Shown in pieces: positions 1 through 64,000 of a DNA stretch of 64,000 nucleotides (position 1 is the stretch's first letter; every line of letters starts with the position of its first letter). Source of the DNA: Streptomyces mobaraensis NBRC 13819 = DSM 40847 (lineage in GTDB: Bacteria > Actinomycetota > Actinomycetes > Streptomycetales > Streptomycetaceae). Both the position numbers and the translations under genes were made by a program. The notes below the pieces were generated by a model. The model did not search any database. It worked only from the letters and a program-made list of their open reading frames with translations, and was not told where the DNA came from. The stretch spans positions 4,737,501-4,801,500 of the forward strand of contig NZ_CP072827.1 of assembly GCF_017916255.1 (NCBI RefSeq), written 5' to 3'.

Positions 1-96
1 GGCCGGGACGTATCGGGGTGCTGTCAGGGGGAAGCCGGGGGAGAGTCGGGGTGCCGAATGAGACGGCCGGGGCTCCCGTTGGGGAAGGATGGAGGC

Positions 97-2139
97 ATGC
101 CGAACCGCCTGGCGCACGAGACGTCCCCTTACCTCCTCCAGCACGCCGACAACCCGGTCGACTGGTGGCCCTGGTCACCCGAGGCCTTCGCGGAAGCCCG
201 GCGTCGGGACGTCCCCGTGCTGCTGAGCGTCGGCTATTCCAGTTGCCACTGGTGCCATGTGATGGCCGGCGAGAGTTTCGAGGACGAGGAGACCGCCGCT
301 TACCTCAACGAGCACTTCGTCTCCGTCAAGGTCGACCGCGAGGAGCGGCCCGACATCGACGCCGTCTATATGGAAGCGGTGCAGGCGGCCACCGGGCAGG
401 GCGGCTGGCCCATGACCGTCTTTCTGACGCCCGACGCCGAACCGTTCTACTTCGGCACCTACTTTCCGCCCGCTCCCCGGCACGGGATGCCCTCCTTCCG
501 GCAGGTGCTGGAGGGAGTGGCGGCCGCGTGGCGGGACCGGCGGGAGGAGGTGGGCGAGGTGGCCGGGAGGATCGTCCAGGATCTCGCGCGGCGGCCCCTC
601 ACCGCCGCCGTCGGCGGGCAGCCGCCCGCCGCCGACGAGCTGCACATGGCGCTGATGGCGTTGACCCGTGAGTTCGACGCGGTGCGCGGCGGGTTCGGCG
701 GGGCGCCGAAGTTCCCGCCGTCCATGGTGCTGGAGTTCCTGCTCCGCCACCACGTCCGTACGGGATCCGCCGCCGCTCTCGACATGGTGACGGCCACCTG
801 CGAGGCCATGGCCCGCGGAGGGATCCACGACCAGCTCGGCGGTGGCTTCGCCCGGTACTCCGTGGACAACGGGTGGGTCGTGCCGCACTTCGAGAAGATG
901 CTGTACGACAACGCGCTGCTGTGCCGCGTCTACGCGCACCTGTGGCGGGCCACCGGTTCCGGCCTCGCCCGGCGGGTGGCGCTGGACACCGCCGACTTCC
1001 TGGTCCGCGAGATGCGCACCGACCAGGGCGGTTTCGCCTCCGCCCTGGACGCGGACAGCGACGACGGGCAGGGCCGGCACCGCGAGGGCGCCTACTACGT
1101 GTGGACCCCCGAGCAGTTCCGGGAGGTGCTCGGCGAGGCGGATGCCGAGCTGGCCGCCGACTACTTCGGCGTCACCGAGGAGGGGACCTTCGAGGAGGGG
1201 GCCTCGGTCCTCCAACTGCCGGACAGCGAGCGGCTGGTGGACGCGGAGCGGATCGCGTCGGTCCGGGAGCGGCTGCTGGCCGCCCGCGCCCGGCGGCCCC
1301 GGCCGGGGCGGGACGACAAGGTCGTGGCGGGGTGGAACGGCCTGGCCATCGCGGCACTGGCCGAGACCGGCGCCTACTTCGACCGCCCCGACCTGGTCCA
1401 GGCCGCGACCGACGCCGCCGACCTGCTCGTCCGCACCCACATGGACTGGAACGCGCGCCTCTTCCGCACCTCCCTGGACGGCGTCGCCGGCGGTCACGCG
1501 GGCGTGCTGGAGGACTACGCGGACGTGGCCGAGGGCTTCCTCGCCCTGTCCGCCGTCACCGGCGAGGGCGTGTGGGTGGACTTCGCGGGACTGCTGCTGG
1601 ACACCGTCCTGATCCGGTTCCGCGACGAGGAGGGCGCCCTTTTCGACACGGCGGACGACGCCGAGACGCTCATCCGCCGCCCGCAGGACCCGACGGACAA
1701 CGCCACCCCGTCGGGCTGGAGCGCGGCCGCCGGTGCCCTGCTGACGTACGCGGCGCTCACGGGGAGCGCGCCGCACCGGGAGGCGGCCGAACGGGCGCTC
1801 GGTGTGGTGCGGGCCCTCGGGCCCAAGGCGCCGCGCTTCATCGGCTGGGGCCTGGCGGTGGCCGAGGCGCTGCTCGACGGGCCCTACGAGGTCGCCGTCG
1901 TCGGGCCGCACGACGACCCGGCCACCCGGGAGTTGCACCGCACCGCCCTGCTCTCCCAGCGGCCCGGGCTCGCCGTCGCCCTGGGGGAGCCGGCCTCCGC
2001 CACGGCCGCCGAAGTACCGCTGCTGGCGGACCGGCCGCTGCTGGCCGGCCGCCCGGCCGCGTATGTGTGCCGCGGCTTCACCTGCGACGCACCGACCTCC
2101 GACCCCGAGGAACTGGCCGCGAAACTGCGGGGGAGGTGA
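97..2139 (+). CDS. DUF255 thioredoxin-fold / six-hairpin glycosidase-like protein
   Basis: Encodes 680 aa of the YyaL/SSP411 (spermatogenesis-associated protein 20) family. An N-terminal thioredoxin-like domain opens with [16 protein letters not shown] (residues 8-23) and carries a CHWC pair at residues 50-53. The rest resembles the (alpha/alpha)6 barrel of N-acylglucosamine epimerase-like proteins, with the family motifs [10 protein letters not shown] and KVVAGWNG. The ATG at 97 is preferred over in-frame codons upstream because GGGGAAGGA lies 7 nt before it and the family starts at this point. The length is normal. No substrate is established for bacterial members, so a redox or sugar-related role is only inferred from folds. 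It converges with the tetR gene downstream across a 27-bp gap. Confidence 0.93.
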
Positions 2140-2166
2140 ATCCGCCCCGGTGGGCCGGGGCGGGGC

Positions 2167-2799
2167 TCAGAGGGTGAGGCCCCGCTCCAGTACGTCCAGC
2201 GCACGCTGCAGGTAGTCGAGCGGATCGCCGGCCTGGCCCTCGTCCACCCACACCATCACGGCCTCCTGCATGGCGGTCAGCACCGCGGTCGTCACGACGC
2301 GCAGTTCGAGATCGTCCGCCGGGCGGCCGGTGCGCTCGGCCAGGACGGAGCGCAGGAGGCGCGCCGACTCGACCATGCCCTCACCGGCGCGGGCCCGCAG
2401 GCTGGGGACGTCCCGGATCAGCCGGTTGCGCATCCGCATCTCGGGGCTGGCGGTGCCGAGGACGTCCCGCAGGCTCACCAGGACGGTGTTGCGGATGGCC
2501 TGTAGTGGAGGCTCGTCGGCCGGCCGGGCCCGGAGCGCCGCCTGCAGGACAGGGTCGTACTCGTCCGTGAGGACGATGTCCTCCTTGGTCGGGAAGTACC
2601 GGAAGACGGTGCTGGGCGAGACGTCGGCGGCCTCCGCGATCTGGTCGACCGGCGTCGCGTCGTACCCCTGCTCCTCGAAGAGCCGGTAGGCGGCGGCGCG
2701 GATCGCCTGGCGGGTCTGGATCTTCTTCCGTTCGCGCAGCCCGAGCCGGGGGCCCGGCTGGGCAGCGGGGGAGGTTTGTGCGGAGGCCATGACCGTCAT
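2167..2799 (-). CDS. TetR/AcrR family transcriptional regulator
   Basis: Encodes 210 aa with a classic N-terminal TetR DNA-binding domain: the helix-turn-helix runs through IAEAADVSPSTVFRYF at about residues 47-62, followed by KEDIVL, with a variable ligand-binding C-terminal half. Its ATG overlaps the stop of the upstream exporter gene (ATGA, 4 bp), so the two are translationally coupled. A second in-frame ATG at 2790 is possible. By analogy with exporter-linked TetR proteins it probably represses the operon, and the palindrome at 4400-4422 is the obvious operator candidate. The inducer is unknown. Confidence 0.93.
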   Translation of the reverse strand: MTVMASAQTSPAAQPGPRLGLRERKKIQTRQAIRAAAYRLFEEQGYDATPVDQIAEAADVSPSTVFRYFPTKEDIVLTDEYDPVLQAALRARPADEPPLQAIRNTVLVSLRDVLGTASPEMRMRNRLIRDVPSLRARAGEGMVESARLLRSVLAERTGRPADDLELRVVTTAVLTAMQEAVMVWVDEGQAGDPLDYLQRALDVLERGLTL

Positions 2800-4367
2800 T
2801 GTCGGGCATGCGATGTTTCCGCGGCCACAGCGGTGGACGGCGTGACCACCCGTGCGCGAGTGCCGGGCAGGAAGGCGGCGACCAGGAGGGCCGCCGCGAA
2901 GGCGATGCCGCAGCAGGCCAGCAGGGCCAAGTCCATGCCGTGCAGGTAGGCGGCGTCCGCCGAGCGGGTCAGGGCGGCGTCGCCGAGCCCGGCCGCCACC
3001 CGGTGGGCCCCCATGACCGACTCCTCGGCCGCCTCCGCGGCGGCGGCCGGCACCCGCGGCGTCTCCAGGTGCGCGCGGTACGCGGCGGTGAGCATGCTGC
3101 CGAGGATCGCGACGCCGGTCGCCCCCGCGACCTGACGCAGGGTCATGAGCAGCCCGGAACCGACCCCCACCCGGTCGCGGGGCAGCGCGCCCAGGGCGCT
3201 GTCCATGGCGGGGATCAGCGCGATTCCGACGCCGGTACCGGCCAGGACGAGCCAGGTCGCGGTGAACGCGTAGCCGTCGCCGACGGAGGTCCGGCTGCCG
3301 AGCAGCGCGCCGAGACCGAGCAGGACGAGCCCGGCGGGGATGACGACGCGTACTCCCGCGCGGCGGGTCAGCGGCGGAGCGAGCCGGGAGGCGATCAGCA
3401 TGCCGACCGGCATGGGGATCATGCGCAGACCGGTGCCGAAGGCATCGTTGCCGCGCACGGTCTGGAGGTAGGAGGGCAGGAAGAACAGCAGGCCGGTGAA
3501 GACGAACATCGCCAGGGCGGCGGCGATGGTGTTCCACAGGAAGCCGCGGTGCCGGAGCAGCGGCAGGTCGAGCATCGGCCGTGTCTGTCGGCGTGACCGC
3601 AGGGTCAGCAGGGTGAGCAGGACGACGGCGGCGGTGAGCGTGCCGAGGACGGCCGGGGAGGTCCAGCCGCGGTCGGGCCCCTCGGTGACGCCGTAGACGA
3701 GAGCCCCGAGGCCGCCGACGGTGAGCAGGGTGGCGAGCGCGTCGACGGCGGGGGCCGCCGGGTCCTTCAGCTCCGGGAGCAGGAAGCGGCAGGCGACGAC
3801 GGCCACGCCGACGAGCGGCACGTTGACCAGGAAGACCGAGCCCCACCAGAAGTGGTCGAGCAGCAGTCCGCCGATGATCGGTCCCAGCGGCAGGCCGAGC
3901 GCGGAGGCGCCGGATACCGCCCCGATGGCCTTGCCGCGCTCGTCGGGTGTGAAGAGGGCGGGGAGCACGGACATCGCGAGCGGCATGACGAAGGCCGCGC
4001 CGACTCCCATGACCGCGCGGGCGGCGATGGCGGTGCCCGCGTCCTGGGCGAAGGTGCCGACGAGCGAGCCGGCGAGGAAGACGGCGAGGCCGGCGACGAG
4101 CGTGCGGCGGCGGCCGAAGCGGTCGCCCAGCAGGCCCGCGGGGAGCATCAGCGCCGCGAAGACGACGAGGTACGAGTCGGCTATCCACTGCAGAGTGCCC
4201 GCGTCGGCGTCGAGTTCGGTGGCCATGGTCGGCAGGGCGACGTTCAGGATCGTGCCGTCGAATCCCAGGACGAGCATGCAGGCGACGATCGCGGCCAGGG
4301 CCCACCAGCGGCGGGGGTCGGGGTGGGGGCCCGCGCCGGGCGGGGACAGGGTGGGCGTGGTCGTCAC
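2796..4367 (-). CDS. MFS drug exporter, DHA2 (EmrB/QacA-like, 14 TM)
   Basis: Encodes 523 aa of a proton-coupled multidrug efflux permease in the cytoplasmic membrane. Family features are visible: LDGTILNVALP-like motif D1 (here GFDGTILNVALPTM in TM1), the QWIADSYLV segment in TM2, GDRFGRRR (motif A) in the first cytoplasmic loop, and about 14 hydrophobic segments. GTG start at 4367 with GAGGAG (4372-4377) upstream. First gene of a two-gene operon with tetR, which overlaps by 4 bp. Substrate cannot be read from sequence; antibiotics or hydrophobic cations are typical for the family. Confidence 0.93.
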   Translation of the reverse strand: MTTTPTLSPPGAGPHPDPRRWWALAAIVACMLVLGFDGTILNVALPTMATELDADAGTLQWIADSYLVVFAALMLPAGLLGDRFGRRRTLVAGLAVFLAGSLVGTFAQDAGTAIAARAVMGVGAAFVMPLAMSVLPALFTPDERGKAIGAVSGASALGLPLGPIIGGLLLDHFWWGSVFLVNVPLVGVAVVACRFLLPELKDPAAPAVDALATLLTVGGLGALVYGVTEGPDRGWTSPAVLGTLTAAVVLLTLLTLRSRRQTRPMLDLPLLRHRGFLWNTIAAALAMFVFTGLLFFLPSYLQTVRGNDAFGTGLRMIPMPVGMLIASRLAPPLTRRAGVRVVIPAGLVLLGLGALLGSRTSVGDGYAFTATWLVLAGTGVGIALIPAMDSALGALPRDRVGVGSGLLMTLRQVAGATGVAILGSMLTAAYRAHLETPRVPAAAAEAAEESVMGAHRVAAGLGDAALTRSADAAYLHGMDLALLACCGIAFAAALLVAAFLPGTRARVVTPSTAVAAETSHARQ

Positions 4368-4399
4368 GGCACTCCTCGGGCAGAGATGACTGTTCAGTG

Positions 4400-4436
4400 C
4401 TTTTGATAGTAGCTCTCAAAAGATTGGGACAGTCAA
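4400..4436 (-). promoter_or_regulatory. Candidate promoter and TetR operator of the exporter operon
   Basis: A 23-bp imperfect palindrome at 4400-4422 has perfect 7-bp arms, CTTTTGA and TCAAAAG, and further internal matches. On the minus strand TTGACT (4436-4431) and TACTAT (4411-4406) are spaced 19 bp, so the palindrome would cover the -10. This is the arrangement expected for TetR autoregulation. Inferred from position and symmetry only. Confidence 0.6.
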
Positions 4437-4554
4437 TTCTTGACGCCCTCCTTGCCGTCCTCTGACGCGGCGCTGATTGTCAGTGGGGTGTGTCACGCTG
4501 TGTACAGGGAAGGGGAGCGGTCGGTAAGAGACCGAACGGGAGGGGTGATCCCTG

Positions 4555-4884
4555 ATGGGTGCCGTGATGAACGCCGGCGCCGTGCTGATCGCGGCGCTGA
4601 GCGTGGGTGCGTACCTGGTCGCCGGTGAGGCGGCGGTGGTGGCCGTGGTGCTGGCCGGCGTCACGGGTCTGGCGTGGCGAGTGGCCGTGACCTCGCGGCC
4701 GCGGCCGGCGCGGGCGACGCGCCGGGAACGCAACGCGCCCCGGCCGCTGCCCGACGGCCGGTGGGACGGGCCGTCGGGCGGGCGGAGCGGGGCGCGAATA
4801 GCGGAGGCGGGCGGGTCAGGCGTGCGAATAGGCCACCAAAGAGATGCCGACGTAGTGCACGACGAACGCCGCCAGCGTCAGTGA
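4555..4884 (+). CDS. Small putative membrane protein (109 aa), 3' end antisense to trhA
   Basis: Not a recognised family. GGGAGGGG lies 9 nt before the ATG. Two hydrophobic segments (about residues 7-24 and 27-46) are followed by an Arg/Pro-rich cytoplasmic-type tail. Codon use is strongly Streptomyces-like (third position G/C) to about residue 80. After about nt 4795 it degrades (CGA, ATA, TCA, CAA, AGA), and the last 69 nt run antisense over the end of the trhA gene. The frame may therefore have lost an earlier stop. The first 80 residues are probably real; the C-terminus is doubtful. Confidence 0.45.
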   Translation: MGAVMNAGAVLIAALSVGAYLVAGEAAVVAVVLAGVTGLAWRVAVTSRPRPARATRRERNAPRPLPDGRWDGPSGGRSGARIAEAGGSGVRIGHQRDADVVHDERRQRQ

Positions 4885-5550
4885 GTGGAAGACCTCGTGG
4901 AAGCCGAACCAACGAGGTGACGGATTCGGGCGCTTGATGCCGTAGATGACACCGCCCGCGCTGTAGAGGAGGCCGCCGACGATCACCAGCACGAGCACGG
5001 CGATGCCGCCCTTGCGCAGGAAGTCCGGCAGGAAGAAGACGGCCGCCCAGCCCATCGCGATGTAGCAGGGGGTGTAGAGCCAGCGCGGCGCGCCGACCCA
5101 GAAGACCCGGAAGGCGATGCCGGCCGCGGCCGCGGCCCAGACCGCCCAGAGCAGCAACTGGCCGCGGCCGCCCGGGATGAGGAGCATGGTCAGCGGCGTG
5201 TAGGTGCCGGCGATGATCAGGAAGATGTTGGCGTGGTCGAGGCGGCGGAGCACGGCCGTGACCCGTGGGCTCCAGTCGCCGCGGTGGTAGAGGGCGCTGA
5301 TGCCGAACAGCAGGCAGGCGCTGAGGACGTAGACGGCGCAGGCGATCCGGCCGCGGGTGCTGTCCGCGAGCGCGGTCAGGAAGACGCCGGCGATCAGGAC
5401 GGCGGGGAACATCCCCGCGTGCAGCCAGCCGCGAAGCCGCGGCTTGACGACTGCCGACAGGGGTTCGGGGCAAGAGGTGGAAGGCGCGGTGGTCGCGGCA
5501 CCGGCGGGAGTTGCGGGCGCGACGGGCGCCGCGTCGGACGCGGGTGTCAT
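4816..5550 (-). CDS. trhA: Hemolysin III family (PAQR/TrhA-like) seven-TM membrane protein
   Basis: Encodes 244 aa. It has the family signatures SALYHRG at the end of TM2, DHANIFLIIAGTYTP in TM3, and the C-terminal HEVFHSLTLAAF motif, whose histidines with the first-motif His/Ser are thought to bind a metal. Seven hydrophobic segments follow an extended Ala/Pro/Thr-rich N-terminus. HlyIII proteins are linked to membrane homeostasis (TrhA) rather than true haemolysis in most bacteria. The gene is divergent from pckG. A palindrome at 5562-5579 overlaps its Shine-Dalgarno region. A relative also lies beside a Z-prenyl synthase gene in mycobacteria. Confidence 0.93.
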   Translation of the reverse strand: MTPASDAAPVAPATPAGAATTAPSTSCPEPLSAVVKPRLRGWLHAGMFPAVLIAGVFLTALADSTRGRIACAVYVLSACLLFGISALYHRGDWSPRVTAVLRRLDHANIFLIIAGTYTPLTMLLIPGGRGQLLLWAVWAAAAAGIAFRVFWVGAPRWLYTPCYIAMGWAAVFFLPDFLRKGGIAVLVLVIVGGLLYSAGGVIYGIKRPNPSPRWFGFHEVFHSLTLAAFVVHYVGISLVAYSHA

Positions 5551-5561
5551 GGCGCAATGCT

Positions 5562-5579
5562 ACCTACGCAACCGTAGGT
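5562..5579. promoter_or_regulatory. Perfect palindrome overlapping the trhA ribosome binding site
   Basis: ACCTACG-N4-CGTAGGT (7+4+7) is perfectly symmetric and sits 11 nt upstream of the trhA ATG on the minus strand; its AGGT is the best Shine-Dalgarno candidate. The form is typical of TetR-family operators. No dedicated regulator gene adjoins it, and the operator proposed for the nearby tetR gene has a different sequence. Confidence 0.55.
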
Positions 5580-5726
5580 TACGGAGCGGTATCACGTGGC
5601 GATGGTCACGGGAGTGCCCCCTGGACAGAACCGAAACGGAGTCGGATGATCAAATGAGTGCGGGCGGCACCGGATGAGCGGTCACGAAGCGTCTGGGTCG
5701 CAGCCCCCAAGGGGCGAATGTGCAGA

Positions 5727-5766
5727 AACGGACCAACTGCCGGGTCAGGCAAGCGGATGGTCCGTT
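5727..5766. promoter_or_regulatory. 9-bp inverted repeat in the pckG leader
   Basis: AACGGACCA (5727-5735) and TGGTCCGTT (5758-5766) are perfect complements separated by 22 nt, 58 nt upstream of the PEPCK GTG. It could be a two-half-site operator or a leader stem-loop. Both arms are exact; function is inferred. Confidence 0.45.
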
Positions 5767-5823
5767 CCACCCTCAACATGCGACGCCGGGCCCCTCCTGG
5801 GTTCCCGGCGGGACGGAGCGATC

Positions 5824-7656
5824 GTGGCGCGCGCAAATGCGGCTCCCACCACCCCCACCAACCACCAGGAACTGATCTCCTGGGTCGATGAGATCGCCGC
5901 CCTCACCCAGCCGGACCGGGTCGTCTGGTGCGACGGCTCCGAGGCCGAGTACGAGCGCCTGTGCGAGGAGCTCGTCGCCAAGGGCACCTTCCGGAAGCTC
6001 GACCCGGTCAAGCGCCCCAACTCGTACTACGCCGCCTCCGACCCCACGGACGTGGCGCGCGTCGAGGACCGTACGTTCATCTGCTCCGCCAAGGAGGAGG
6101 ACGCCGGTCCGACCAACCACTGGAAGGACCCCGCCGAGATGCGGGAGATCTTCCAGGGCGAGCAGGGTGTCTTCCGCGGCTCGATGCGCGGTCGCACCAT
6201 GTACGTCGTGCCCTTCTGCATGGGCCCGCTCGGCTCGCCGCTCTCCGCGATCGGCGTCGAGATCACGGACTCCGCGTACGTCGCCGTCTCCATGCGCACC
6301 ATGACCCGCATGGGACAGCCCGTCCTCGACGAGCTGGGCAGCGACGGCTTCTTCGTCAAGGCCGTCCACACCCTCGGCGCCCCGCTGGCCGAGGGCGAGA
6401 CCGACGTCCCCTGGCCGTGCAACTCCACCAAGTACATCTCGCACTTCCCCGAGGACCGCGAGATCTGGTCCTACGGCTCCGGCTACGGCGGCAACGCCCT
6501 GCTGGGCAAGAAGTGCTACGCCCTGCGCATCGCCTCCGTCATGGCCCGTGACGAGGGCTGGCTCGCCGAGCACATGCTCATCCTCAAGCTCACCCCGCCG
6601 CAGGGCGAGGCCAAGTACGTCGCCGCCGCCTTCCCGTCCGCCTGCGGCAAGACCAACCTCGCCATGCTGGAGCCCACCGTCTCCGGCTGGACGGTGGAGA
6701 CCATCGGCGACGACATCGCCTGGATGCGCTTCGGCGAGGACGGCCGGCTCTACGCGATCAACCCCGAGGCGGGCTTCTTCGGCGTCGCCCCCGGCACCGG
6801 TGAGCACACCAACGCCAACGCCATGAAGACCCTCTGGGGCAACGCGGTCTTCACCAACGTCGCCCTGACCGACGACAACGACGTGTGGTGGGAGGGCATG
6901 ACCGAGGAGCCGCCCGCCCACCTCACCGACTGGAAGGGCAACGACTGGACGCCGGAGTCCGGCACCCCGGCCGCCCACCCCAACGCCCGCTTCACCGTCC
7001 CCGCCTCCCAGTGCCCGATCATCGCGCCCGAGTGGGAGGACCCCAAGGGCGTGCCGATCTCGGCCATCCTCTTCGGCGGCCGCCGGGCGTCGGCGGTGCC
7101 GCTGGTCACCGAGTCCTTCAGCTGGCAGCACGGCGTCTTCATCGGCGCCAACGTCGCCTCCGAGAAGACCGCCGCCGCCGAGGGCAAGGTCGGCGAACTG
7201 CGCCGCGACCCCTTCGCCATGCTGCCGTTCTGCGGCTACAACATGGGCGACTACATGGGCCACTGGATCAAGGTCGGCCAGGCCGCCGCCGAGCGGGGCG
7301 ACGAGGCGAAGCTGCCCAAGATCTACTACGTCAACTGGTTCCGCAAGGACGCGGACGGCCGCTTCGTGTGGCCGGGCTTCGGCGAGAACGGCCGGGTGCT
7401 CAAGTGGATCGTCGAGCGCCTGGAGGGCAAGGCGGACGGCGTCGAGACGCCGATCGGCGTCCTGCCGACGCGTGAGGCGCTGGACACCGACGGCCTGGAC
7501 ATCGCCGACGCCGACCTCGACCTGCTGCTCTCGGTCGACAAGGAGGTCTGGCGCGAGGAGGCCGCGCTGGTGCCGGAGCACCTCAACACCTTCGGCGAGC
7601 ACACGCCGAAGGAGCTGTGGGACGAGTACCGGGCGCTGGTGAAGCGCCTGGGCTGA
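5824..7656 (+). CDS. pckG: Phosphoenolpyruvate carboxykinase (GTP)
   Basis: Encodes 610 aa, the usual size of GTP-dependent PEPCK. The enzyme converts oxaloacetate plus GTP to PEP, CO2 and GDP, the first committed gluconeogenic step. Diagnostic features: FPSACGKTN (kinase-1a P-loop with the active-site Cys, about residues 271-280), the [10 protein letters not shown] kinase-2 region with metal-binding Asp, RxNP-like substrate segments and the [10 protein letters not shown] loop. GTG at 5824 is chosen (GGACGGAG 5 nt upstream; family-like N-terminus MARANAAPT) over a longer in-frame extension starting at 5674. Divergent from trhA, with a 9-bp inverted repeat in the leader. Confidence 0.97.
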
Positions 7657-7748
7657 GGTGACGGGGCGTGGACCGGGAGGTTGTCCGGTCCCGCCCTGCC
7701 GTGTTTTCCGGGCCGGAAAGGGGGCGGGCCGGAAGCGGATCGGAAGTC

Positions 7749-7856
7749 GGTCGGGCCGGAAGTGGTCGGGCCGGAGCGGATCGGATCGGGAGCCGGTCGG
7801 GCTGGAAGTGGTCGGACCTGAAGCGGATCGGATCGGGAGTCGGTCGGACCGGACGC
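7749..7856. repeat. 46/47-bp tandem duplication with partial third copy
   Basis: Units at 7749-7794 and 7795-7841 start GGTCGGGCYGGAAGTGGTCG and differ by a few bases and one indel; a third begins at 7842. Related fragments (GGCCGGAAGCGGATCGG) lie just upstream. The array fills most of the gap between pckG and the converging small gene. No coding or CRISPR character. Confidence 0.75.
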
Positions 7857-7878
7857 TTCCGGCTCGGTCGCGTCCGGC

Positions 7879-8301
7879 TCAGTCGTCGTCGGTGATCCCC
7901 AGTGCCGCCGCGTGCGCCCGCAGCCGTCCCTCGGCCAGGGCCGCCCCGGCGGCGTCGCCGCGCGAGCCGGCGACCACCAGGGCCTGGCCGGCCAGCATGT
8001 GCGCTCGCTGATGCAGCGCGTGCACGCGGGCCGGGCCGCCGTCGGCCACCGTGGGCACCGCCCGCAGCGGAGCGTGGCCGCCGCGCAGCCGCTCGACGCG
8101 GGCGGCCAGCCGCCGGGCCGCGTCGTCCAGCTCGGCGGACGGGGTCAGGGCCCGCAGCTCGTCGGTCACCGTGAGCAGCGCGGTCAGGTGTCCCGCGAGC
8201 CGGATGTCGAGCTCCTGACCCCGCGAGCGGCGCGGCCCGTGGCCGCCGCGCACGGGTTCGGCCATGGTGTGGACCGACTTGGTGCGGATCGGTTCGTACA
8301 T
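7879..8301 (-). CDS. Conserved-type hypothetical protein (140 aa)
   Basis: I do not recognise the family. The product is soluble, Ala/Arg/Leu-rich and probably all-helical, with no signal peptide or membrane segment. The start is well supported: GGAGG lies 6 nt before the ATG at 8301. An internal ATG at 8265 is the alternative. Codon use is normal for the region. It is downstream of and codirectional with the aminotransferase but separated by 120 bp containing a palindrome, so it probably has its own promoter. Converges with pckG. Confidence 0.75.
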   Translation of the reverse strand: MYEPIRTKSVHTMAEPVRGGHGPRRSRGQELDIRLAGHLTALLTVTDELRALTPSAELDDAARRLAARVERLRGGHAPLRAVPTVADGGPARVHALHQRAHMLAGQALVVAGSRGDAAGAALAEGRLRAHAAALGITDDD

Positions 8302-8335
8302 GGATGGCCTCCTGTCCTGCTAAGAAGGCCATCCT

Positions 8336-8357
8336 AACTTAGATTCTGTCTAAAGTT
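8336..8357. promoter_or_regulatory. TTAGA-N5-TCTAA inverted repeat upstream of the 140-aa gene
   Basis: TTAGA (8339-8343) and TCTAA (8349-8353), flanked by AAC and AGTT, form an imperfect 7-1-7 type palindrome 35 nt upstream of the start at 8301. The spacing recalls Fur-family operators. No regulator gene is adjacent; assignment is tentative. Confidence 0.35.
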
Positions 8358-8420
8358 GTGTTCTGTACGGAGACGGGATTCCCGGGCGGGCGGGCAAGGC
8401 GTCGGGGAGCGGGGGAGGCG

Positions 8421-9632
8421 TCAGGGCTGGCTGTACCCGTCGAGGAAGGTGCCGATCCGGGTGACCGCGTCCGCCATGTCCTTGGCGTTCGGCAGGGTGA
8501 CCAGGCGGAAGTGGTCCGGCTCCGGCCAGTTGAAGCCCGTGCCGTGCACCACCATGATCTTCTCGGCGCGCAGCAGGTCGAGCACCATCTGCCGGTCGTC
8601 CTTGATCTTGTAGACCTTGGGGTCGAGCCGTGGGAACGCGTACAGCGCACCCTTCGGCTTCACGCACGTCACGCCGGGGATTCGCGTCAGCAGCTCATGT
8701 GCCACGTCGCGCTGCTCCAGCAGCCGGCCGCCCGGCAGGACCAGCTCGTTGATCGACTGCCGGCCGCCGAGGGCGGTCGCCACCGCGTGCTGTGCGGGCA
8801 TGTTGGCGCACAGCCGCATGTTGGCCAGGATCGTCAGACCCTCGATATAGCTGTCCGCGTGCGCCTTCGGGCCGCACACCGCCATCCAGCCGCTGCGGTA
8901 ACCGGCGACCCGGTACGCCTTGGACAGCCCGTTGAAGGTGAGGGTCAGCAGGTCGGGGGCGATGGCGGCGGTCGGGGTGTGGGTGACGCCGTCGTAGAGG
9001 ATCTTGTCGTAGATCTCGTCGGAGCAGACGATCAGGTTGTGCCGGCGGGCGATCTCCGTCAGGCCGCGCAGCATCTCGTCGTCGTAGACGGCACCCGTGG
9101 GGTTGTTGGGATTGATGATGACGAGCGCCTTGGTGCGGTCGGTGACCTTGCGCTCGATGTCGGCCAGGTCCGGCATCCAGTCCGACTGCTCGTCGCAGCG
9201 GTAGTGCACCGCCGTACCGCCCGCCAGCGAGACCGACGCCGTCCACAGCGGGTAGTCCGGCGCCGGGACGAGTACCTCGTCGCCGTCGTCGAGCAGCGCC
9301 TGCATCGACATCTGGATCAGCTCCGAGACGCCGTTGCCCAGGTACACGTCCTCGACGGACAGCTCGATGCCCTTGGTCTCGTAGTGCTGCACCACCGCGC
9401 GCCGGGCCGAGAGCAGACCCTTGGCGTCGCCGTAGCCGTGCGCGTCGCCGACGTTGCGCAGCATGTCCTCCAGGATCTCCGGAGGGCACTCGAAGCCGAA
9501 GATCGCCGGGTTGCCGGTGTTGAGCTTGAGGATGCGATGGCCCGCCGCCTCCAGCCGCATCGCCTCCTCCAGCACCGGACCACGGATCTCGTAGCAGACA
9601 TTGGCGAGTTTCGTTGACTGGATCACCTGCAT
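8421..9632 (-). CDS. PLP-dependent aminotransferase, AlaA/AlaT-like (class I/II)
   Basis: Encodes 403 aa of a fold-type I aminotransferase, by similarity an alanine or glutamate-pyruvate transaminase. Seen: NxGNPA substrate loop near the N-terminus, the INPNNPTGAVY motif, the DEIYDKI segment with PLP-binding Asp/Tyr, the Schiff-base lysine in SKAYRVAGYRSGW, and a C-terminal Arg region (HFRLVTLP). ATG at 9632 matches the family N-terminus MQVIQSTKLANV; an ATG four codons upstream is less likely. It lies 86 bp downstream of the D-acylamino-acid deacylase and could recycle amino groups, but the pairing is inferred from position. Confidence 0.93.
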   Translation of the reverse strand: MQVIQSTKLANVCYEIRGPVLEEAMRLEAAGHRILKLNTGNPAIFGFECPPEILEDMLRNVGDAHGYGDAKGLLSARRAVVQHYETKGIELSVEDVYLGNGVSELIQMSMQALLDDGDEVLVPAPDYPLWTASVSLAGGTAVHYRCDEQSDWMPDLADIERKVTDRTKALVIINPNNPTGAVYDDEMLRGLTEIARRHNLIVCSDEIYDKILYDGVTHTPTAAIAPDLLTLTFNGLSKAYRVAGYRSGWMAVCGPKAHADSYIEGLTILANMRLCANMPAQHAVATALGGRQSINELVLPGGRLLEQRDVAHELLTRIPGVTCVKPKGALYAFPRLDPKVYKIKDDRQMVLDLLRAEKIMVVHGTGFNWPEPDHFRLVTLPNAKDMADAVTRIGTFLDGYSQP

Positions 9633-9718
9633 GACGGCCACCATACGGGGGCGCGCGACGCCGTGCGCCGGCTTTCCGGGCGCGTCAGGCGCGTGCGATC
9701 GGCGCTGTTCAGGGCGGT

Positions 9719-11338
9719 TCAGGGCGCCGGGGCACGCCGGACGGCGCGGCCCGCCAGAACGTCCGTCCGGCGTCCGTCTTCCATCACAAAGCGTCCGGCA
9801 ATCAGGACATAAGGAATGCCGGTCGGAAGGCGCCGAGGATCTTCGAAAGTGGCGCCGGCGGCGACTGTCTCCGGATCGAAGAGCACCAGATCGGCGCGGC
9901 GCCCGACCCGGACGAGACCTCGGTCGGACAGCCCGAGACGGGCCGCGGGACGGGACGTGAGATGCGCCACGCACTTCTCCAGGGAGAGGATCCCCAGCTC
10001 GCGGACGTAGCGCCCGAGGTAGTGCGGGAACGTGCCGTACGCCCGTGGATGCGGCTTGGCGCCGTGCAGGATGCCGTCGCTCCCGCCGGTGTGCGCCGGG
10101 TGGCGCATGATCGCCCGGACGTTCTCCTCATGCCCGACGTGCAGCAGGACCGTCGTCCCGAGCCGGTCCTCCACCAGCAGCCGGCGCGCCGTCTCCCAGG
10201 GCTCCTCGCCACGCTCCCGGGCCAGCCCGGCGATCGTCCTGCCCGCGTACCCGGGCGCCCGACGCGCGTCCGCGACCCCCGACACCTCGACCGCCGCCCA
10301 GTCGACCGGCAGGCCGTGGCACCCGTCCGAACCTGCCACCTCCAGGTCGTGCCGGATCCGGGCGGCCGTCGCGTCGTCGCACAGCCGGGCCAGTACCGCG
10401 TCGGGTCCCCCTTCGGCCGTCCAGCTCGGGAGCAGCGATACGAGCGTGGTGCAGCCGGGGGTGTAGGGATAACTGTCGAGCGTGAGATCCACGCCCTCGG
10501 CGCGCGTGGCGTCGAGCAGGCGCAGCAGTTCCGGTGCGCGCCCCTCGTTTCCCGCGAAGTTCAGGACCGTGTGCGCGAGATGCAGCGCGCAGCCGGCGTC
10601 CCGCGCCACCTCGATCATCTCCGCGTACGCCCGCAGGGCGTGCGCGCCGTACGAACGGTGGTGCGGGCAGAAGTACCCGCCGTATCGCGCGACCACCCGG
10701 CACAGTTCGGTCAGCTCGGCGTCGTCCGCGTACATGCCCGGCGGGTAGGTGAGACCCGCCGACAGACCCACGGCACCCTGCTCCAGCCCCTCCGCAACCA
10801 GCCGCCGCATCCGTCCCAGCTCGGCGTCCGTGGCGGAACGGTTCTCCCAGCCGACCTCCAGCATCCGGACCGTCCCGTGTGGCACGAGGTACGCGGCGTC
10901 GACCGCGATGCCCTCGCCGCCGAAGCCGTGGTCGAGCCGGTCCAGGTACTCGCCCGTCGTGCGCCAGGTGAAGTCGACATCCCGGCCGTCACCGTTCCAG
11001 CCGGTGATCTGCGCCCGCACCCCGGCGAGCGTCCGGTCGTCCACGGGCGCGTACGACAGCCCGTCCTGCCCGAGCACCTCCAGCGTCACGCCCTGCGCGA
11101 CCTTGGCCTCGTGCCCGGGATCGCGCAGCAGGGCCAGGTCGCTGTGCGCGTGCATGTCGACGAAGCCGGGGGAGAGGGCGAGGCCGTGCGCGTCGACGGT
11201 CCGCCGCCCGGTCGGGCGGCTCCCCGTGCCCTCGCGGACGATCACGGCGATCCGGCCGCCGTCCACACCGACGTCGGCGCGGAAGGACGGACCGCCGCCA
11301 CCGTCGACGAGCCGGACGTCCCGGAAGACCGTGTCCAT
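9719..11338 (-). CDS. N-acyl-D-amino-acid deacylase (amidohydrolase superfamily)
   Basis: Encodes 539 aa. It hydrolyses N-acyl-D-amino acids to D-amino acids in members of this group, which includes the characterised S. coelicolor Sco4986-type enzymes. Metal-site motifs: HAHSD (HxH, about residues 76-78), PHHRSYG, HLAHTVLNF, and the late catalytic Asp in GSDGILHGAKPHPR. Where classical D-aminoacylases have NCG with a metal-bridging Cys, this protein has GQDGLSYAP, so the bridge chemistry differs. ATG at 11338 follows GAAAGGCGG. Gene order with the fold-III deaminase upstream suggests sequential N-deacylation and deamination. Confidence 0.92.
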   Translation of the reverse strand: MDTVFRDVRLVDGGGGPSFRADVGVDGGRIAVIVREGTGSRPTGRRTVDAHGLALSPGFVDMHAHSDLALLRDPGHEAKVAQGVTLEVLGQDGLSYAPVDDRTLAGVRAQITGWNGDGRDVDFTWRTTGEYLDRLDHGFGGEGIAVDAAYLVPHGTVRMLEVGWENRSATDAELGRMRRLVAEGLEQGAVGLSAGLTYPPGMYADDAELTELCRVVARYGGYFCPHHRSYGAHALRAYAEMIEVARDAGCALHLAHTVLNFAGNEGRAPELLRLLDATRAEGVDLTLDSYPYTPGCTTLVSLLPSWTAEGGPDAVLARLCDDATAARIRHDLEVAGSDGCHGLPVDWAAVEVSGVADARRAPGYAGRTIAGLARERGEEPWETARRLLVEDRLGTTVLLHVGHEENVRAIMRHPAHTGGSDGILHGAKPHPRAYGTFPHYLGRYVRELGILSLEKCVAHLTSRPAARLGLSDRGLVRVGRRADLVLFDPETVAAGATFEDPRRLPTGIPYVLIAGRFVMEDGRRTDVLAGRAVRRAPAP

Positions 11339-11670
11339 GGCAACCGCCTTTCGCCGGCGCCGGACCGGCGGGGGCCGTGCGTCGGCGCCGGACCGGCAGG
11401 GACGGTGATCGGGGCCGGACCGGCGAGGAGCCTGGACCGGCGTCCGACCGGCGGGCACTGCGGACCGGCGTCGGACTGCCACGGCCCGCCGCCCGCCCCT
11501 GGAGGCGTCCGGCGCTCCTCCGGCACGGCTCACCCGGACGATACGTCCGCGAGTCCGCTTCCGACAGACCCCGACGGCGGCTGCGGCCGAGGTCGGTGAG
11601 GCTCCTGCGGCTTCCGTGAGTCCCGAGACTCCCGATGCTCAACTAGCGGGGAGCGAGGGCCCGTCGGACG
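11339..11670. other. 332-bp gap with GGACCGGC repeats, no gene
   Basis: The interval between deaminase and deacylase holds five copies of GGACCGGC at 11362, 11390, 11417, 11434 and 11462, mostly 27-28 bp apart in the context GGCGCCGGACCGGC. The remainder shows no convincing ORF. It may separate the two genes into different transcripts. Confidence 0.6.
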
Positions 11671-12951
11671 TCAGAAGAACGTCCGCACGTACTCCGTCAC
11701 CGTCCCGCCCGCGTCCACCACCGGGATCATCGGCCACTTGTCGAACGCCGTGCAGGGGTGCGAGATGCCCAGACCCACCCAGTCGCCCACCTCCAGCGGG
11801 TCGTCATCGGGCAGGGTGACGAAGGCGTGCTGGTCGGCGAGGCCCGTGACCGTCATGCGGTCGGCCGGGCGCTCGGCACCGTCGCGGCCGGAACGGACCA
11901 CCTGCGCCTCGGGGAAACCGAGGTCGTACGGGGCGTCCCGCTTGCCCGCGTTGAGGTAGGCGCGGCCCGGTTCCGGGCGGGAGACACACTGGGTCCAGAG
12001 CCGGAAGGCCGGCCGCAGGGCGCCCTCGGCGGGGTGGCGTGCGAAGGGGGTCTTGCGGCGGTACTGCCCGTCGTCATGCGTGACGTACGCGCCGGAGCGC
12101 AGCAGCTTGAGCACCGGCGCGGACAGCTCCGGAAGCTCTCCGAAGACCTCGGCCACCGCGTCGAACCACGAGCTGCCGCCCGCGCTGACCACGATCTCCT
12201 CGACGCCCGCGAACCGCCCGGCCGCGTCGAACTCCACGGCCAGCGACGTCAGATCGCGCACCCAGGCGCGGATCCGCGCCTCGTCGGCGTCCGGGATCTC
12301 CGCCTCGTACCCGGCGACACCCACCAGCCGCAACGTTTCCGCACCCGCCACCGCGTCCGCGACGAGCCCGGCGTCCGCCGCCGTCCGCACGCCCGTCCGG
12401 CCGCCCGTGGCGCCGAGTTCGACGACGACGTCCAGCGGCCGGCCGGCTCCGGCGCCGCGCAGGGCCGCGTCCATCAGCTCGACGCCGCGTACGGAGTCCA
12501 CATAGACGACGACGCGGAAGTCGGGGTCGGCGGCCAGCTCGCCGGCCAGCCAGCGCAGCGCGGCGGCGTCCACCACCTGGTTGGCGAGGAAGATCCGCCG
12601 CACCCCGAAGGCCCGGTAGACGCGTACCTGGCCGGGCATGGCGGCGGTGATCCCCCAGGCCCCGTGGGCCAGCTGCCGGGCGAACAGGCTCGGGGCCATC
12701 GACGTCTTGCCGTGCGGCGCGAAGGCGAGGCCGTGCCCCGCGGACCAGCGCTCCATCAGCGCGAGGTTGTGGTCCAGCGCCTCGGCCGACAGGGTCAGTA
12801 CCGGCGTCGTGAAGCCACCGGTGAACAAGGAGCGCCGCTGGGCCGTGAGGGCGCCGACGGTCAGGCCCTCCGCGTCCGGGGGCAGCCCCTTGAAACGGTG
12901 GTCCACCGGCTCGTCGGCGAGCCGGGCCAGGGCGTCGTCGGCGACGGCCAT
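11671..12951 (-). CDS. Amino acid deaminase / D-serine dehydratase-like (fold-type III PLP enzyme)
   Basis: Encodes 426 aa of the DSD1/D-threonine aldolase-like alanine racemase-fold family. The PLP lysine is in APHGKTSMAP (about residue 83). The C-terminal DSD-type metal motif GISHPCTAFDKWP gives His and Cys ligands. Such proteins eliminate ammonia from D-amino acids or cleave D-3-hydroxy amino acids. GGAGG lies 4 nt before the ATG. It is upstream of and codirectional with the D-acylamino-acid deacylase, supporting a role in D-amino-acid breakdown, possibly of peptidoglycan or peptide origin. Exact substrate is not determinable. Confidence 0.92.
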   Translation of the reverse strand: MAVADDALARLADEPVDHRFKGLPPDAEGLTVGALTAQRRSLFTGGFTTPVLTLSAEALDHNLALMERWSAGHGLAFAPHGKTSMAPSLFARQLAHGAWGITAAMPGQVRVYRAFGVRRIFLANQVVDAAALRWLAGELAADPDFRVVVYVDSVRGVELMDAALRGAGAGRPLDVVVELGATGGRTGVRTAADAGLVADAVAGAETLRLVGVAGYEAEIPDADEARIRAWVRDLTSLAVEFDAAGRFAGVEEIVVSAGGSSWFDAVAEVFGELPELSAPVLKLLRSGAYVTHDDGQYRRKTPFARHPAEGALRPAFRLWTQCVSRPEPGRAYLNAGKRDAPYDLGFPEAQVVRSGRDGAERPADRMTVTGLADQHAFVTLPDDDPLEVGDWVGLGISHPCTAFDKWPMIPVVDAGGTVTEYVRTFF

Positions 12952-13144
12952 CGAGCCTCCTCGTTCTGCGGGTCCGATGCGGCATCCACCGTGCGCACCG
13001 CTCGCGGCTGTCTAACATCCGACGGAACGCCTGGTCAACGACGGTCACCGGGATCTCGCGGAGTGAGAGTGCGCAGCGGACGGAGCACACCGGGCGGGCG
13101 GCCCGCCGTGGCCCGCCCGCCCGTGCCCCGTCTCCGGCGGTCTC

Positions 13145-14512
13145 CTACCGCTTCGCGCAGTACTGCTGCTCCTTGCCGATCGACCGATACATGCAGTCCG
13201 CGTTCTCCAGCAACTGGAGTACCGCGTCCCGGTTGCGTGCCGTCTCCCGGTCGATCACCGAGGCCGGCGGGTAGAAGCCGCCGCCGCCCGCGCCCGTGGG
13301 GTACATCTCGAAGGTGTAGGCGAAGATCTTCTGCGCGCCCCACAGCCAGTCGTCGATGGTGCCGTCGGTGATGTAGAGGTCGCTCGACTGCTCGGCGGTG
13401 TAGCCGTTGCTGTCCGCCATCGCCTTGCCCACCTTGGCGAACGCGTCGTGGTCGTCCTGCGTCATGCCGGACGCGGTGTCGTCGTACGTCCAGCCGAACG
13501 GCCACATCACCAGTTCGCTGTAGGTGTGGAAGTCGATCGCGGCCGTGATGCGCTGCTTCCCGCCGACGACCCGGCCGCGGACGAAGTCGGCGACGACCTT
13601 GACCTCGGGCGCCGACTCCGCGGCCCGGCCGCGGTAGGTCTCCGACCCGGTGCTGCCGGAGGAGCCGCCGCAGCAGCCCCACTTGTAACCCCAGTTGCGG
13701 TTGAGGTCGGTGCCGACGTTCGAGGAACCGGAGTTGGGCTGCCGGTTCTTGCGCCAGTTGCGGTACGTGCCGGTGGCGATGTCGTATTCGCCCCCGTCGG
13801 GGTTGACATCGGGGACGATCCAGATCACCCGCTCGTCGACCATCTTGGTGACCCGGGGATCGGTGCCGTAGCCGTTGCCGAACTCCTTCAGCAGGTACAG
13901 GGCCATCTCGACGGTCAGGTGCTCGCGCGCGTGCTGGTGGTGGGTGAAGAGGACCTCCGGCTTGGCGTCGTCGGGCTTCGCCCCGGAGCTGATCCGGACG
14001 GCGACGATGTCGCGGCCCTCATGGCTCTTGCCGATGACCCGCTTGCTCATGATCGCGGGGTGGGCGGCGACGTCCGCGTCGATCTCCGTCGTCGCCTCGC
14101 GGTAGTTGTGGTACTTGGCGTCGCGGGACGGGAAGTCGTGCGGGACGGGCCGTTCGCCCGCGGAGCGGTCCGGTGGGCCGGGCAGTTCGGTCACGCGGTG
14201 GCCCAGCCGGCGGACCCGCTCGGCCTGGGCCGCGTTCGCCGTGATGACCACGGTGTTCCCGTGGACGGCGTCGACGGAAGCGCCGGTCGCGGCGACCGCG
14301 GTGCGCTGGGCGGCGGTGCGCGGGCCCGTCACCTCGTAGGAGTGGGTCGCCGCGGCCGCGGAGTGCGGTGCGGATTCCCCCGCGGGAGAGACCGCGGGAG
14401 AGACCGCTGAGGAGACGGCGGACGAGACGGCGGGTGAGGCCAGGGCGAGGGAGGCGAGAGAGAAGGCGGTGACGAGGGCGGCTGCCCGGCCGCCGGATGA
14501 ACGCGGTCGCAT
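13145..14512 (-). CDS. Secreted M14 zinc carboxypeptidase
   Basis: Encodes 455 aa. A Sec signal peptide (basic MRPRSSGGR, then a hydrophobic stretch ending near the Ala/Ser/Val-rich [16 protein letters not shown] repeat) is followed by a prodomain and a carboxypeptidase T/A-like domain. Zinc ligands: HxxE in [11 protein letters not shown] and the third His in [12 protein letters not shown]; the catalytic Glu is in [18 protein letters not shown] is the substrate-binding Arg region. GGAGG is 5 nt before ATG 14512, which beats an upstream in-frame start. It is divergent from a secreted S1 protease across 214 bp, so both may be induced together for extracellular proteolysis. Confidence 0.95.
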
Positions 14513-14726
14513 GACGGCCTCCTGGAGGCTCCGGTGTGTGCGACGGGTGGGGGGTTGGGCGAGGCCAGTGTCAAGAGAATGACATGCGCAGGTCAAGGAC
14601 TGCGGTGCGAGGGGTTCCGGCCAACTTCGCCGTCACTCGGGTCCGATTGATTGCGCGTGACCTCAAGGCCACCAACAATGCACATGCCAAATCGGAACGC
14701 ATTCCGTCCGGAGAGGACCACCCCCC

Positions 14727-15635
14727 ATGAGACGACCTCTCGTCGGCGTACTCACCACCCTGCTGCTCGGCGGCGCGGCCGCGACCGGCATCGCCGCCGC
14801 CCCCGCGAGCGCCGCGCCCCAGACGGCCGACGCCCCGCGGGCGTCCGCGCCGCAAGCCGAGGTCGCGGCGAAGGCCGGGGCTACGGCGCAGACCAAGCCC
14901 AAGGCCGTCGACTTCGCCGGCACCGTCGCCCTCAGCAACTGCTCGGGATCGCTGATACGCCTCCCCAACTCCGCCGATGGCGACCCGGCCCTCGTGCTCA
15001 CCAACGGGCACTGCCTGGAGACCGGCATGCCGGGCCCCGGTGACGTCATCGTCGACCAGGCGTCGTCCCGTACGTTCAGCCTGCTCAACTCCACCGCGGG
15101 CAAGGCCGCCACGCTCCGCGCGAGCAAGGTCGCCTACGCGACCATGACCGACACCGACGTCACCCTCTACCAGCTCACCACCACCTACGCGCAGATCAAG
15201 AAGAACTACGGGATCAACGCCCTCAGCCTCTCCGCCGACCACCCCGCCGCCGGCACACCGATCAAGGTCGTCTCGGGCTACTGGAAGCGGATCTACTCCT
15301 GCAACGTGGACGGCTTCGTCCACGAGCTCCGCGAGGGCGACTGGACCTGGAAGGACTCGCTGCGCTACACGCCCTCCTGCAACACCATCGGGGGAACCTC
15401 CGGTTCGCCGGTCATCGACGTCAACACCGGCAAGGTGATCGCCGTCAACAACACCGGCAACGAGAACGGCGAGCGGTGCACGGAGAACAACCCGTGCGAG
15501 GTGGACGAGAATGGGAACGTCACCGTCCGGCGCGGCATCAACTACGCCGAGCAGACCTACGGCATCGCCAAGTGTGTGGCGGCCGGCAACAGGATCGACC
15601 TGAGCCTGCCGGGCTGCACGCTGCCCAAGCCGTGA
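14727..15635 (+). CDS. Secreted trypsin-like (S1) serine protease
   Basis: Encodes 302 aa. Signal peptide MRRPLVGVLTTLLLGG...ASA, a short Ala-rich propeptide, then a chymotrypsin-fold domain. Catalytic triad: His in VLTNGHCLE (about residue 95), Asp in TDTDVTLYQL, Ser in GGTSGSPVID. Several cysteines could form disulfides (SCN, NPCEVD, KCV, PGCT). GGAGAGGA precedes the ATG. A strong hairpin at 15654-15680 ends transcription, shared with the converging chitinase gene. Specificity is not assigned. Confidence 0.93.
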   Translation: MRRPLVGVLTTLLLGGAAATGIAAAPASAAPQTADAPRASAPQAEVAAKAGATAQTKPKAVDFAGTVALSNCSGSLIRLPNSADGDPALVLTNGHCLETGMPGPGDVIVDQASSRTFSLLNSTAGKAATLRASKVAYATMTDTDVTLYQLTTTYAQIKKNYGINALSLSADHPAAGTPIKVVSGYWKRIYSCNVDGFVHELREGDWTWKDSLRYTPSCNTIGGTSGSPVIDVNTGKVIAVNNTGNENGERCTENNPCEVDENGNVTVRRGINYAEQTYGIAKCVAAGNRIDLSLPGCTLPKP

Positions 15636-15653
15636 CGGCGGCGGTGTGAAGCG

Positions 15654-15680
15654 GGGCCCGCCGGGGGATCCGGCGGGCCC
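15654..15680. terminator. Bidirectional hairpin terminator
   Basis: GGGCCCGCCGG and CCGGCGGGCCC form a perfect 11-bp stem around GGGAT, between the converging S1 protease and chitinase genes. No T-tract, as is common in Streptomyces. Confidence 0.8.
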
Positions 15681-15704
15681 TCGTCGCGCGGTCGCGCGGA
15701 ATCG

Positions 15705-17519
15705 TTACGGCAGCCCGTGGACGTGCGGGCCGACCGCGTTGGACCAGGCGTTGCCGTTGCTCGCGTCCCAGTTCGTCGACCAGGTCATCGCCCCGCGGAT
15801 GCCCGGGTAGGTCTTCGCGGGTTTGAACGAGCCGCAGCCGGTGCCCTTGGCCAGGCAGTCCAGGGCGCTGTTCACCACGGACGGGTCGACATAGCCGCTG
15901 CCGGCGCCACGCGGGGAGGCGGGCAGGCCCAGGCCGACCTGTGAGGGCGCGAGCCCGCCCTCCAGTTGGATGCAGGCCAGGGCCGTGAGGAAGTCGACCG
16001 ACCCCTGCGCGTACACCTTGCCGTCGCAGCCCAGCATGGAACCGCTGTTGTAGAACTGCGTGTTGACGACGGTCAGGATGTCCTTGATGTTCAGCGCCGT
16101 CTTGAAGTAGCTCGCCGACGTCGACTGCATGTCGAGCGTCTGCGGCGCCATGGTGATCACGAGTTTGTCACCGGCCTTCGCCGACAGGGCGCGCAGGGCC
16201 TGCGTCATGTACGTCGGGTCGAGGCCGTTCTCCAGGTCGATGTCGACGCCGTCGAAGCCGTACTTCTGCATCAGCCGGTAGACGCTGTCCGCGAAGTTGG
16301 CGGCCGACGCGGCGTCGTTGACGCGCACGCTGCCGCGCTCGCCGCCGACGGATATCACCACCGACTTGCCGGCCGCCCGCTTGGCCGCGATGTCGGCCTT
16401 GAAGTCCGCCTCGCTGTAGCGCAGTCCGGGGTCGAGGGTGAAGTCCACGGCGCCGGGCGTCGCGGTGGCGTCGGCGAACGCGACGGCGATGATGTCGTAC
16501 TGCGCCTGGACGTCGCTGATCCGCTGGACCTTGGCGCCGTTGTCGAAGTTCTGCCAGTAGCCGGTCACCGCGTGCTTGGGTGTCGAGGGCTGGCCTCCGC
16601 CTGCCGCCGTCGTGACGCTGATCTCGGTGGAACGGGGGGATTCCCCGGCCGCGTTGACCGCCGTGACCTGGAAGCGGTACGTGGTGGAGGGCGCGAGCCC
16701 GGTGACGGTGGCCGAGGCGCCGGTGACCGGCTGCGCCTTCGTGCCGTCGCGGTAGACCTGGTAGCCGGTGGCGCCGGTGACCGGGCTCCAGGACAGGTCG
16801 ACGGACGAGGAGGTGGTCCGGCCGGCCGTCAGCCCACCGGGGGCGGAGGGTATGGGGTCGCCGGGATCGCCCGGGTCGCCGCCCGGGCCGGAGAGGCTGA
16901 TGTCGTCGGCGAGGTAGGGGCTCTGGCCGTACCAGCCGTGGGTGTAGACGGTGACGGAGGTGGTGTTGGGGCCGGTGGTGAAGGAGGTGGTGAGTTGCTT
17001 CCAGTCGGTGCCCGTGCCCGGTGTCCAGGTGGAGACGTCGGTGGTGCCGGTGCCACTCGCGCCCAGGTACACGTACGAGCCCTGTACCCAGGCGCTCAGC
17101 GTGTAGGCGGAGCCGGGTCTGACGGCGACGGTCTGCGCGCAGCGGGCGTTGTCGAGTCCGCTCGGCGCGGCCTTGAGGGCGGCGGTGCCGGAGTGGGCGG
17201 GGGTGCCGGTGGTGCCGCTGTCGGCGGAGCAGGACCAGGGGGACAGGCCGTTTTCGAAGCCGGCGTTTTTGAGGAGGTTGGGCTCGGCTTTCGGGGTGAC
17301 GGCCGAGGTGGTGGGGGCGTGTGCGGTGGCGCGGGGAGCGGCGTGCGCCGGACCGGCGCCGGTGGCGGCCGCGCCCGCGGCTGCAAGGGCGACGGCGGTG
17401 ACGAGGCCGCCGAGGCGGTGGCGCTTTCCGCCTCTGCTCCTGCCCTTGCTTCTGCTTCCGCCTTCGCCGCGGGTCGGGCCGGGGCGCGCGTTATGACATG
17501 GGTGGTCCGGGCGATTCAC
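15705..17519 (-). CDS. chiA: Secreted modular GH18 chitinase (CBM-FnIII-GH18)
   Basis: Encodes 604 aa. A long twin-basic signal region (SRGGKRHRLGG, then an Ala-rich core ending GPAHA) is followed by a carbohydrate-binding beta-sandwich (NLLKNAGFENGLSPW, about residues 75-205), a Pro/Gly linker, a fibronectin III domain (about 226-316) and a GH18 catalytic domain. The catalytic DxxDxDxE motif reads FDGVDIDLENG near residue 424. It hydrolyses chitin outside the cell. GTG at 17519 is chosen because GGAGG lies 5 nt upstream and a long signal starts there. Its promoter carries a DasR-like box. By order and architecture it corresponds to S. coelicolor ChiA. Confidence 0.93.
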   Translation of the reverse strand: MNRPDHPCHNARPGPTRGEGGSRSKGRSRGGKRHRLGGLVTAVALAAAGAAATGAGPAHAAPRATAHAPTTSAVTPKAEPNLLKNAGFENGLSPWSCSADSGTTGTPAHSGTAALKAAPSGLDNARCAQTVAVRPGSAYTLSAWVQGSYVYLGASGTGTTDVSTWTPGTGTDWKQLTTSFTTGPNTTSVTVYTHGWYGQSPYLADDISLSGPGGDPGDPGDPIPSAPGGLTAGRTTSSSVDLSWSPVTGATGYQVYRDGTKAQPVTGASATVTGLAPSTTYRFQVTAVNAAGESPRSTEISVTTAAGGGQPSTPKHAVTGYWQNFDNGAKVQRISDVQAQYDIIAVAFADATATPGAVDFTLDPGLRYSEADFKADIAAKRAAGKSVVISVGGERGSVRVNDAASAANFADSVYRLMQKYGFDGVDIDLENGLDPTYMTQALRALSAKAGDKLVITMAPQTLDMQSTSASYFKTALNIKDILTVVNTQFYNSGSMLGCDGKVYAQGSVDFLTALACIQLEGGLAPSQVGLGLPASPRGAGSGYVDPSVVNSALDCLAKGTGCGSFKPAKTYPGIRGAMTWSTNWDASNGNAWSNAVGPHVHGLP

Positions 17520-17604
17520 TACTGCCTCCGGTGGGGGGAGAGTTGAAACGGTGAGTGGGGGGTATCGCTGTGAAGGAGGGGGGTGCCGGCCGGTGCGCTG
17601 AGGA

Positions 17605-17629
17605 TGGTCCAGACCAATCCATCCGTCAA
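17605..17629 (-). promoter_or_regulatory. Chitinase promoter with DasR-like (dre) operator
   Basis: TGGTCCAGACCA (17605-17616) differs at one base from the core of the DasR consensus TGGTCTAGACCA and matches the repeat classically found in Streptomyces chitinase promoters. On the minus strand it lies just downstream of TTGACG (17629-17624), so a bound repressor would occupy the -35/-10 spacer, 86 bp before the start codon. DasR senses glucosamine-6-phosphate; binding here is inferred. Confidence 0.8.
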
Positions 17630-17674
17630 GGGGAGGCGCGGAGGGGGCTGGTCGCGTGTGGCTGCGGCGCGTTT

Positions 17675-17865
17675 CCGTTCGGAAACGGGTGCGCGGCAGA
17701 TCTCGGTCCGGAGAAGGGGCGGGCGGCGGGTTCCCGCCCGGAAGCGGGCGTTCGTCGGGCCCCCGTTCGGGAAACGGCGCCCGGCGGGCCTCCATTCGGA
17801 CAAGGTGCGCGGCGGGTCCCGTTCGGAGAACGGGCATGCGGCAGGTCTCCGTTCGGAAAGGGACC
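17675..17865. repeat. Seven degenerate 27-30 bp tandem units
   Basis: Units begin near 17675, 17705, 17735, 17763, 17793, 17820 and 17849 with a core like CCGTTCGGAAACGGGTGCGC. Each core can fold (CCGTTCGG, CGTTTCCG/CGGAAACG). The array fills much of the roughly 500-bp gap between the chitinase promoter and the next gene. Unit lengths vary by non-multiples of three, so it is not coding. Confidence 0.75.
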
Positions 17866-18023
17866 GGGGGGACTGGAGGGGCGGGAAGCGAGGCGGACCG
17901 GGCGGGTTCGAAGGAACTGTTCCGAGCCGCTCCGTTCGTGGATAAAGTGCGGGGCGCCGGCGTGTGCGGGGCACCGGCGCCGAGCAGGGTCGATCCATGG
18001 CCGCCGGGGCGCCGGAGGCAGGA

Positions 18024-18872
18024 GTGGACGGGGATTCGGACGTGCCGATTGCGATAGCCGTCACCAGCCCCGACCTGGTGCTGCCCGCCCCCGACGGCCC
18101 GGCGCCGACCGCGGCCGTCCTCCAGCCGCCCGAGGCGCAGCCGCTGGAGACCGCGGTGGCCCAGGCGTCCGTCCTGCTCGACCAGTGCGGCCACCTGGTC
18201 GTCGTCCACTCCGACGCCCTGCCCGCCGCGTACGTCCGCCGGCTGCACACCGTCCGCGCGGTCCTGGAGAGCGAACGGATCGCCCTGCTGCCCGTCGCCC
18301 TGCCGCCGCTGGCGGTCGGCGTCCTGGCCCGCCAGTTACGCCAGCTGTCCCTCTCCGACCTGGGCCCCGGAGTCCTCGCCTCCGCCACCCGCCTCCTCGC
18401 CCACTACATCTACGCCGGCGCCCAACTGGCCAGCGTCGCCCGCTTCGACCGGGTGCCGGTCGGCCTCGGTCCGCACCTCACCTCACTGCTCCCCGGCGTC
18501 CGCTTCGGCGTCCTCGTCAACCCGGCGCCCCGCCTCGTCCGCCCTGGTGGTGACGGCGTTCCCGGCCCCGCCTACCCGACCCGGCTGACCGTGGCCCGCG
18601 AGGGCCCCCGCCGGGCCGAGGACTGGGTGACGGACGTCCTCGCCCCGGAGTGGCGCGTCGAAGGGGTCCAGGAGGTGTCACCACTGCCCGCGGAGTCCGT
18701 CCACTGGTGGGGCACCCGGCGCGCGGTGGAGTTCGCCGCAGCCATCCCCGACCCGTCGATCCTCTACCAACTGATCTCCTCTGTCCGGCGGGAGGAGTGC
18801 CGGTGGTGCGGGCTCGAACTCATCGGCGACCGATGCGGGTTCTGTGCGGCCGGTGGGGAGGCTGTGGCGTGA
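18024..18872 (+). CDS. Unknown protein with C-terminal Cys4 knuckle, upstream of tad genes
   Basis: Encodes 282 aa from GTG 18024 (GGAGG 5 nt upstream); GTG 17964, ATG 17997 and GTG 18042 are alternatives. I do not recognise a named family. The body is Leu/Val/Pro-rich without a signal peptide or clear TM. The C-terminus has CRWCGLELIGDRCGFC, two CxxC pairs suited to zinc. Codon 105 is TTA (18336-18338), rare in Streptomyces and read by the bldA tRNA. It precedes cpaB by about 300 bp in the same direction, so a role with the pilus locus is plausible but inferred only from position. Confidence 0.8.
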   Translation: MDGDSDVPIAIAVTSPDLVLPAPDGPAPTAAVLQPPEAQPLETAVAQASVLLDQCGHLVVVHSDALPAAYVRRLHTVRAVLESERIALLPVALPPLAVGVLARQLRQLSLSDLGPGVLASATRLLAHYIYAGAQLASVARFDRVPVGLGPHLTSLLPGVRFGVLVNPAPRLVRPGGDGVPGPAYPTRLTVAREGPRRAEDWVTDVLAPEWRVEGVQEVSPLPAESVHWWGTRRAVEFAAAIPDPSILYQLISSVRREECRWCGLELIGDRCGFCAAGGEAVA

Positions 18873-19179
18873 GGGGCCGGTTCCGAGGGTCTTCTGAGAT
18901 CGCTCGAAGGGGCGCGTCCCGCCGGAACGTCCCACTCCGGGCCGTCCATCGGCGTACCGTCGCAGCCCCGGGACCAGGCGCCGCCCGCCCGCCGGATCCG
19001 CCGGGGACGCGTGGTACGCCGGGGGATCCGGCGCCGCACGGGACCACCGGCGCGTACGCACCGCCCTCCGCTCAGGGAACGGCCGGCGGTGGGCGGCCCC
19101 CTGGCCCACCGGCCGTCGCCGCTTCCGTGGAACCGCCGAGCCGCCGCACCCCAACCGAGCCAGTGAGGTCCGCCGCACC
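18873..19179. other. 307-bp intergenic region before cpaB
   Basis: No convincing gene, strong hairpin or palindrome is seen. It presumably contains the promoter of the tad operon. The Shine-Dalgarno before cpaB is weak (GTGAGG, about 11 nt from the ATG). Confidence 0.5.
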
Positions 19180-19941
19180 ATGAACTCACGCCAGCGACGC
19201 GGGATCATCCTCCTGCTCCTGTCGGTCCTCTGCGCCGTGGGAGCGGCCGCCGGGGTGTACGCGGTCGTGGACGACGCCGAGTCGAAGGTCGGTCCGGAGG
19301 TCACCGCCTACCGGCTGCGGTTCGACGTCGCTGCCTACCGGGCGCTGGACGAGGGACAGTTCGAGAAGGTGTCGATGCCCAGACGGTGGCTGCCCGCCAC
19401 GGCCGTCACACATCTCGCCGAGGTGCGCGGCAAGATCGCCGTGACTCCGCTCCGCAGGGGATCGCTGCTGCAGAGCGACATGATCGTCAACCGGCCCGCC
19501 CTCGCCCCCGGGCAGCAGGAGATCGCCATCATGATCGACGCGGCCACCGGTGTGGCCGGCAAGATCACGCCCGGCTCGAAGGTCAACATCTACGCCACCT
19601 TCGACGGAAGGAGCGGGACGGCCGGCGGCACCGGCAAGGACGCCAAGGACGCGAACCCCCAGCCGGTGTCGAAGGTCATCGTCAGCGGCGCCCAGGTCAT
19701 CGAGGTCGGCAGGCTCACCCCTCTCGACGGCCGGAGCGGCGGCGCCCGGACCGGCGCGTCCGGCACCCGGCAGGCGGGCGACGCCGTGCCGATCACCTTC
19801 GCCCTGGACACGAAGGACGCGCAACGCGTCGCGTACGCCGAGTCGTTCGCGACCCATGTGCGGCTGGCCCTGGTGGCGCCGGGCGACGACACCGGCGTCA
19901 GCGGCTCCGACCGCACGTACACCCTCGACGGCGACAAGTAG
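19180..19941 (+). CDS. cpaB: Flp pilus assembly protein CpaB/RcpC (SAF domain)
   Basis: Encodes 253 aa. An N-terminal membrane anchor (MNSRQRRGIILLLLSVLCAV) leads into a SAF-like region (RRWLPATAV, VTPLRRGSLLQSDM, where antifreeze/AFP-like domains of CpaB reside) and the RcpC-type beta domain (ITPGSKVNIYATF). In Tad systems CpaB is an envelope protein needed for pilus biogenesis. A Gly/Thr/Ala-rich insert around residues 140-205 is longer than in many homologues. First gene of the tad gene set; followed 16 bp later by the CpaE fusion. Confidence 0.88.
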   Translation: MNSRQRRGIILLLLSVLCAVGAAAGVYAVVDDAESKVGPEVTAYRLRFDVAAYRALDEGQFEKVSMPRRWLPATAVTHLAEVRGKIAVTPLRRGSLLQSDMIVNRPALAPGQQEIAIMIDAATGVAGKITPGSKVNIYATFDGRSGTAGGTGKDAKDANPQPVSKVIVSGAQVIEVGRLTPLDGRSGGARTGASGTRQAGDAVPITFALDTKDAQRVAYAESFATHVRLALVAPGDDTGVSGSDRTYTLDGDK

Positions 19942-19957
19942 ACGGGGGACGTTCCCG

Positions 19958-21721
19958 GTGACCATCCGCATCCTCCCGGCCCTCGCGGACCCGGAGACCG
20001 CCCGGACCGTCGGCGGGCTCCTCGCCCAGCTCCCCGGCGTCGAACCGCTGCGTACCGTCGGGGACTCGACGGCCCTCCTCGACGCCCTCGCCGTACTGGG
20101 TGCCGCCTCGGTCTCCGGCCTTCCCGAGGTCGTCCTCGTCCACGAACGGCTGGGGCCCGCCCCCGCCCTCGAAGTCGTCCGGGAGGTGGCCCTCCGCTTC
20201 CCCGCCACCGGCGTCGTCCTCCTCTCCGCCGACGCCGGGCCCGCGCTGTACGCCGCCGCCATGGACTGCGGCGCCCGCGGCCTCGCCGCGCTCCCACCCT
20301 CCCCCGACGAACTCGGCGCCCGCGTCCAGGCCGCCGCCCACTGGGCCACCGGCGTCCGCCGCCATCTGGACGCGGGCCCGGGCGGTCCGGCGGGCGGCGG
20401 GGCCGGGGCCGACGGGCGGCTCGTCGCCGTCGTCGGCGCCAAGGGGGGCGTCGGGACGACCGTCGTGGCCGTGCAACTCGCCCTCGCCGCACGGTCCGCC
20501 GGGCACGAGGTGGCCCTCGTCGACATGGACCTCCAGTCCGGCGACGTCGCCTCCTATCTGGACGTCCGCTTCCGGCGGTCCGTCGCCGACCTGGCCGGCA
20601 TCAGCGACATCTCGCCCCGCGTCCTCGAGGACGCCGTCTTCCCGCACCCCACCGGGCTCGGCCTGCTCCTCGCCCCGGCCGAGGGCGAACGCGGCGAGGA
20701 GATAGGCGACCCCGCCTCCCGCCAGATCACGGCGGCACTGCGCCGCCGCTACCCGCTCGTCGTCGCCGACTGCGGTACGCAGATCACGGCGGCGGGCGCG
20801 GCCGTCATCGAGACGGCCGACCTCGCCCTGCTGGTCACCACGCCCGACGTGGTGTCCGTACGGGCCGCCAAACGCATGGTCCGGCTGTGGGACCGGCTCC
20901 GGATCCGCAAGGCGGAGGACACCATGACCGTCGTCAACCGGCACACCCGCGGCGCCGAGGTGCAGCCGCCGCTCGTCGCCCGGACCACGGGGACGCGGGT
21001 GGCCCGTACCGTCGTCCCGGCCGCGTACAAGGAGTTGCGGGCGGCCGTCGACTCCGGCCGGATGCAGGACCTGGACGCCCGGTCGGGGGTCCGGCAGGCG
21101 CTGTGGGCGCTCGCCGGCGAACTCGGACTGGCCGCGCCCGCGCCTGGGGCCCGGCCCGGCGGCCCGCGCCGGCACCGGGCGCTGGGGGCGGGGGATTCCG
21201 TGACGGGAGGTTCCGTGACGGGTGGGTCTGTGGCGGGAGGGCCTGTCACGGGAGGGCCTGGAGGTACGGCTGCTACCGGAGGGGCGGTCGGTTCCGAGGC
21301 GGCGACGGGCGGGGGGACGGGCCCGGACCGGCTCACCCCCGTCCCCGCGCCCTCACCGTTCCGACGGTTCCGCAGGTGGGGAGGGGACCGGGGGCAGGTC
21401 GCCGTCGAGTTCGCCGGGATCTTCCCTATGATCCTCGTCGCCCTGGCGGTGGTCTGGCAGTGCGTGCTGGTCGGCTACACCTACTCCCTCGCCGGGCACG
21501 CCGCGGACCGCGCGGCCCGCGCCGGAGCGGTGGGCCGCGACTGCGCGGAAGCCGCCCGCGCCGACCTGCCGGGGGAGTGGCGCACCGGCTCGATCGACTG
21601 CGGCCGGGAGGGCGACGTCTACAAGGCGACGGTGAAGCTGAAGGTGCCCGTGCTGGTACCGGACGCGGTCGACTGGCCGTGGGCGGTGGGCGGCACGGCG
21701 GGCGTGGCGCGGGAGGACTGA
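19958..21721 (+). CDS. CpaE/Ssd-like MinD ATPase fused to a TadE-like domain
   Basis: Encodes 587 aa. Residues 1-125 resemble a degenerate receiver domain. Residues about 150-405 form a MinD/CpaE ATPase with deviant Walker A VVGAKGGVGTTVV (near 161) and LVDMDLQSGD. A Gly/Thr linker of four 15-nt repeats (S/P-V-T-G-G, residues 414-433) follows. The C-terminus, from DRGQVAVEFAGIFPMILVAL (about 476), is a complete TadE-like domain: one TM plus a Cys-containing exterior part. CpaE helps localise Tad assembly, while TadE is a pseudopilin-like membrane protein; they are usually separate. No stop codon lies between them. GTG start after GGGGGA. In-frame GTG codons inside the repeat follow GGGAGG and might initiate TadE separately. 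Confidence 0.88.
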   Translation: MTIRILPALADPETARTVGGLLAQLPGVEPLRTVGDSTALLDALAVLGAASVSGLPEVVLVHERLGPAPALEVVREVALRFPATGVVLLSADAGPALYAAAMDCGARGLAALPPSPDELGARVQAAAHWATGVRRHLDAGPGGPAGGGAGADGRLVAVVGAKGGVGTTVVAVQLALAARSAGHEVALVDMDLQSGDVASYLDVRFRRSVADLAGISDISPRVLEDAVFPHPTGLGLLLAPAEGERGEEIGDPASRQITAALRRRYPLVVADCGTQITAAGAAVIETADLALLVTTPDVVSVRAAKRMVRLWDRLRIRKAEDTMTVVNRHTRGAEVQPPLVARTTGTRVARTVVPAAYKELRAAVDSGRMQDLDARSGVRQALWALAGELGLAAPAPGARPGGPRRHRALGAGDSVTGGSVTGGSVAGGPVTGGPGGTAATGGAVGSEAATGGGTGPDRLTPVPAPSPFRRFRRWGGDRGQVAVEFAGIFPMILVALAVVWQCVLVGYTYSLAGHAADRAARAGAVGRDCAEAARADLPGEWRTGSIDCGREGDVYKATVKLKVPVLVPDAVDWPWAVGGTAGVARED

Positions 21722-21724
21722 ACG

Positions 21725-22507
21725 GTGGCGGGGGGCATCGGGGTGTGGGCGATGCCGTTTTCGCGGTATTGGGGGGAGCCGGACCGCTTCCGGGCGCGGG
21801 TGTGCGTGTGGGCGCGGGCGCAAGTGTGCGTGTGGGCGCAGGCGCGGGCCGGGGCCGTGCGGGCCTTCCGGGGTGGGACGGCGGGAGAGTGGGCAGGCTT
21901 CCGGGCCGGGGCGGTGCGTGGCCCCTCCCGGGTGGGGGCAGCGCGTGGCCCCTCCCGAATCGGGCCGGTGCGTGGCTCCTCCCGAATCGGGCCGGTGCGT
22001 GGCTCCTCCCGGGCCGGGGCGGCGCGCGGTCCCCGCCGGCCGGCAGCCGACCGCGGCTCCGCCGCCGTCGAGTTCATCGGTTTTCTGCCTGTCCTCCTCC
22101 TCGTGGGTCTGGCCGCGATCCAACTCGGCCTGGCGGCGTTCGCCGCCCAGCAGGCCGGAACCGGCGCCCGCGCCGCCGCCCGCACGGCGACACTCGACGA
22201 ACCCCGCACCACCCCGGAAGCCGCCGCCAGAGCCGCCATGACCGACTGGGTCGCCCGGCGTGCCGACACCGTCCAGGCGCCCCCCTGCGCGCCAGGCACC
22301 ACCGAAGTGACCGCCACGGTGGACGTCGCCGTCCCCGGCCTCCTCCCCGGCACCGGCTTCCACGTCACCCGGCACGCCACCATGCGCTGCCCGGATGACA
22401 CGCGCGCCCCCGGCGGCGTGCCGGCCGGGCTTTCCGCGTCCCAAGAGCCCCATGCACTTCCTGAGCCCCCCGTACCCCCTGCACTCCCTCAGAAGGGCCG
22501 CACATGA
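21725..22507 (+). CDS. TadE-like pseudopilin with repetitive N-terminal extension
   Basis: Encodes 260 aa from GTG 21725 (GGGAGGA 7-8 nt upstream). The TadE core starts near residue 107: ADRGSAAVEFIGFLPVLLLV, one TM, then an exterior domain with two Cys (APPCAPG, MRCPDD). The preceding 100 residues are unusual: two 24-nt repeats (VCVWARAQ-type) and five in-frame 27-nt repeats giving nine-residue units such as RIGPVRGSS. Usual TadE proteins have only a short cytoplasmic lead. The stop overlaps the cpaF start (ATGA), indicating coupling. Confidence 0.82.
   Translation: MAGGIGVWAMPFSRYWGEPDRFRARVCVWARAQVCVWAQARAGAVRAFRGGTAGEWAGFRAGAVRGPSRVGAARGPSRIGPVRGSSRIGPVRGSSRAGAARGPRRPAADRGSAAVEFIGFLPVLLLVGLAAIQLGLAAFAAQQAGTGARAAARTATLDEPRTTPEAAARAAMTDWVARRADTVQAPPCAPGTTEVTATVDVAVPGLLPGTGFHVTRHATMRCPDDTRAPGGVPAGLSASQEPHALPEPPVPPALPQKGRT
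21800..22036. repeat. In-frame 24-bp (x2) and 27-bp (x5) coding repeats in the TadE-like gene
   Basis: 24-bp units at 21800-21823 and 21824-21847; 27-bp units at 21902, 21929, 21956, 21983 and 22010. All unit lengths are multiples of three and keep the frame, unlike the intergenic arrays. The third and fourth 27-bp copies are identical, suggesting recent duplication. Confidence 0.8.
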
Positions 22508-24063
22508 GCCTCCGGGCCCGCGTCGCCAGCCCCGAACCGCCCGGCGCGGGGCGGGAGTCGGACCACCTCGTCCCCGTCTACCGCGCCAAGCTGCTGGAGG
22601 AGATCGACCTCGCGGAGATGTCCGCCCTCGCCGCCGCCGAGCGGCGGACGCGGCTGGAACGCGTGCTGGGCCACATCATCAGCCGTGAGGGCCCGGTCCT
22701 CTCCACCGCCGAACGCGACCGCCTCATCCGCCGGGTCGTGGACGAGGCCCTGGGCCTGGGCATTCTCGAACCCCTCCTGGAGGACCCGACCGTCACCGAG
22801 ATCATGGTCAACGGCCCGGACCAGGTGTTCGTCGAGCGCGCCGGCCGCGTCGAGGCCGTCCCCGTGCGGTTCGCCTCCCACGAGCAGCTGATGCAGACCA
22901 TCGAACGCATCGTCTCCACCGTCAATCGCCGCGTGGACGAGTCCAATCCCATGGTCGACGCCCGGCTCCCCAGCGGCGAACGCGTCAACGTCATCATCCC
23001 GCCCCTCGCCCTCAACGGCGCCACCCTCACCATCCGTCGCTTCCCGCGCGTCTACACGCTGCGGGAACTCGTCGGCATCGGCACGCTGGACGAACCGACG
23101 GTGATGCTGCTCGCGGGTTTGGTCCGGGCGAAGTTCAACATCGTCATCTCCGGGCCCACCGGCTCCGGCAAGACCACACTGCTCAATGCCCTCTCCGGCC
23201 TCATCCCGGACGGCGAGCGCGTCATCACCGTCGAGGACGCCGCCGAACTGCAGCTCCAGCAGCCGCATGTGATCCGCCTCGAATCCCGCCCGCCCAACGT
23301 GGAGGGCAAGGGCCGGATCACCATCCGGGACCTGGTGCGCAACTCCCTGCGCATGCGTCCCGACCGCATCATCGTCGGCGAGGTCCGGGGCGGCGAGACC
23401 CTCGACATGCTCCAGGCCATGTCCACCGGCCACGACGGCTCCCTCGCCACCGTCCACGCCAACAGCGCCGAGGACGCGCTGATGCGGCTGCGCACGCTGG
23501 CCTCCATGTCGGAGGTCAAGATCCCCTATGAGGCGCTGCGCGACCAGATCGACAGCGCGGTGGACTGCGTCGTCCAGCTCACCCGCACCGCCGACGGGGC
23601 GCGTCGCATCAGCGAGGTGGCGCTCCTGGACGCGTACGCGCCCCAGGGGCGGCCCGGTGCTCTCGCCGAGCGGGCCGCCGCCGGGGCGCGGACCGCCGTC
23701 GGACACCGTCTCTCCACCGTGGTCCGCTTCGACGCGCTGCCCATGGGCCCGGACCGCGTCGTCCGCGGCACGTTCGCCCACTTCCCGCTGCCCGAGCGGG
23801 CCGTCGGCCGGCTGCGCCTGGCCAACGAGCCGGTTCCCCAGGCGTTCGGAGTCGCCGCGCCGCCCGGCACCGCCACCGGACCACGCGCCGCGGGCCGCCA
23901 CGCCGGACGGCCCGCGGCCGGCGAAGGGGTCCCGGCCGGTGAGGAAGGCGCGTACGGCGCGGGGGCTGCCTACGGAGCGAAGGCTGCCTACGGCGAAGTG
24001 GCCGGGTACGGGGAGGGGCCCGGGTACGGGGAGGGGGCCGCGGAAGCCGAACGGAACCCCTAG
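22504..24063 (+). CDS. cpaF: Tad/Flp pilus secretion ATPase CpaF (TadA)
   Basis: Encodes 519 aa. Type II/IV secretion ATPase powering pilus polymerisation at the inner face of the membrane. Motifs: VTEIMVNGPDQVFVER (N-terminal domain), Walker A ISGPTGSGKTTLLNAL (about residues 216-231), Asp box VEDAAELQL, Walker B DRIIVGEVRGGE, His box GSLATVHANSAEDAL. Beyond about residue 440 it carries a tail rich in Gly/Ala/Tyr with repeated AYG/GYGEG units (15-nt periodicity at about 23950-24040), absent from typical CpaF. Starts within the stop of the preceding gene. Confidence 0.95.
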   Translation: MSLRARVASPEPPGAGRESDHLVPVYRAKLLEEIDLAEMSALAAAERRTRLERVLGHIISREGPVLSTAERDRLIRRVVDEALGLGILEPLLEDPTVTEIMVNGPDQVFVERAGRVEAVPVRFASHEQLMQTIERIVSTVNRRVDESNPMVDARLPSGERVNVIIPPLALNGATLTIRRFPRVYTLRELVGIGTLDEPTVMLLAGLVRAKFNIVISGPTGSGKTTLLNALSGLIPDGERVITVEDAAELQLQQPHVIRLESRPPNVEGKGRITIRDLVRNSLRMRPDRIIVGEVRGGETLDMLQAMSTGHDGSLATVHANSAEDALMRLRTLASMSEVKIPYEALRDQIDSAVDCVVQLTRTADGARRISEVALLDAYAPQGRPGALAERAAAGARTAVGHRLSTVVRFDALPMGPDRVVRGTFAHFPLPERAVGRLRLANEPVPQAFGVAAPPGTATGPRAAGRHAGRPAAGEGVPAGEEGAYGAGAAYGAKAAYGEVAGYGEGPGYGEGAAEAERNP

Positions 24064-24223
24064 TGGGGCGATCTCCGGGACGCGTCCGGGCCGTCTCAGG
24101 GTTCGCCCGAGGCCGCCTCTTGGGAAGACCCACCAGGACACCGGCGACGACCGCCGCCGCACCCACGACCGTACGGACCAACGGCCATGGAAGGTCAAGG
24201 AAGGCCATGGAAGGCGACCGCAC

Positions 24224-25168
24224 ATGAACGACACCCTCACGCTCCTCACCCTGGGCATCACCCTGTTGTGCGGCACACTCGCCGTCGCCGGAGTACGGAC
24301 GTACCTGGCCGGCCGGGAGCGGCAGGCCGCACTCGCCGAACGCCTCGCCGATCCAGGGGAGCCGTCCCGCTCCACCGCCCGTTCCCGGCCCTTACGCCGC
24401 TTCGACCGCGCGGTGCGCGGGACCCGCCCGGGCAGACGGCTGGAGCGGCGCATCGCCGCCACCGGGCTCGGTATCGCGCCGGGCGACTTCCTGCTGTGGA
24501 CCGGCGCCGCGGCCGTCGTCCTGTGGGCCGTGGCAGCTCTCGCCCTGGCCCCGTTCTTCGGGCCGCTCGCCGCGGTGGTGGCCGTCTGGACGGCGTTCGC
24601 CTTCCTGGGGCGGCAACGCCGCAAACGCATCGAGAAGTTCATCAACCAGCTCCCCGAGCTGGCCCGCATCCTCGCCAACGCCACCCAGGCGGGCCTCGCC
24701 CTGCGCACGGCGCTCGGCATGGCGGCGGAGGAGATGGACGCTCCCGCGCGGGAGGAACTGTCCGCCGTGGCCGACCGGTTGGCCGTCGGCCACTCCGTCG
24801 ACGAGGCCCTCGCCGAACTCGCCGACCGGCTGCCCTCCCGTGAGCTCGGCGTGCTCGTCACCACGCTGGTCCTCTCCCATCACGCGGGCGGATCGGTCGT
24901 CCGCTCCCTGCGCAACCTCACCGAGACGCTGGAGGAACGGAAGGAGACCCGACGGGAGGTCCGGACCCAGCTGTCCCAGGTGACCGCCACGGCATACGTC
25001 GTCCCCCTGATGGGCGTCGGCACGCTCTTCCTCCTGGACCGCATCGCTCCCGGCTCCATCGACCGTATGACGGGCACCGCTCTCGGACAGCTCACGGTGA
25101 TCGGCGCCTTCGCGCTCTACGGCGTCGGCTTCTTCCTCATACGCCGCATGTCCCGCATCGACATCTGA
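24224..25168 (+). CDS. tadB: Tad pilus inner-membrane platform protein TadB
   Basis: Encodes 314 aa of the T2SSF/GspF-like platform family. N-terminal TM, basic cytoplasmic segment, two TMs (FLLWTGAAAVVLWAV and following), the conserved cytoplasmic helix bundle FINQLPELARILANATQAG...RTALGMAAEEM, and a C-terminal TM pair. ATG 24224 with GGAAGG upstream; the family N-terminus fits. Codon 57 is TTA (24392-24394), so translation should need the bldA-encoded tRNA-Leu(UUA). It works with TadC to anchor CpaF and the growing Flp fibre. Preceded by a 160-bp gap after cpaF. Confidence 0.92.
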   Translation: MNDTLTLLTLGITLLCGTLAVAGVRTYLAGRERQAALAERLADPGEPSRSTARSRPLRRFDRAVRGTRPGRRLERRIAATGLGIAPGDFLLWTGAAAVVLWAVAALALAPFFGPLAAVVAVWTAFAFLGRQRRKRIEKFINQLPELARILANATQAGLALRTALGMAAEEMDAPAREELSAVADRLAVGHSVDEALAELADRLPSRELGVLVTTLVLSHHAGGSVVRSLRNLTETLEERKETRREVRTQLSQVTATAYVVPLMGVGTLFLLDRIAPGSIDRMTGTALGQLTVIGAFALYGVGFFLIRRMSRIDI

Positions 25169-25319
25169 GCCCCACCCGCCTTCACCTCCCACTCAACGCA
25201 CACCGAAGTCCCTCCGCATCCCCGCCCACCTGCCGCCCCACTCCGGCCCACCCAGCCCCACCCACTCCCCACGCGCACGCACCATCCACCACGCCCCCCC
25301 ACGACCCGAGGAGACGGAC
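25169..25319 (+). other. C-rich, G-poor spacer between tadB and tadC
   Basis: About 150 nt of CCCACCC/CCCCGCCCACC-type sequence with few G residues on the coding strand. No ORF. An unstructured C-rich RNA of this kind resembles a Rho-loading region, so it could attenuate transcription inside the operon. Ends at the tadC ribosome site GAGGAG. Confidence 0.55.
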
Positions 25320-26207
25320 ATGGGCCTGCTGATCGCTCTCCTGGCCGGCGCGTCCGTGACCGGCCTCTGTTACGGCGTCGCCCTCTGGCGCAGCGAGGCC
25401 AGACTTCCCCCGGACCTCGCCGTCGCCCTGGAGGTCGGAGCCACCCGCACCACCGCCGTCGGATCGGCCGTCGACCGCCTCGGCATGCGGTGGGCCCCGC
25501 TCGTGCTGCGGCTGATGGGACCGCGCCGCGTGGCCCGGATCCGTACGCGGATCGACCGCGCGGGCAACCCGGGCGGCCTCACCGTCGACCGCTACGCGGC
25601 CCGCCGCGCGGTGTACGGGGCCCTGGGGTTCGGTGGCGCGCTTGTCATGCTGGTCGAGGGGCGGCTGCTGATAGCCGCGTTGCTCGTCGCCTTCGGGCTG
25701 TTCTGGATCGAGGTGGGCATCTGGGCCGCCGTCCGGGAGCGACGGACCGCGATCGAACGTACGCTCCCCGACTTCCTCGACGTCCTCGCGGTCGTCGTCA
25801 GCGCCGGGCTGAGTTTCCGGCAGGCCCTCGACCGGGTCGCCGAACGGTACGAGGGCCCGTGGGCGGACGAACTGCGCATCGCGCTGCGGCAGATGGACAT
25901 GGGCGTCAGTCGCCGGGACGCCTTCGACGGGCTGCGCCGGCGGAACGACTCCGAACAGGTCGCCCAGTTCGTGTCGGCCCTCCAGCAGGGCGAGGAACTG
26001 GGCTCGCCCATCGTGGACACGCTCATGGACATAGCCGCCGACATGCGCCGCACCGACGCACAGAACGCCCGCCGCAGGGCGGCCCGCGCGGTCCCCAAGG
26101 CCACGGTCGTCATCACCACGTTCATGGTCCCCGGCACGCTGGCGCTGATGATCGCCGGGTTCTTCCTCGGCTCGGGCGTGGACTTCGGAACGGTGTCGGG
26201 CCGATGA
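25320..26207 (+). CDS. tadC: Tad pilus inner-membrane platform protein TadC
   Basis: Encodes 295 aa. Second T2SSF-like platform protein: N-terminal TM (MGLLIALLAGASVTGLCYGV), two central TMs around residues 98-135, the conserved LPDFLDVLAVVVSAGLSFRQAL helix, QFVSALQQGEELGSPI, and a C-terminal TM (TTFMVPGTLALMIAGFFLG). Start supported by GAGGAG six nt upstream. Partner of TadB. Confidence 0.93.
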   Translation: MGLLIALLAGASVTGLCYGVALWRSEARLPPDLAVALEVGATRTTAVGSAVDRLGMRWAPLVLRLMGPRRVARIRTRIDRAGNPGGLTVDRYAARRAVYGALGFGGALVMLVEGRLLIAALLVAFGLFWIEVGIWAAVRERRTAIERTLPDFLDVLAVVVSAGLSFRQALDRVAERYEGPWADELRIALRQMDMGVSRRDAFDGLRRRNDSEQVAQFVSALQQGEELGSPIVDTLMDIAADMRRTDAQNARRRAARAVPKATVVITTFMVPGTLALMIAGFFLGSGVDFGTVSGR

Positions 26208-26506
26208 GACCGGTGCGGTGGGTGGGAGGCCGGGCGGGGGCCCGTGCGGAGGAGTTCCGCCAATTCTCTTCGCTTCTGCAACCGACTGTGGGACAGTCAT
26301 CGCCCGAAGGCACCTCGACAGTGGGACGCGGAGCTGGACGGGAGTGGTGCGCGTGACGCCGGCGAATGCCCAACTCCCCTGCGAAAGAGGGAATAAGAGG
26401 CACGCACACTGTCCCGCGTCCGGTGTTCGGGCGTACGTTTCCCCTGCGACGACCGGCCGGTCCGGACGCCACCCGCAGCGCCCGGCCACGCGTGGAGGGG
26501 ATGGGA
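26208..26506. other. flp upstream region with GACTGT-GGG-ACAGTC palindrome
   Basis: About 300 bp without a gene. A perfect 6-3-6 palindrome lies at 26284-26298, with a partial copy GACAGTGGGAC near 26317. Probably a separate promoter/control region for the pilin gene, which must be made in large excess over assembly proteins. Function inferred. Confidence 0.45.
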
Positions 26507-26668
26507 ATGGGGAAGCGCTTCTGGGAGGACGACCGGGGGCAGACCTCGGTGGAGTACCTGGGCATCATCGCCGTCGTGGTGGCGATCGTGCTCGTCCTCA
26601 CGACGACGGACTTCGGCACGGTGATCGCAAAAGCGATCATGGATCAGATCCAAAAAATTGCCAAGTGA
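26507..26668 (+). CDS. flp: Flp-type pilin prepilin
   Basis: Encodes 53 aa. After a short basic/acidic leader MGKRFWEDDRG comes the class IVb/Flp motif: predicted cleavage after Gly11, then QTSVEYLGIIAVVVAIV with Glu at +5 and Tyr at +6 of the mature chain, a hydrophobic helix, and a short C-terminus. ATG 26507 is preferred over ATG 26501 because GGAGGGG is then 6 nt away. The A24 peptidase at 31724-32464 is the likely processing enzyme. The stop overlaps the next start (GTGA). Confidence 0.93.
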   Translation: MGKRFWEDDRGQTSVEYLGIIAVVVAIVLVLTTTDFGTVIAKAIMDQIQKIAK

Positions 26669-27315
26669 CCCAGGGGTCCGCACCGTTCGGCCCGCCGGTC
26701 GGCGGACGCGACGCGGGCCAGGCGTTCCCCCTGTACATCGTGGCGATCGCCGGGTTCCTGTTCGTCGCCCTCGCCGTCTTCGCCGTCGGCATGGCGGGAG
26801 CCGCCAGGAACGGCACCCGGTCCGCCGCCGACGCCGCGGCCCTCGCCGCCGCCCAGGACTACCGGGAGCAGTCCTACACCGGCTTCCTCCGGGACCTCGT
26901 CGCCCGGCCGGGCGGCGACTGGCGGCGCTGGTTCGACGGTCGCGGCGACGCCCCCGCCACCGCCTGCCGCGAAGCGGAACGCCTCGCCCGCGACAACGCC
27001 GCCGGTCTCACCGGCCCCGGCTGCGCAGCGGCCCCCGGGCCCGACCCCACGACGCTCGCCTTCGACGTCACCGTCACTACCCGCGACGGCATCGGCATGT
27101 CCGTCGTCCCCGGCACCGAAGACGTCCACCCCACCGTCAGCTCCCGCGCCGTCGTCACCCCCCGCTGCCGCCCCGCCCCGGGCGGGGACGCCGGCGCCCC
27201 GTACGCCCGGTTCGACTGCGACGACGGACCGCTGACCGTCGACCCCGCCCACCCCGACCCCCGGCTCACGGCACGCACCCTCTTCGCCGTCCGCCTCGCC
27301 GCCACCGACCGATGA
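26665..27315 (+). CDS. TadG-like / Tad-associated membrane protein
   Basis: Encodes 216 aa. Begins GTG within the flp stop (4-bp overlap), so coupled. N-terminal DAGQAFPLYIVAIAGFLFVALAVFAV resembles the TadE/TadG-type N-terminal TM, followed by GAARNGTRSAADAAALAAAQ, typical of the TadG-like N-terminal region. The exterior part contains four Cys. Likely a minor pseudopilin or assembly component. Confidence 0.85.
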   Translation: MTQGSAPFGPPVGGRDAGQAFPLYIVAIAGFLFVALAVFAVGMAGAARNGTRSAADAAALAAAQDYREQSYTGFLRDLVARPGGDWRRWFDGRGDAPATACREAERLARDNAAGLTGPGCAAAPGPDPTTLAFDVTVTTRDGIGMSVVPGTEDVHPTVSSRAVVTPRCRPAPGGDAGAPYARFDCDDGPLTVDPAHPDPRLTARTLFAVRLAATDR

Positions 27316-27340
27316 CCCCACGAGCGGAGGAACGCCACCC

Positions 27341-27922
27341 ATGAGCACAGGGCGCCGAAACCCCCGGGCCGTGCTGCCGGTGTCGCTCGCCATCGCCGCG
27401 GTGCTCGCCCTCTCCGGCTGCGGAGGCGACGGCGACGGCGGTGGCGACGAGCGGAACGCGTCGGGCCGGCCGACCGCCGCGGACACCGGAGAACCCGAGC
27501 CCGAAAGCCAGGCGAAATCCTCGTCGTCCCGACCACTGGGGGAAATGCGCAACGGCGACGGAATCGTCGTGACCATCACCTCCGCCGCCCGGGAGGGCGG
27601 CGGGTTCGTCACCGTCCAGGGAACCGTCACCAACCACGGCACCAAAATGTTCAACGCCTTGGAATGGCGGTCCAAGGAAACCGACGTGAGATCCCAGTCC
27701 GCCGTCTCGGGCGCCACCCTCGTCGACACCAAGGGAAAGAAGCGCTACCTCGTCCTCCGGGACACCGACGGCCAGTGCCTGTGCAGCACCGGCCTGACAG
27801 GGATCAAACCGCAGGAGTCCCGGCCCCTTTTCGCCCAGTTCCCCGCGCCACCCGCCGACGTCTCCCAGGTCGACTTCCAGATCCCCACCATGCCCACCGT
27901 CCGCATCGCGCTCTCGGGATGA
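27341..27922 (+). CDS. Secreted lipoprotein of the tad cluster
   Basis: Encodes 193 aa. Signal peptide with lipobox LSGC at about residues 24-27, then an acidic Gly/Ser/Glu-rich linker and a beta-rich domain (VTITSAAREGGGFVTVQGTVTNHG) resembling DUF4352-like immunoglobulin modules; CLCST near the C-terminus may be disulfide-bonded. GGAGG upstream. Three bp from the OmpA-like gene, so the two are coexpressed. Confidence 0.83.
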   Translation: MSTGRRNPRAVLPVSLAIAAVLALSGCGGDGDGGGDERNASGRPTAADTGEPEPESQAKSSSSRPLGEMRNGDGIVVTITSAAREGGGFVTVQGTVTNHGTKMFNALEWRSKETDVRSQSAVSGATLVDTKGKKRYLVLRDTDGQCLCSTGLTGIKPQESRPLFAQFPAPPADVSQVDFQIPTMPTVRIALSG

Positions 27923-27925
27923 GCC

Positions 27926-28558
27926 GTGACCCGCCCTCAGCCGACACCGCCCGCCCGCCGCCACCGGCCGATCGCCGCGGCCGTCCTCACGGCGGCCGCC
28001 CTCCTCGCCGCCACACCGGCCCCCGCCCACGCCGCCGGCCCCGGCGACCCGGCCCGCAGCGAACCCCCCGTCAAGTTGGACGCCCACGCCCCCGGACTCA
28101 AACTGCGCAAGGGGGCGAAGCTCGCCCCCGGCCGCGTCCTCGACATCAAATCCGTCATCGAGACCGGCAACGGCAGCGAACGCCGCGTGGACACCAATGT
28201 GAACGTCACCTTCGCCCTCCAGGCCGAAGTCCTCTTCGACAAGGACAGTTCGTCTCTCAACAGCGCCGCCGCCCAACGCATAAAGACCATCGCCGACGAA
28301 GCACGCAACCAACACGCCACCACCCTGCGCGTCTTCGGATTCACCGACAACCTGGGATCCGCCGACCACGGAATAGCCCTGTCCAAAGAACGCGCCAACG
28401 CCGTACAGCGCCAACTCGCCAAAGAACTCGGCTCCTCCTCGATCTCCTACCAGATCCGCGGCTACGGCGAGGACTACCCCATCGCCGACAACGCCACGGA
28501 GGACGGCCGCCGCAAAAACCGCAGGGTCGAGGTCAGCTTCCCCCGCCAAGGACGGTGA
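27926..28558 (+). CDS. OmpA-like peptidoglycan-binding secreted protein
   Basis: Encodes 210 aa. Sec signal peptide (AAAVLTAAALLAATPAPAHA) and a C-terminal OmpA domain: ALQAEVLFDKDSSSLNSAA, VFGFTDNLGS, LSKERANAVQRQL, GYGEDYPIADN, KNRRVEV. The Asp and Arg that grip meso- or LL-diaminopimelate (TDNLGS Asp; NRRVEV Arg) are present. In a monoderm it would act in the cell wall, perhaps anchoring the pilus apparatus. GTG start, 3 bp after the lipoprotein gene. Confidence 0.9.
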   Translation: MTRPQPTPPARRHRPIAAAVLTAAALLAATPAPAHAAGPGDPARSEPPVKLDAHAPGLKLRKGAKLAPGRVLDIKSVIETGNGSERRVDTNVNVTFALQAEVLFDKDSSSLNSAAAQRIKTIADEARNQHATTLRVFGFTDNLGSADHGIALSKERANAVQRQLAKELGSSSISYQIRGYGEDYPIADNATEDGRRKNRRVEVSFPRQGR

Positions 28559-28696
28559 ACACCCCGCACCACGACCCCGCACCGAGATCATTCCTCTGAG
28601 GCGCGGATCACTGCCCCACCCTCCCCGGAACCACCGCGTCCGCCACTAGGTTGACCGATACCGCCTGACAGCGCCGACAGTCCCCGAGGAGGCCGC

Positions 28697-29818
28697 ATGA
28701 CCCGCGCCCGCACCGCCGACCTCCTCGACACCCAGGCCCGCGCCTGCGCCGAAATGGACTCCCCCCTCTACGCCACACTCCTCACCCGCGCCGCCCAGGA
28801 CGTCCGCGACGGCGGACCCTGCGCTGACGCCGTGGCCCCTCTGGAAGGCGCGCCGGGCCCGGCCGCCGTCGGACTCCGCCTGATGGGCGCGGTCCACGCG
28901 CTCGTCCTGCTCGGCGAAGCACCGGACCTGGCCGCCCACTACTCCACGGCGGGCGGCACCGCCGACGACCCCGACGCGGCGTGGGAACCGTTCCGGCGCG
29001 CCGTCGCCGACCACCCCGAGCACATCACCGCCTGGATGCGCCGCCCACCCCAGACCAACGAGGTCGGCCGCGCGAACATGCTGATCAGCGGCCTGCTCGT
29101 CACGGTCACCGCCCTCGCGACCCCCGAACCACCCCCCGTCCGGCTGCTCGAACTCGGCACCAGCGGCGGCCTGAACCTCCGCGCCGACCGCTTCCGCGTC
29201 ACCGCCGGCGACCCGGCGACACCCCGCTTCTCCTGGGGAGACCCCGACTCGCCCGTCGTCCTCGACGGCGCCTGGAGGGACGGCACCCCGCCACCCCGGA
29301 TCGCCGACGCCGCGGCCCGTGTCCCCGCCCTGGACGTCGTCGAACGCCTCGGCTGCGACGTCGACCCGCTGGACCCCCTCGACCCCGCCGACGCCCTCGC
29401 CCTCCGCGCCTACGTCTGGCCCGACCACCCGGCCCGCCCCACCCGGCTCTCCGGGGCCATCGACCTGGCCCGACGGCTGCCCGCCCGCGTCCTCGGCCAG
29501 GCCGCGGCCGACTTCCTGGCCGGCACCGACCTCCGCCCCGGCACCCTCACCGTCGTCTGGCACTCCGTGATGCGCCAGTACGTACCACCCGCGGAATGGG
29601 CCCGGGTGGAGACGGAGCTCGCCCGGCTGCGCACGGCCGCGACCGGGCCGCAGACGGGCTGGTTCGCCCACCTCGCGTTCGAACCGCGGCGCATCGGGGA
29701 CACCCACCGGTTCGTCCTCACCGCACGCCTCGGCGACGGCCCGGAAGAGGTCCTGGCCGAGGCCCATCCCTGGGGCCTCGACGCCCGCGCCTGCGAGGTC
29801 ACCTCCCTCACCCCCTGA
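28697..29818 (+). CDS. DUF2332 domain protein
   Basis: Encodes 373 aa of the actinobacterial DUF2332 family. Contains LLELGTSGGLNLRADRF, reminiscent of a methyltransferase-type SAM loop, and WHSVMRQYVPPAEW near residue 290. Soluble, no signal. GAGGAGG gives a clear start. The function of the family is unknown. It follows the tad accessory genes after a 138-bp gap and probably has its own promoter (TTGACC at about 28652). Confidence 0.9.
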   Translation: MTRARTADLLDTQARACAEMDSPLYATLLTRAAQDVRDGGPCADAVAPLEGAPGPAAVGLRLMGAVHALVLLGEAPDLAAHYSTAGGTADDPDAAWEPFRRAVADHPEHITAWMRRPPQTNEVGRANMLISGLLVTVTALATPEPPPVRLLELGTSGGLNLRADRFRVTAGDPATPRFSWGDPDSPVVLDGAWRDGTPPPRIADAAARVPALDVVERLGCDVDPLDPLDPADALALRAYVWPDHPARPTRLSGAIDLARRLPARVLGQAAADFLAGTDLRPGTLTVVWHSVMRQYVPPAEWARVETELARLRTAATGPQTGWFAHLAFEPRRIGDTHRFVLTARLGDGPEEVLAEAHPWGLDARACEVTSLTP

Positions 29819-29908
29819 AACCGCCCCGTCGGGATCTCGCCAACCACCGCCGCCACGCGGCAGGATGGGACTTTCGAAAGCCCTGGTGGCGAATGAGGGG
29901 GGCGGTAC

Positions 29909-31195
29909 GTGACGGGCGGTACGAGGCGGTCGGCACGGAAGGGGACCCGCGCCCTGCGACTGGCCCTCGCCGGGGGAGCGCTCGTCACGCCGATGGCCCC
30001 CGCGGCCGCCGCACCCGCCGGGACGGGAAGCGCCGGACCGCCGGCCGCCTACCGGACGGCCCCCGACGCACAGGAGATCCACGGAGCACTAACCACCACG
30101 GCCACCCCACCCCTCGTACCGAGCGGCCGCACGGCGACGGACACCATCGCCCCGGGCGAGCGCAAGTTCTACGCCGTCCGCCTGGACGGCACCTCCGACG
30201 CCTACGTCTCCGCGGTCGCCGCCCCCCGCCCGGGCGGCACCCCCGGACTCCGCGACGGCATCGACGTATCGCTGCGACGCGCCGACGGCATCCCCTGCGG
30301 ACCCTCCCGCCACCGCTCCTTCCTCGCCGAGGGCGGTGCCTACCCCCTCGCCGACCACGCCGAACGCCTCGCGGGAACGGGCGGCCCCTGCGCGGCGGCC
30401 GGCACCTACCACTTCGTCGTGGCCCGGGGCGACGCCGACGGCGGTGACTCCACACCCGTCGCCCTGGAACTCACCGCCGTCACCCACCACCCGCCGGTCA
30501 CACCCAACTTCACGGCACCGCCGGGCACATGGGCCTCCGAACCTCCGTCGGAACCTGCCGGACCGGCGAAGGGCATCACCGGAGGCCGCGGATTCAACGA
30601 CGCGGCCGACGTCCGGACGGGCACCTGGAAGGACACGATCCGCCCGGGGGAGACCCGCTTCTACCGGACCCCGGTCACCACCGGCCACCAGCTGTTCGCG
30701 AAAGCGACGTTCGGCGACGCCCCGGGACACGTCCCCTATGTCGCCAACGGCGTCCGCATGGGCCTGAACGACGCCGCGCGCGGCCATGTGACGAACCGGA
30801 CGGACGGCTACCAGGGCCGCGCCGTCACCGTCCCCCTCGCCGCACCGCCGCCGGGACGGGACACGGGACCCGAAGGCTGGTACTACCTCCAGGTCAGCCT
30901 GAACGGCAAAGCGGGGCAAGGGAGGTCGGAAGCGGTGCCCATCACGCTCGTGGTCACCACGGCCCCGGCCCGGAGCGCGCCGACGGGCCCGCCCGGCCCC
31001 CGCACCCACCGCGCCCCCGACGGCGCGGCCCTCCGCACCGCTGCCGCCTCCCCGGAACCGGACGGACGCTTGAAAGCCGTCGGCTACGCGGGCGTCGGCA
31101 CAGGAACGGCACTCCTCCTGGGCCTCGGCGGCTGGTACCTGGCGGCCCGCCGACCGGAGCCTCGCAGACCGGAGCCTCGCAGACCGGTGGTGTGA
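29909..31195 (+). CDS. Secreted, C-terminally anchored protein with two PPC-like beta modules
   Basis: Encodes 428 aa. Signal peptide (LRLALAGGALVTPMAPAAAA), then two related modules each opening TI-x-PGE-x-x-FY (TIAPGERKFYAV and TIRPGETRFYRT), like bacterial pre-peptidase C-terminal domains. A Pro/Ala/Thr linker leads to one TM (VGTGTALLLGLGGWYLAA) and the basic repeat RRPEPRRPEPRRP. No catalytic motif seen. Topology suggests a surface protein tethered to the membrane. Converges with the DUF192 gene after 13 bp. Role unknown; possibly linked to the pilus locus. Confidence 0.8.
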   Translation: MTGGTRRSARKGTRALRLALAGGALVTPMAPAAAAPAGTGSAGPPAAYRTAPDAQEIHGALTTTATPPLVPSGRTATDTIAPGERKFYAVRLDGTSDAYVSAVAAPRPGGTPGLRDGIDVSLRRADGIPCGPSRHRSFLAEGGAYPLADHAERLAGTGGPCAAAGTYHFVVARGDADGGDSTPVALELTAVTHHPPVTPNFTAPPGTWASEPPSEPAGPAKGITGGRGFNDAADVRTGTWKDTIRPGETRFYRTPVTTGHQLFAKATFGDAPGHVPYVANGVRMGLNDAARGHVTNRTDGYQGRAVTVPLAAPPPGRDTGPEGWYYLQVSLNGKAGQGRSEAVPITLVVTTAPARSAPTGPPGPRTHRAPDGAALRTAAASPEPDGRLKAVGYAGVGTGTALLLGLGGWYLAARRPEPRRPEPRRPVV

Positions 31196-31208
31196 GCCGC
31201 GAACCGCC

Positions 31209-31589
31209 CTACCCGGGCCCGGATACGACGGGTCGAATCCGCACGCGCGCCCCTGCGCGCAGCCCCCATCGCGCCATGGCCCCGGCCGCCGACTCCAGCA
31301 CATGGCGGGCCGTCGGCCGGGGTCGGCCCAGACGGTGCGGAGACATGGTGCGCACGGCGAGCACCCGCATGTCCCGGCTCAGGTATGCGACGTCGATCGG
31401 GAACCGCATCCCGAAGGTGTGCACCGAACCGGCCGGGGTGAGCAGCATGACGCCCTCGATCCCGTCCCGCCCGAGCAACCCGCGCGTCCGCGCCCGATAG
31501 GAGGCGGCAACCTCCACCGGAACCGCCGGGGCCCCGCACTCCGCGGATTCGACGGTGAGGTGAGTGAAGCCGTCCATCCATGCTGGCAC
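31209..31589 (-). CDS. DUF192 family protein
   Basis: Encodes 126 aa from GTG 31589 (GGAGGGG upstream; ATG 31577 is the alternative). Family motifs: RTRGLLGRDG, the CxxF-like position replaced by HTFGMRFPIDVAYL, and LESAAGAMARWGLRAG at the C-terminus. DUF192 proteins are small beta-rich proteins of unknown function, frequently beside prepilin peptidase or tad genes in actinobacteria. Divergent from the A24 peptidase across about 135 bp. Confidence 0.9.
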   Translation of the reverse strand: MPAWMDGFTHLTVESAECGAPAVPVEVAASYRARTRGLLGRDGIEGVMLLTPAGSVHTFGMRFPIDVAYLSRDMRVLAVRTMSPHRLGRPRPTARHVLESAAGAMARWGLRAGARVRIRPVVSGPG

Positions 31590-31723
31590 CGCAACGCCCC
31601 TCCGCCTGGGCAGAACTCGACCAATCAGCCTTCCGGGTAGCCAAGTTATCCACATTCGACGGGGCGTCCACAGCTTTCGCGGGGATCGCCCCATCTTCTC
31701 GCCGGGCTCCGTAATCTCGCCGC

Positions 31724-32464
31724 ATGAACTGGTTGTTGATCGCGCTGGTGGCATCGGCCACCCTCTACGGAACCCTGGCCGGCACGCTGGTGCCCGGCGC
31801 CCGCTACCGGCTGTCGGTCGAACCGGACGAGCCCTGGCGGACAGCCGCTCCCTGCGGCCACGCGCTCGGCGGTGGAATCGGGCGGGGGTGGTGTGCGGCG
31901 TGCGGGAGGACGAGATACGGCCCGGGGGCGCTGTGGCAGGTCGGAGCGACGGCCATGGTGTGCGCGGCGACGGCCGCGGCGGTCGGCCCACGACCCGAAC
32001 TCTGTGTCTGGCTGCTGGCGATACCGGTGGGCGTGGTGCTCACGGGAGTGGACTGGGCGGTGCACCGGTTACCGGACGTCCTGACGCTGCCCCTGGCCGC
32101 GGGCACCGCCGCACTGCTCGGAGTGGCCGCCCTGTTGCCGGCGTCCGCCGGCAGCTGGACCGGATCCCTGCTCGGGGGCCTGACGCTCGGCGGCGCCTAC
32201 CTCCTGCTGTTCCTGGCACACCCGGCCGGGATGGGGTTCGGCGACGTCAAACTCGCCGCGGGCCTGGGCTGCGCTCTGGGCTGGTACGGCTGGGGTGTGC
32301 TGATACTCGGCGGCCTCGCGGGGCTGCTGCTCGGTTCGGTGTACGGCATCGCGCTGATGCTCACCCGCGGCGCGGGACGCGGCACGACCATGCCCCTAGG
32401 CCCCTTCCTGCTCGCCGGAGCCTGGCTGGCCCTCCTGGCGGGCGGATGGTCGGCGCGGCCCTGA
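31724..32464 (+). CDS. A24 prepilin peptidase (TadV/PilD-like)
   Basis: Encodes 246 aa. Aspartyl membrane protease that cleaves Flp prepilin. The two catalytic Asp are visible: Asp110 in GVDWAVHRLPDVL and Asp174 in the GFGDVKLA signature. About six to seven TMs. The N-terminal loop keeps PCGH and WCAAC cysteines, a partial version of the zinc motif of long PilD enzymes. Codon 116 is TTA (32069-32071), six residues after the first catalytic Asp, so full-length enzyme should need the bldA tRNA. Sits 4.5 kb from flp, its probable substrate. Confidence 0.92.
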   Translation: MNWLLIALVASATLYGTLAGTLVPGARYRLSVEPDEPWRTAAPCGHALGGGIGRGWCAACGRTRYGPGALWQVGATAMVCAATAAAVGPRPELCVWLLAIPVGVVLTGVDWAVHRLPDVLTLPLAAGTAALLGVAALLPASAGSWTGSLLGGLTLGGAYLLLFLAHPAGMGFGDVKLAAGLGCALGWYGWGVLILGGLAGLLLGSVYGIALMLTRGAGRGTTMPLGPFLLAGAWLALLAGGWSARP

Positions 32465-32700
32465 GGGGGAGAGGCGGGAGGGGGACGGGGAGGGAGGGTG
32501 GGGGGAGGGGGACCCCCCGAGGGGGCGTGGGACGGCGATCGGCGTGATCGTCCCGCGACCGCTCACCCGCCTCCACCCGTCCCCACCCGCCCCCCCCGAC
32601 ACCCGAACGGCCGCCCCACCCCCCATTCGGCCCACCCCCGTCAAGTCGGCGACGAGTTTGTGCAACATTTCGATGAAGGTGACGGACGGCACTCTGGGCA
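32463..32700. other. G-rich then C-rich intergenic tract
   Basis: Right after the peptidase stop, 32463-32525 has many runs of three to six G. From about 32565 to 32640 the same strand is C-rich. The two blocks could pair into a long imperfect stem, or the G block could form a quadruplex. No gene is seen. Confidence 0.5.
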
Positions 32701-32762
32701 GGTGATCACTTGGCTGGTTCTACACCGTAGCCCCAGTGCTGACATGGAGGAACGGGGGTCGT

Positions 32763-32840
32763 GTGACCCCGGCCGCCGAGGCTTACAAGATCAACAACCG
32801 TGCCGAAAGTCAGCGCGCCACGCTATGTCACCCCCGCTGA
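32763..32840 (+). CDS. Possible 25-codon small ORF
   Basis: GTG at 32763 preceded by GGGGG at 4 nt and ending TGA at 32838-32840; the predicted peptide begins VTPAAEAYKINNRAESQ. It lies in a less GC-rich island just before a strong terminator. Too short for codon statistics to be decisive; could be a leader peptide or chance. Confidence 0.3.
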   Translation: MTPAAEAYKINNRAESQRATLCHPR

Positions 32841-32869
32841 TGCGCGATGCACCCCCTCCGACCGGTTAT

Positions 32870-32925
32870 GGTGGAAACCCCCCCTCGGGCCGGTCCGTAT
32901 CCCCCCCACGGACCGGCCCGTTTTT
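32870..32925 (+). ncRNA. Candidate short 6C-like RNA with C-loop terminator
   Basis: Two C7 runs (32878-32884 and 32901-32907) lie within about 30 nt. The second is the loop of a perfect 13-bp stem, CGGGCCGGTCCGT (32886-32898) with ACGGACCGGCCCG (32908-32920), followed by TTTTT. TATGGT at 32867-32872 could be a -10. Actinobacterial 6C RNAs are about 70 nt with C-rich loops, and a mycobacterial one adjoins tad genes. The hairpin is certain; the 6C identity is inferred, since the first C-run lacks a convincing stem. Confidence 0.35.
32886..32925 (+). terminator. Strong intrinsic terminator with C7 loop and T-tract
   Basis: 13-bp perfect GC-rich stem, 9-nt loop ATCCCCCCC, then TTTTT. The 5' arm (CCGGTC) can alternatively pair with GACCGG at 32859-32864, so an antiterminator form is conceivable. 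Confidence 0.85.
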
Positions 32926-33340
32926 CATGGGGCGATGTCACTCTCCGTATGGATTCGTGCTACTCCGGGCAGTTGTGATCCGGATCCGGTGGAATTCAGG
33001 CGCCCCAAGGGCGCCGGAATCACCCACGATTCATGCACAAATCATTCGCGAAGCGTCTACGCGATGCGTATCCGACGCCCGCCGGACACGTGCGGCCGAC
33101 GCGCGCGGGCCGGTGCCCTGGCCGGCGGGCGAACCGGCGGGCGATCCGGCCCGCGCCCGCCCCCGGGTCGCCACACTGTCCTGCCCGGCCCGCCCGCCCC
33201 GCCCACGCCGAAGGCTCATCCGCGGCGCCCGGCCCCACCGGGGCCTCCAGGCCCCCGCCATCCACGCCGGCCGTGCCATCCATACCGTGCCGCCCCCGGG
33301 CTCAGCGGGCTCTCCCGAGCTCCGCAAGCGCCGCCGGCCC
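32926..33340. other. Gene-free interval before the aldo/keto reductase end
   Basis: 32926-33060 is less GC-rich than its surroundings and contains GGCGCCCCAAGGGCGCC-like symmetry near 33000-33017. 33060-33340 is very GC-rich with no credible ORF on either strand. Nothing else recognised. Confidence 0.4.
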
Positions 33341-34384
33341 CTACGAGCCGCCCCGATTCGCCCAGATGTTGACCCCTTCCGCGCTGACCGCGAAGGAATC
33401 GATCTCAGCCAGCTCCTCCCCGGTCAATTCCGGTCCGTCCAGCGCCGCCACGTTCGCCTCCAACTGCTGCACGCTGGAGGCGCCGATCAGCGCGGAGGTC
33501 ATCCGCTCGTCCCGCAGCACCCAGCGCAGCGCCAGCTGCGCCAGGGACTGCCCGCGGCGCCGCGCGATCCCGTCCAGGCCGCGCAGCCGGCGCAGCATGT
33601 CCTCGGTGAGCAGCGTCGGGTCCAGCGACGTCCCCTTGGCGGCCCGCGACCCCGCCGGGACCTCCCCGCCCAGGTACTTGTCCGTGAGCAGCCCCTGGGC
33701 CAGCGGCGCGAAGGAGATGCAGCCCATGCCCTCGTCCTCCAGGGCGTCGAGCAGCCCGTCGTCCTCCGTCCAGCGGTTGATCATGGAGTACGAGGGCTGG
33801 TGGATCAGCGCGGGGACGCCCATCTCGCGCAGCAGCCGTGCGGCCTCCCTGGTCTGCTCCGCCGTGTACGAGGAGACGCCGACGTAGAGGGCCTTCCCCT
33901 GCCGGACGGCGGACGCGAGGGCGCCCATCGTCTCCTCCAGCGGGGTGTGCGGGTCGAAGCGGTGCGAGTAGAAGATATCGACGTAATCGACACCCATTCG
34001 GACCAGCGACGCGTCGAGGGACGAGAGCAGGTATTTCCGCGAACCCCATTCGCCGTACGGGCCGGGGTGCATCAGATAGCCGGCCTTGGTGGAGATGAGC
34101 AGTTCGTCGCGGTAGGGCCGGAAGTCCTGGGCGAAGAGCTTGCCGAAGTTCAGCTCGGCGGAACCGGGCGGCGGGCCGTAGTTGTTGGCCAGATCGAAGT
34201 GGGTGACGCCCAGGTCGAAGGCGCGCCGGAGAATGGCGCGCTGCGAGGCCAGGGTGCGGTCGTCCCCGAAGTTGTGCCACAGTCCGAGGGAGATGGCGGG
34301 CAGTTTGAGCCCGCTGCGGCCGCTTCGCCGGTACTCCATGGAGTCGTAGCGAGTTTCGGCCGCGCGGTAGTGCGAATCGGTCAT
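33341..34384 (-). CDS. Aldo/keto reductase, YghZ/L-glyceraldehyde-3-phosphate reductase-like
   Basis: Encodes 347 aa, an NADPH-dependent (alpha/beta)8 oxidoreductase. Catalytic tetrad: Asp and Tyr in HFDLANNYGPPPGSAE, Lys in STKAGYLMHPGPYGEWGSRKYL, His in YSHRFDPHTPLEETM. The GPYG-GSRKYL insertion is typical of the AKR14 (YghZ) group, which detoxifies L-glyceraldehyde 3-phosphate and methylglyoxal. ATG 34384. Divergent from the prenyl synthase. The long in-frame extension upstream overlaps that gene and is rejected. Confidence 0.93.
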   Translation of the reverse strand: MTDSHYRAAETRYDSMEYRRSGRSGLKLPAISLGLWHNFGDDRTLASQRAILRRAFDLGVTHFDLANNYGPPPGSAELNFGKLFAQDFRPYRDELLISTKAGYLMHPGPYGEWGSRKYLLSSLDASLVRMGVDYVDIFYSHRFDPHTPLEETMGALASAVRQGKALYVGVSSYTAEQTREAARLLREMGVPALIHQPSYSMINRWTEDDGLLDALEDEGMGCISFAPLAQGLLTDKYLGGEVPAGSRAAKGTSLDPTLLTEDMLRRLRGLDGIARRRGQSLAQLALRWVLRDERMTSALIGASSVQQLEANVAALDGPELTGEELAEIDSFAVSAEGVNIWANRGGS

Positions 34385-34510
34385 GTCGCCACTGACTATC
34401 ACGGCCCGGTGACCGGCCGAGTTGGGTCCTCGCGACACGCTGGCAGTAATGTGGCGCTCTCGGGTGCCCGCAGTGGCGGGGAACCGCAGTGGCATGGAGG
34501 GGCTGGAAAC

Positions 34511-35272
34511 GTGAAGTTGCGCGACCTGGTGTACAGGCTCTACGCACACCGGGTGGAAGGCCGCCTCGATCACGCCCAGGTGCCCAAGCACATCGGCGTC
34601 ATCCTGGACGGCAACCGCCGCTGGGCCCGGGCCGACGGGCGGACCCCGGAGCAGGGTCACCAGGCCGGCGCGGACAAGATCCAGGAGCTCCTGGGCTGGT
34701 GCGACGAGACGGACGTCGAGGTCGTCACCCTGTGGATGCTCTCGACGGACAACCTGGATCGGCCGGCGAAGGAGCTGAAGCCGCTCCTCGGCATCATCGA
34801 GAACACCGTTCGCGGGCTGGCGGCTGACGGCCGCTGGCGCGTCCACCACGTGGGGCAGCTCGACCTGCTCCCGGCCGAGACGCAGACCGTCCTGAAAGAG
34901 GCCGAGCAGGCCACGCTGGACGTCAAGGGAATACTCGTCAACGTGGCCGTCGGCTACGGCGGCCGGCAGGAAATCGCGGACGCCGTCCGCTCCCTGATCC
35001 TGGAAGCCGCCGAGAACGGCACGTCGTTCGAGGAACTGGCCGAGTCCGTCGACATCGACCACATCACCAAGCATCTCTACACGCGCGGCCAGCCCGATCC
35101 GGACCTCATCATCCGCACCAGCGGCGAGCAGCGGCTGTCCGGCTTCATGCTCTGGCAGAGCGCGCATTCCGAGTACTACTTCTGCGAGGTTTTCTGGCCG
35201 GCCTTCCGCAAGGTCGACTTCCTTCGCGCGCTGCGTGATTATGCGGCGCGCCACCGGCGTTACGGATACTGA
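34511..35272 (+). CDS. Short-chain Z-isoprenyl diphosphate synthase (Rv1086-like)
   Basis: Encodes 253 aa of the cis-prenyltransferase family. Asp33 in ILDGNRRWAR is the catalytic/Mg-binding residue; LWMLSTDNL, NVAVGYGGRQEI, DPDLIIRTSGEQRLSGFMLWQSAHSE and the C-terminal RVDFLRALRDY-type segment (here KVDFLRALRDYAARHRR) are all conserved. The sequence pattern is closer to mycobacterial Z-farnesyl diphosphate synthase (Rv1086) than to UppS, so it may make Z,E-FPP rather than full undecaprenyl chains. GTG start with GGAGGGG upstream. Confidence 0.92.
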   Translation: MKLRDLVYRLYAHRVEGRLDHAQVPKHIGVILDGNRRWARADGRTPEQGHQAGADKIQELLGWCDETDVEVVTLWMLSTDNLDRPAKELKPLLGIIENTVRGLAADGRWRVHHVGQLDLLPAETQTVLKEAEQATLDVKGILVNVAVGYGGRQEIADAVRSLILEAAENGTSFEELAESVDIDHITKHLYTRGQPDPDLIIRTSGEQRLSGFMLWQSAHSEYYFCEVFWPAFRKVDFLRALRDYAARHRRYGY

Positions 35273-35713
35273 GCGGGCGTACCGGGCGCGGGGCGCCGGG
35301 AGTCCGCCGTACGGGTCGTCACGGCCCTTGTCCCGCATGTGCGCTGGGCGATTGCCCGATGCCGCAGCGTTGCCGCCCGGGCCGCCGTAGCGGTCCGGTG
35401 ATCGGTCGTTCACCTGCTCGTCGCATATGCCGTTGCATGGTCAAGCGCTTCGGCGGGAATATCCCCCACAGGCCGGCGGTCGCCCCAATGACCGTCGCTC
35501 TGCCAGCGGGCGGCATGGGGCCGCCCGCCCGGGAGGCCCTTTGCGACGGACGAAGCCCGCGACGGCTGAGCGGTGCAGGCGGATCCTGCCGCCCCTGCGG
35601 GCCGCGCGGAGGACGTGGAGGGCCGTCGACCGGCCCTCGAAGGGCGTGGACCCGGCCCCTTCCCCGCGACCCAGGTCGCGTCCAGACCTCTCCCCGAGGG
35701 GGTTCGTGCACCC
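35273..35713. other. 441-bp region upstream of phoH with hairpins
   Basis: A hairpin GAGGGCCG (35618-35625)/CGGCCCTC (35631-35638) and smaller ones (GCGACC-CAG-GTCGC, CCCCGAGGGG) lie before phoH. In mycobacteria phoH2 is preceded by an overlapping small gene (phoAT); no equivalent ORF is convincing here. Confidence 0.4.
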
Positions 35714-37036
35714 GTGGTGACCAGCAAGAAGCGCCGTGAGAACGACCGGCGCACCTATGTCCTCGACACCAGCGTCCTGCTGGCGGATCCAGGCGCCATG
35801 TGCCGCTTCGAGGAGCACGAGGTGGTGCTGCCCGTCGTGGTGGTCACGGAGTTGGAGGCCAAGCGGCACCATCCGGAGCTCGGTTACTTCGCCCGGAAGG
35901 CGCTGCGCCGACTCGACGAGTACCGGGTGCAGTTCGGCCGGCTCGACGCGCCGATCCCCATCGGGGAGCTCGGCGGCAGCCTGCGGGTCGAGCTGAACCA
36001 CTCCGATCCGGCCATACTCCCGGTCGGCTTCCGCCTGGGGGACAACGACTCGCGCATCCTCGCGGTCGCCCGCAACCTCCAGGCGGAGGGGTACGACGTC
36101 ACGGTGGTCTCCAAGGACCTTCCGCTGCGCATCAAGGCGTCGTCGGTGGGCCTGCTGGCCGAGGAGTACCGGGCGGAGCTGGCCATCACCGACTCGGGCT
36201 GGACGGGGATGGCGGAGCTGTCCGTCACCGCCGAGCAGGTGGACGAACTGTTCGCCGCGGAACGGGCATACATCCCGGAAGCGGTCGAACTGCCCGTCCA
36301 CACCGGTCTGGTGCTCCAGTCGCCGCGGGGCAAGGCGCTGGGCCGGATGACGGCCGACGGCGCGGTGCGTCTGGTCCGCGGCGACCGGGAGGCGTTCGGC
36401 ATCCACGGGCGCAGCGCCGAGCAGCGCGTCGCGCTCGACCTGCTGCTCGACCCGGACGTGGGCATCGTCTCGCTGGGCGGCCGGGCCGGTACGGGCAAGT
36501 CGGCGCTGGCGCTCTGCGCCGGTCTGGAGGCGGTGCTGGAGCGGCGGCAGCACCGGAAGGTGATGGTGTTCCGTCCGTTGTACGCGGTCGGGGGCCAGGA
36601 GTTGGGCTATCTGCCCGGCAGCGAGTCGGAGAAGATGAGCCCTTGGGCCCAGGCGGTCTTCGACACGCTCTCGGCGGTGACCACGGCCGAGGTGATCGAG
36701 GAGGTCGTGGGGCGCGGGATGCTGGAGGTGCTGCCGCTGACGCACATCCGCGGCCGGTCGCTGCACGACGCGTTCGTCGTCGTGGACGAGGCGCAGTCGC
36801 TGGAGCGCAATGTGCTGCTCACCGTGCTCTCCCGCATCGGCGCCAACTCCCGTGTCGTCCTCACCCATGACGTGGCGCAGCGCGACAACCTGCGGGTCGG
36901 GCGGTACGACGGGGTGGCGGCGGTGGTGGAGAAGCTGAAGGGGCACCCGTTGTTCTCGCATGTGACCCTGACGCGATCGGAGCGGTCGCCGATCGCGGCG
37001 CTGGTCACGGAGATGCTGGAGGACGGCCGCATCTGA
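35714..37036 (+). CDS. phoH2: PhoH2: PIN-domain ribonuclease fused to PhoH ATPase
   Basis: Encodes 440 aa. The N-terminal PIN domain (about residues 10-140) has acidic residues [18 protein letters not shown] and GDNDSRILA. The C-terminal PhoH domain has Walker [14 protein letters not shown] (about 253-265) and Walker [10 protein letters not shown] (about 355), plus [10 protein letters not shown]. PhoH2 proteins of actinobacteria unwind and cleave RNA in an ATP-dependent way. GTG at 35714 or 35717 (adjacent in-frame codons). Upstream hairpins may control it. Part of the gene set also conserved near fumC/glpX in mycobacteria. Confidence 0.94.
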
Positions 37037-37686
37037 CGGACAGCCGGGCGCGGCCCGCTCGGCGGCGCCCGGTGACGACGGCGGCCGGTGCAGGCGTCCG
37101 AGCCGACCTCCGGTGGCGACGCCCGATGCCGGCACCCGATGACAGGGCCGAGCGGCAAGGCCGGCGACAAGCCCAAGTCACGAGGCCAAGGCGCAAAGCC
37201 AAGTCACGAGGCCGACTGCCCGGACCGGGTGACGAGGCCGAGAGGCAACGGACAACGCGCGGCAAAGCCTGGGAGCTTAGCCGCGCGTTGTGCTGCCGCG
37301 CCGCCATTCCCGGAATTCCGGTGCGCCGAACATGGTGTGACGTTTCCCACGCAACGCGGAATTGCCTCCGAGCGTGCGCGTCGGGCAAAGTCTGGTTCCT
37401 GTCAGGCCCCGCATACGGCACTTGCACCTCGGGCTCCCCAGGGAGCGCGCGTTCACCACTACGTGATTCGAGCGGTGAACGGACAACTGAACAGCGTCGC
37501 CGTATGCCGCCCGAGCGCCGTACGGACCTCTCGCAGAGGGGGGTTCGCCGACGGTCCTCCGGGCCAGTGCCTCCAGTGACCGGCCGGTCCCGTGATGCCG
37601 CGGTTCCGTACCAGCAGAGGCCAGTGTCAGGGGCGCGATCGCGTCCGCGAGGGTCATGTGCGCGGGCGATGCTGGAAGGAAAGCGT
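37037..37686. other. 650-bp leader region of the lytic transglycosylase gene
   Basis: No credible gene. From about 37260 to 37560 the sequence is less GC-rich and carries structured segments: GCCGAAC at about 37328, GCGGTGAAC at about 37472, CCCGAGCGCC at about 37509, a CCTCTCGCAGAGG hairpin at about 37526. This could be a regulatory 5' UTR. Wall-hydrolase genes in Streptomyces are known targets of the c-di-AMP (ydaO) riboswitch, but the match here is only partial. Confidence 0.4.
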
Positions 37687-38424
37687 GTGAGCCGGATCTC
37701 GGTCCGGGGATTCGCCGTGGCCTCCGCCACCGCGGTCACCACCGTCGGCGCCGTCGTGGGCGTCGCCCAGGGCGACGAGCAGGGTAAGACGACGACCGGC
37801 GGAGTGCAGGCCGCCGCGGCCGACACGACGCTTCTCGCGGAACTTCCCGCCGGGCAGAAAGCCGTCCAGACCGCTTCGCTGACGGAGCAGGCGGACACCC
37901 AGGTCGGCGTCGCCCAGACGATCGCCAAGAAGGAAGCCGAGGAGGCCGCCCGCAAGCAGGCCGCCGAGGACGCCAGCGCCAAGAAGGAAGCCGCCGAGGC
38001 CGCCGCCAAGAAGGAGGCGGAGGAGAAGGCCAAGGAGAAGGCGGAGAAGGACCGGGAGAAGAAGGAGAAGGACGAGGTCGCGAGCCGTTCGGCGACGCGC
38101 GACTCGGTCGACATCCCGGTCAAGGGCTCCTACAGCACCGCCGAGGTGCAGGCGATAGCCCGGCAGATCGTTCCCGCCGACCAGTTCCAGTGCTTCAGCA
38201 ACATCGTGAACAACGAGAGCAGCTGGGACTACACGGCCACCAACGCCTCCTCCGGTGCCTACGGTCTCGTCCAGGCGCTCCCCGGCGAGAAGATGTCCTC
38301 CGCGGGTGCGGACTGGCGGACCAACCCCGCCACCCAGATCAAGTGGGGCCTCAGCTACATGAACGAGCGGTACCACAGCCCGTGTGGCGCGTGGTCCTTC
38401 TGGCAGGCCAACAACTGGTACTAG
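37687..38424 (+). CDS. Secreted lytic transglycosylase (SLT domain) with Lys/Glu/Ala coiled coil
   Basis: Encodes 245 aa from GTG 37687 (GGAAGGA 5 nt upstream). Signal peptide (RGFAVASATAVTTVGAVVGVA), a highly charged helical stretch of KKEAEEAARK type (about residues 80-140) probably forming a coiled coil, then a C-terminal SLT/Swl-type domain: catalytic Glu in VNNESSWDYTATN, GAYGLVQALPG, and a Cys pair (QCF, PCGAW). It cleaves peptidoglycan glycan strands during growth or resuscitation. Ends at a strong terminator. Confidence 0.92.
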   Translation: MSRISVRGFAVASATAVTTVGAVVGVAQGDEQGKTTTGGVQAAAADTTLLAELPAGQKAVQTASLTEQADTQVGVAQTIAKKEAEEAARKQAAEDASAKKEAAEAAAKKEAEEKAKEKAEKDREKKEKDEVASRSATRDSVDIPVKGSYSTAEVQAIARQIVPADQFQCFSNIVNNESSWDYTATNASSGAYGLVQALPGEKMSSAGADWRTNPATQIKWGLSYMNERYHSPCGAWSFWQANNWY

Positions 38425-38476
38425 GCCCTCCGGCCGGTATCAGGCTCTCCGGCGCGCGCCGCGCAACGCTTCCACG

Positions 38477-38504
38477 AGCCCCCGACCTCAACCGGTCGGG
38501 GGCT
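38477..38504 (+). terminator. Intrinsic hairpin terminator after the SLT gene
   Basis: AGCCCCCGACC (38477-38487) and GGTCGGGGGCT (38494-38504), 11-bp perfect stem with TCAACC loop, followed by TTGTGG. Confidence 0.85.
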
Positions 38505-38626
38505 TTGTGGGTCTTCCGGAGGGAACGCGGGCACTCACGGGCGGAAACCTTTCGTCTCCGACCCATGGGGCCCAGGTAACGTTCATGCCGGATGGCCGCG
38601 GGGGATGTGGGGGTAGAGGAAGAGAA

Positions 38627-40108
38627 ATGTCCAGATTGCCACAATGGCTCGGCAGTGTCGGCTCGGGCCTGACGCGGCTCTCCCACCGGCTGGAGGAGCG
38701 CAAGGCGCGCACCGACCCGGACGGCGTGCCCGCCTGGGCGCGGCCGCCGGCCGGCGAGCCCGCCCCCGGGCGACCGGTCCGCGAACCGGCGGACGGGGGA
38801 ACCGCCGCACCCGGACCCGTAGGACCCGCCGCGCCCGAATCCGCCGCGCCCTCCCGAACCGCATCCGCCGAATCCACAGGACCCGCCGGATCCTCCGAAC
38901 CGTCCGCCGCCGCGCCCGACGCGGATCCCACCCAGACCCAGACCCCGGCCCCGGCCCCGGCCGAGCGGACCCCGCCGACACCGCCGCCCCCGCCCCCCTC
39001 CGCCGCGGCCGTCCTCGCCGAACCGCCGCGCCCCGACCCCGTGGCCGCCGTGCCCTGGGGAGTCCGCGTCGCCGCCGAGGCCGGCTGGCGACTGCTGGTG
39101 CTCGCGGGAACGCTGTGGGTGTTGATGCGCGTCATCAGCGCGGTGCAACTGGTGGTACTGGCATTCGTCGCGGGTCTGCTGATCACGGCGTTGCTCCAGC
39201 CGACCGTCGCCACACTCGTCCGCCGGGGCCTCCCGAGGGGGCTCGCGGCGGCCCTGACCTTCATCTCGGGCTTCGTGATCATGGGACTGGTCGGCTGGTT
39301 CGTGGTCTGGCAGGTGATGGACAACGCCGACGACCTCTCCGGAAAGCTGGAGACGGGCCTCCACGACCTGAAGGAATGGCTGCGGACCAGTCCGTTCCAT
39401 GTCACCCAGGACCAGATCGACAACATCACCGACAACCTGACCAAGGCGCTCCGGTCCAACACGGACGAGATCACCTCGGCGGGCATACAGGGCGTCCAGG
39501 TCATCATCGAGACGCTGACCGGCATCGTCCTGGCGATGTTCACCACCCTCTTCCTGCTCTACGACGGGCCGCGGATCTGGCGCTGGGTGCTCAGGCTCGT
39601 CCCGAGCGCGGCCCGCGAGGGTGTCGCCGGGGCGGGGCCGCGCGCGTGGGCGACCCTCACGGCGTATGTGCGGGGCACGGTGATAGTGGCCATGATCGAC
39701 GCGATCTGCATCGGCATCGGCCTCTACTTCCTCAAGGTGCCGATGGCCGTGCCGCTGGCCGTCTTCATCTTCCTCTTCGCCTTCATCCCGCTCGTCGGCG
39801 CCGTGGTCTCCGGAGCGCTGGCGGTCGTGGTGGCGCTGGTCACCCAGGGCGTCTTCACGGCGACGATGGTGCTGGTGGTCGTCCTGGCCGTGCAGCAGAT
39901 AGAGGGCCACGTCCTCCAGCCGTTCATCCTCGGCCGGGCGGTCCGCGTCCATCCGCTCGCGGTCGTGCTCTCCGTGGCGGCCGGCTCGATGATCGCCGGG
40001 ATCGGCGGTGCGGTGGTGGCGGTGCCGCTGGTGGCGGTGACCAATACGGTCGTCGGCTATCTGAAGGCGTACTCGCGCGGCGAAGTCCCCGGCGAACGCC
40101 TGGAGTGA
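38627..40108 (+). CDS. AI-2E family (TqsA/YdiK-like) membrane transporter
   Basis: Encodes 493 aa. ATG 38627 after AGAGGAAG. Residues 1-140 are a cytoplasmic Pro/Ala/Thr-rich low-complexity region including PPTPPPPPPS, followed by about eight TMs with the family segments LQPTVATLVRRGLPRGLAAAL, FLLYDGPRIWRWVLRLVP, VPLAVFIFLFAFIPLVGAVVSG and QQIEGHVLQPFILGRAV. Members export small signals, ions or other solutes; the substrate here is unknown. Confidence 0.92.
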   Translation: MSRLPQWLGSVGSGLTRLSHRLEERKARTDPDGVPAWARPPAGEPAPGRPVREPADGGTAAPGPVGPAAPESAAPSRTASAESTGPAGSSEPSAAAPDADPTQTQTPAPAPAERTPPTPPPPPPSAAAVLAEPPRPDPVAAVPWGVRVAAEAGWRLLVLAGTLWVLMRVISAVQLVVLAFVAGLLITALLQPTVATLVRRGLPRGLAAALTFISGFVIMGLVGWFVVWQVMDNADDLSGKLETGLHDLKEWLRTSPFHVTQDQIDNITDNLTKALRSNTDEITSAGIQGVQVIIETLTGIVLAMFTTLFLLYDGPRIWRWVLRLVPSAAREGVAGAGPRAWATLTAYVRGTVIVAMIDAICIGIGLYFLKVPMAVPLAVFIFLFAFIPLVGAVVSGALAVVVALVTQGVFTATMVLVVVLAVQQIEGHVLQPFILGRAVRVHPLAVVLSVAAGSMIAGIGGAVVAVPLVAVTNTVVGYLKAYSRGEVPGERLE

Positions 40109-40135
40109 ACCGGTCCCGGACGCCGAGGCCCTGGA

Positions 40136-40350
40136 CCTGACGTGGCCCGGGCCTGACGTGGCTCGGGCCTGACGTGGCCCGGGCCTGACGTGGCTCGGGC
40201 CTGACGTGGCCCGGACCCGACGAGGCTCGGGACCTGACGTGGCCCGGACCCGACGAGGCTCGGGACCTGACGAGGCCCGGACCTGACGAGGTCCGGGCCC
40301 GACCCAGGCCCCCGGCCGAACGGCCAGGCCCCCGGCCGAACGGCCAGGCC
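40136..40350. repeat. 16/17-bp tandem array (about 10.5 copies) plus a 20-bp doublet
   Basis: Units CCTGACGTGGCCCGGG and variants run head to tail from 40136 to 40297, alternating GTGGCCC/GTGGCTC and later GAGGCTC forms, implying duplication of two-unit blocks. Immediately after, CCCGGCCGAACGGCCAGGCC occurs twice (from about 40310). It fills the 326-bp gap between the convergent AI-2E and ahpD genes. Confidence 0.85.
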
Positions 40351-40379
40351 CCGGCAACGACCAAGCCCCGAACACAACG

Positions 40380-40417
40380 ACGGCGGCCCGCCGACCAGAA
40401 GGTCGGCGGGCCGCCGT
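40380..40417. terminator. 17-bp stem terminator of ahpD/ahpC
   Basis: ACGGCGGCCCGCCGACC pairs perfectly with GGTCGGCGGGCCGCCGT around an AGAA loop, 18 nt past the ahpD stop. Confidence 0.88.
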
Positions 40418-40434
40418 GCGTACTACGGGAGTGC

Positions 40435-40968
40435 TCAGCCGTTGAGAACGGCCTCGGCGTCGAGCGTGGCGCCGACGGCCTGGAGCACGGAGGCGATCTT
40501 GAACGCCTCCTGGATCGTCTCGCGCGCCACACCGGCCTTGCGCAGCACCTGCTCGTGCGAGTCGAGGCACATGCCGCAGCCGTTGATGGCGGAGACGGCC
40601 AGGGACCACAGCTCGAAGTCGACCTTCTCCACGCCCGGGTTGCCGATGACGTTCATCCGCAGACCGGCGCGCAGGTTGCCGTACTCCGGGTCCGACAGCA
40701 GGTGCCGGGTGCGGTAGTAGACGTTGTTCATCGCCATGATGGCGGCGGCGGCCTTGGCGGCGGTGTACGCCTCCGGGGACAGGTTCGCCTTCGCCTCGGG
40801 CTCCAGCTCGCGCAGGACGATCGGCGAGCGGGTCGCGATCGCGCAGGCCAGGACCGTGCCCCACAGCTGCTGCTGCGGGAGGTCGGAGTTGCCGATGACC
40901 GAGCCGAGGTTCAGCTTCAGGTCCTTGGCGTAGTCCGGTATGGCGGACTTCAGTTCATCGAGAGCCAT
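40435..40968 (-). CDS. ahpD: Alkyl hydroperoxide reductase AhpD
   Basis: Encodes 177 aa, the usual length. The carboxymuconolactone decarboxylase-like fold carries the CGMCLDSHE motif near residue 131, with the CxxC redox pair and the proton-relay His. AhpD reduces oxidised AhpC, replacing AhpF in actinobacteria. It lies 11 bp downstream of ahpC in one operon, opposite oxyR. Confidence 0.96.
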
Positions 40969-40979
40969 GAGGGATCAGC

Positions 40980-41534
40980 TCACTCGCCCGCGAGGAGCGC
41001 GACCGGGTCGAGGGTCTCGTCGCCCTTGCTCCAGTTGCAGGGGCACAGCTCGTCGGTCTGCAGGGCGTCGAGGACCCGCAGGACCTCCTTGGGGTTACGG
41101 CCGACGGAGCCGGCGGTCACCATGACGAACTGGATCTCGTTGTTCTGGTCGACGATGAAGACGGCGCGCTGGGCGTAGCCGTCCTCGCCCTCGACGCCGC
41201 ACGCGCGCATCAGCTCGTGCTTGGCGTCGGCCAGCATCGGGAAGGGCAGGTCACGCAGGTCGGCGTGGTCCTTGCGCCAGGCGTGGTGGACGAACTCCGA
41301 GTCACCGGAGACACCGAGGATCTGGGCGTCACGGTCGGCGAACTCGTCGTTCAGCTTGCCGAACGCGGCGATCTCGGTCGGGCAGACGAAGGTGAAGTCC
41401 TTCGGCCAGAAGAAGACGACCTTCCACTTGCCCTCGTAGGTCTTGTGGTCGATCTGCGCGAAAGCCTTGTCCGCGTCGAGGTCCACACAGGCGGTCAGGT
41501 CGAACTCGGGGAACTTGTCACCGACAGTGAGCAC
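40980..41534 (-). CDS. ahpC: Peroxiredoxin AhpC
   Basis: Encodes 184 aa, a 2-Cys peroxiredoxin. Peroxidatic Cys51 in FVCPTE; C-terminal ELCPCNW gives resolving Cys164/Cys166. It reduces organic peroxides and peroxynitrite. GTG start with AAGGAGA 4-5 nt upstream. The 5' leader has a 9-bp inverted repeat, and OxyR-like half sites lie in the divergent promoter shared with oxyR. Confidence 0.97.
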   Translation of the reverse strand: MLTVGDKFPEFDLTACVDLDADKAFAQIDHKTYEGKWKVVFFWPKDFTFVCPTEIAAFGKLNDEFADRDAQILGVSGDSEFVHHAWRKDHADLRDLPFPMLADAKHELMRACGVEGEDGYAQRAVFIVDQNNEIQFVMVTAGSVGRNPKEVLRVLDALQTDELCPCNWSKGDETLDPVALLAGE

Positions 41535-41552
41535 GCGCTCTCCTTGCAGCGA

Positions 41553-41640
41553 AGAAAGTCCCTGGTTGCGGACTTTCTGCGGGGTTGGACGTGATCCACC
41601 CTGCCACAGGAGGCATTGATAGCGGAAATAGTTAGACTGA
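41553..41640. promoter_or_regulatory. ahpC-oxyR intergenic control region
   Basis: AGAAAGTCC (41553-41561) and GGACTTTCT (41570-41578) form a perfect 9-bp stem with 8-nt loop in the ahpC leader. Further upstream ATAG (41619-41622), ATAG (41628-41631) and TTAG (41632-41635) resemble the spaced half-sites contacted by OxyR. Position between divergent ahpC and oxyR fits autoregulation; the assignment is by analogy. Confidence 0.6.
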
Positions 41641-41666
41641 TTGGTGTTGATCGGAGGTGGTTATCG

Positions 41667-42698
41667 ATGGGGTCGACGGAATCGTCCATACCGCGGAACC
41701 GGGCCGCCCGGGGCACCGAGTCCCCGGAGCCGGCCGGTCGCCCGGGCGGCGCCAAGGCGGCGGCCGGCCGGCCTCGCCAGCCCAGCCTGGCCCAGCTCAG
41801 GGCGTTCGCGGCGGTCGCCGAGCACCTGCACTTCCGGGACGCCGCCACGGCCATCTCGATGAGCCAGCCGGCGCTCTCGGGCGCCGTCTCGGCGCTGGAG
41901 GAGTCGCTCGGAATTCAGCTCTTCGAGCGTACGACGCGGAGAGTACTGCTCAGCCCGGCGGGTGAACGGCTGGCCGCGCGGGCCCGGACGGTGCTGGACG
42001 CCGTCGGCGACTTCATGGAGGAGGCCGAGGCCGCCCGGGCGCCCTTCACCGGCGTGCTGCGGCTGGGCGTGATCCCCACCGTGGCGCCGTACCTGCTGCC
42101 CGCCGTGCTCCGGCTGGTCCAGGAGGTCTATCCCGACCTCGACCTCCAGGTGCACGAGGAGCAGACCTCGTCCCTCCTCGACGGCCTCACCCAGGGCCGG
42201 CTGGACCTGCTGCTGCTCGCCGTGCCGCTCGGCGCCCCCGGGGTCACCGAAATGCCGCTGTTCGACGAGGACTTCGTCCTGGTCACCCCCTGCGACCACG
42301 AACTGGCCGGGCGCACGGACGTCCCGCGCAGCGCGCTGCGCGACCTCGACCTGCTGCTCCTGGACGAGGGCCACTGCCTGCGCGACCAGGCCCTCGACGT
42401 CTGCCGCGAGGCCGGCCGCGCCCCCGGCGCACCCGTGGCGACCAGCGCCTCCGGCCTGTCGACGCTGGTCCAGCTGGTCGGCGGCGGGCTCGGCGTCACG
42501 CTGCTGCCCCGGACGGCCGTCCGCGTCGAGGCCGCCCGCAGCGACCGCCTCGCCACCAGCTGCTTCGCCGCGCCCCCGCCCTCCCGCCGGATCGCCCTGG
42601 CCATGCGCTCGGGCGCGGCGCGGCAGAGCGAGTTCGAGGAGTTCGCGGACGCGCTGCGGGACGCGCTGAGTTCGCTGCCGGTTCGTATCGTGGGCTGA
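41667..42698 (+). CDS. oxyR: LysR-family peroxide sensor OxyR
   Basis: Encodes 343 aa. ATG 41667 with GGAGGTG at 7 nt; a longer in-frame start at 41616 would overlap the promoter. An N-terminal extension of about 35 residues precedes the LysR HTH (LAQLRAFAAVAEHLHFRDAATAISMSQPALSGAVSALE). The regulatory domain keeps the redox pair in DEGHCLRDQALDVC, equivalent to Cys199/Cys208 of E. coli OxyR. It senses H2O2 by disulfide formation and activates ahpCD. Confidence 0.96.
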   Translation: MGSTESSIPRNRAARGTESPEPAGRPGGAKAAAGRPRQPSLAQLRAFAAVAEHLHFRDAATAISMSQPALSGAVSALEESLGIQLFERTTRRVLLSPAGERLAARARTVLDAVGDFMEEAEAARAPFTGVLRLGVIPTVAPYLLPAVLRLVQEVYPDLDLQVHEEQTSSLLDGLTQGRLDLLLLAVPLGAPGVTEMPLFDEDFVLVTPCDHELAGRTDVPRSALRDLDLLLLDEGHCLRDQALDVCREAGRAPGAPVATSASGLSTLVQLVGGGLGVTLLPRTAVRVEAARSDRLATSCFAAPPPSRRIALAMRSGAARQSEFEEFADALRDALSSLPVRIVG

Positions 42699-42723
42699 GC
42701 GGCGGTCAGCCCGATAACGGTGG

Positions 42724-43330
42724 TCAGCTCCGGCGGCCGGCCTTCTTGAGGACGGCGTTGACGTCGAGCTCGATCGTCGCGCCGATGGATTCCGGGAGTT
42801 CGGCGCGCTCGCCTGGCGCGTAGACGCGGTGGTCGCGGTACTCGTTGGCGAACGGGTCCGTGAGGACGTGCAGCCGCTGCTTCTTCCGGTCGACGATGAC
42901 GTAGACCGGGATCTTGGCGATCGCGTAGGCGGCGACCTTGGTCCGCACGTCCTGGGCATAGTTGGACGAGGTGACTTCGAGGACCAGGCGGAAGACGGCG
43001 GGGTCGTAATAGGTCGACTCGACGGCGTGCTCGTCCGCGTCGCCGTCGACGACGGACAGGTCGGGAATGGCGTAGTCGTACGGTCCGTCGGGGAGCCAGA
43101 CGGCCACGCCTGGACTACGGACGTCTCCTCCGTGTGTGCTGCCTTGAGGGCGTAGGTCAGGTCGGTCAGGGAGAGGGCGTGAAACGCGTCGGGCGGTGGT
43201 GTGACCGTGATCTGTCCCCCCCCAGAATCTCGACTCGGTAGCCGGGATTCCGTTCCGCGAGTCGCTCGGCCTCCTCCAGCAAGGTCGGCTCCTCGCGATC
43301 GCGGGGGCGCTCGGTTGCTGCGACGGGCAT
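42724..43330 (-). pseudogene. Uma2-family predicted endonuclease, disrupted by two frameshifts
   Basis: Three adjoining frames together give one Uma2 (PD-(D/E)XK-like) protein. The N-terminus starts MPVAATERPRDREEP (ATG 43330, AGGAGG upstream). It breaks at a run of eight C/G at 43216-43223, where one more or two fewer bases would restore the frame into ITVTPPPDAFHALS. A second single-base shift near 43105 leads into VWLPDGPYDYAIPDLSVVDG. Active-site residues survive in pieces (IPDLSV, LVLEVTSSN, VRTKVAAY). Uma2 genes are numerous in Streptomyces. Either a true pseudogene or homopolymer sequencing errors. Confidence 0.85.
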
Positions 43331-43465
43331 CGTGTTCCTCCTGGCGGCCGGTGTCGAGCCCAGATCGTCGTAGGCCGCTACAGCCCTTCCGATCCCTTGC
43401 ACAGGTGTTCACTCGCAGGGGCTAACGCACCCGAAAAGCAACCTGACCTGTGGTGAAAGCCCCCG

Positions 43466-45910
43466 CTACTCCGTCCGCAGCCCCTCCGGCCGCGTCATCC
43501 GGAGCAGCGCCGGCAGCGTGGCGAGGGTGACGACGGCGATGAGGCCCACGCCCGCGCCCGTCACCGGCAGGAACGCCCACCAGTCCGCCACCCGCGCGTC
43601 CGTCAGCCGCAGGACGGCCCAGCCGAGGCCCAGGCCGCCGGCCATGGCGACGGCCATGCCCAGCAGCACCGGGATCGCCGTCTGCCACAGCACCGACCAG
43701 GCCAGGGTGCGGCGGGGCGTGCCGACGGCCACGAGGGCGGCCAGCATGCGCCGCCGTTCGCGGAGCTGCTCCAGCGTGGTGACGAGCAGGCTCGCGCCGA
43801 TCAGGGCCAGCATGCCCGCGGCGCCGAGCAGCAGGCCGCGGTGGACCAGCGGGTAGTTGTCGTCCTTCACCACGCCGCCCAGCCGCTCGATGCGCAGGGT
43901 GGGGTGGATGCCGGCCGCGGTGTTGCGGACCCTTTCGATGGCGTCGGGGTCGCCCGGCTCGGTCCGTACGGACAGCCGGGTCCTGGCGTCGGGCAGGACG
44001 GACGCGTCGACGGCCGACGGCGTGGCCAGGACGCCGTCGGGGTGCTCGCCCGTCGGACCGGGCCGGGTGCGCACCACGCGCGCGGAGTCCGGGACGGTCC
44101 ACCGGTACGGGCGCGCCGCGTCGTCGGTATAAGGGTCGGCGACGACCTTGGTGCCCGGCCCGAACGCGTCGGCGTGGCCGGGGTCCTCGGAGCGGCCGAG
44201 GAAGACGTCGCCGTCCCGGCAGGAGCCGATGTCGGCGAGTTCGGCGAGGGTGGCGCAGTCGCCGATGACGACGCTGGTGACGGTGTCCGGCTCGCCGTCC
44301 TTCTCGATGTAGCGCTCCACGTACCCGTCCGCCGCCCGGACGCCCGGGGTGCGCCGGAGCCGGTCCACCCAGTCGTGCACCTGCCGCGGGGAGCCGACCG
44401 TGTGCGAGCCGACGAGCTGAGAGTGGGTCGCGAGCGCCTCGGGCGAGGTGTCGAAGTCGCCGCGCACGCCCGTGAAGACCGTCTGGACGGCGATGGCCCC
44501 GGCCACCGCGACGGTGATGCCGCTGATCGCCCGTGCCGCCGGTCCGCTGTTCAACTGGAGTCTCCGCACGGCCAGTTGCCAGGACGGCGGGCCGCCGCGC
44601 AGCCGGGCGACGAACGCTTCGACGGCCCACGGCAGCAGCGCCGTGACGCCCAGCAGCAGCAGCGCGGCGCCGGTGGCCACCTGCCAGGCGTCCATCGGCA
44701 CGCCCGGCAGTTCCCCGGCCGCCCGGCCGAACGCGGGGGTGAGCAGGGCGGCGCCCAGCGCGGGCACCAGCAGCCGCCACCACAGCCGGCGCCGCCGGGG
44801 CGCCGCGCCGCGCACGACCCCCAGCGGTTCGACGGCGACGCCGCGCAGGGTGAACAGGGCGACCGCGACCGCGCACACCGGCACGGCGACGGTGATCAGC
44901 GCCATCGTCCAGGGCGTCGGCAGGACGTCGGACGGGAAGACCCCGGTGTCGCGGATGGTGAGGTCGCGGGCGTACGTGCGCAGCCACAGGAAGAGGGCCG
45001 CGCCGGCGCCCAGGCCGAGCACCGCGCCGGTCAGCGCCTCGCCCGCCGCGATCCGGCGGACCGTCCGCAGGTCGGCGCCGATCAGCCGCAGCGCGGCCAG
45101 CCTGCGGTCGCGCCCCGCGCCGCCGAACCGGACGGAGGTGCCGATGAAGACGGCGACCGGCGTCAGCAGCACCACACACGTGAGGACGGTGAGGACGATG
45201 AGGACCGGGCTCATCGGCTGGTCCGGCTCGTCGTGCCCGAACCGGTCGACGCGCTTGGCGCCCGTCGCCGGGCCGATGCGGTCGCTGCCCGCGTAGTAGA
45301 GGAGCTCGTCGGGCCCGACGAGTCCGGCGTCGCCGATGGTCCCGACGGTCCGGTAGGCGGCGAACCGGTCGCGGAGCAGCGCTCCCCGGTCCGACGCCAG
45401 CAGTCCGGCGAGCGCGGGGGAGACCACCATCTCGCCGGGCTCCGGGAGCCGGTCGACGCCGGGCGGGCGGGGCGCGTCCGGGCCGTCCGCGGTCAGCAGC
45501 CCGCCGGTGACGGGCTTGTCGCGGAAGTCGGTACGGACCTCCTGGTAGAGCAGGGTGCCCGGGCCGGGCCGGGCGTCCCGCTCGGCCGGGTCGCGGAACT
45601 CGCCGGTGACGCCCACCGAGCGGGACGTCTCCCGGGCGTGCCGGGCCGCCAGCGTCGACGGCACCGACGCGACGAGCAGCAGCAGCGCCACGCCGAGCCC
45701 GACGCCCACCGCCGTGAGCGTGGTCCGCAGCAGCCCCTCCCGGCCGCCGGCGACGGCGTACCGGGCACCGAAGCGCAGATCGCGGAGCCAACGGGCGGGG
45801 CCGCGGGGGCCGGTGGGGCGGGCGGTACGGGCCGGCGCGGGGCGCACGTCGCGCGGGTGCCCGCCGTCGTCCGGATCCCGGTCCACCGCGCGGACGTCCC
45901 CGCCGGTCAC
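43466..45910 (-). CDS. FtsX-like ABC transporter permease (MacB-type)
   Basis: Encodes 814 aa. Two FtsX-like halves: N-terminal TM (LLRTTLTAVGVGLGVALLLLVAS), a large extracellular segment, a block of TMs around residues 220-480, a second extracellular segment with paired Cys (GDCAT, GSCRD), and the last three TMs ending RMTRPEGLRTE. GTG overlaps the stop of the ATPase gene (GTGA). Probably exports a peptide, lipid or drug, or acts as a mechanotransducer; substrate unknown. Confidence 0.92.
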   Translation of the reverse strand: MTGGDVRAVDRDPDDGGHPRDVRPAPARTARPTGPRGPARWLRDLRFGARYAVAGGREGLLRTTLTAVGVGLGVALLLLVASVPSTLAARHARETSRSVGVTGEFRDPAERDARPGPGTLLYQEVRTDFRDKPVTGGLLTADGPDAPRPPGVDRLPEPGEMVVSPALAGLLASDRGALLRDRFAAYRTVGTIGDAGLVGPDELLYYAGSDRIGPATGAKRVDRFGHDEPDQPMSPVLIVLTVLTCVVLLTPVAVFIGTSVRFGGAGRDRRLAALRLIGADLRTVRRIAAGEALTGAVLGLGAGAALFLWLRTYARDLTIRDTGVFPSDVLPTPWTMALITVAVPVCAVAVALFTLRGVAVEPLGVVRGAAPRRRRLWWRLLVPALGAALLTPAFGRAAGELPGVPMDAWQVATGAALLLLGVTALLPWAVEAFVARLRGGPPSWQLAVRRLQLNSGPAARAISGITVAVAGAIAVQTVFTGVRGDFDTSPEALATHSQLVGSHTVGSPRQVHDWVDRLRRTPGVRAADGYVERYIEKDGEPDTVTSVVIGDCATLAELADIGSCRDGDVFLGRSEDPGHADAFGPGTKVVADPYTDDAARPYRWTVPDSARVVRTRPGPTGEHPDGVLATPSAVDASVLPDARTRLSVRTEPGDPDAIERVRNTAAGIHPTLRIERLGGVVKDDNYPLVHRGLLLGAAGMLALIGASLLVTTLEQLRERRRMLAALVAVGTPRRTLAWSVLWQTAIPVLLGMAVAMAGGLGLGWAVLRLTDARVADWWAFLPVTGAGVGLIAVVTLATLPALLRMTRPEGLRTE

Positions 45911-46593
45911 AGCACCCCCGTCATGTCCCGCACCCTGCCGTCGCGGACGATGACCTCGCGGTCGGAGTAGGCGGCGACCCGCGACTCGTGGGTGACGAGG
46001 ACGACGGCCGCGCGCGTCTCCCGGGCGGCAGCGGTGAGGAGCTCCATCACCCGCTCGCCGTTGAGGGAGTCGAGGGCGCCGGTCGGCTCGTCGGCGAAGA
46101 TCACACGCGGTGTGGTGACGAGCGCGCGGGCGACGGCGACGCGCTGGCCCTGGCCGCCGGACACCTCGCCGGGCCGCTGGTCGCGGACGTCGGCGACGTC
46201 CAGCCGCTCCAGCCAGTCCAGTGCCCTGGCCTCGGCCTCCTTGCGCCGGAGGCCGGCCAGCCGCAGCGGCAGGGCCGTGTTCTCCACGCACGTCAGCTCC
46301 GGCACCAGCCGGCCGAACTGGAAGACGAAGCCGAACTCCCCGCGCCGCAGGGCGCTCCGCTCGGCGTCCGGCAGGTCCGTCAGGCGCCGGCCGTCGTAGG
46401 TGACGACGCCCTCGTCCGGCCGCACGATGCCGGCCAGACAGTGCAGCAGCGTGGACTTGCCGGAGCCCGAGGGCCCCATGACGGCGACGACCTCGCCCGG
46501 GTGGACGGAGAAGTCGGCGCCGTCGAGGGCGCGCGTCGGGCCGTAGGACTTGCGCAGGCCGACGGCGCTCAGCAGGGAGCCGGCGGGTATCAA
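45907..46593 (-). CDS. ABC transporter ATP-binding protein (MacB/LolD-like)
   Basis: Encodes 228 aa. Walker A GPSGSGKST, Q-loop FVFQFGRLVPELT, signature VSGGQGQRVAVARAL, Walker B VIFADEPTGALD, H-loop VLVTHESRV. The start appears to be TTG at 46593, overlapping the padR stop (TTGA); no ATG or GTG gives the full N-terminus. Middle gene of a padR-ATPase-permease operon with 4-bp overlaps at both ends. Confidence 0.92.
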   Translation of the reverse strand: MIPAGSLLSAVGLRKSYGPTRALDGADFSVHPGEVVAVMGPSGSGKSTLLHCLAGIVRPDEGVVTYDGRRLTDLPDAERSALRRGEFGFVFQFGRLVPELTCVENTALPLRLAGLRRKEAEARALDWLERLDVADVRDQRPGEVSGGQGQRVAVARALVTTPRVIFADEPTGALDSLNGERVMELLTAAARETRAAVVLVTHESRVAAYSDREVIVRDGRVRDMTGVL

Positions 46594-47114
46594 GCGCCCA
46601 CCGCCTCGGCGAGTCGGCCGAGCCGGGTGGCGGTCACTTCCAGCCACCGCAGGTCGGCTTCGAGGTGGAACAGGGCGTGGTCGCAGATCAGCTGGTCGGC
46701 CAGGTCGCCGGAGCGCTTGCGCTCGGTCAGTCCGCGCATCATCCGCAGGTGCTCCGCGCGCTGGGCGTCGAGCAGACCGGTCGCGTTCCGCCCGGTCAGC
46801 AGGGCGAGGACGATCTTGGTGTAGAGCGTCGACTGGAGGTACGGCTCGGGCTTCTCGGGCCGGGCGAGCCACCGGCCGACGTCGTCGACGCCGGCCTCCG
46901 TGATCGCGTAGCGCTTGCGGTCCGGGCCGCCGCCCTGCTCGATCCCGTCGACCTCGACGAGCCCGTTCTTCAGCAGCCGCGACATCGTCGCGTACACCTG
47001 GCCGTAGTGCAGCGGCCGGTCCTGGCCGAAGTGGGCGTCGAAGGCCCGCTTCAGGTCGTAACCGTGCCGGGGGCCGGATTCCAGCAGGCCGAGCAGAGTG
47101 TGTCCGATCGACAT
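46590..47114 (-). CDS. PadR-family transcriptional regulator
   Basis: Encodes 174 aa. Winged HTH: LGLLESGPRHGYDLKRAFDAHFG, VYATMSRLLKNGLVE, KRYAITEAG, followed by the PadR C-terminal helical domain (VirR/AphA-like). ATG 47114; the Shine-Dalgarno is weak. It heads the ABC exporter operon and probably autoregulates through the large palindrome immediately upstream. PadR repressors of this type often respond to drugs pumped by the linked exporter. Confidence 0.94.
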   Translation of the reverse strand: MSIGHTLLGLLESGPRHGYDLKRAFDAHFGQDRPLHYGQVYATMSRLLKNGLVEVDGIEQGGGPDRKRYAITEAGVDDVGRWLARPEKPEPYLQSTLYTKIVLALLTGRNATGLLDAQRAEHLRMMRGLTERKRSGDLADQLICDHALFHLEADLRWLEVTATRLGRLAEAVGA

Positions 47115-47122
47115 GCCGCGAC

Positions 47123-47165
47123 TGTACAACAGGTCTATACCTTGGGTGTATAGACGCGGTGTACA
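47123..47165. promoter_or_regulatory. Nested 43-bp palindrome: probable PadR operator
   Basis: TGTACA (47123-47128), 4 nt, GTCTATAC (47133-47140), 7 nt, GTATAGAC (47148-47155), 4 nt, TGTACA (47160-47165). Both inner and outer arms are exact and equally spaced. It begins 9 bp upstream of the padR ATG and overlaps a plausible -10 (TATAGA). The TATAC/GTATA core suits PadR operators. Probably binds two dimers. Confidence 0.8.
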
Positions 47166-47184
47166 GCCGGTTTCCTTCCTTGGC

Positions 47185-47322
47185 GGCCGGTCCCTCCTGG
47201 GGCGGGCGGCCGGTGCCTCCTGAGGCGTGCGGCCGGTCCCTCCTGGGGCGGGCGGCCGGTGCCTCAGGAGGTGCGCGGCCGGTCCCTCCGGACGCGGGTG
47301 GCCGGTCCCTCCGGAGGGATGC
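47185..47322. repeat. Six 23-bp tandem repeats
   Basis: Exact-length units start at 47185, 47208, 47231, 47254, 47277 and 47300, consensus GGCCGGTCCCTCCTGGGGCG plus three bases. Copies 1 and 3 are identical. No spacers, so not CRISPR. Lies upstream of padR and downstream of the RHH gene. Confidence 0.88.
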
Positions 47323-47370
47323 GGCCAAGCATCCGGAAGCGCCGGTACCGCCTCTGACGACCCAGACGCC

Positions 47371-47649
47371 TCAGCCCCGGCCTTCGGTTCCCCGCTTTCC
47401 GTCCCGAGGTTCCTCCTGCCGCTCCTCCGACGCGGCCGGGCGCCCGGGCCGGCGGATCGCGCCGACATTCCGGGGCAGCCGGCCGGCTTCGGCCAGCGCC
47501 TTGCGCAGCAGGAACTCGATCTGCGCGTTGGCGCTGCGCAGCTCCTCGGCGGCCCAGCGCGAGAGCGCGTCGTGGACCAGTGGATCCAGCCGCAGCAGCA
47601 CCTGCTTGCGCTGCCGCGGCCGTCCTTGCGGTGCCAGGTCGTCCGTCAC
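47371..47649 (-). CDS. Ribbon-helix-helix (Arc/MetJ-type) DNA-binding protein
   Basis: Encodes 92 aa. GTG 47649 overlaps the SPFH stop (GTGA). The core RKQVLLRLDPLVHDALSRWA, then RSANAQIEFLLRKAL, is an RHH fold: a short beta strand (QVLLRL) followed by two helices. A Pro/Arg/Glu-rich tail of 40 residues follows. Translation is coupled to the SPFH protein. The palindrome at 48623-48638 in the operon promoter is its probable operator. Confidence 0.88.
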   Translation of the reverse strand: MTDDLAPQGRPRQRKQVLLRLDPLVHDALSRWAAEELRSANAQIEFLLRKALAEAGRLPRNVGAIRRPGRPAASEERQEEPRDGKRGTEGRG

Positions 47650-48596
47650 TGGTACAGGGTGCCGGTGTTGAGGACGGGCTGTGCGGCCCGGTCCCCGCAC
47701 AGCACCACCATCAGGTTGCTCACCATCGCCGCCTTCCGCTCCTCGTCCAGCTCCACGATGCCCTGCTCGCTGATGCGGGCCAGGGCCTGCTCGACCATGC
47801 CGACCGCGCCCTCGACGATCATCTGCCGGGCGGCCACGACCGCGCCGGCCTGCTGCCGCTGGAGCATCGCGGAGGCGATCTCCGGAGCGTAGGCGAGGTG
47901 CGTGAACCGCGACTCGACGATCCGGACGCCCGCCGCCGCCACCCGGGCGTGCAGCTCGACGGCCAGCTTCTCGGTGATCTCCTCGGCGTTGCCGCGCAGC
48001 GACAGCGCGGCCTCGTCGTGGGCGTCGTAGGGGTACTCGATGGCGATGTGCCGGACGGCCGCCTCGGTCTGGACGGCCACGAACTCCTGGAAGTCCTCCA
48101 CCGCGAACCGCGCCTGCGCGGTGTCCTCGACCTGCCACACCACGACCGCCGCCAGCTCGATCGGGTTGCCGTAGGCGTCGTTCACCTTCAGCACGGCCGT
48201 CTCGTGGTTGCGCACCCGGGTGGAGATCTTCTCCCGGCTGGTGAACGGGTTGACCCAGCGCAGGCCCTCGGTGCGGATGGTGCCGCGGTAGCGGCCGAAG
48301 AGCTGGACGACGCGGGTCTCACCGGGGGCGATGGTGTTCAGCCCGCACATGGCGATGATCGCGCCGAGTCCGACGACCACCCCGGACGCGACGAGTCCGC
48401 CGGCCGCGCCCTTGTTCCCGTCCGCACCGAAGCCCGCGCCCAGCACCACCAGTCCCACGCCGGCGAGCAGTCCCAGCAGGCCCAGCAGCAGGGCGAGTCC
48501 GCCGCCGATGTCCTTGGCCGGCTTCTCGCGGACGGGCGGTGCGGGCGCCTTGGCCGGGAGTGCGGCGGTGGCGGTGTCGAGCGGTGCTTCGGGCAT
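47646..48596 (-). CDS. SPFH/band-7 (prohibitin-like) membrane protein
   Basis: Encodes 316 aa. Ala/Pro-rich N-terminus, a TM hairpin (GLALLLGLLGLLAGVGLVVLG and GLVASGVVVGLGAIIAMCG), then the SPFH domain (GETRVVQLFGRYRGTIRTEGLRWVNPF) and a C-terminal helical region with FTHLAYAPEIASAMLQRQQA. Scaffolds membrane microdomains in related families. GGGGGA precedes the ATG. It pairs with an RHH regulator in the same operon. Confidence 0.92.
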   Translation of the reverse strand: MPEAPLDTATAALPAKAPAPPVREKPAKDIGGGLALLLGLLGLLAGVGLVVLGAGFGADGNKGAAGGLVASGVVVGLGAIIAMCGLNTIAPGETRVVQLFGRYRGTIRTEGLRWVNPFTSREKISTRVRNHETAVLKVNDAYGNPIELAAVVVWQVEDTAQARFAVEDFQEFVAVQTEAAVRHIAIEYPYDAHDEAALSLRGNAEEITEKLAVELHARVAAAGVRIVESRFTHLAYAPEIASAMLQRQQAGAVVAARQMIVEGAVGMVEQALARISEQGIVELDEERKAAMVSNLMVVLCGDRAAQPVLNTGTLYQ

Positions 48597-48622
48597 GGGG
48601 GTCCCCCTGGGTGGTGTCTAGC

Positions 48623-48638
48623 AAACTGATATCAGTTT
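48623..48638. promoter_or_regulatory. Perfect palindrome AAACTGATATCAGTTT upstream of the SPFH operon
   Basis: A 16-bp perfect palindrome, AT-rich in a GC-rich context, sits 27 bp before the SPFH ATG and just upstream of TAGACA (a possible -10 on the minus strand). Likely operator, perhaps of the RHH protein encoded in the operon. Confidence 0.65.
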
Positions 48639-48800
48639 ACCGCCCTGTACGGTTTCCCGCATCGCGCCGCACCCGGGTTCCGTCCTCCGGGGTGCTATAT
48701 GTCACGTGCGCCAAACCCTTGATCGATGGGCCTTTGGTCACACTTGCGGTGTTAGCTTCGTGAGCTGGTTGGGGGCGGACAGAGTGGAGCTACGGGAGAG

Positions 48801-51089
48801 ATGGGTCGAGCCGAAGCACGACGGGCGCAGAAGGGCAGTGCCCGCAGCGCCAAGGGCAAAAAGCCCAAAAAGACCGGTATACGCCGCTTTTTCACCTGGA
48901 AGAAGCTGCTCGCCTACTTCTTCGGGCTGATAGCCCTGGGCGTGGGCGCCTTCGTGGCGCTGTACCTGTACGTGGACGTGCCGACCGACGGCAAGCACGC
49001 CGCGATGGCGCAGGCCACGGTCTACAAAATGCCCGACGGCAGGGTCATCAAGCGGGACGGCGAGTTCAACCGCGAGATGGTCGACTTCTCGAAGATCCCG
49101 AAGAACGTGCAGAACGCCGTCATCGCGGCGGAGAACAAGGACTTCTGGGACGACTCGGGCGTGGACCTCATGGGCACCACGCGCGGCATCCTCAAGACGG
49201 TCATGGGCGAGGGCAAGCAGGGTGGTTCGACGATCACCCAGCAGTACGTCAAGAACTACTACCTCGACCAGCGACAGACCGTCAGCCGCAAGGTCACCGA
49301 GCTGATCATCTCGCTGAAGCTCAAGAACAAGATGTCCAAGGAGAAGATCCTCGAGGGCTATCTGAACACGAGCTACTTCGGCCGCAACTCCTACGGCATC
49401 CAGGCCGCTTCCCACGCGTACTTCAACAAGGACCTCGACAAGCTCACCGTCGAGGAGTCGGCCTACCTCGCCGCCCTGCTCCAGGCGCCGAGCCAGTACG
49501 ACGTCGTCACGGGGACCGAGACGGGCAAGAAGCTCGCCAAGCAGCGCTGGGGCTACGTCCTCGACAAGATGGTCGAGAAGAACTGGCTGGCGAAGGACAA
49601 GCGCCAGACGATGAAGTTCCCCGACGTGAAGAAGCCCAAGCCGCTCACCGGCCTCAAGGGCCAGGACGGGTACCTCTACAAGCTGGCCGAGGACCAGGCT
49701 TCGGAGATCCTCAAGAAAAAGGGCATGGACATCGGTGCCGGTGGCTACACGATCACCCTGAGCATCGACCCGAAGAAGCAGAAGCAGCTGGAGAACGCGG
49801 TCAAGACCGAGCTCTGGGACAAGCTGAGCCCCAAGGCCCGCAAGGTCGACAACTACGTCCAGCCGGGCGCCGTCTCCGTGGATCCGAAAACCGGCAAGAT
49901 CGTCGCCATGTACGGTGGCAAGGAGTGGGCCACGCACCAGATCTCCAACGCCACCCGTGAGGACTACCAGCCGGGCTCCACGTTCAAGCCGCTGATCTAC
50001 GCCTCCGCCCTGGAGAACGGGTCGACGACCCAGGACGGCAAGCCGATCAACGCCAACACCATCTACAACGGCGACAACGAGCGCATGGTGGTCGGCCCCA
50101 ACGGCCCCACGGGTTACCACCCGGAGAACGAGGACCAGCAGTCCTACGGACCGCAGACCGTCGAAGAGTCGATGATGAAGTCCGTCAACTCGGTCTTCGC
50201 GCAGATGGCCGTGGACGTCGGCCTGCAGAAGGTCAAGAAGACCGCGACGGACCTCGGCATGAACGGCGACGCCAGGGACTTCGGCGCCCACGCCTCCATG
50301 GCCCTCGGCGCCATGAGCCAGAGCCCGCTCCACATGGCCGCGGCCTACGCCTCGCTGGACGCCCACGGCAAGAAGGTCACGCCGACCATCATCAAGTCCA
50401 TCAGCCGGAACGGCCAGAACATCGACCTGGACAGCGCGGTCAGCGGTGACGCGATCTCCCGGGGCGCCGCGGACGGCGTCACGGCGATCCTGAAGAGCGT
50501 GGTGCAGAAGGACGGTACCGGCAAGGTCGTCCGGAGCGACCGCTACCAGATCGCGGGCAAGACCGGTACCTCGGACGAGGACCGCTCGGCCTGGTTCGCG
50601 GCCTACACCCCGGACCTCGTCACCACGGTCGGCGTCTTCGGCGAGGAGCCCAACGGCAACCACGCCAAGCTCTACGGAGCCGGTGGCGAGGAGCGCGTCA
50701 ACGGCAGCGGCTTCCCGGCGAAGATCTGGGACGCCTACATGTCCGAGGCGCTCGGCGACAACCCGACCGCCGAGTTCGACCTCGACACCAAGAACGGTGC
50801 CGCCACCGCGGAAGCCCCGCCGCCGGCCACCACGGCGCCCCCCGTGACGACGGCCCCGACGACGCCGCCGCCCACCACGCGCGCGCCGTCCACCCCGCCG
50901 CCGACCAAGTCGACGCCGAACAAGCCGACGACGCCGTCGGACAAGGAGACGAAGCACACGCCGCCGCCGAAGCCGCCCACGAAGCCGCCGCACAGCAACC
51001 ACCCGACCCCGCCGGACACCGGCGGTCCGGGCAACCCGGGTGGCCCGGGAGGTCCGGGCGGCGACGACGGGGGGCTGAACCTCCCGTAG
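48801..51089 (+). CDS. Class A penicillin-binding protein (transglycosylase/transpeptidase)
   Basis: Encodes 762 aa. Basic cytoplasmic N-terminus, one TM (LLAYFFGLIALGVGAFVALYL), GT51 transglycosylase with AAENKDFWDDSG (catalytic Glu near residue 108) and GGSTITQQYVKNYYL, and a transpeptidase with SxxK in PGSTFKP (Ser about 393), SVN at about residue 460 and KTGT near 590. The C-terminus is a long Pro/Thr-rich, then Gly/Pro-rich extracellular tail. It polymerises and cross-links peptidoglycan. Ends at a strong bidirectional terminator. Confidence 0.95.
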   Translation: MGRAEARRAQKGSARSAKGKKPKKTGIRRFFTWKKLLAYFFGLIALGVGAFVALYLYVDVPTDGKHAAMAQATVYKMPDGRVIKRDGEFNREMVDFSKIPKNVQNAVIAAENKDFWDDSGVDLMGTTRGILKTVMGEGKQGGSTITQQYVKNYYLDQRQTVSRKVTELIISLKLKNKMSKEKILEGYLNTSYFGRNSYGIQAASHAYFNKDLDKLTVEESAYLAALLQAPSQYDVVTGTETGKKLAKQRWGYVLDKMVEKNWLAKDKRQTMKFPDVKKPKPLTGLKGQDGYLYKLAEDQASEILKKKGMDIGAGGYTITLSIDPKKQKQLENAVKTELWDKLSPKARKVDNYVQPGAVSVDPKTGKIVAMYGGKEWATHQISNATREDYQPGSTFKPLIYASALENGSTTQDGKPINANTIYNGDNERMVVGPNGPTGYHPENEDQQSYGPQTVEESMMKSVNSVFAQMAVDVGLQKVKKTATDLGMNGDARDFGAHASMALGAMSQSPLHMAAAYASLDAHGKKVTPTIIKSISRNGQNIDLDSAVSGDAISRGAADGVTAILKSVVQKDGTGKVVRSDRYQIAGKTGTSDEDRSAWFAAYTPDLVTTVGVFGEEPNGNHAKLYGAGGEERVNGSGFPAKIWDAYMSEALGDNPTAEFDLDTKNGAATAEAPPPATTAPPVTTAPTTPPPTTRAPSTPPPTKSTPNKPTTPSDKETKHTPPPKPPTKPPHSNHPTPPDTGGPGNPGGPGGPGGDDGGLNLP

Positions 51090-51138
51090 CGGTCGGCCGT
51101 CCCGCGGACCCGAGCCGTCCCCGCGGACCTGACACGAC

Positions 51139-51181
51139 AAGGGCCGTTCCCCTCACTCCCGTAGTGAGGGGAACGGCCCTT
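51139..51181. terminator. 19-bp stem bidirectional terminator
   Basis: AAGGGCCGTTCCCCTCACT (51139-51157) pairs perfectly with 51163-51181 around CCCGT, between converging PBP and catalase genes. A-rich and T-rich ends are minimal but present (AA/TT). Confidence 0.92.
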
Positions 51182-51203
51182 CGTCGTACGCGCGCCCGGG
51201 GCC

Positions 51204-52667
51204 TCAGCCCCCGTTCACCCGCGCCGCGATGCGGTCCCCGGTCGCCTTGTCGATGTTGCGCCAGTACTGGAGCGCGCGGCTCAGCACCGGGGCGCTCACC
51301 CCGTTGAGGAGGTGTCCGGACACCGTGGCGACCAGGCGGTCGCGGGCCGCGTCGTCGAAGACCTGGCGGACGAGGGTGCCCGCCTGCCCCCAGTCGTCGT
51401 CCTCGCGGTGCAGCCGGTACGCCTCGCGGACCATCTCGCCGGAGGCGTGCCAGCCGGCGACGTCCCCGAACCGGGCGGTGTCGGCGGCCGGGCCGCCGTA
51501 CGAGTTGGGGGCGTACGGACGGGCCGTGCGCGACGGCTCGTAGCGCATCGGGCCGTCCTTCGCGTACGAGTTCACGCCGGAGTGCGGGCGGTTGGGCGGG
51601 AGCTGGGCGTAGTTGGGGCCGACGCGGTAGCGGTGGGCGTCGGGGTAGGAGAAGAGCCGGCCGAGGAGCATCTTGTCCGGCGACGGGCCGATGCCGGGGA
51701 CCAGGTTGGACGGTTCGAAGGCGGCCTGCTCGATGTGGACGAAGAAGTCTTCCGGGTTGCGGTCCAGGGTGAGGCGGCCCACCTCGATCAGCGGGTAGTC
51801 GCCGTGCGGCCACACCTTGGTGAGGTCGAAGGGGTTGAAGCGGTAGTCCGGGGCGTCGTCGAAGGGCATCACCTGGACGTGCAGCGTCCACGAGGGGGCG
51901 TCCCCGCCCTCGATCGCCTGCCAGAGGTCGCGGCGGTGCCGGTCCGGGTCCTCGCCGGCGAGGTGGTCGGCCTCCTCCTGGGTGAGGCACTCGATGCCCT
52001 GGTCGGTCTTGAAGTGGTACTTGACCCAGAACTTCTCGCCGCCGCCGTTGACCCACAGATAGGTGTGGGATCCGTAGCCGTTCATGTGCCGCCAGGTGCG
52101 CGGCACGCCCCGGTCGCCCATCAGCCAGGTGACCTGGTGGGCCGACTCGGGGGAGAGCGTCCAGAAGTCCCACTGCATGTCGTTGTCGCGCAGCCCGTTG
52201 TCGGGACGGCGCTTCTGCGAGCGGATGAAGTCCTGGAACTTCTGCGGGTCGCGGACGAAGAAGACCGGGGTGTTGTTGCCGACGAGGTCGTAGTTGCCGT
52301 GCTCGGTGTAGAACTTGACGGCGAAGCCGCGCGGGTCGCGCCACGTGTCCGGGGAGCCCTGCTCGCCCGCCACCGTGGAGAAGCGGGCCAGCGTCTCGGT
52401 CGTGGTCCCCGGCTGGAAGACCGCCGCCTTGGTGAACCGGCTGACGTCGTTGGTCACCCGGAAGGTGCCGTAGGCGCCGCCGCCCTTGGCGTGGACCACC
52501 CGCTCGGGGACCCGCTCCCGGTTGAACTGGGCCATCTTCTCGATCAGGTAGTGGTCCTGGAGAAGGATGGGGCCGGTGTCGCCGATGGTGAGCGAGTGCT
52601 CGTCGCTCGCCACCGGGATGCCCACGTTGTTCGTCGTGTACGGAGTGTTCTGCGCCGAGTCGGTCAT
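51204..52667 (-). CDS. katA: Monofunctional haem catalase (clade 3)
   Basis: Encodes 487 aa, small-subunit size. Catalytic His in [12 protein letters not shown], Asn in [12 protein letters not shown], proximal haem Tyr in [14 protein letters not shown], and NADPH-region segments such as [12 protein letters not shown]. It dismutates H2O2. ATG 52667 with GGAGG 8 nt upstream. The leader contains three segments able to form alternative pairings with the ribosome site. Converges with the PBP gene. Confidence 0.97.
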
Positions 52668-52671
52668 GGAA

Positions 52672-52719
52672 GACGCCTCCTGCCGCGGACGAAGGAAGGC
52701 GTCGTCGTTGACGCCTTCC
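52672..52719 (-). promoter_or_regulatory. katA leader with mutually exclusive hairpins around the RBS
   Basis: In the mRNA, segment 1 GGAAGGCGTC (52719-52710) pairs perfectly over 10 bp with segment 2 GACGCCTTCC (52703-52694). Segment 2 can instead pair with segment 3 GGAGGCGTC (52680-52672), the Shine-Dalgarno itself, with a one-base bulge. Pairing 1:2 frees the RBS; 2:3 hides it. Seen in sequence; switching is inferred. Confidence 0.6.
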
Positions 52720-52801
52720 GCACCGGGCAAGTCAACCGCCGCCGACAGGGCGTCGACAACACGGCCTCCGGGCCCCGTCCGACCTTGGCCGGAAAGTGCG
52801 G

Positions 52802-54841
52802 TCAGTGCCCCTGGGCGGACGGACCGGGCAGCCCCAGCTCGAACCACACCACCTTCCCCGTGCTCAGCCGCGTCGCACCCCATCGCCGGGCCAGCTTGTT
52901 CACCAGGTACAGCCCGCGCCCGCCCTCGTCCGACGGCCGGGCCTGCCGCAGCCGCGGCAGTTGCGGCACGTCGTCGCCGACCTCGCAGCGGAGCACGTCC
53001 GTCCGCAACAGGCGCAGCGTGATCGGCCGTTCCGCGTACCGGACGGCGTTGGTGATCACCTCGCTGACCAGCAGCTCCACCGCGTCCGTCAGCTCGGTCA
53101 GGCCCCAGCGGTCCAGCGCTCGGCGGGCCAGCCGGCGCGCCTGGCGGGCGGTCTGCGGGCGCGGGTCGAGGAACCAGTACGCGACGTCGCTGGGCGCTAT
53201 GCCCTCGAAGCGGGCGGCGAGCAGGGCGATGTCGTCGTCCCGGTCGCCCGGGCCGAGCATGCCCAGCACCTCGTCGCAGAGCGGCTCCAGCGGCGGCGGG
53301 TTGGGGCCGGTGAGACGCGCGGTGTCGATGAGGCGCTCGCGGAGCTGCTCTATGCCCGTCCACACGTCCCGGATCCGCGACTCGACGAGCCCGTCCGTGT
53401 AGAGGAGCAGCGTGGCCCCGGCGGGCGCGTCCAGCTCGACGGCCTCGAAGTCCACCCCGCCGACGCCGATCGGCGCGCCCGGCGGCACCCGCAGCACCTC
53501 GGCACGGCCGCCGCGGTGCAGCATGATGGGCGGCGGATGGCCCGCGTTGGCGATCACGATGCGGTGCGAGACCGGGTCGTAGACCGCGTAGAGGCAGGTC
53601 GCCATCCGGTCCGAACCCAGCCGCTGGGCCTGCTCGTCGAGGTGGTGCAGCACCTCCTGCGGTGGCAGGTCCAGGCCCGCCAGGGTCTGCGCGGTGGTGC
53701 GCAGCTGGCCCATGATCGCGGCGGACGTCATGGAGTGGCCCATCACGTCGCCGACGACCAGCGCGATCCGGTTGCCGGGCAGCGGGATCGCGTCGTACCA
53801 GTCGCCGCCCACCCGGGCGGTCTCCGCGGCCGGGAGGTAGCGGCTGGCAAGCCGGACACCGGTGGGCTGCGGGAGGGAGTCGGGGAGCATGGTGCGCTGG
53901 AGCTCGTCCGCGATGTACACCTCGCGGCCGTAGAGCACGGCCTTGTCCACACCGAGCGCGGTGTGGGTGGCGAGCTGCGCGGCCACCAGCAGGTCGTCGC
54001 CCTCGAACGCCGCCCGGTCGGGGCGGCGGATGAAGACCGCGGCGCCGATCACCCGGCGGCGGCCGCGCAGCGGCGCCAGGATCGTCCGTCGCCGCTGCGG
54101 TACGTGCCGGTCCTCGCCCAGCAGTTCGGGCAGGGCCGCCCGCGCGGCCGAGGAGTCCCCGAAGACCGGCCGGACACCCCGCAGCACCTCCGCGAGCGGC
54201 CCGCCTATGCGCACCTCGCAGCGCTCGGCCGCCTCGTCGGCGAGCTCCAGGCCCAGGCCGGGGGAGCCGGCCGTGGCGGGGCGGGCGCCGCCCTCCGGCG
54301 CCCCGGGCGCCTCCGGCGGCCAGACGCTGTCCGTGCCCATGCCGCGCGCGTACTCGGGGAGCCGGTCCGTGCGCCGCAGCCGCAGCACGACGGGGCCGAC
54401 GGGCCGCTCGTCGCCCACCGGCAGCGGGTCGCGCAGGTAGACGAGGATGGCGTCGGCGAAGGTCGGCACGGTGGCCCGGCAGAGGCCCAGCACGATCTCG
54501 TCCAGGTCGATGCCGCGGGCGATCCGGCGGGTGGCCGCGCCGACGAAGCGCAACCGCTCCCCGCCGCCGGGGTGCTGTCCGGCCGCGGGTCCCGTGCCGC
54601 CGGGCGGTCCGGCCGCCTCGGAGGCGCTCACGACGGGCCGTACGGGCCGCGCCCCGCGCGGCAGCGGCAGGCCGTCGTCGGGCCGGTCGCCTGGGGCGTC
54701 GCCGGTGGTGCCGCCGGGGCGGGGGCGTGGCGCTTCGGCCGAGGCGTGCGCCGGCGCGGGGGCCGGCGGGGGCGTCGGCACGGGGCTATGCCGGACTGCG
54801 GCATTCCGCTGTCCTCCGTGGGAGTCGGTCTGCTCCGTCAC
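52802..54841 (-). CDS. SpoIIE-type PP2C phosphatase with GAF and HATPase domains
   Basis: Encodes 679 aa. Low-complexity Pro/Ala N-terminus (1-95), GAF domain (about 100-295), SpoIIE/PP2C phosphatase ([62 protein letters not shown]) and a C-terminal RsbW-like HATPase ([31 protein letters not shown]). Such proteins regulate anti-sigma/anti-anti-sigma partner switches. No partner gene is adjacent. GTG start with a weak RBS. The sensed signal is unknown. Confidence 0.94.
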
Positions 54842-54896
54842 GCGTGGGGTTCCATCCGTCGGGGCGTCGAGCCCGGTCGCACAGGGCGCACCATGG

Positions 54897-55577
54897 TCAG
54901 GCGGCGCGTCGCAGATTGAGGAAGAGCTGGATCTCGGGCGGGACGTCCGTGCTCAGCGGGGCGTAGGCCAGCGAGTTCTCCCCGACGATCTCGAACCCCG
55001 CCTCGCGGACGACCTCCCGCAACTCGTCGCGCAGGTAACCCGATACCCGAATCGTGTTACCGAGGAACGGTATCGCATAGTCGTCCACGTCCGCCTCCAC
55101 CATCGAGAGAGCCATCAGCCCCCCGGGTCTCAGCAGTCCGTACAGCATCCGCAGCGCGTGCGGTATCTCCGGACGCGGCAGCATCAGCAGTGCGAAGAAG
55201 GCCGCGACGCCGTCGAAGGTGCCCAGCCGCCCGTCCCGCAGGTCGGCCAGGTCGGCCTGGTGGAACTCCGCGCCGGGGACGTGGGCGCGGGCCAGGTCGA
55301 GCATTCCGGCGGACAGGTCGACGCCCACCACCTCGTGCCCGGCCTCCACCAGCTGCCGGGCCGTCGGAAGGCCGGTGCCGCAGCCGATGTCGAGGATCCG
55401 GGAGCCGGCCGGCAGCGACTCCGCGAGCCACGCCCCGGACGCGAGCTGGCCCTCCTTGTGCGGGAACGCCTCGTCGTACCGGTCGCCGATGGCGTCGAAC
55501 GCCTCGGCCTGCCCGCTGCGGTCCAGGCCCGCGGGGGCGTAGCCGTCGTAGGCCCGCCGGATGTGGTCACCGCTCAC
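54897..55577 (-). CDS. Class I SAM-dependent methyltransferase
   Basis: Encodes 226 aa. Motif I LDIGCGTGLPT at about residues 63-73, motif II VVGVDLSAGMLDLAR, post-motif DLADLRDG, LRPGGLMALSMVEADVDD. GTG 55577 gives the family-like start SGDHIRRAYDGYA; GGGCGGAG lies close upstream. Natural substrate unknown; small-molecule methyltransferases are numerous in Streptomyces. Codirectional with the SpoIIE gene, 55 bp apart. Confidence 0.92.
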   Translation of the reverse strand: MSGDHIRRAYDGYAPAGLDRSGQAEAFDAIGDRYDEAFPHKEGQLASGAWLAESLPAGSRILDIGCGTGLPTARQLVEAGHEVVGVDLSAGMLDLARAHVPGAEFHQADLADLRDGRLGTFDGVAAFFALLMLPRPEIPHALRMLYGLLRPGGLMALSMVEADVDDYAIPFLGNTIRVSGYLRDELREVVREAGFEIVGENSLAYAPLSTDVPPEIQLFLNLRRAA

Positions 55578-55741
55578 CGCTCCGCCCTTCCGCCTGCTGC
55601 CTGTGCGAATACCTGACTGCCCGGGTAACAGCTGACTGACTGTCACATCTGCTGTCGCGCCTGGTGCGTTGCCTGTCGGCGACGCGCACGGGGGCGCGGA
55701 GGACGATCCTACGGTTGCCCCGCGGGGCGACGGCAAGCGCT

Positions 55742-56434
55742 TCACGCCCGCGTGGGCGCCGGAGTGCGCCCCCAGTCGTCCGGAAGCTCCGGCACCGGCC
55801 ACGCGGGGTCGGGCCGCCAGTGCTCCCAGCCGGAGGCGAACGGGGCGCCCCACGCCTGGATCCGCTCGACCGCCGCGTGCCCGGCGGCCCGCACCTCCTC
55901 GGCCCGGGCGGCTGACATCAGGCCCACCCGCTGCGCCTGCGCGAACTCGTCCTCGTCCTTCCACTCCCAACTGCGGTCCGGATACACGGCGATGTCCAGG
56001 AAGTGGTCCTCGGAGTCGACCCCGCCGGCCCAGCGCGCGAGCGGTTCCTCAAGATTCACGTACCAGTTTCTGAACCTCCAGTCGAGGTCCCAGAAGAGCC
56101 AGACCGACCAGGGCTCACCGGGCCGGGCCAGCTTGAGCACGCCCGTCCCGGACCAGGCGTCGACGCTCGTGGTACGCGGCTTGGTGTAGCGGGTCGCCAG
56201 GGGCTCCTGGTACGGGGGTCTGCCGTCGGCGAGCACGGGACGGACGCACGCCGTCCCCGGCGCCACCCAGACGGCGAGCAGGTCCGCGGTGTCCTGGACG
56301 ACCGTCACCGGCCGGCAGATGTGCACCCGGTCCTCGGCATTGGCGCGGTACCGCCAGAGGATCCGGTCGCCGGGCGCCCAGAAACCGCCCGCGGAGCCTG
56401 CCGTGGTCCTGGTGTCCGCTGTCTCCGCTGCCAT
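55742..56434 (-). CDS. DUF402 (FomD-like) protein
   Basis: Encodes 230 aa. The DUF402 barrel occupies about residues 85-190: VWLFWDLDWRFRNWYVNLEEP, the acidic metal-binding cluster GVDSEDHFLDIAVYPD and WKDEDEF. Members include nucleotide or phosphonate-CMP hydrolases such as FomD, so a metal-dependent nucleotide phosphatase role is plausible. 76 bp separate it from the end of fumC; it may be cotranscribed. Confidence 0.9.
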   Translation of the reverse strand: MAAETADTRTTAGSAGGFWAPGDRILWRYRANAEDRVHICRPVTVVQDTADLLAVWVAPGTACVRPVLADGRPPYQEPLATRYTKPRTTSVDAWSGTGVLKLARPGEPWSVWLFWDLDWRFRNWYVNLEEPLARWAGGVDSEDHFLDIAVYPDRSWEWKDEDEFAQAQRVGLMSAARAEEVRAAGHAAVERIQAWGAPFASGWEHWRPDPAWPVPELPDDWGRTPAPTRA

Positions 56435-56510
56435 GCGCAGATCTTAGGGGGCGGGGCCGGGCCCGTGCCGTGATGTGTACCGCACGGGCAACGGCCGTTC
56501 GGATCCCGCG

Positions 56511-57905
56511 TTACGGCCGCGTCATCCGCAGGACGTCCAGGGCCTCATCGAGCTGGTCCATGGTCAGCAGCCCGCGCTCGACGTACCCCTCGTCGAGCAC
56601 CACCTGACGGATCGTCTTCCGCTCCGCCAGCGACTTCTTGGCGACCTTCGCCGCCTCCTCGTACCCGATGTACCGGTTGAGCGGCGTGACCACCGAGGGG
56701 GACGACTCGGCGTACTCCCGCGCCCGCTCCACGTTCGCCGTGATCCCGTCGACCGTCCGGTCGGCCAGCAGCCGCGCCGCGTTGCCGAGCAGCCGCACCG
56801 ACTCCAGCAGGTTCTTGGCCATCACCGGCAGCATCACGTTGAGCTCGAAGTTGCCCGCCGCGCCCGCCGTGGCCACCGTCGCGTCGTTGCCGATCACCTG
56901 GGCGGCGACCATCAGCACGGCCTCCGGGATCACCGGGTTGACCTTGCCCGGCATGATCGAGGAGCCCGGCTGGAGGTCGGGAAGGCTGATCTCGGCCAGA
57001 CCCGTGCGCGGCCCCGAGGACATCCAGCGCAGATCGTTGGCGATCTTCGTGAGGCCGACGGCGATGGTCCGCAGCTGGCCGCTGGTCTCCACCAGGCCGT
57101 CGCGCGCGCCCTGCGCCTCGAAGTGGTCGCGGGCCTCGGTGAGCGGCAGCCCGGTGGCCCGCGCGACCTCGGCGATGACGGCGGCGGAGAAGCCGGCCGG
57201 GGTGTTGATGCCGGTGCCCACCGCCGTTCCGCCCAGCGGGAGTTCGGCCAGCCGCGGCAGCGAGGCGCGCAGCCGCTCGACGCCGTACCGGACCTGCGCC
57301 GCGTAGCCGCCGAACTCCTGGCCGAGCGTCACGGGCGTGGCGTCCATCAGGTGCGTCCGGCCCGACTTGACGACCTCGGCGAACTCCTCGGCCTTGCGCT
57401 CCAGCGCCGCCGCCAGGTGCTCCAGCGCCGGGATCAGCTCGCGGGTGACGGCGGCCGTGGCGGCGATGTGGATCGAGGACGGGAAGACGTCGTTGGACGA
57501 CTGGCTGGCGTTGACGTGGTCGTTGGGGTGCACGTCCCGGCCCAGGCGCTCGCTCGCGAGGGTGGCGACGACCTCGTTGGTATTCATGTTGGAGGACGTG
57601 CCGGAACCGGTCTGGAAGACGTCGACCGGGAAGTGCTCGTCCCAGCGCCCCTCGGCGACCTCGGCCGCGGCGGCGGCGATCGCCTCCGCCACCTCCTCGT
57701 CGACCACGCCCAGCTCGGCGTTGACCTTGGCGGCGGCCGCCTTGATCCGGGCCAGCGCCTCGATGTGCGCCCGCTCCAGCCGCTGCCCGCTGACCGGGAA
57801 GTTCTCCACGGCCCGCTGGGTCTGCGCCCGCCACTTGGCGTGTGCGGGGACGCGCACCTCACCCATCGAGTCGTGCTCGATCCGGTACTGATCGCTCTCG
57901 GTCAT
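56511..57905 (-). CDS. fumC: Fumarate hydratase class II
   Basis: Encodes 464 aa. Iron-independent fumarase: fumarate plus water to L-malate. Signatures: [41 protein letters not shown], and the family motif [11 protein letters not shown] with the catalytic Ser. ATG 57905 is preferred over GTG 57911, since GGAGG then sits 9 nt upstream. A class I fumarase lies 1.9 kb away. Divergent from the SGNH-lectin gene. Confidence 0.96.
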
Positions 57906-58013
57906 CGTCACTTACCTCCTGTGGAGTACAGCGTTTGGCCGGTTCACCGTGTTCCCGAAGGCCACTACCAGCCAGTAAATACCGCGAGTAACAACAGAAA
58001 TCGGGGAGGCTCC

Positions 58014-59540
58014 ATGACACGCAGACCCACCCTGCGCTGTTCTCTCGCGGCCGTCGCCGCCTTCGCGGCCGTTTTCGGAGGAACGACCGGAACCATGGCC
58101 ACCGGTGCCACGGCCCACGCCGCCACCGCCGCCACGGGCGCCACGCCGCTCTCGCCGGAGCTGGAGAAGATCCGGGCCGCCGAAGCCGTCAAGCTCTACG
58201 GCGACGCAGCCGAACGCCCGCTCGCCGAACGCAAGACCTCCCTGCTGTCCCTCGGCGACAGCGAGATATCCGGCGAGGGCGTCGGCACCTACGAACCCGG
58301 CACCAGCGGACCGGACAACTGGTGCCACCGCTCGCCCGAGGCCGCCATCCACCGCACGGCCATCCCCGCCGACGTCACCTACAACGTCGCCTGCTCCGGT
58401 GCCACCACCGCCAACATCCGCATCGGCGGCACCAAGCAGTACGCGGACGAACTGGTCCAGAGCGACAACCTCGCCGTCAAGGCCCGCAACACCCGCGTCA
58501 AGATGGTCCTCCTCGTCGCCGGCGCCAACGACGACCTCCAGTTCGGCCCGGTCATGACCGACTGCGTCACCCGCTACCTCACCCTCCAGGGCACCTGCGA
58601 GCCGAAGTACGACCCCGGCTGGCAGGCCCGCGTCGACGGCCTGGTCCCCAAGGTCGAACAGACCGTCCGCGACCTGCGCACGGTGATGCGCGACGCCGGC
58701 TACGCCGACGGCGACTACAAACTCGTCGTCATGGGCTACCCGAGCCCCATCGGCCCCGACATCGAGGACAACCCGAACTACCCCGGCAAGCTCCCAGGTG
58801 GCTGCGTCGGCTACACCTCGGACGCGGCCTGGGGCCGCAACACCGCCGTCCCCGCCTTCGAACGCGGCATGCGCCGGGCCGCCCGCGAGAGCGGCGCCTC
58901 CTACCTGGACAACTCGCGCCTGTTCCACGGCCACGAGGTGTGCATGGACGACGCCTGGGCCCGCGGGCTGTACATCGACCTCTCCAACCCCGTCCCCCCG
59001 GACTCCAACTCCGTCCGCCAGTCCTTCCACCCCAACACCCGCGGCCACGCCGCCTTCGCCGCCTGCCTGACCGCGTTCTACGCCTCCGACCGCCGCGAGG
59101 CCGGCTGCGCCGACCCGGCGAGCACCGGGAAGCCCGAGCTGTACGGCGGCGCCTGGGACGACGCGTACCGGCCGCTGCGCAACGACGCGACCGGCACCTG
59201 CGTCGACGCGTACGGCGCTTCGTCGCGCAACGGGACGACCGTCGGCGGCTGGGACTGCACCGGCAACCGCAACCAGGAGTGGTGGTACGACGGGGGGCGC
59301 GGGTCGTTGCGGACCGCCCTCTCCCACGACCGGTGCGTCGACGTCCCGGGCGGCAAATACGCGGCCGGCACCGCCGTCGCCCTGTGGAACTGCCACGGCG
59401 GCGACAACCAGCGCTTCACCCGCACCGGCGGAACGTTCCGCCCGACGGCGGCCCCGGACCTGTGCCTGACGCTCGCGTCGGCGAAGGACCCGGTACGCCT
59501 CCAGCGGTGCGACGGCTCGCGGAGCCAGAGCTTCGCCTGA
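58014..59540 (+). CDS. Secreted SGNH/GDSL hydrolase with C-terminal ricin-type lectin domain
   Basis: Encodes 508 aa. Signal peptide (LRCSLAAVAAFAAVFGG...AHA), SGNH hydrolase with block I SLGDSEISGEG (Ser about 83), block III GANDDL, block V FHPNTRGH, then a ricin B-like beta-trefoil (about residues 370-508) with repeats ending NRNQEWWYD, GDNQRFTR and RSQSFA. Likely a carbohydrate-targeted esterase or lipase; several Cys probably form disulfides. GGGGAGG upstream; followed by a repetitive terminator element. Confidence 0.93.
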   Translation: MTRRPTLRCSLAAVAAFAAVFGGTTGTMATGATAHAATAATGATPLSPELEKIRAAEAVKLYGDAAERPLAERKTSLLSLGDSEISGEGVGTYEPGTSGPDNWCHRSPEAAIHRTAIPADVTYNVACSGATTANIRIGGTKQYADELVQSDNLAVKARNTRVKMVLLVAGANDDLQFGPVMTDCVTRYLTLQGTCEPKYDPGWQARVDGLVPKVEQTVRDLRTVMRDAGYADGDYKLVVMGYPSPIGPDIEDNPNYPGKLPGGCVGYTSDAAWGRNTAVPAFERGMRRAARESGASYLDNSRLFHGHEVCMDDAWARGLYIDLSNPVPPDSNSVRQSFHPNTRGHAAFAACLTAFYASDRREAGCADPASTGKPELYGGAWDDAYRPLRNDATGTCVDAYGASSRNGTTVGGWDCTGNRNQEWWYDGGRGSLRTALSHDRCVDVPGGKYAAGTAVALWNCHGGDNQRFTRTGGTFRPTAAPDLCLTLASAKDPVRLQRCDGSRSQSFA

Positions 59541-59623
59541 GGGCGGGGGGGGAGCCCCGGTCCCGCCCTTTCACCGTTTCTTGCGGGGAGGGCCCCGCAC
59601 CCCCGAAGCGCGCTGCGCGCGCT

Positions 59624-59672
59624 GTCCTCAAACGCCGGACGGGCTATATCAGCCCGTCCGGCGTTTGAGGAC
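59624..59672. repeat. 22-bp-stem extragenic palindromic element / terminator
   Basis: 59624-59645 pairs perfectly with 59651-59672 around ATATC; the arm core is CAAACGCCGGACGGGCT. Flanking CGAGCGGCGAAGCCGCGA, GGGTCTGGGGCGG and GCAGCCCCAGG match a repetitive element I know to be widespread between Streptomyces genes. Acts as terminator between SGNH and fumB. Confidence 0.85.
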
Positions 59673-59779
59673 GAGCGGCGAAGCCGCGACAAGCGGGGTC
59701 TGGGGCGGCAGCCCCAGGAAACTGGGGGCACCTCCCAGCGGTAGCTGGGGGAGAAAGGGCGGGGCTGGGGCAACCCCCG

Positions 59780-61462
<1,683 letters not shown>

Positions 61463-61613
61463 CGCGGCGATTCCTCACTCACTCTGCGGGTTGGGTGTGC
61501 CGGACGGGTCCGGGGGGACCGTCGGCGTCTCTCAGGGTAGGCCGCCGGACGGGCGCCGGGCCGGTGAGGTTGCCCTCACAAGCGACGGTCCGCGGCTCTG
61601 CGGCCCGTACCCC

Positions 61614-61649
61614 TGTCGCGATCTATCGCGAGTCGGTAGGCTGGTGTCC
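61614..61649 (+). promoter_or_regulatory. Promoter of the DUF1707 gene with palindrome; leaderless start likely
   Basis: TGTCGC (61614-61619), 17 bp, TAGGCT (61637-61642). The expected start is at about 61649-61650, exactly the GTG codon. TCGCGAT-CT-ATCGCGA (61616-61631), a perfect 16-bp palindrome, covers the -35 and spacer and could be a repressor site. Confidence 0.6.
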
Positions 61650-62336
61650 GTGGACGAGTCATCGCTGGAGAAGCGCCGAGTGCCCCTGACCAAGACCCCC
61701 GCCGCGGCACCGGTCGCGCCCGCCGCGCCCGCCGGGTCGGCCCTGCGCGCGTCCGACGCGGACCGCGACCGGATGGCGGACATCCTGCGCGAGGCGCTGG
61801 CGGAGGGCCGGCTCACCCCGGACGAGCACGCCGACCGCGTCGACGCCGTGTACCGGGCGCGTACGGTCGGCGAGTTGGAGCCGCTGGTCCGGGATCTGCC
61901 GGCCGGCGCCGCCCGGCCCGCCGCCGCCCACCGCCCGTTCCCGGCGGACCCTTACGCGGCGACCGCCCCCGCGGAGAACCTGATAGCCGTCTTCGGCGGC
62001 GCCGGCCGCCGGGGCCGCTGGCGCGCGGGCGCCAGGCTGAACGCGTTCGCGCTGTTCGGCGGTGTGGAGATCGACCTCACGGAGGCGCTCTTCGAACAGC
62101 GGACGGTGGTCGTCAACAGCTGGGCCCTCTTCGGCGGTGTGGAGATCAAGGTCCCCGAGAACGTCTCGCTGCGCTGCACCGGCACGGGTGTCTTCGGCGG
62201 CTTCGACGTCGACGGCCACGAGTCGCCCGACGAGGGCGCCCCGGTGGTCGTGGTGACCGGCTGGGCGCTGTTCGGCGGGGTCGTGGCCAAGGCCCGTCCC
62301 GGCAAGCGCGTCAAGGACCTCCGCGCGGCCGGCTGA
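61650..62336 (+). CDS. DUF1707 domain protein with cell-wall-active-antibiotic-response-like C-terminus
   Basis: Encodes 228 aa. The DUF1707 motif LRASDADRDRMADILREALAEGRLTPDEHADRVDAVYRARTVGEL (split across residues 33-78) is followed by repeats of F/L-FGGV (IAVFGGAG, FALFGGVEID, WALFGGVEIK, GVFGGFDVD, WALFGGVVAK), a beta-helix-like domain related to LiaF. Possible membrane-stress sensing. The start is probably a leaderless GTG at 61650; GTG 61680 with GGAGAAG upstream is the alternative. Confidence 0.9.
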   Translation: MDESSLEKRRVPLTKTPAAAPVAPAAPAGSALRASDADRDRMADILREALAEGRLTPDEHADRVDAVYRARTVGELEPLVRDLPAGAARPAAAHRPFPADPYAATAPAENLIAVFGGAGRRGRWRAGARLNAFALFGGVEIDLTEALFEQRTVVVNSWALFGGVEIKVPENVSLRCTGTGVFGGFDVDGHESPDEGAPVVVVTGWALFGGVVAKARPGKRVKDLRAAG

Positions 62337-62566
62337 CCGCGCCGCGCCCGGTCGCGGGCGAGGCGCGGGCGGCTGGAGGCGGGACGGGGGTGACGGACGG
62401 GATTCCGCTCATGGCAACGGTGTGAATAAGCACGCGCACAGCGGGTAAAGCTTGGTGCATCGTCTCTCGTACGGCCGCGGGTGCGACTGTCCGACAGGGG
62501 CCGTGCAGGGTGAGACGGGCAAGGGTGACTCAACCGGCCGAGCAAAGCCGTCGTCAGGAGTGGACC

Positions 62567-62923
62567 GTGCTGCTACCGCATCAGCCCCTGCAGGAAGCCG
62601 CCGTACCGTCGCCGCGGATGTCCGCGCGGGATCAGGCCGGCCCCTGGCATTCGGAGGCGGTGTGCCGCCGGGACGAAGCCGGTCTGTTCTTCGCACCGTC
62701 GAAGGAGCCCACGGCGGCACGTCTGTCCCGCGAGGAAGCCGCCAAACGCGTCTGCGCGCGCTGCCCCGTGATGGTCGAGTGCCGGGAGCACGCGCTGCTC
62801 CAGCCCGAGCCGTACGGCGTGTGGGGCGGCCTCACCGCCGCCGAGCGCCGCGTCGTGCTGGCCCGCCGGCGGCGCCGGGACGCGGAGCTGCAGCGCTCCA
62901 CCCGGGTGGCCGCGGCGGGATAG
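62567..62923 (+). CDS. wblI: WhiB-like [4Fe-4S] regulatory protein
   Basis: Encodes 118 aa. Four conserved Cys: Cys33 and the CARCPVMVEC group (63, 66, 72), then GVWGGL and a basic C-terminus RRRRR for DNA contact. Wbl proteins bind an iron-sulfur cluster and act with sigma factors in development, redox or antibiotic resistance. GTG 62567 with GGAG at 6 nt. Position beside glpX matches WblI of S. coelicolor, hence the symbol; function of that protein is poorly defined. Confidence 0.9.
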   Translation: MLLPHQPLQEAAVPSPRMSARDQAGPWHSEAVCRRDEAGLFFAPSKEPTAARLSREEAAKRVCARCPVMVECREHALLQPEPYGVWGGLTAAERRVVLARRRRRDAELQRSTRVAAAG

Positions 62924-63075
62924 CGGACGCCCCGGGGTTCCCGGACGCCGGACGGGCCGGCCGTGACCGATGGCACGCGGCTCCGCCCGTCCGGCGTCCG
63001 GGGACGGGCGGCGAGCCGCTTCCCGGGGCCGTGTGAGGACCGGCCGGGCTGTTCGCGCCGGCCGGCCCGCTCCGC

Positions 63076-64000
63076 TCAGCTGGGGCGCTCGAAGTCGATC
63101 GCGCTGTACGCCCGGAGCTTCGACAGCCGGTGCACCGAGTCGATCTGCCGGATCGTCCCGGACTTGGACCGCATGACCAGCGACTGCGTGGTCGCCGTCT
63201 CCGCGCGGTAGCGCACCCCGCGCAGCAGGTCGCCGTCGGTGATGCCGGTCGCGACGAAGAACACGTTGTCCCCGCTGACCAGGTCGTCGGTGCAGAGCAC
63301 CCGGTCCAGGTCGTGCCCGGCGTCGAGCGCCCGCTGCCGCTCGGCGTCGTCCTTGGGCCACAGCTTCGTCTGGATGGTGCCGCCGAGGCACTTGATGGCA
63401 CAGGCGGCGATGATGCCCTCGGGCGTACCGCCGATGCCCAGCAGCAGGTCGACGCCGGTGCCCTCGCGCGCCGCCATGATCGCGCCGGCCACGTCGCCGT
63501 CGGAGATGAACTTGATGCGGGCTCCCGCCTCGCGGATCTCCTTGACGATGCCGTCGTGGCGCGGCCGGTCGAGCACGACGACCGTGACGTCCTCGGGGGA
63601 GGAACGCTTCGCCTTCGCGATCCGGCGGATGTTCACGGCCACCGGGGCGTTGATGTCGACGAAGTCCGCGGCCTCGGGGCCGGTGACCAGCTTGTCCATG
63701 TAGAAGACGGCCGAGGGGTCGAACATCGAGCCGCGGTCGGCGACGGCGAGCACGGAGACGGCGTTGGCCATGCCCTTGGCGGTCAGCGTGGTGCCGTCCA
63801 CCGGGTCCACGGCCACGTCGCACTCCGGGCCGGTCCCGTCGCCGACGCGCTCACCGTTGTAGAGCATCGGGGCGTTGTCCTTCTCGCCCTCGCCGATGAC
63901 GACGACGCCGTTCATCGACACGGTGTGGATGAGCGCGCGCATGGCGCGGACGGCGGCGCCGTCGGCGCCGTTCTTGTCTCCGCGGCCGACCCAGCGGCCC
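63076..64000 (-). CDS. glpX: Fructose-1,6-bisphosphatase class II (GlpX), 5' end beyond window
   Basis: The visible part encodes 308 residues. The frame continues off the right edge through [20 protein letters not shown], so the N-terminus is missing. Motifs: [19 protein letters not shown] and [12 protein letters not shown] (metal and substrate binding), [15 protein letters not shown], and [14 protein letters not shown]. It dephosphorylates FBP in gluconeogenesis, fitting PEPCK at the other end of the window. Confidence 0.95.

Follow-up and report, generated by a model that had tools for sequence, protein, structure and literature searches.

The window analysed here, a 64,000-nt stretch of the Streptomyces mobaraensis genome, harbors a tad/Flp pilus locus on the forward (+) strand, in which a TadA ATPase, two T2SSF platform proteins, CpaB, a TadZ-like protein, an Flp pilin and an A24 peptidase were recognized. 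The Pfam and NCBIfam domain matches agree on this assignment, which had been proposed in an earlier note on the same DNA. The locus is headed by a gene (18024..18872, +; termed the leading gene) encoding a 282-aa protein with a predicted DegV/FakB-like fold and a C-terminal CxxC...CxxC motif, whose Leu105 is specified by a TTA codon (18336..18338) at a site where TTA recurs among relatives. It is followed by cpaB/rcpC (19180..19941), encoding SAF and RcpC domains, and by a gene for a tadZ/cpaE-like ATPase (ParA/CpaE-like; 19958..21721) that carries a TadE-like segment in frame; neither contains TTA here, and homologous calls of the latter contain it in 10/127 cases. The genes for a TadE-like protein (21725..22507) and the tadA/cpaF ATPase (T2SSE; 22504..24063) are likewise free of TTA. 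Of the platform proteins, TadB (T2SSF; 24224..25168) has a TTA codon at Leu57 (24392..24394), and TadC (25320..26207) is composed of DUF5936 and T2SSF. Downstream lie the genes for an Flp-like pilin (26507..26668; Flp_Fap 31.2 bits, below the curated cut-off of 32.2), a TadE/G-like minor pilin (26665..27315), a small tad-locus protein that matches no Pfam family (labelled tadF2; 27371..27922) and an OmpA-domain protein (27926..28558). A DUF2332 protein gene (28697..29818) stands between ompA and the peptidase region, which contains a TTA-free gene for an uncharacterised protein (29909..31195), whose homologues in two relatives (loci L143 and L144) do have TTA, and the gene for the A24 prepilin peptidase (Peptidase_A24; 31724..32464). 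The TTA codon of the latter, at Leu116 (32069..32071), adjoins the Asp of an RLPD motif, which we take to be catalytic. All of these genes are on the + strand. A scan of 17500-19300 for promoters of the sigma-70 type and for terminators returned none.

Examination of the bases and reading frames established that each of the three TTA codons lies in frame on the + strand, in the genes for the Cys4 protein (the leading gene), TadB and the peptidase. These are the only TTA-bearing genes among the 50 called in the window (3/50) by a codon-usage gene caller, which was trained on the own genome with TTA weighted neutrally. The caller placed the start of the peptidase gene at 32027, making it too short, and overlooked the TadE gene; the latter (21725-22507) and the longer frame at 29909-31195 were checked separately and contain 0 TTA. 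The contention of the earlier note that TTA occurs in only three coding sequences, each of which belongs to the tad locus or flanks it, is thus borne out. Its reference to a bldA tRNA is likewise supported: the genome encodes a bldA-type tRNA-Leu(UAA) with the anticodon TAA, found as the one match when the genome was searched with a tRNA pattern and confirmed by ARAGORN, its standing as the sole such gene being taken from that single pattern search. Moreover, S. huiliensis (loci L179 and L300) has all three TTA codons too, which disfavours sequencing errors.

The genome-wide count that the note had suggested was carried out on 100 stretches of 20 kb each, distributed evenly along the own genome (26% of its length), and confirmed the rarity of TTA, which was found in 26/1647 called genes (28 TTA per 547,198 codons). 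One TTA gene occurred in 22 of these stretches, two occurred in 2, and never more than two. The rate climbs with lower GC3, from 1/539 genes above 0.96 to 6/150 genes at 0.90-0.92, and the tad genes are of lowish GC3. GC3-specific rates predict 0.45 TTA genes for the 14-gene tad locus and put the post hoc probability of three or more at 0.008; with the raw gene rate this probability falls to 0.0013, and the placement of all three TTA genes (3/3) within 14 of the 51 window genes has a probability of 0.017, both again post hoc. Three TTA genes in this locus are therefore more than usual, in a manner that is suggestive only, because the locus was picked for the pattern itself. The flanks examined around a second T2SSF pair of the own genome (L003 and L004) contained no TTA.

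The leading gene was detected in 390/392 genomes of the genus, the own genome included (E up to 1e-20); the genus of these G-numbered genomes was taken as Streptomyces, as several of them contain sequences that coincide exactly with those of named Streptomyces loci. Of 118 genomes drawn evenly across the class, 13 had a match, 8 of which belong to the own genus (the own genome included) and five of which, outside the genus, are remote (28-34% identity). On these sequence matches, the gene is near-universal in the genus and nearly confined to it. cpaB is the next gene in 87/88 loci having a called next gene, a set that includes 5 duplicate loci, with a median gap of 82 nt. In some genomes of the sample (G024, G086, G040 and G090), the leading gene is located on another contig than the peptidase gene or far from it, a point against tying the leading protein to the pilus.

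The DegV/FakB fold of the leading protein was found in an AlphaFold model built from 129 sequences, which superseded a poor model built from 15 sequences (pLDDT 53). The tail of the protein bears four cysteines in a zinc-knuckle-like CxxC...CxxC arrangement. Curated family models gave no DegV/FakB match to the window protein, Pfam gave none up to E 1, and a PDB sequence search returned one row (E 0.41), while matches below significance in the relatives were to the DZR double zinc ribbon (6/15, best E 0.037) and to three other Pfam families. As no curated model matched, the protein is classed as sharing the predicted fold, rather than as a member of the DegV/FakB family.

The recurrence of TTA was assessed in 129 orthologues of the leading gene, among which L294, a row that lacks TTA, duplicates L210 in trimmed form. 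The loci comprised 80 named ones, being the best 80 of 529 matches to the window's protein, a further 40 chosen by peptidase similarity, and another 40 hand-picked from the matches listed, and thus not random. Site counts were taken from the aligned region and locus-wide counts (87 loci) from gene calls, in which some starts are placed too far upstream or fused (L191 and L225). TTA is present in 35/129 orthologues (27/89 and 8/40 in the two samples) and absent from 94/129, being carried by 13/18 members of the own clade and 22/111 orthologues outside it. According to gene calls, it occurs in 26/87 leading genes against 7/228 GC3-matched upstream genes (Fisher p = 1e-10, with kinship ignored). 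In the same loci, 0/82 homologous calls of cpaB and 0/78 of tadA contain it.

Site 105 stands out among the positions affected. It is occupied by Leu in 127 orthologues, encoded by TTA in 18, CTA in 8, TTG in 27, CTG in 58 and CTC in 16, and by Met in 2/129. Across the remaining 21 conserved Leu columns, TTA occurs 7 times in total and no more than 4 times in any single column. On the leading-gene tree, which was built from protein and is blind to synonymous codons, the fewest changes needed are 10 for TTA105 (8 with the starred branches alone) and 23 for any TTA. Furthermore, the first half of the gene holds 33/36 of its TTA codons, compared with 18/28 in the genome sample.

The own clade (SH-aLRT 99) consists of 18 rows, including the own species, S. 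huiliensis, S. caatingaensis, S. netropsis and S. klenkii, and TTA105 is found in 12/18 of them. In three loci whose leading gene lacks TTA (L186, L190 and L195), it occupies codon 68 of tadZ/E. The same is true of L182, whose leading gene also has a TTA at a position other than 105. Since these four codons share one alignment column and the four loci adjoin on the tree, the tadZ/E TTA is most simply explained by one gain, that is, a single hand-over. Altogether, TTA is carried by one or both of these two genes, the leading gene and tadZ/E, in 16/18 loci, the exceptions being L142 and L181, in comparison with 1/123 upstream genes of the 17 clade relatives. Among the rare codons common to at least 5/18 members, TTA105 is the rarest. 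Distant TTA105 pairs show a codon identity of 0.63 against 0.47 expected from usage, which indicates that synonymous sites are much altered, though not saturated. The persistence of the rarest Leu codon in 12/18 clade members is notable, though not overwhelming.

In other lineages, TTA is also found in genes of a two-component system embedded after tadC, where a HisKA_3 kinase occurs in 36/87 loci and a LuxR-type response regulator in 35/87. TTA was found in 9/35 of the embedded regulators and 5/36 of the embedded kinases, as against the 7/228 of the GC3-matched upstream genes. The mean GC3 of the regulators (0.87) lies under the matched control range, and part of their TTA excess may for this reason be compositional. 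Mapped onto the leading-gene tree, TTA in the regulators takes no fewer than 4 changes, and TTA in the kinases takes 4. Considered as whole loci, some tad-locus gene has TTA in 38/87, compared with some upstream flanking gene in 9/87, at 10.0 tad genes and 6.9 upstream genes per locus; this set excludes 5 duplicates and loci without a called leading gene, such as L236, the kinase of which has TTA. The earlier note had envisaged a tad locus gated by TTA through tadB and the peptidase. The frequency of TTA in the loci of relatives partly supports this picture, which was right in outline in that the locus is TTA-bearing, but wrong as to the genes: the recurrent carriers are the leading gene and, in relatives, tadZ/E and the embedded two-component system, not tadB or the peptidase.

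These results point to a bldA-dependent accessory or regulatory step at the head of the tad locus, exerted through TTA105 of the leading gene, to which we assign a probability of roughly one half. According to this proposal, translation of the leading gene would require the bldA tRNA to read the codon for Leu105, TTA thus being limiting for translation here. The leading protein would in turn act on the pilus, being required for its production or regulating it, and the pilus would be delayed until the bldA tRNA is present; selection would then be what retains the codon. A wider version of this proposal is more doubtful. It holds that bldA dependence belongs to the locus as a whole, TTA having passed from the leading gene to tadZ, or in other lineages to the embedded two-component system, in such a way that at least one gene of each locus would continue to require the developmental tRNA. 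A Streptomyces pilus would then usually be gated by a DegV-fold, zinc-tailed and possibly lipid-sensing protein.

The two further TTA codons of the window invite a different explanation, advanced by the earlier note, in which tadB and the peptidase would jointly render pilus assembly dependent on development at two steps. Both codons are in frame and both are found in S. huiliensis, as such a gate would have it. However, the column of tadB codon 57 has TTA in only 2/85 distinct relatives (S. huiliensis and S. klenkii) and the Phe codon TTC, one base from TTA, in 76/85, and the Leu116 site of the peptidase has TTA in only 1/47 distinct relatives (S. huiliensis), the rest having CTG, CTC, CTT or TTG; the peptidase set comprised 49 sequences including the own one, of which one truncated duplicate was dropped to leave 47 relatives. 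The next-closest relatives (L180/L301 and L181/L302) lack both codons and have TTC in tadB and CTG in the peptidase at these sites, which argues that the TTA codons were gained recently. From this sequence comparison, both look recent and local, albeit common to two species. The idea of TTA as a general mark of tadB or of the peptidase is rejected on the same counts. The note itself had held that absence of the codons from orthologues of these two genes would speak against its proposal, and their near absence means that most of the two-step part fails and that a general gate of this kind is not supported; a joint gate of the two genes is correspondingly improbable. The codons may still act in the own species and S. 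huiliensis, where, if a bldA-dependent step does head the locus through TTA105, they would strengthen the same dependence.

A more serious rival to the TTA105 reading is relaxed codon usage, under which the leading gene and the regulators would be weakly expressed, their A-ending codons, TTA included, would drift unselected, and dependence on bldA would be incidental. Mean GC3 falls from 0.94 in upstream genes to 0.91 in the leading gene and 0.87 in the embedded regulators, and the leading gene uses GTA, ATA, AGA and CTA some 2-3 times as often as unassigned genes do, although AAA and ACA are not raised. CTA is about as frequent as TTA in the leading gene overall (35 vs 36), and outside the own clade the 34 CTA exceed the 22 TTA, such that an enrichment specific to TTA is not clear there. 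Conservation of a codon, moreover, need not imply bldA, given that other rare codons likewise persist at particular sites, namely ATA at Ile11 in 16/18 and TTG at Leu108 in 12/18 clade members and GAA at Glu265 in 100/129 orthologues; most TTA codons are poorly conserved according to the text of PMC10327506. Against this explanation, TTA in the leading gene is up about 13-fold per codon, in contrast with 1- to 3-fold for other A-ending codons, and the GC3-matched upstream genes seldom have it. Within the own clade, TTA outnumbers CTA by 14 to 1 in the leading gene, with one site retained in 12/18. Relaxed usage accounts for part of the signal and fits poorly in the own clade; as a full account it is possible rather than probable, and the raised CTA outside the clade makes it a serious rival. 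A local constraint that conserves codons 100-108 as DNA or RNA, for instance as a binding site or structure, with TTA105 as a by-product, would accommodate two neighbouring codons that are also common within the clade, GTA at codon 100 (6/18) and TTG at codon 108. It is nonetheless unlikely, for site 105 varies, with CTG, TTG, CTC and CTA all present, and TTA appears in 13 further alignment columns of the leading gene in other rows.

The step proposed at TTA105 resembles known TTA/bldA control, as exemplified by adpA and by the genes and clusters with TTA that Table 2 of PMC4255298 lists, in the rarity of TTA, the special tRNA that reads it, and the way in which the codon is either retained in orthologues, here in part, or turns up in differing members of a cluster. 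It differs from adpA, for which Table 2 of that paper records TTA in 14/14, in the incomplete retention in the leading gene (35/129). As whole words, pilus, pili, tad and Flp are absent from the main text of PMC4255298, and pilus, pili, pilin and Flp from the text of PMC10327506. Among the literature matches listed, the scope of which leaves out most subscription papers, there was no report of TTA/bldA control of a Tad pilus. If the TTA105 reading is true, a near-universal and uncharacterised Streptomyces gene would connect the bldA switch with a surface pilus. The case also illustrates how recurrent TTA codons can be separated from local ones by counts in orthologues, with CTA as the control.

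The leading protein differs from the DegV/FakB fatty-acid-binding proteins in sequence (about 12% identity) and in its extra four-cysteine tail. In common with the Tad/Flp loci of Actinobacteria, the locus has cpaB, a tadZ-like gene, tadA, tadB, tadC, genes for Flp-like and TadE-like proteins, and an A24 peptidase; it is set apart from them by the near-genus-restricted leading gene, by the OmpA-domain gene and, in related loci, by the HisKA_3 kinase and LuxR-type regulator after tadC.

In the leading gene of the tad/Flp pilus locus (window 18024-18872, forward strand), the TTA codon at Leu105 was not the only rare codon kept at a fixed site among the relatives, as ATA at Ile11, GTA at Val254 and GAA at Glu265 were likewise retained. 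In the protein tree of this gene, the sequence L187, titled Streptosporangium nondiastaticum, was placed among the Streptomyces rows and adjoining L139, and its record may be misnamed.

Within the same locus, the single reading frame at window 19958-21721 comprises a ParA/CpaE-like ATPase together with a TadE-like segment, and its homologous calls are split into two genes in a number of relatives. In this Gram-positive genus, the locus also encodes an OmpA-domain protein (27926-28558), and homologues of it are harbored by related loci as well.

Outside the window, the S. mobaraensis genome carries a further gene pair of the T2SSF family, to which the TadB/TadC platform proteins belong (G000:C1:4089929-4091220), which possibly represents another Tad-like locus; TTA was not found in the examined flanks of this pair.

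Many related tad loci possess, after tadC, a sensor kinase of the HisKA_3 type together with a response regulator of the LuxR type (among them L202, L206, L208, L210, L214-L216, L226, L227, L238, L239, L245, L251 and L255), a pair that is absent from the tad locus of the window. Among the 87 related tad loci, TTA was present in nine of the 35 LuxR-type regulators and in 5/36 of the HisKA_3 kinases.
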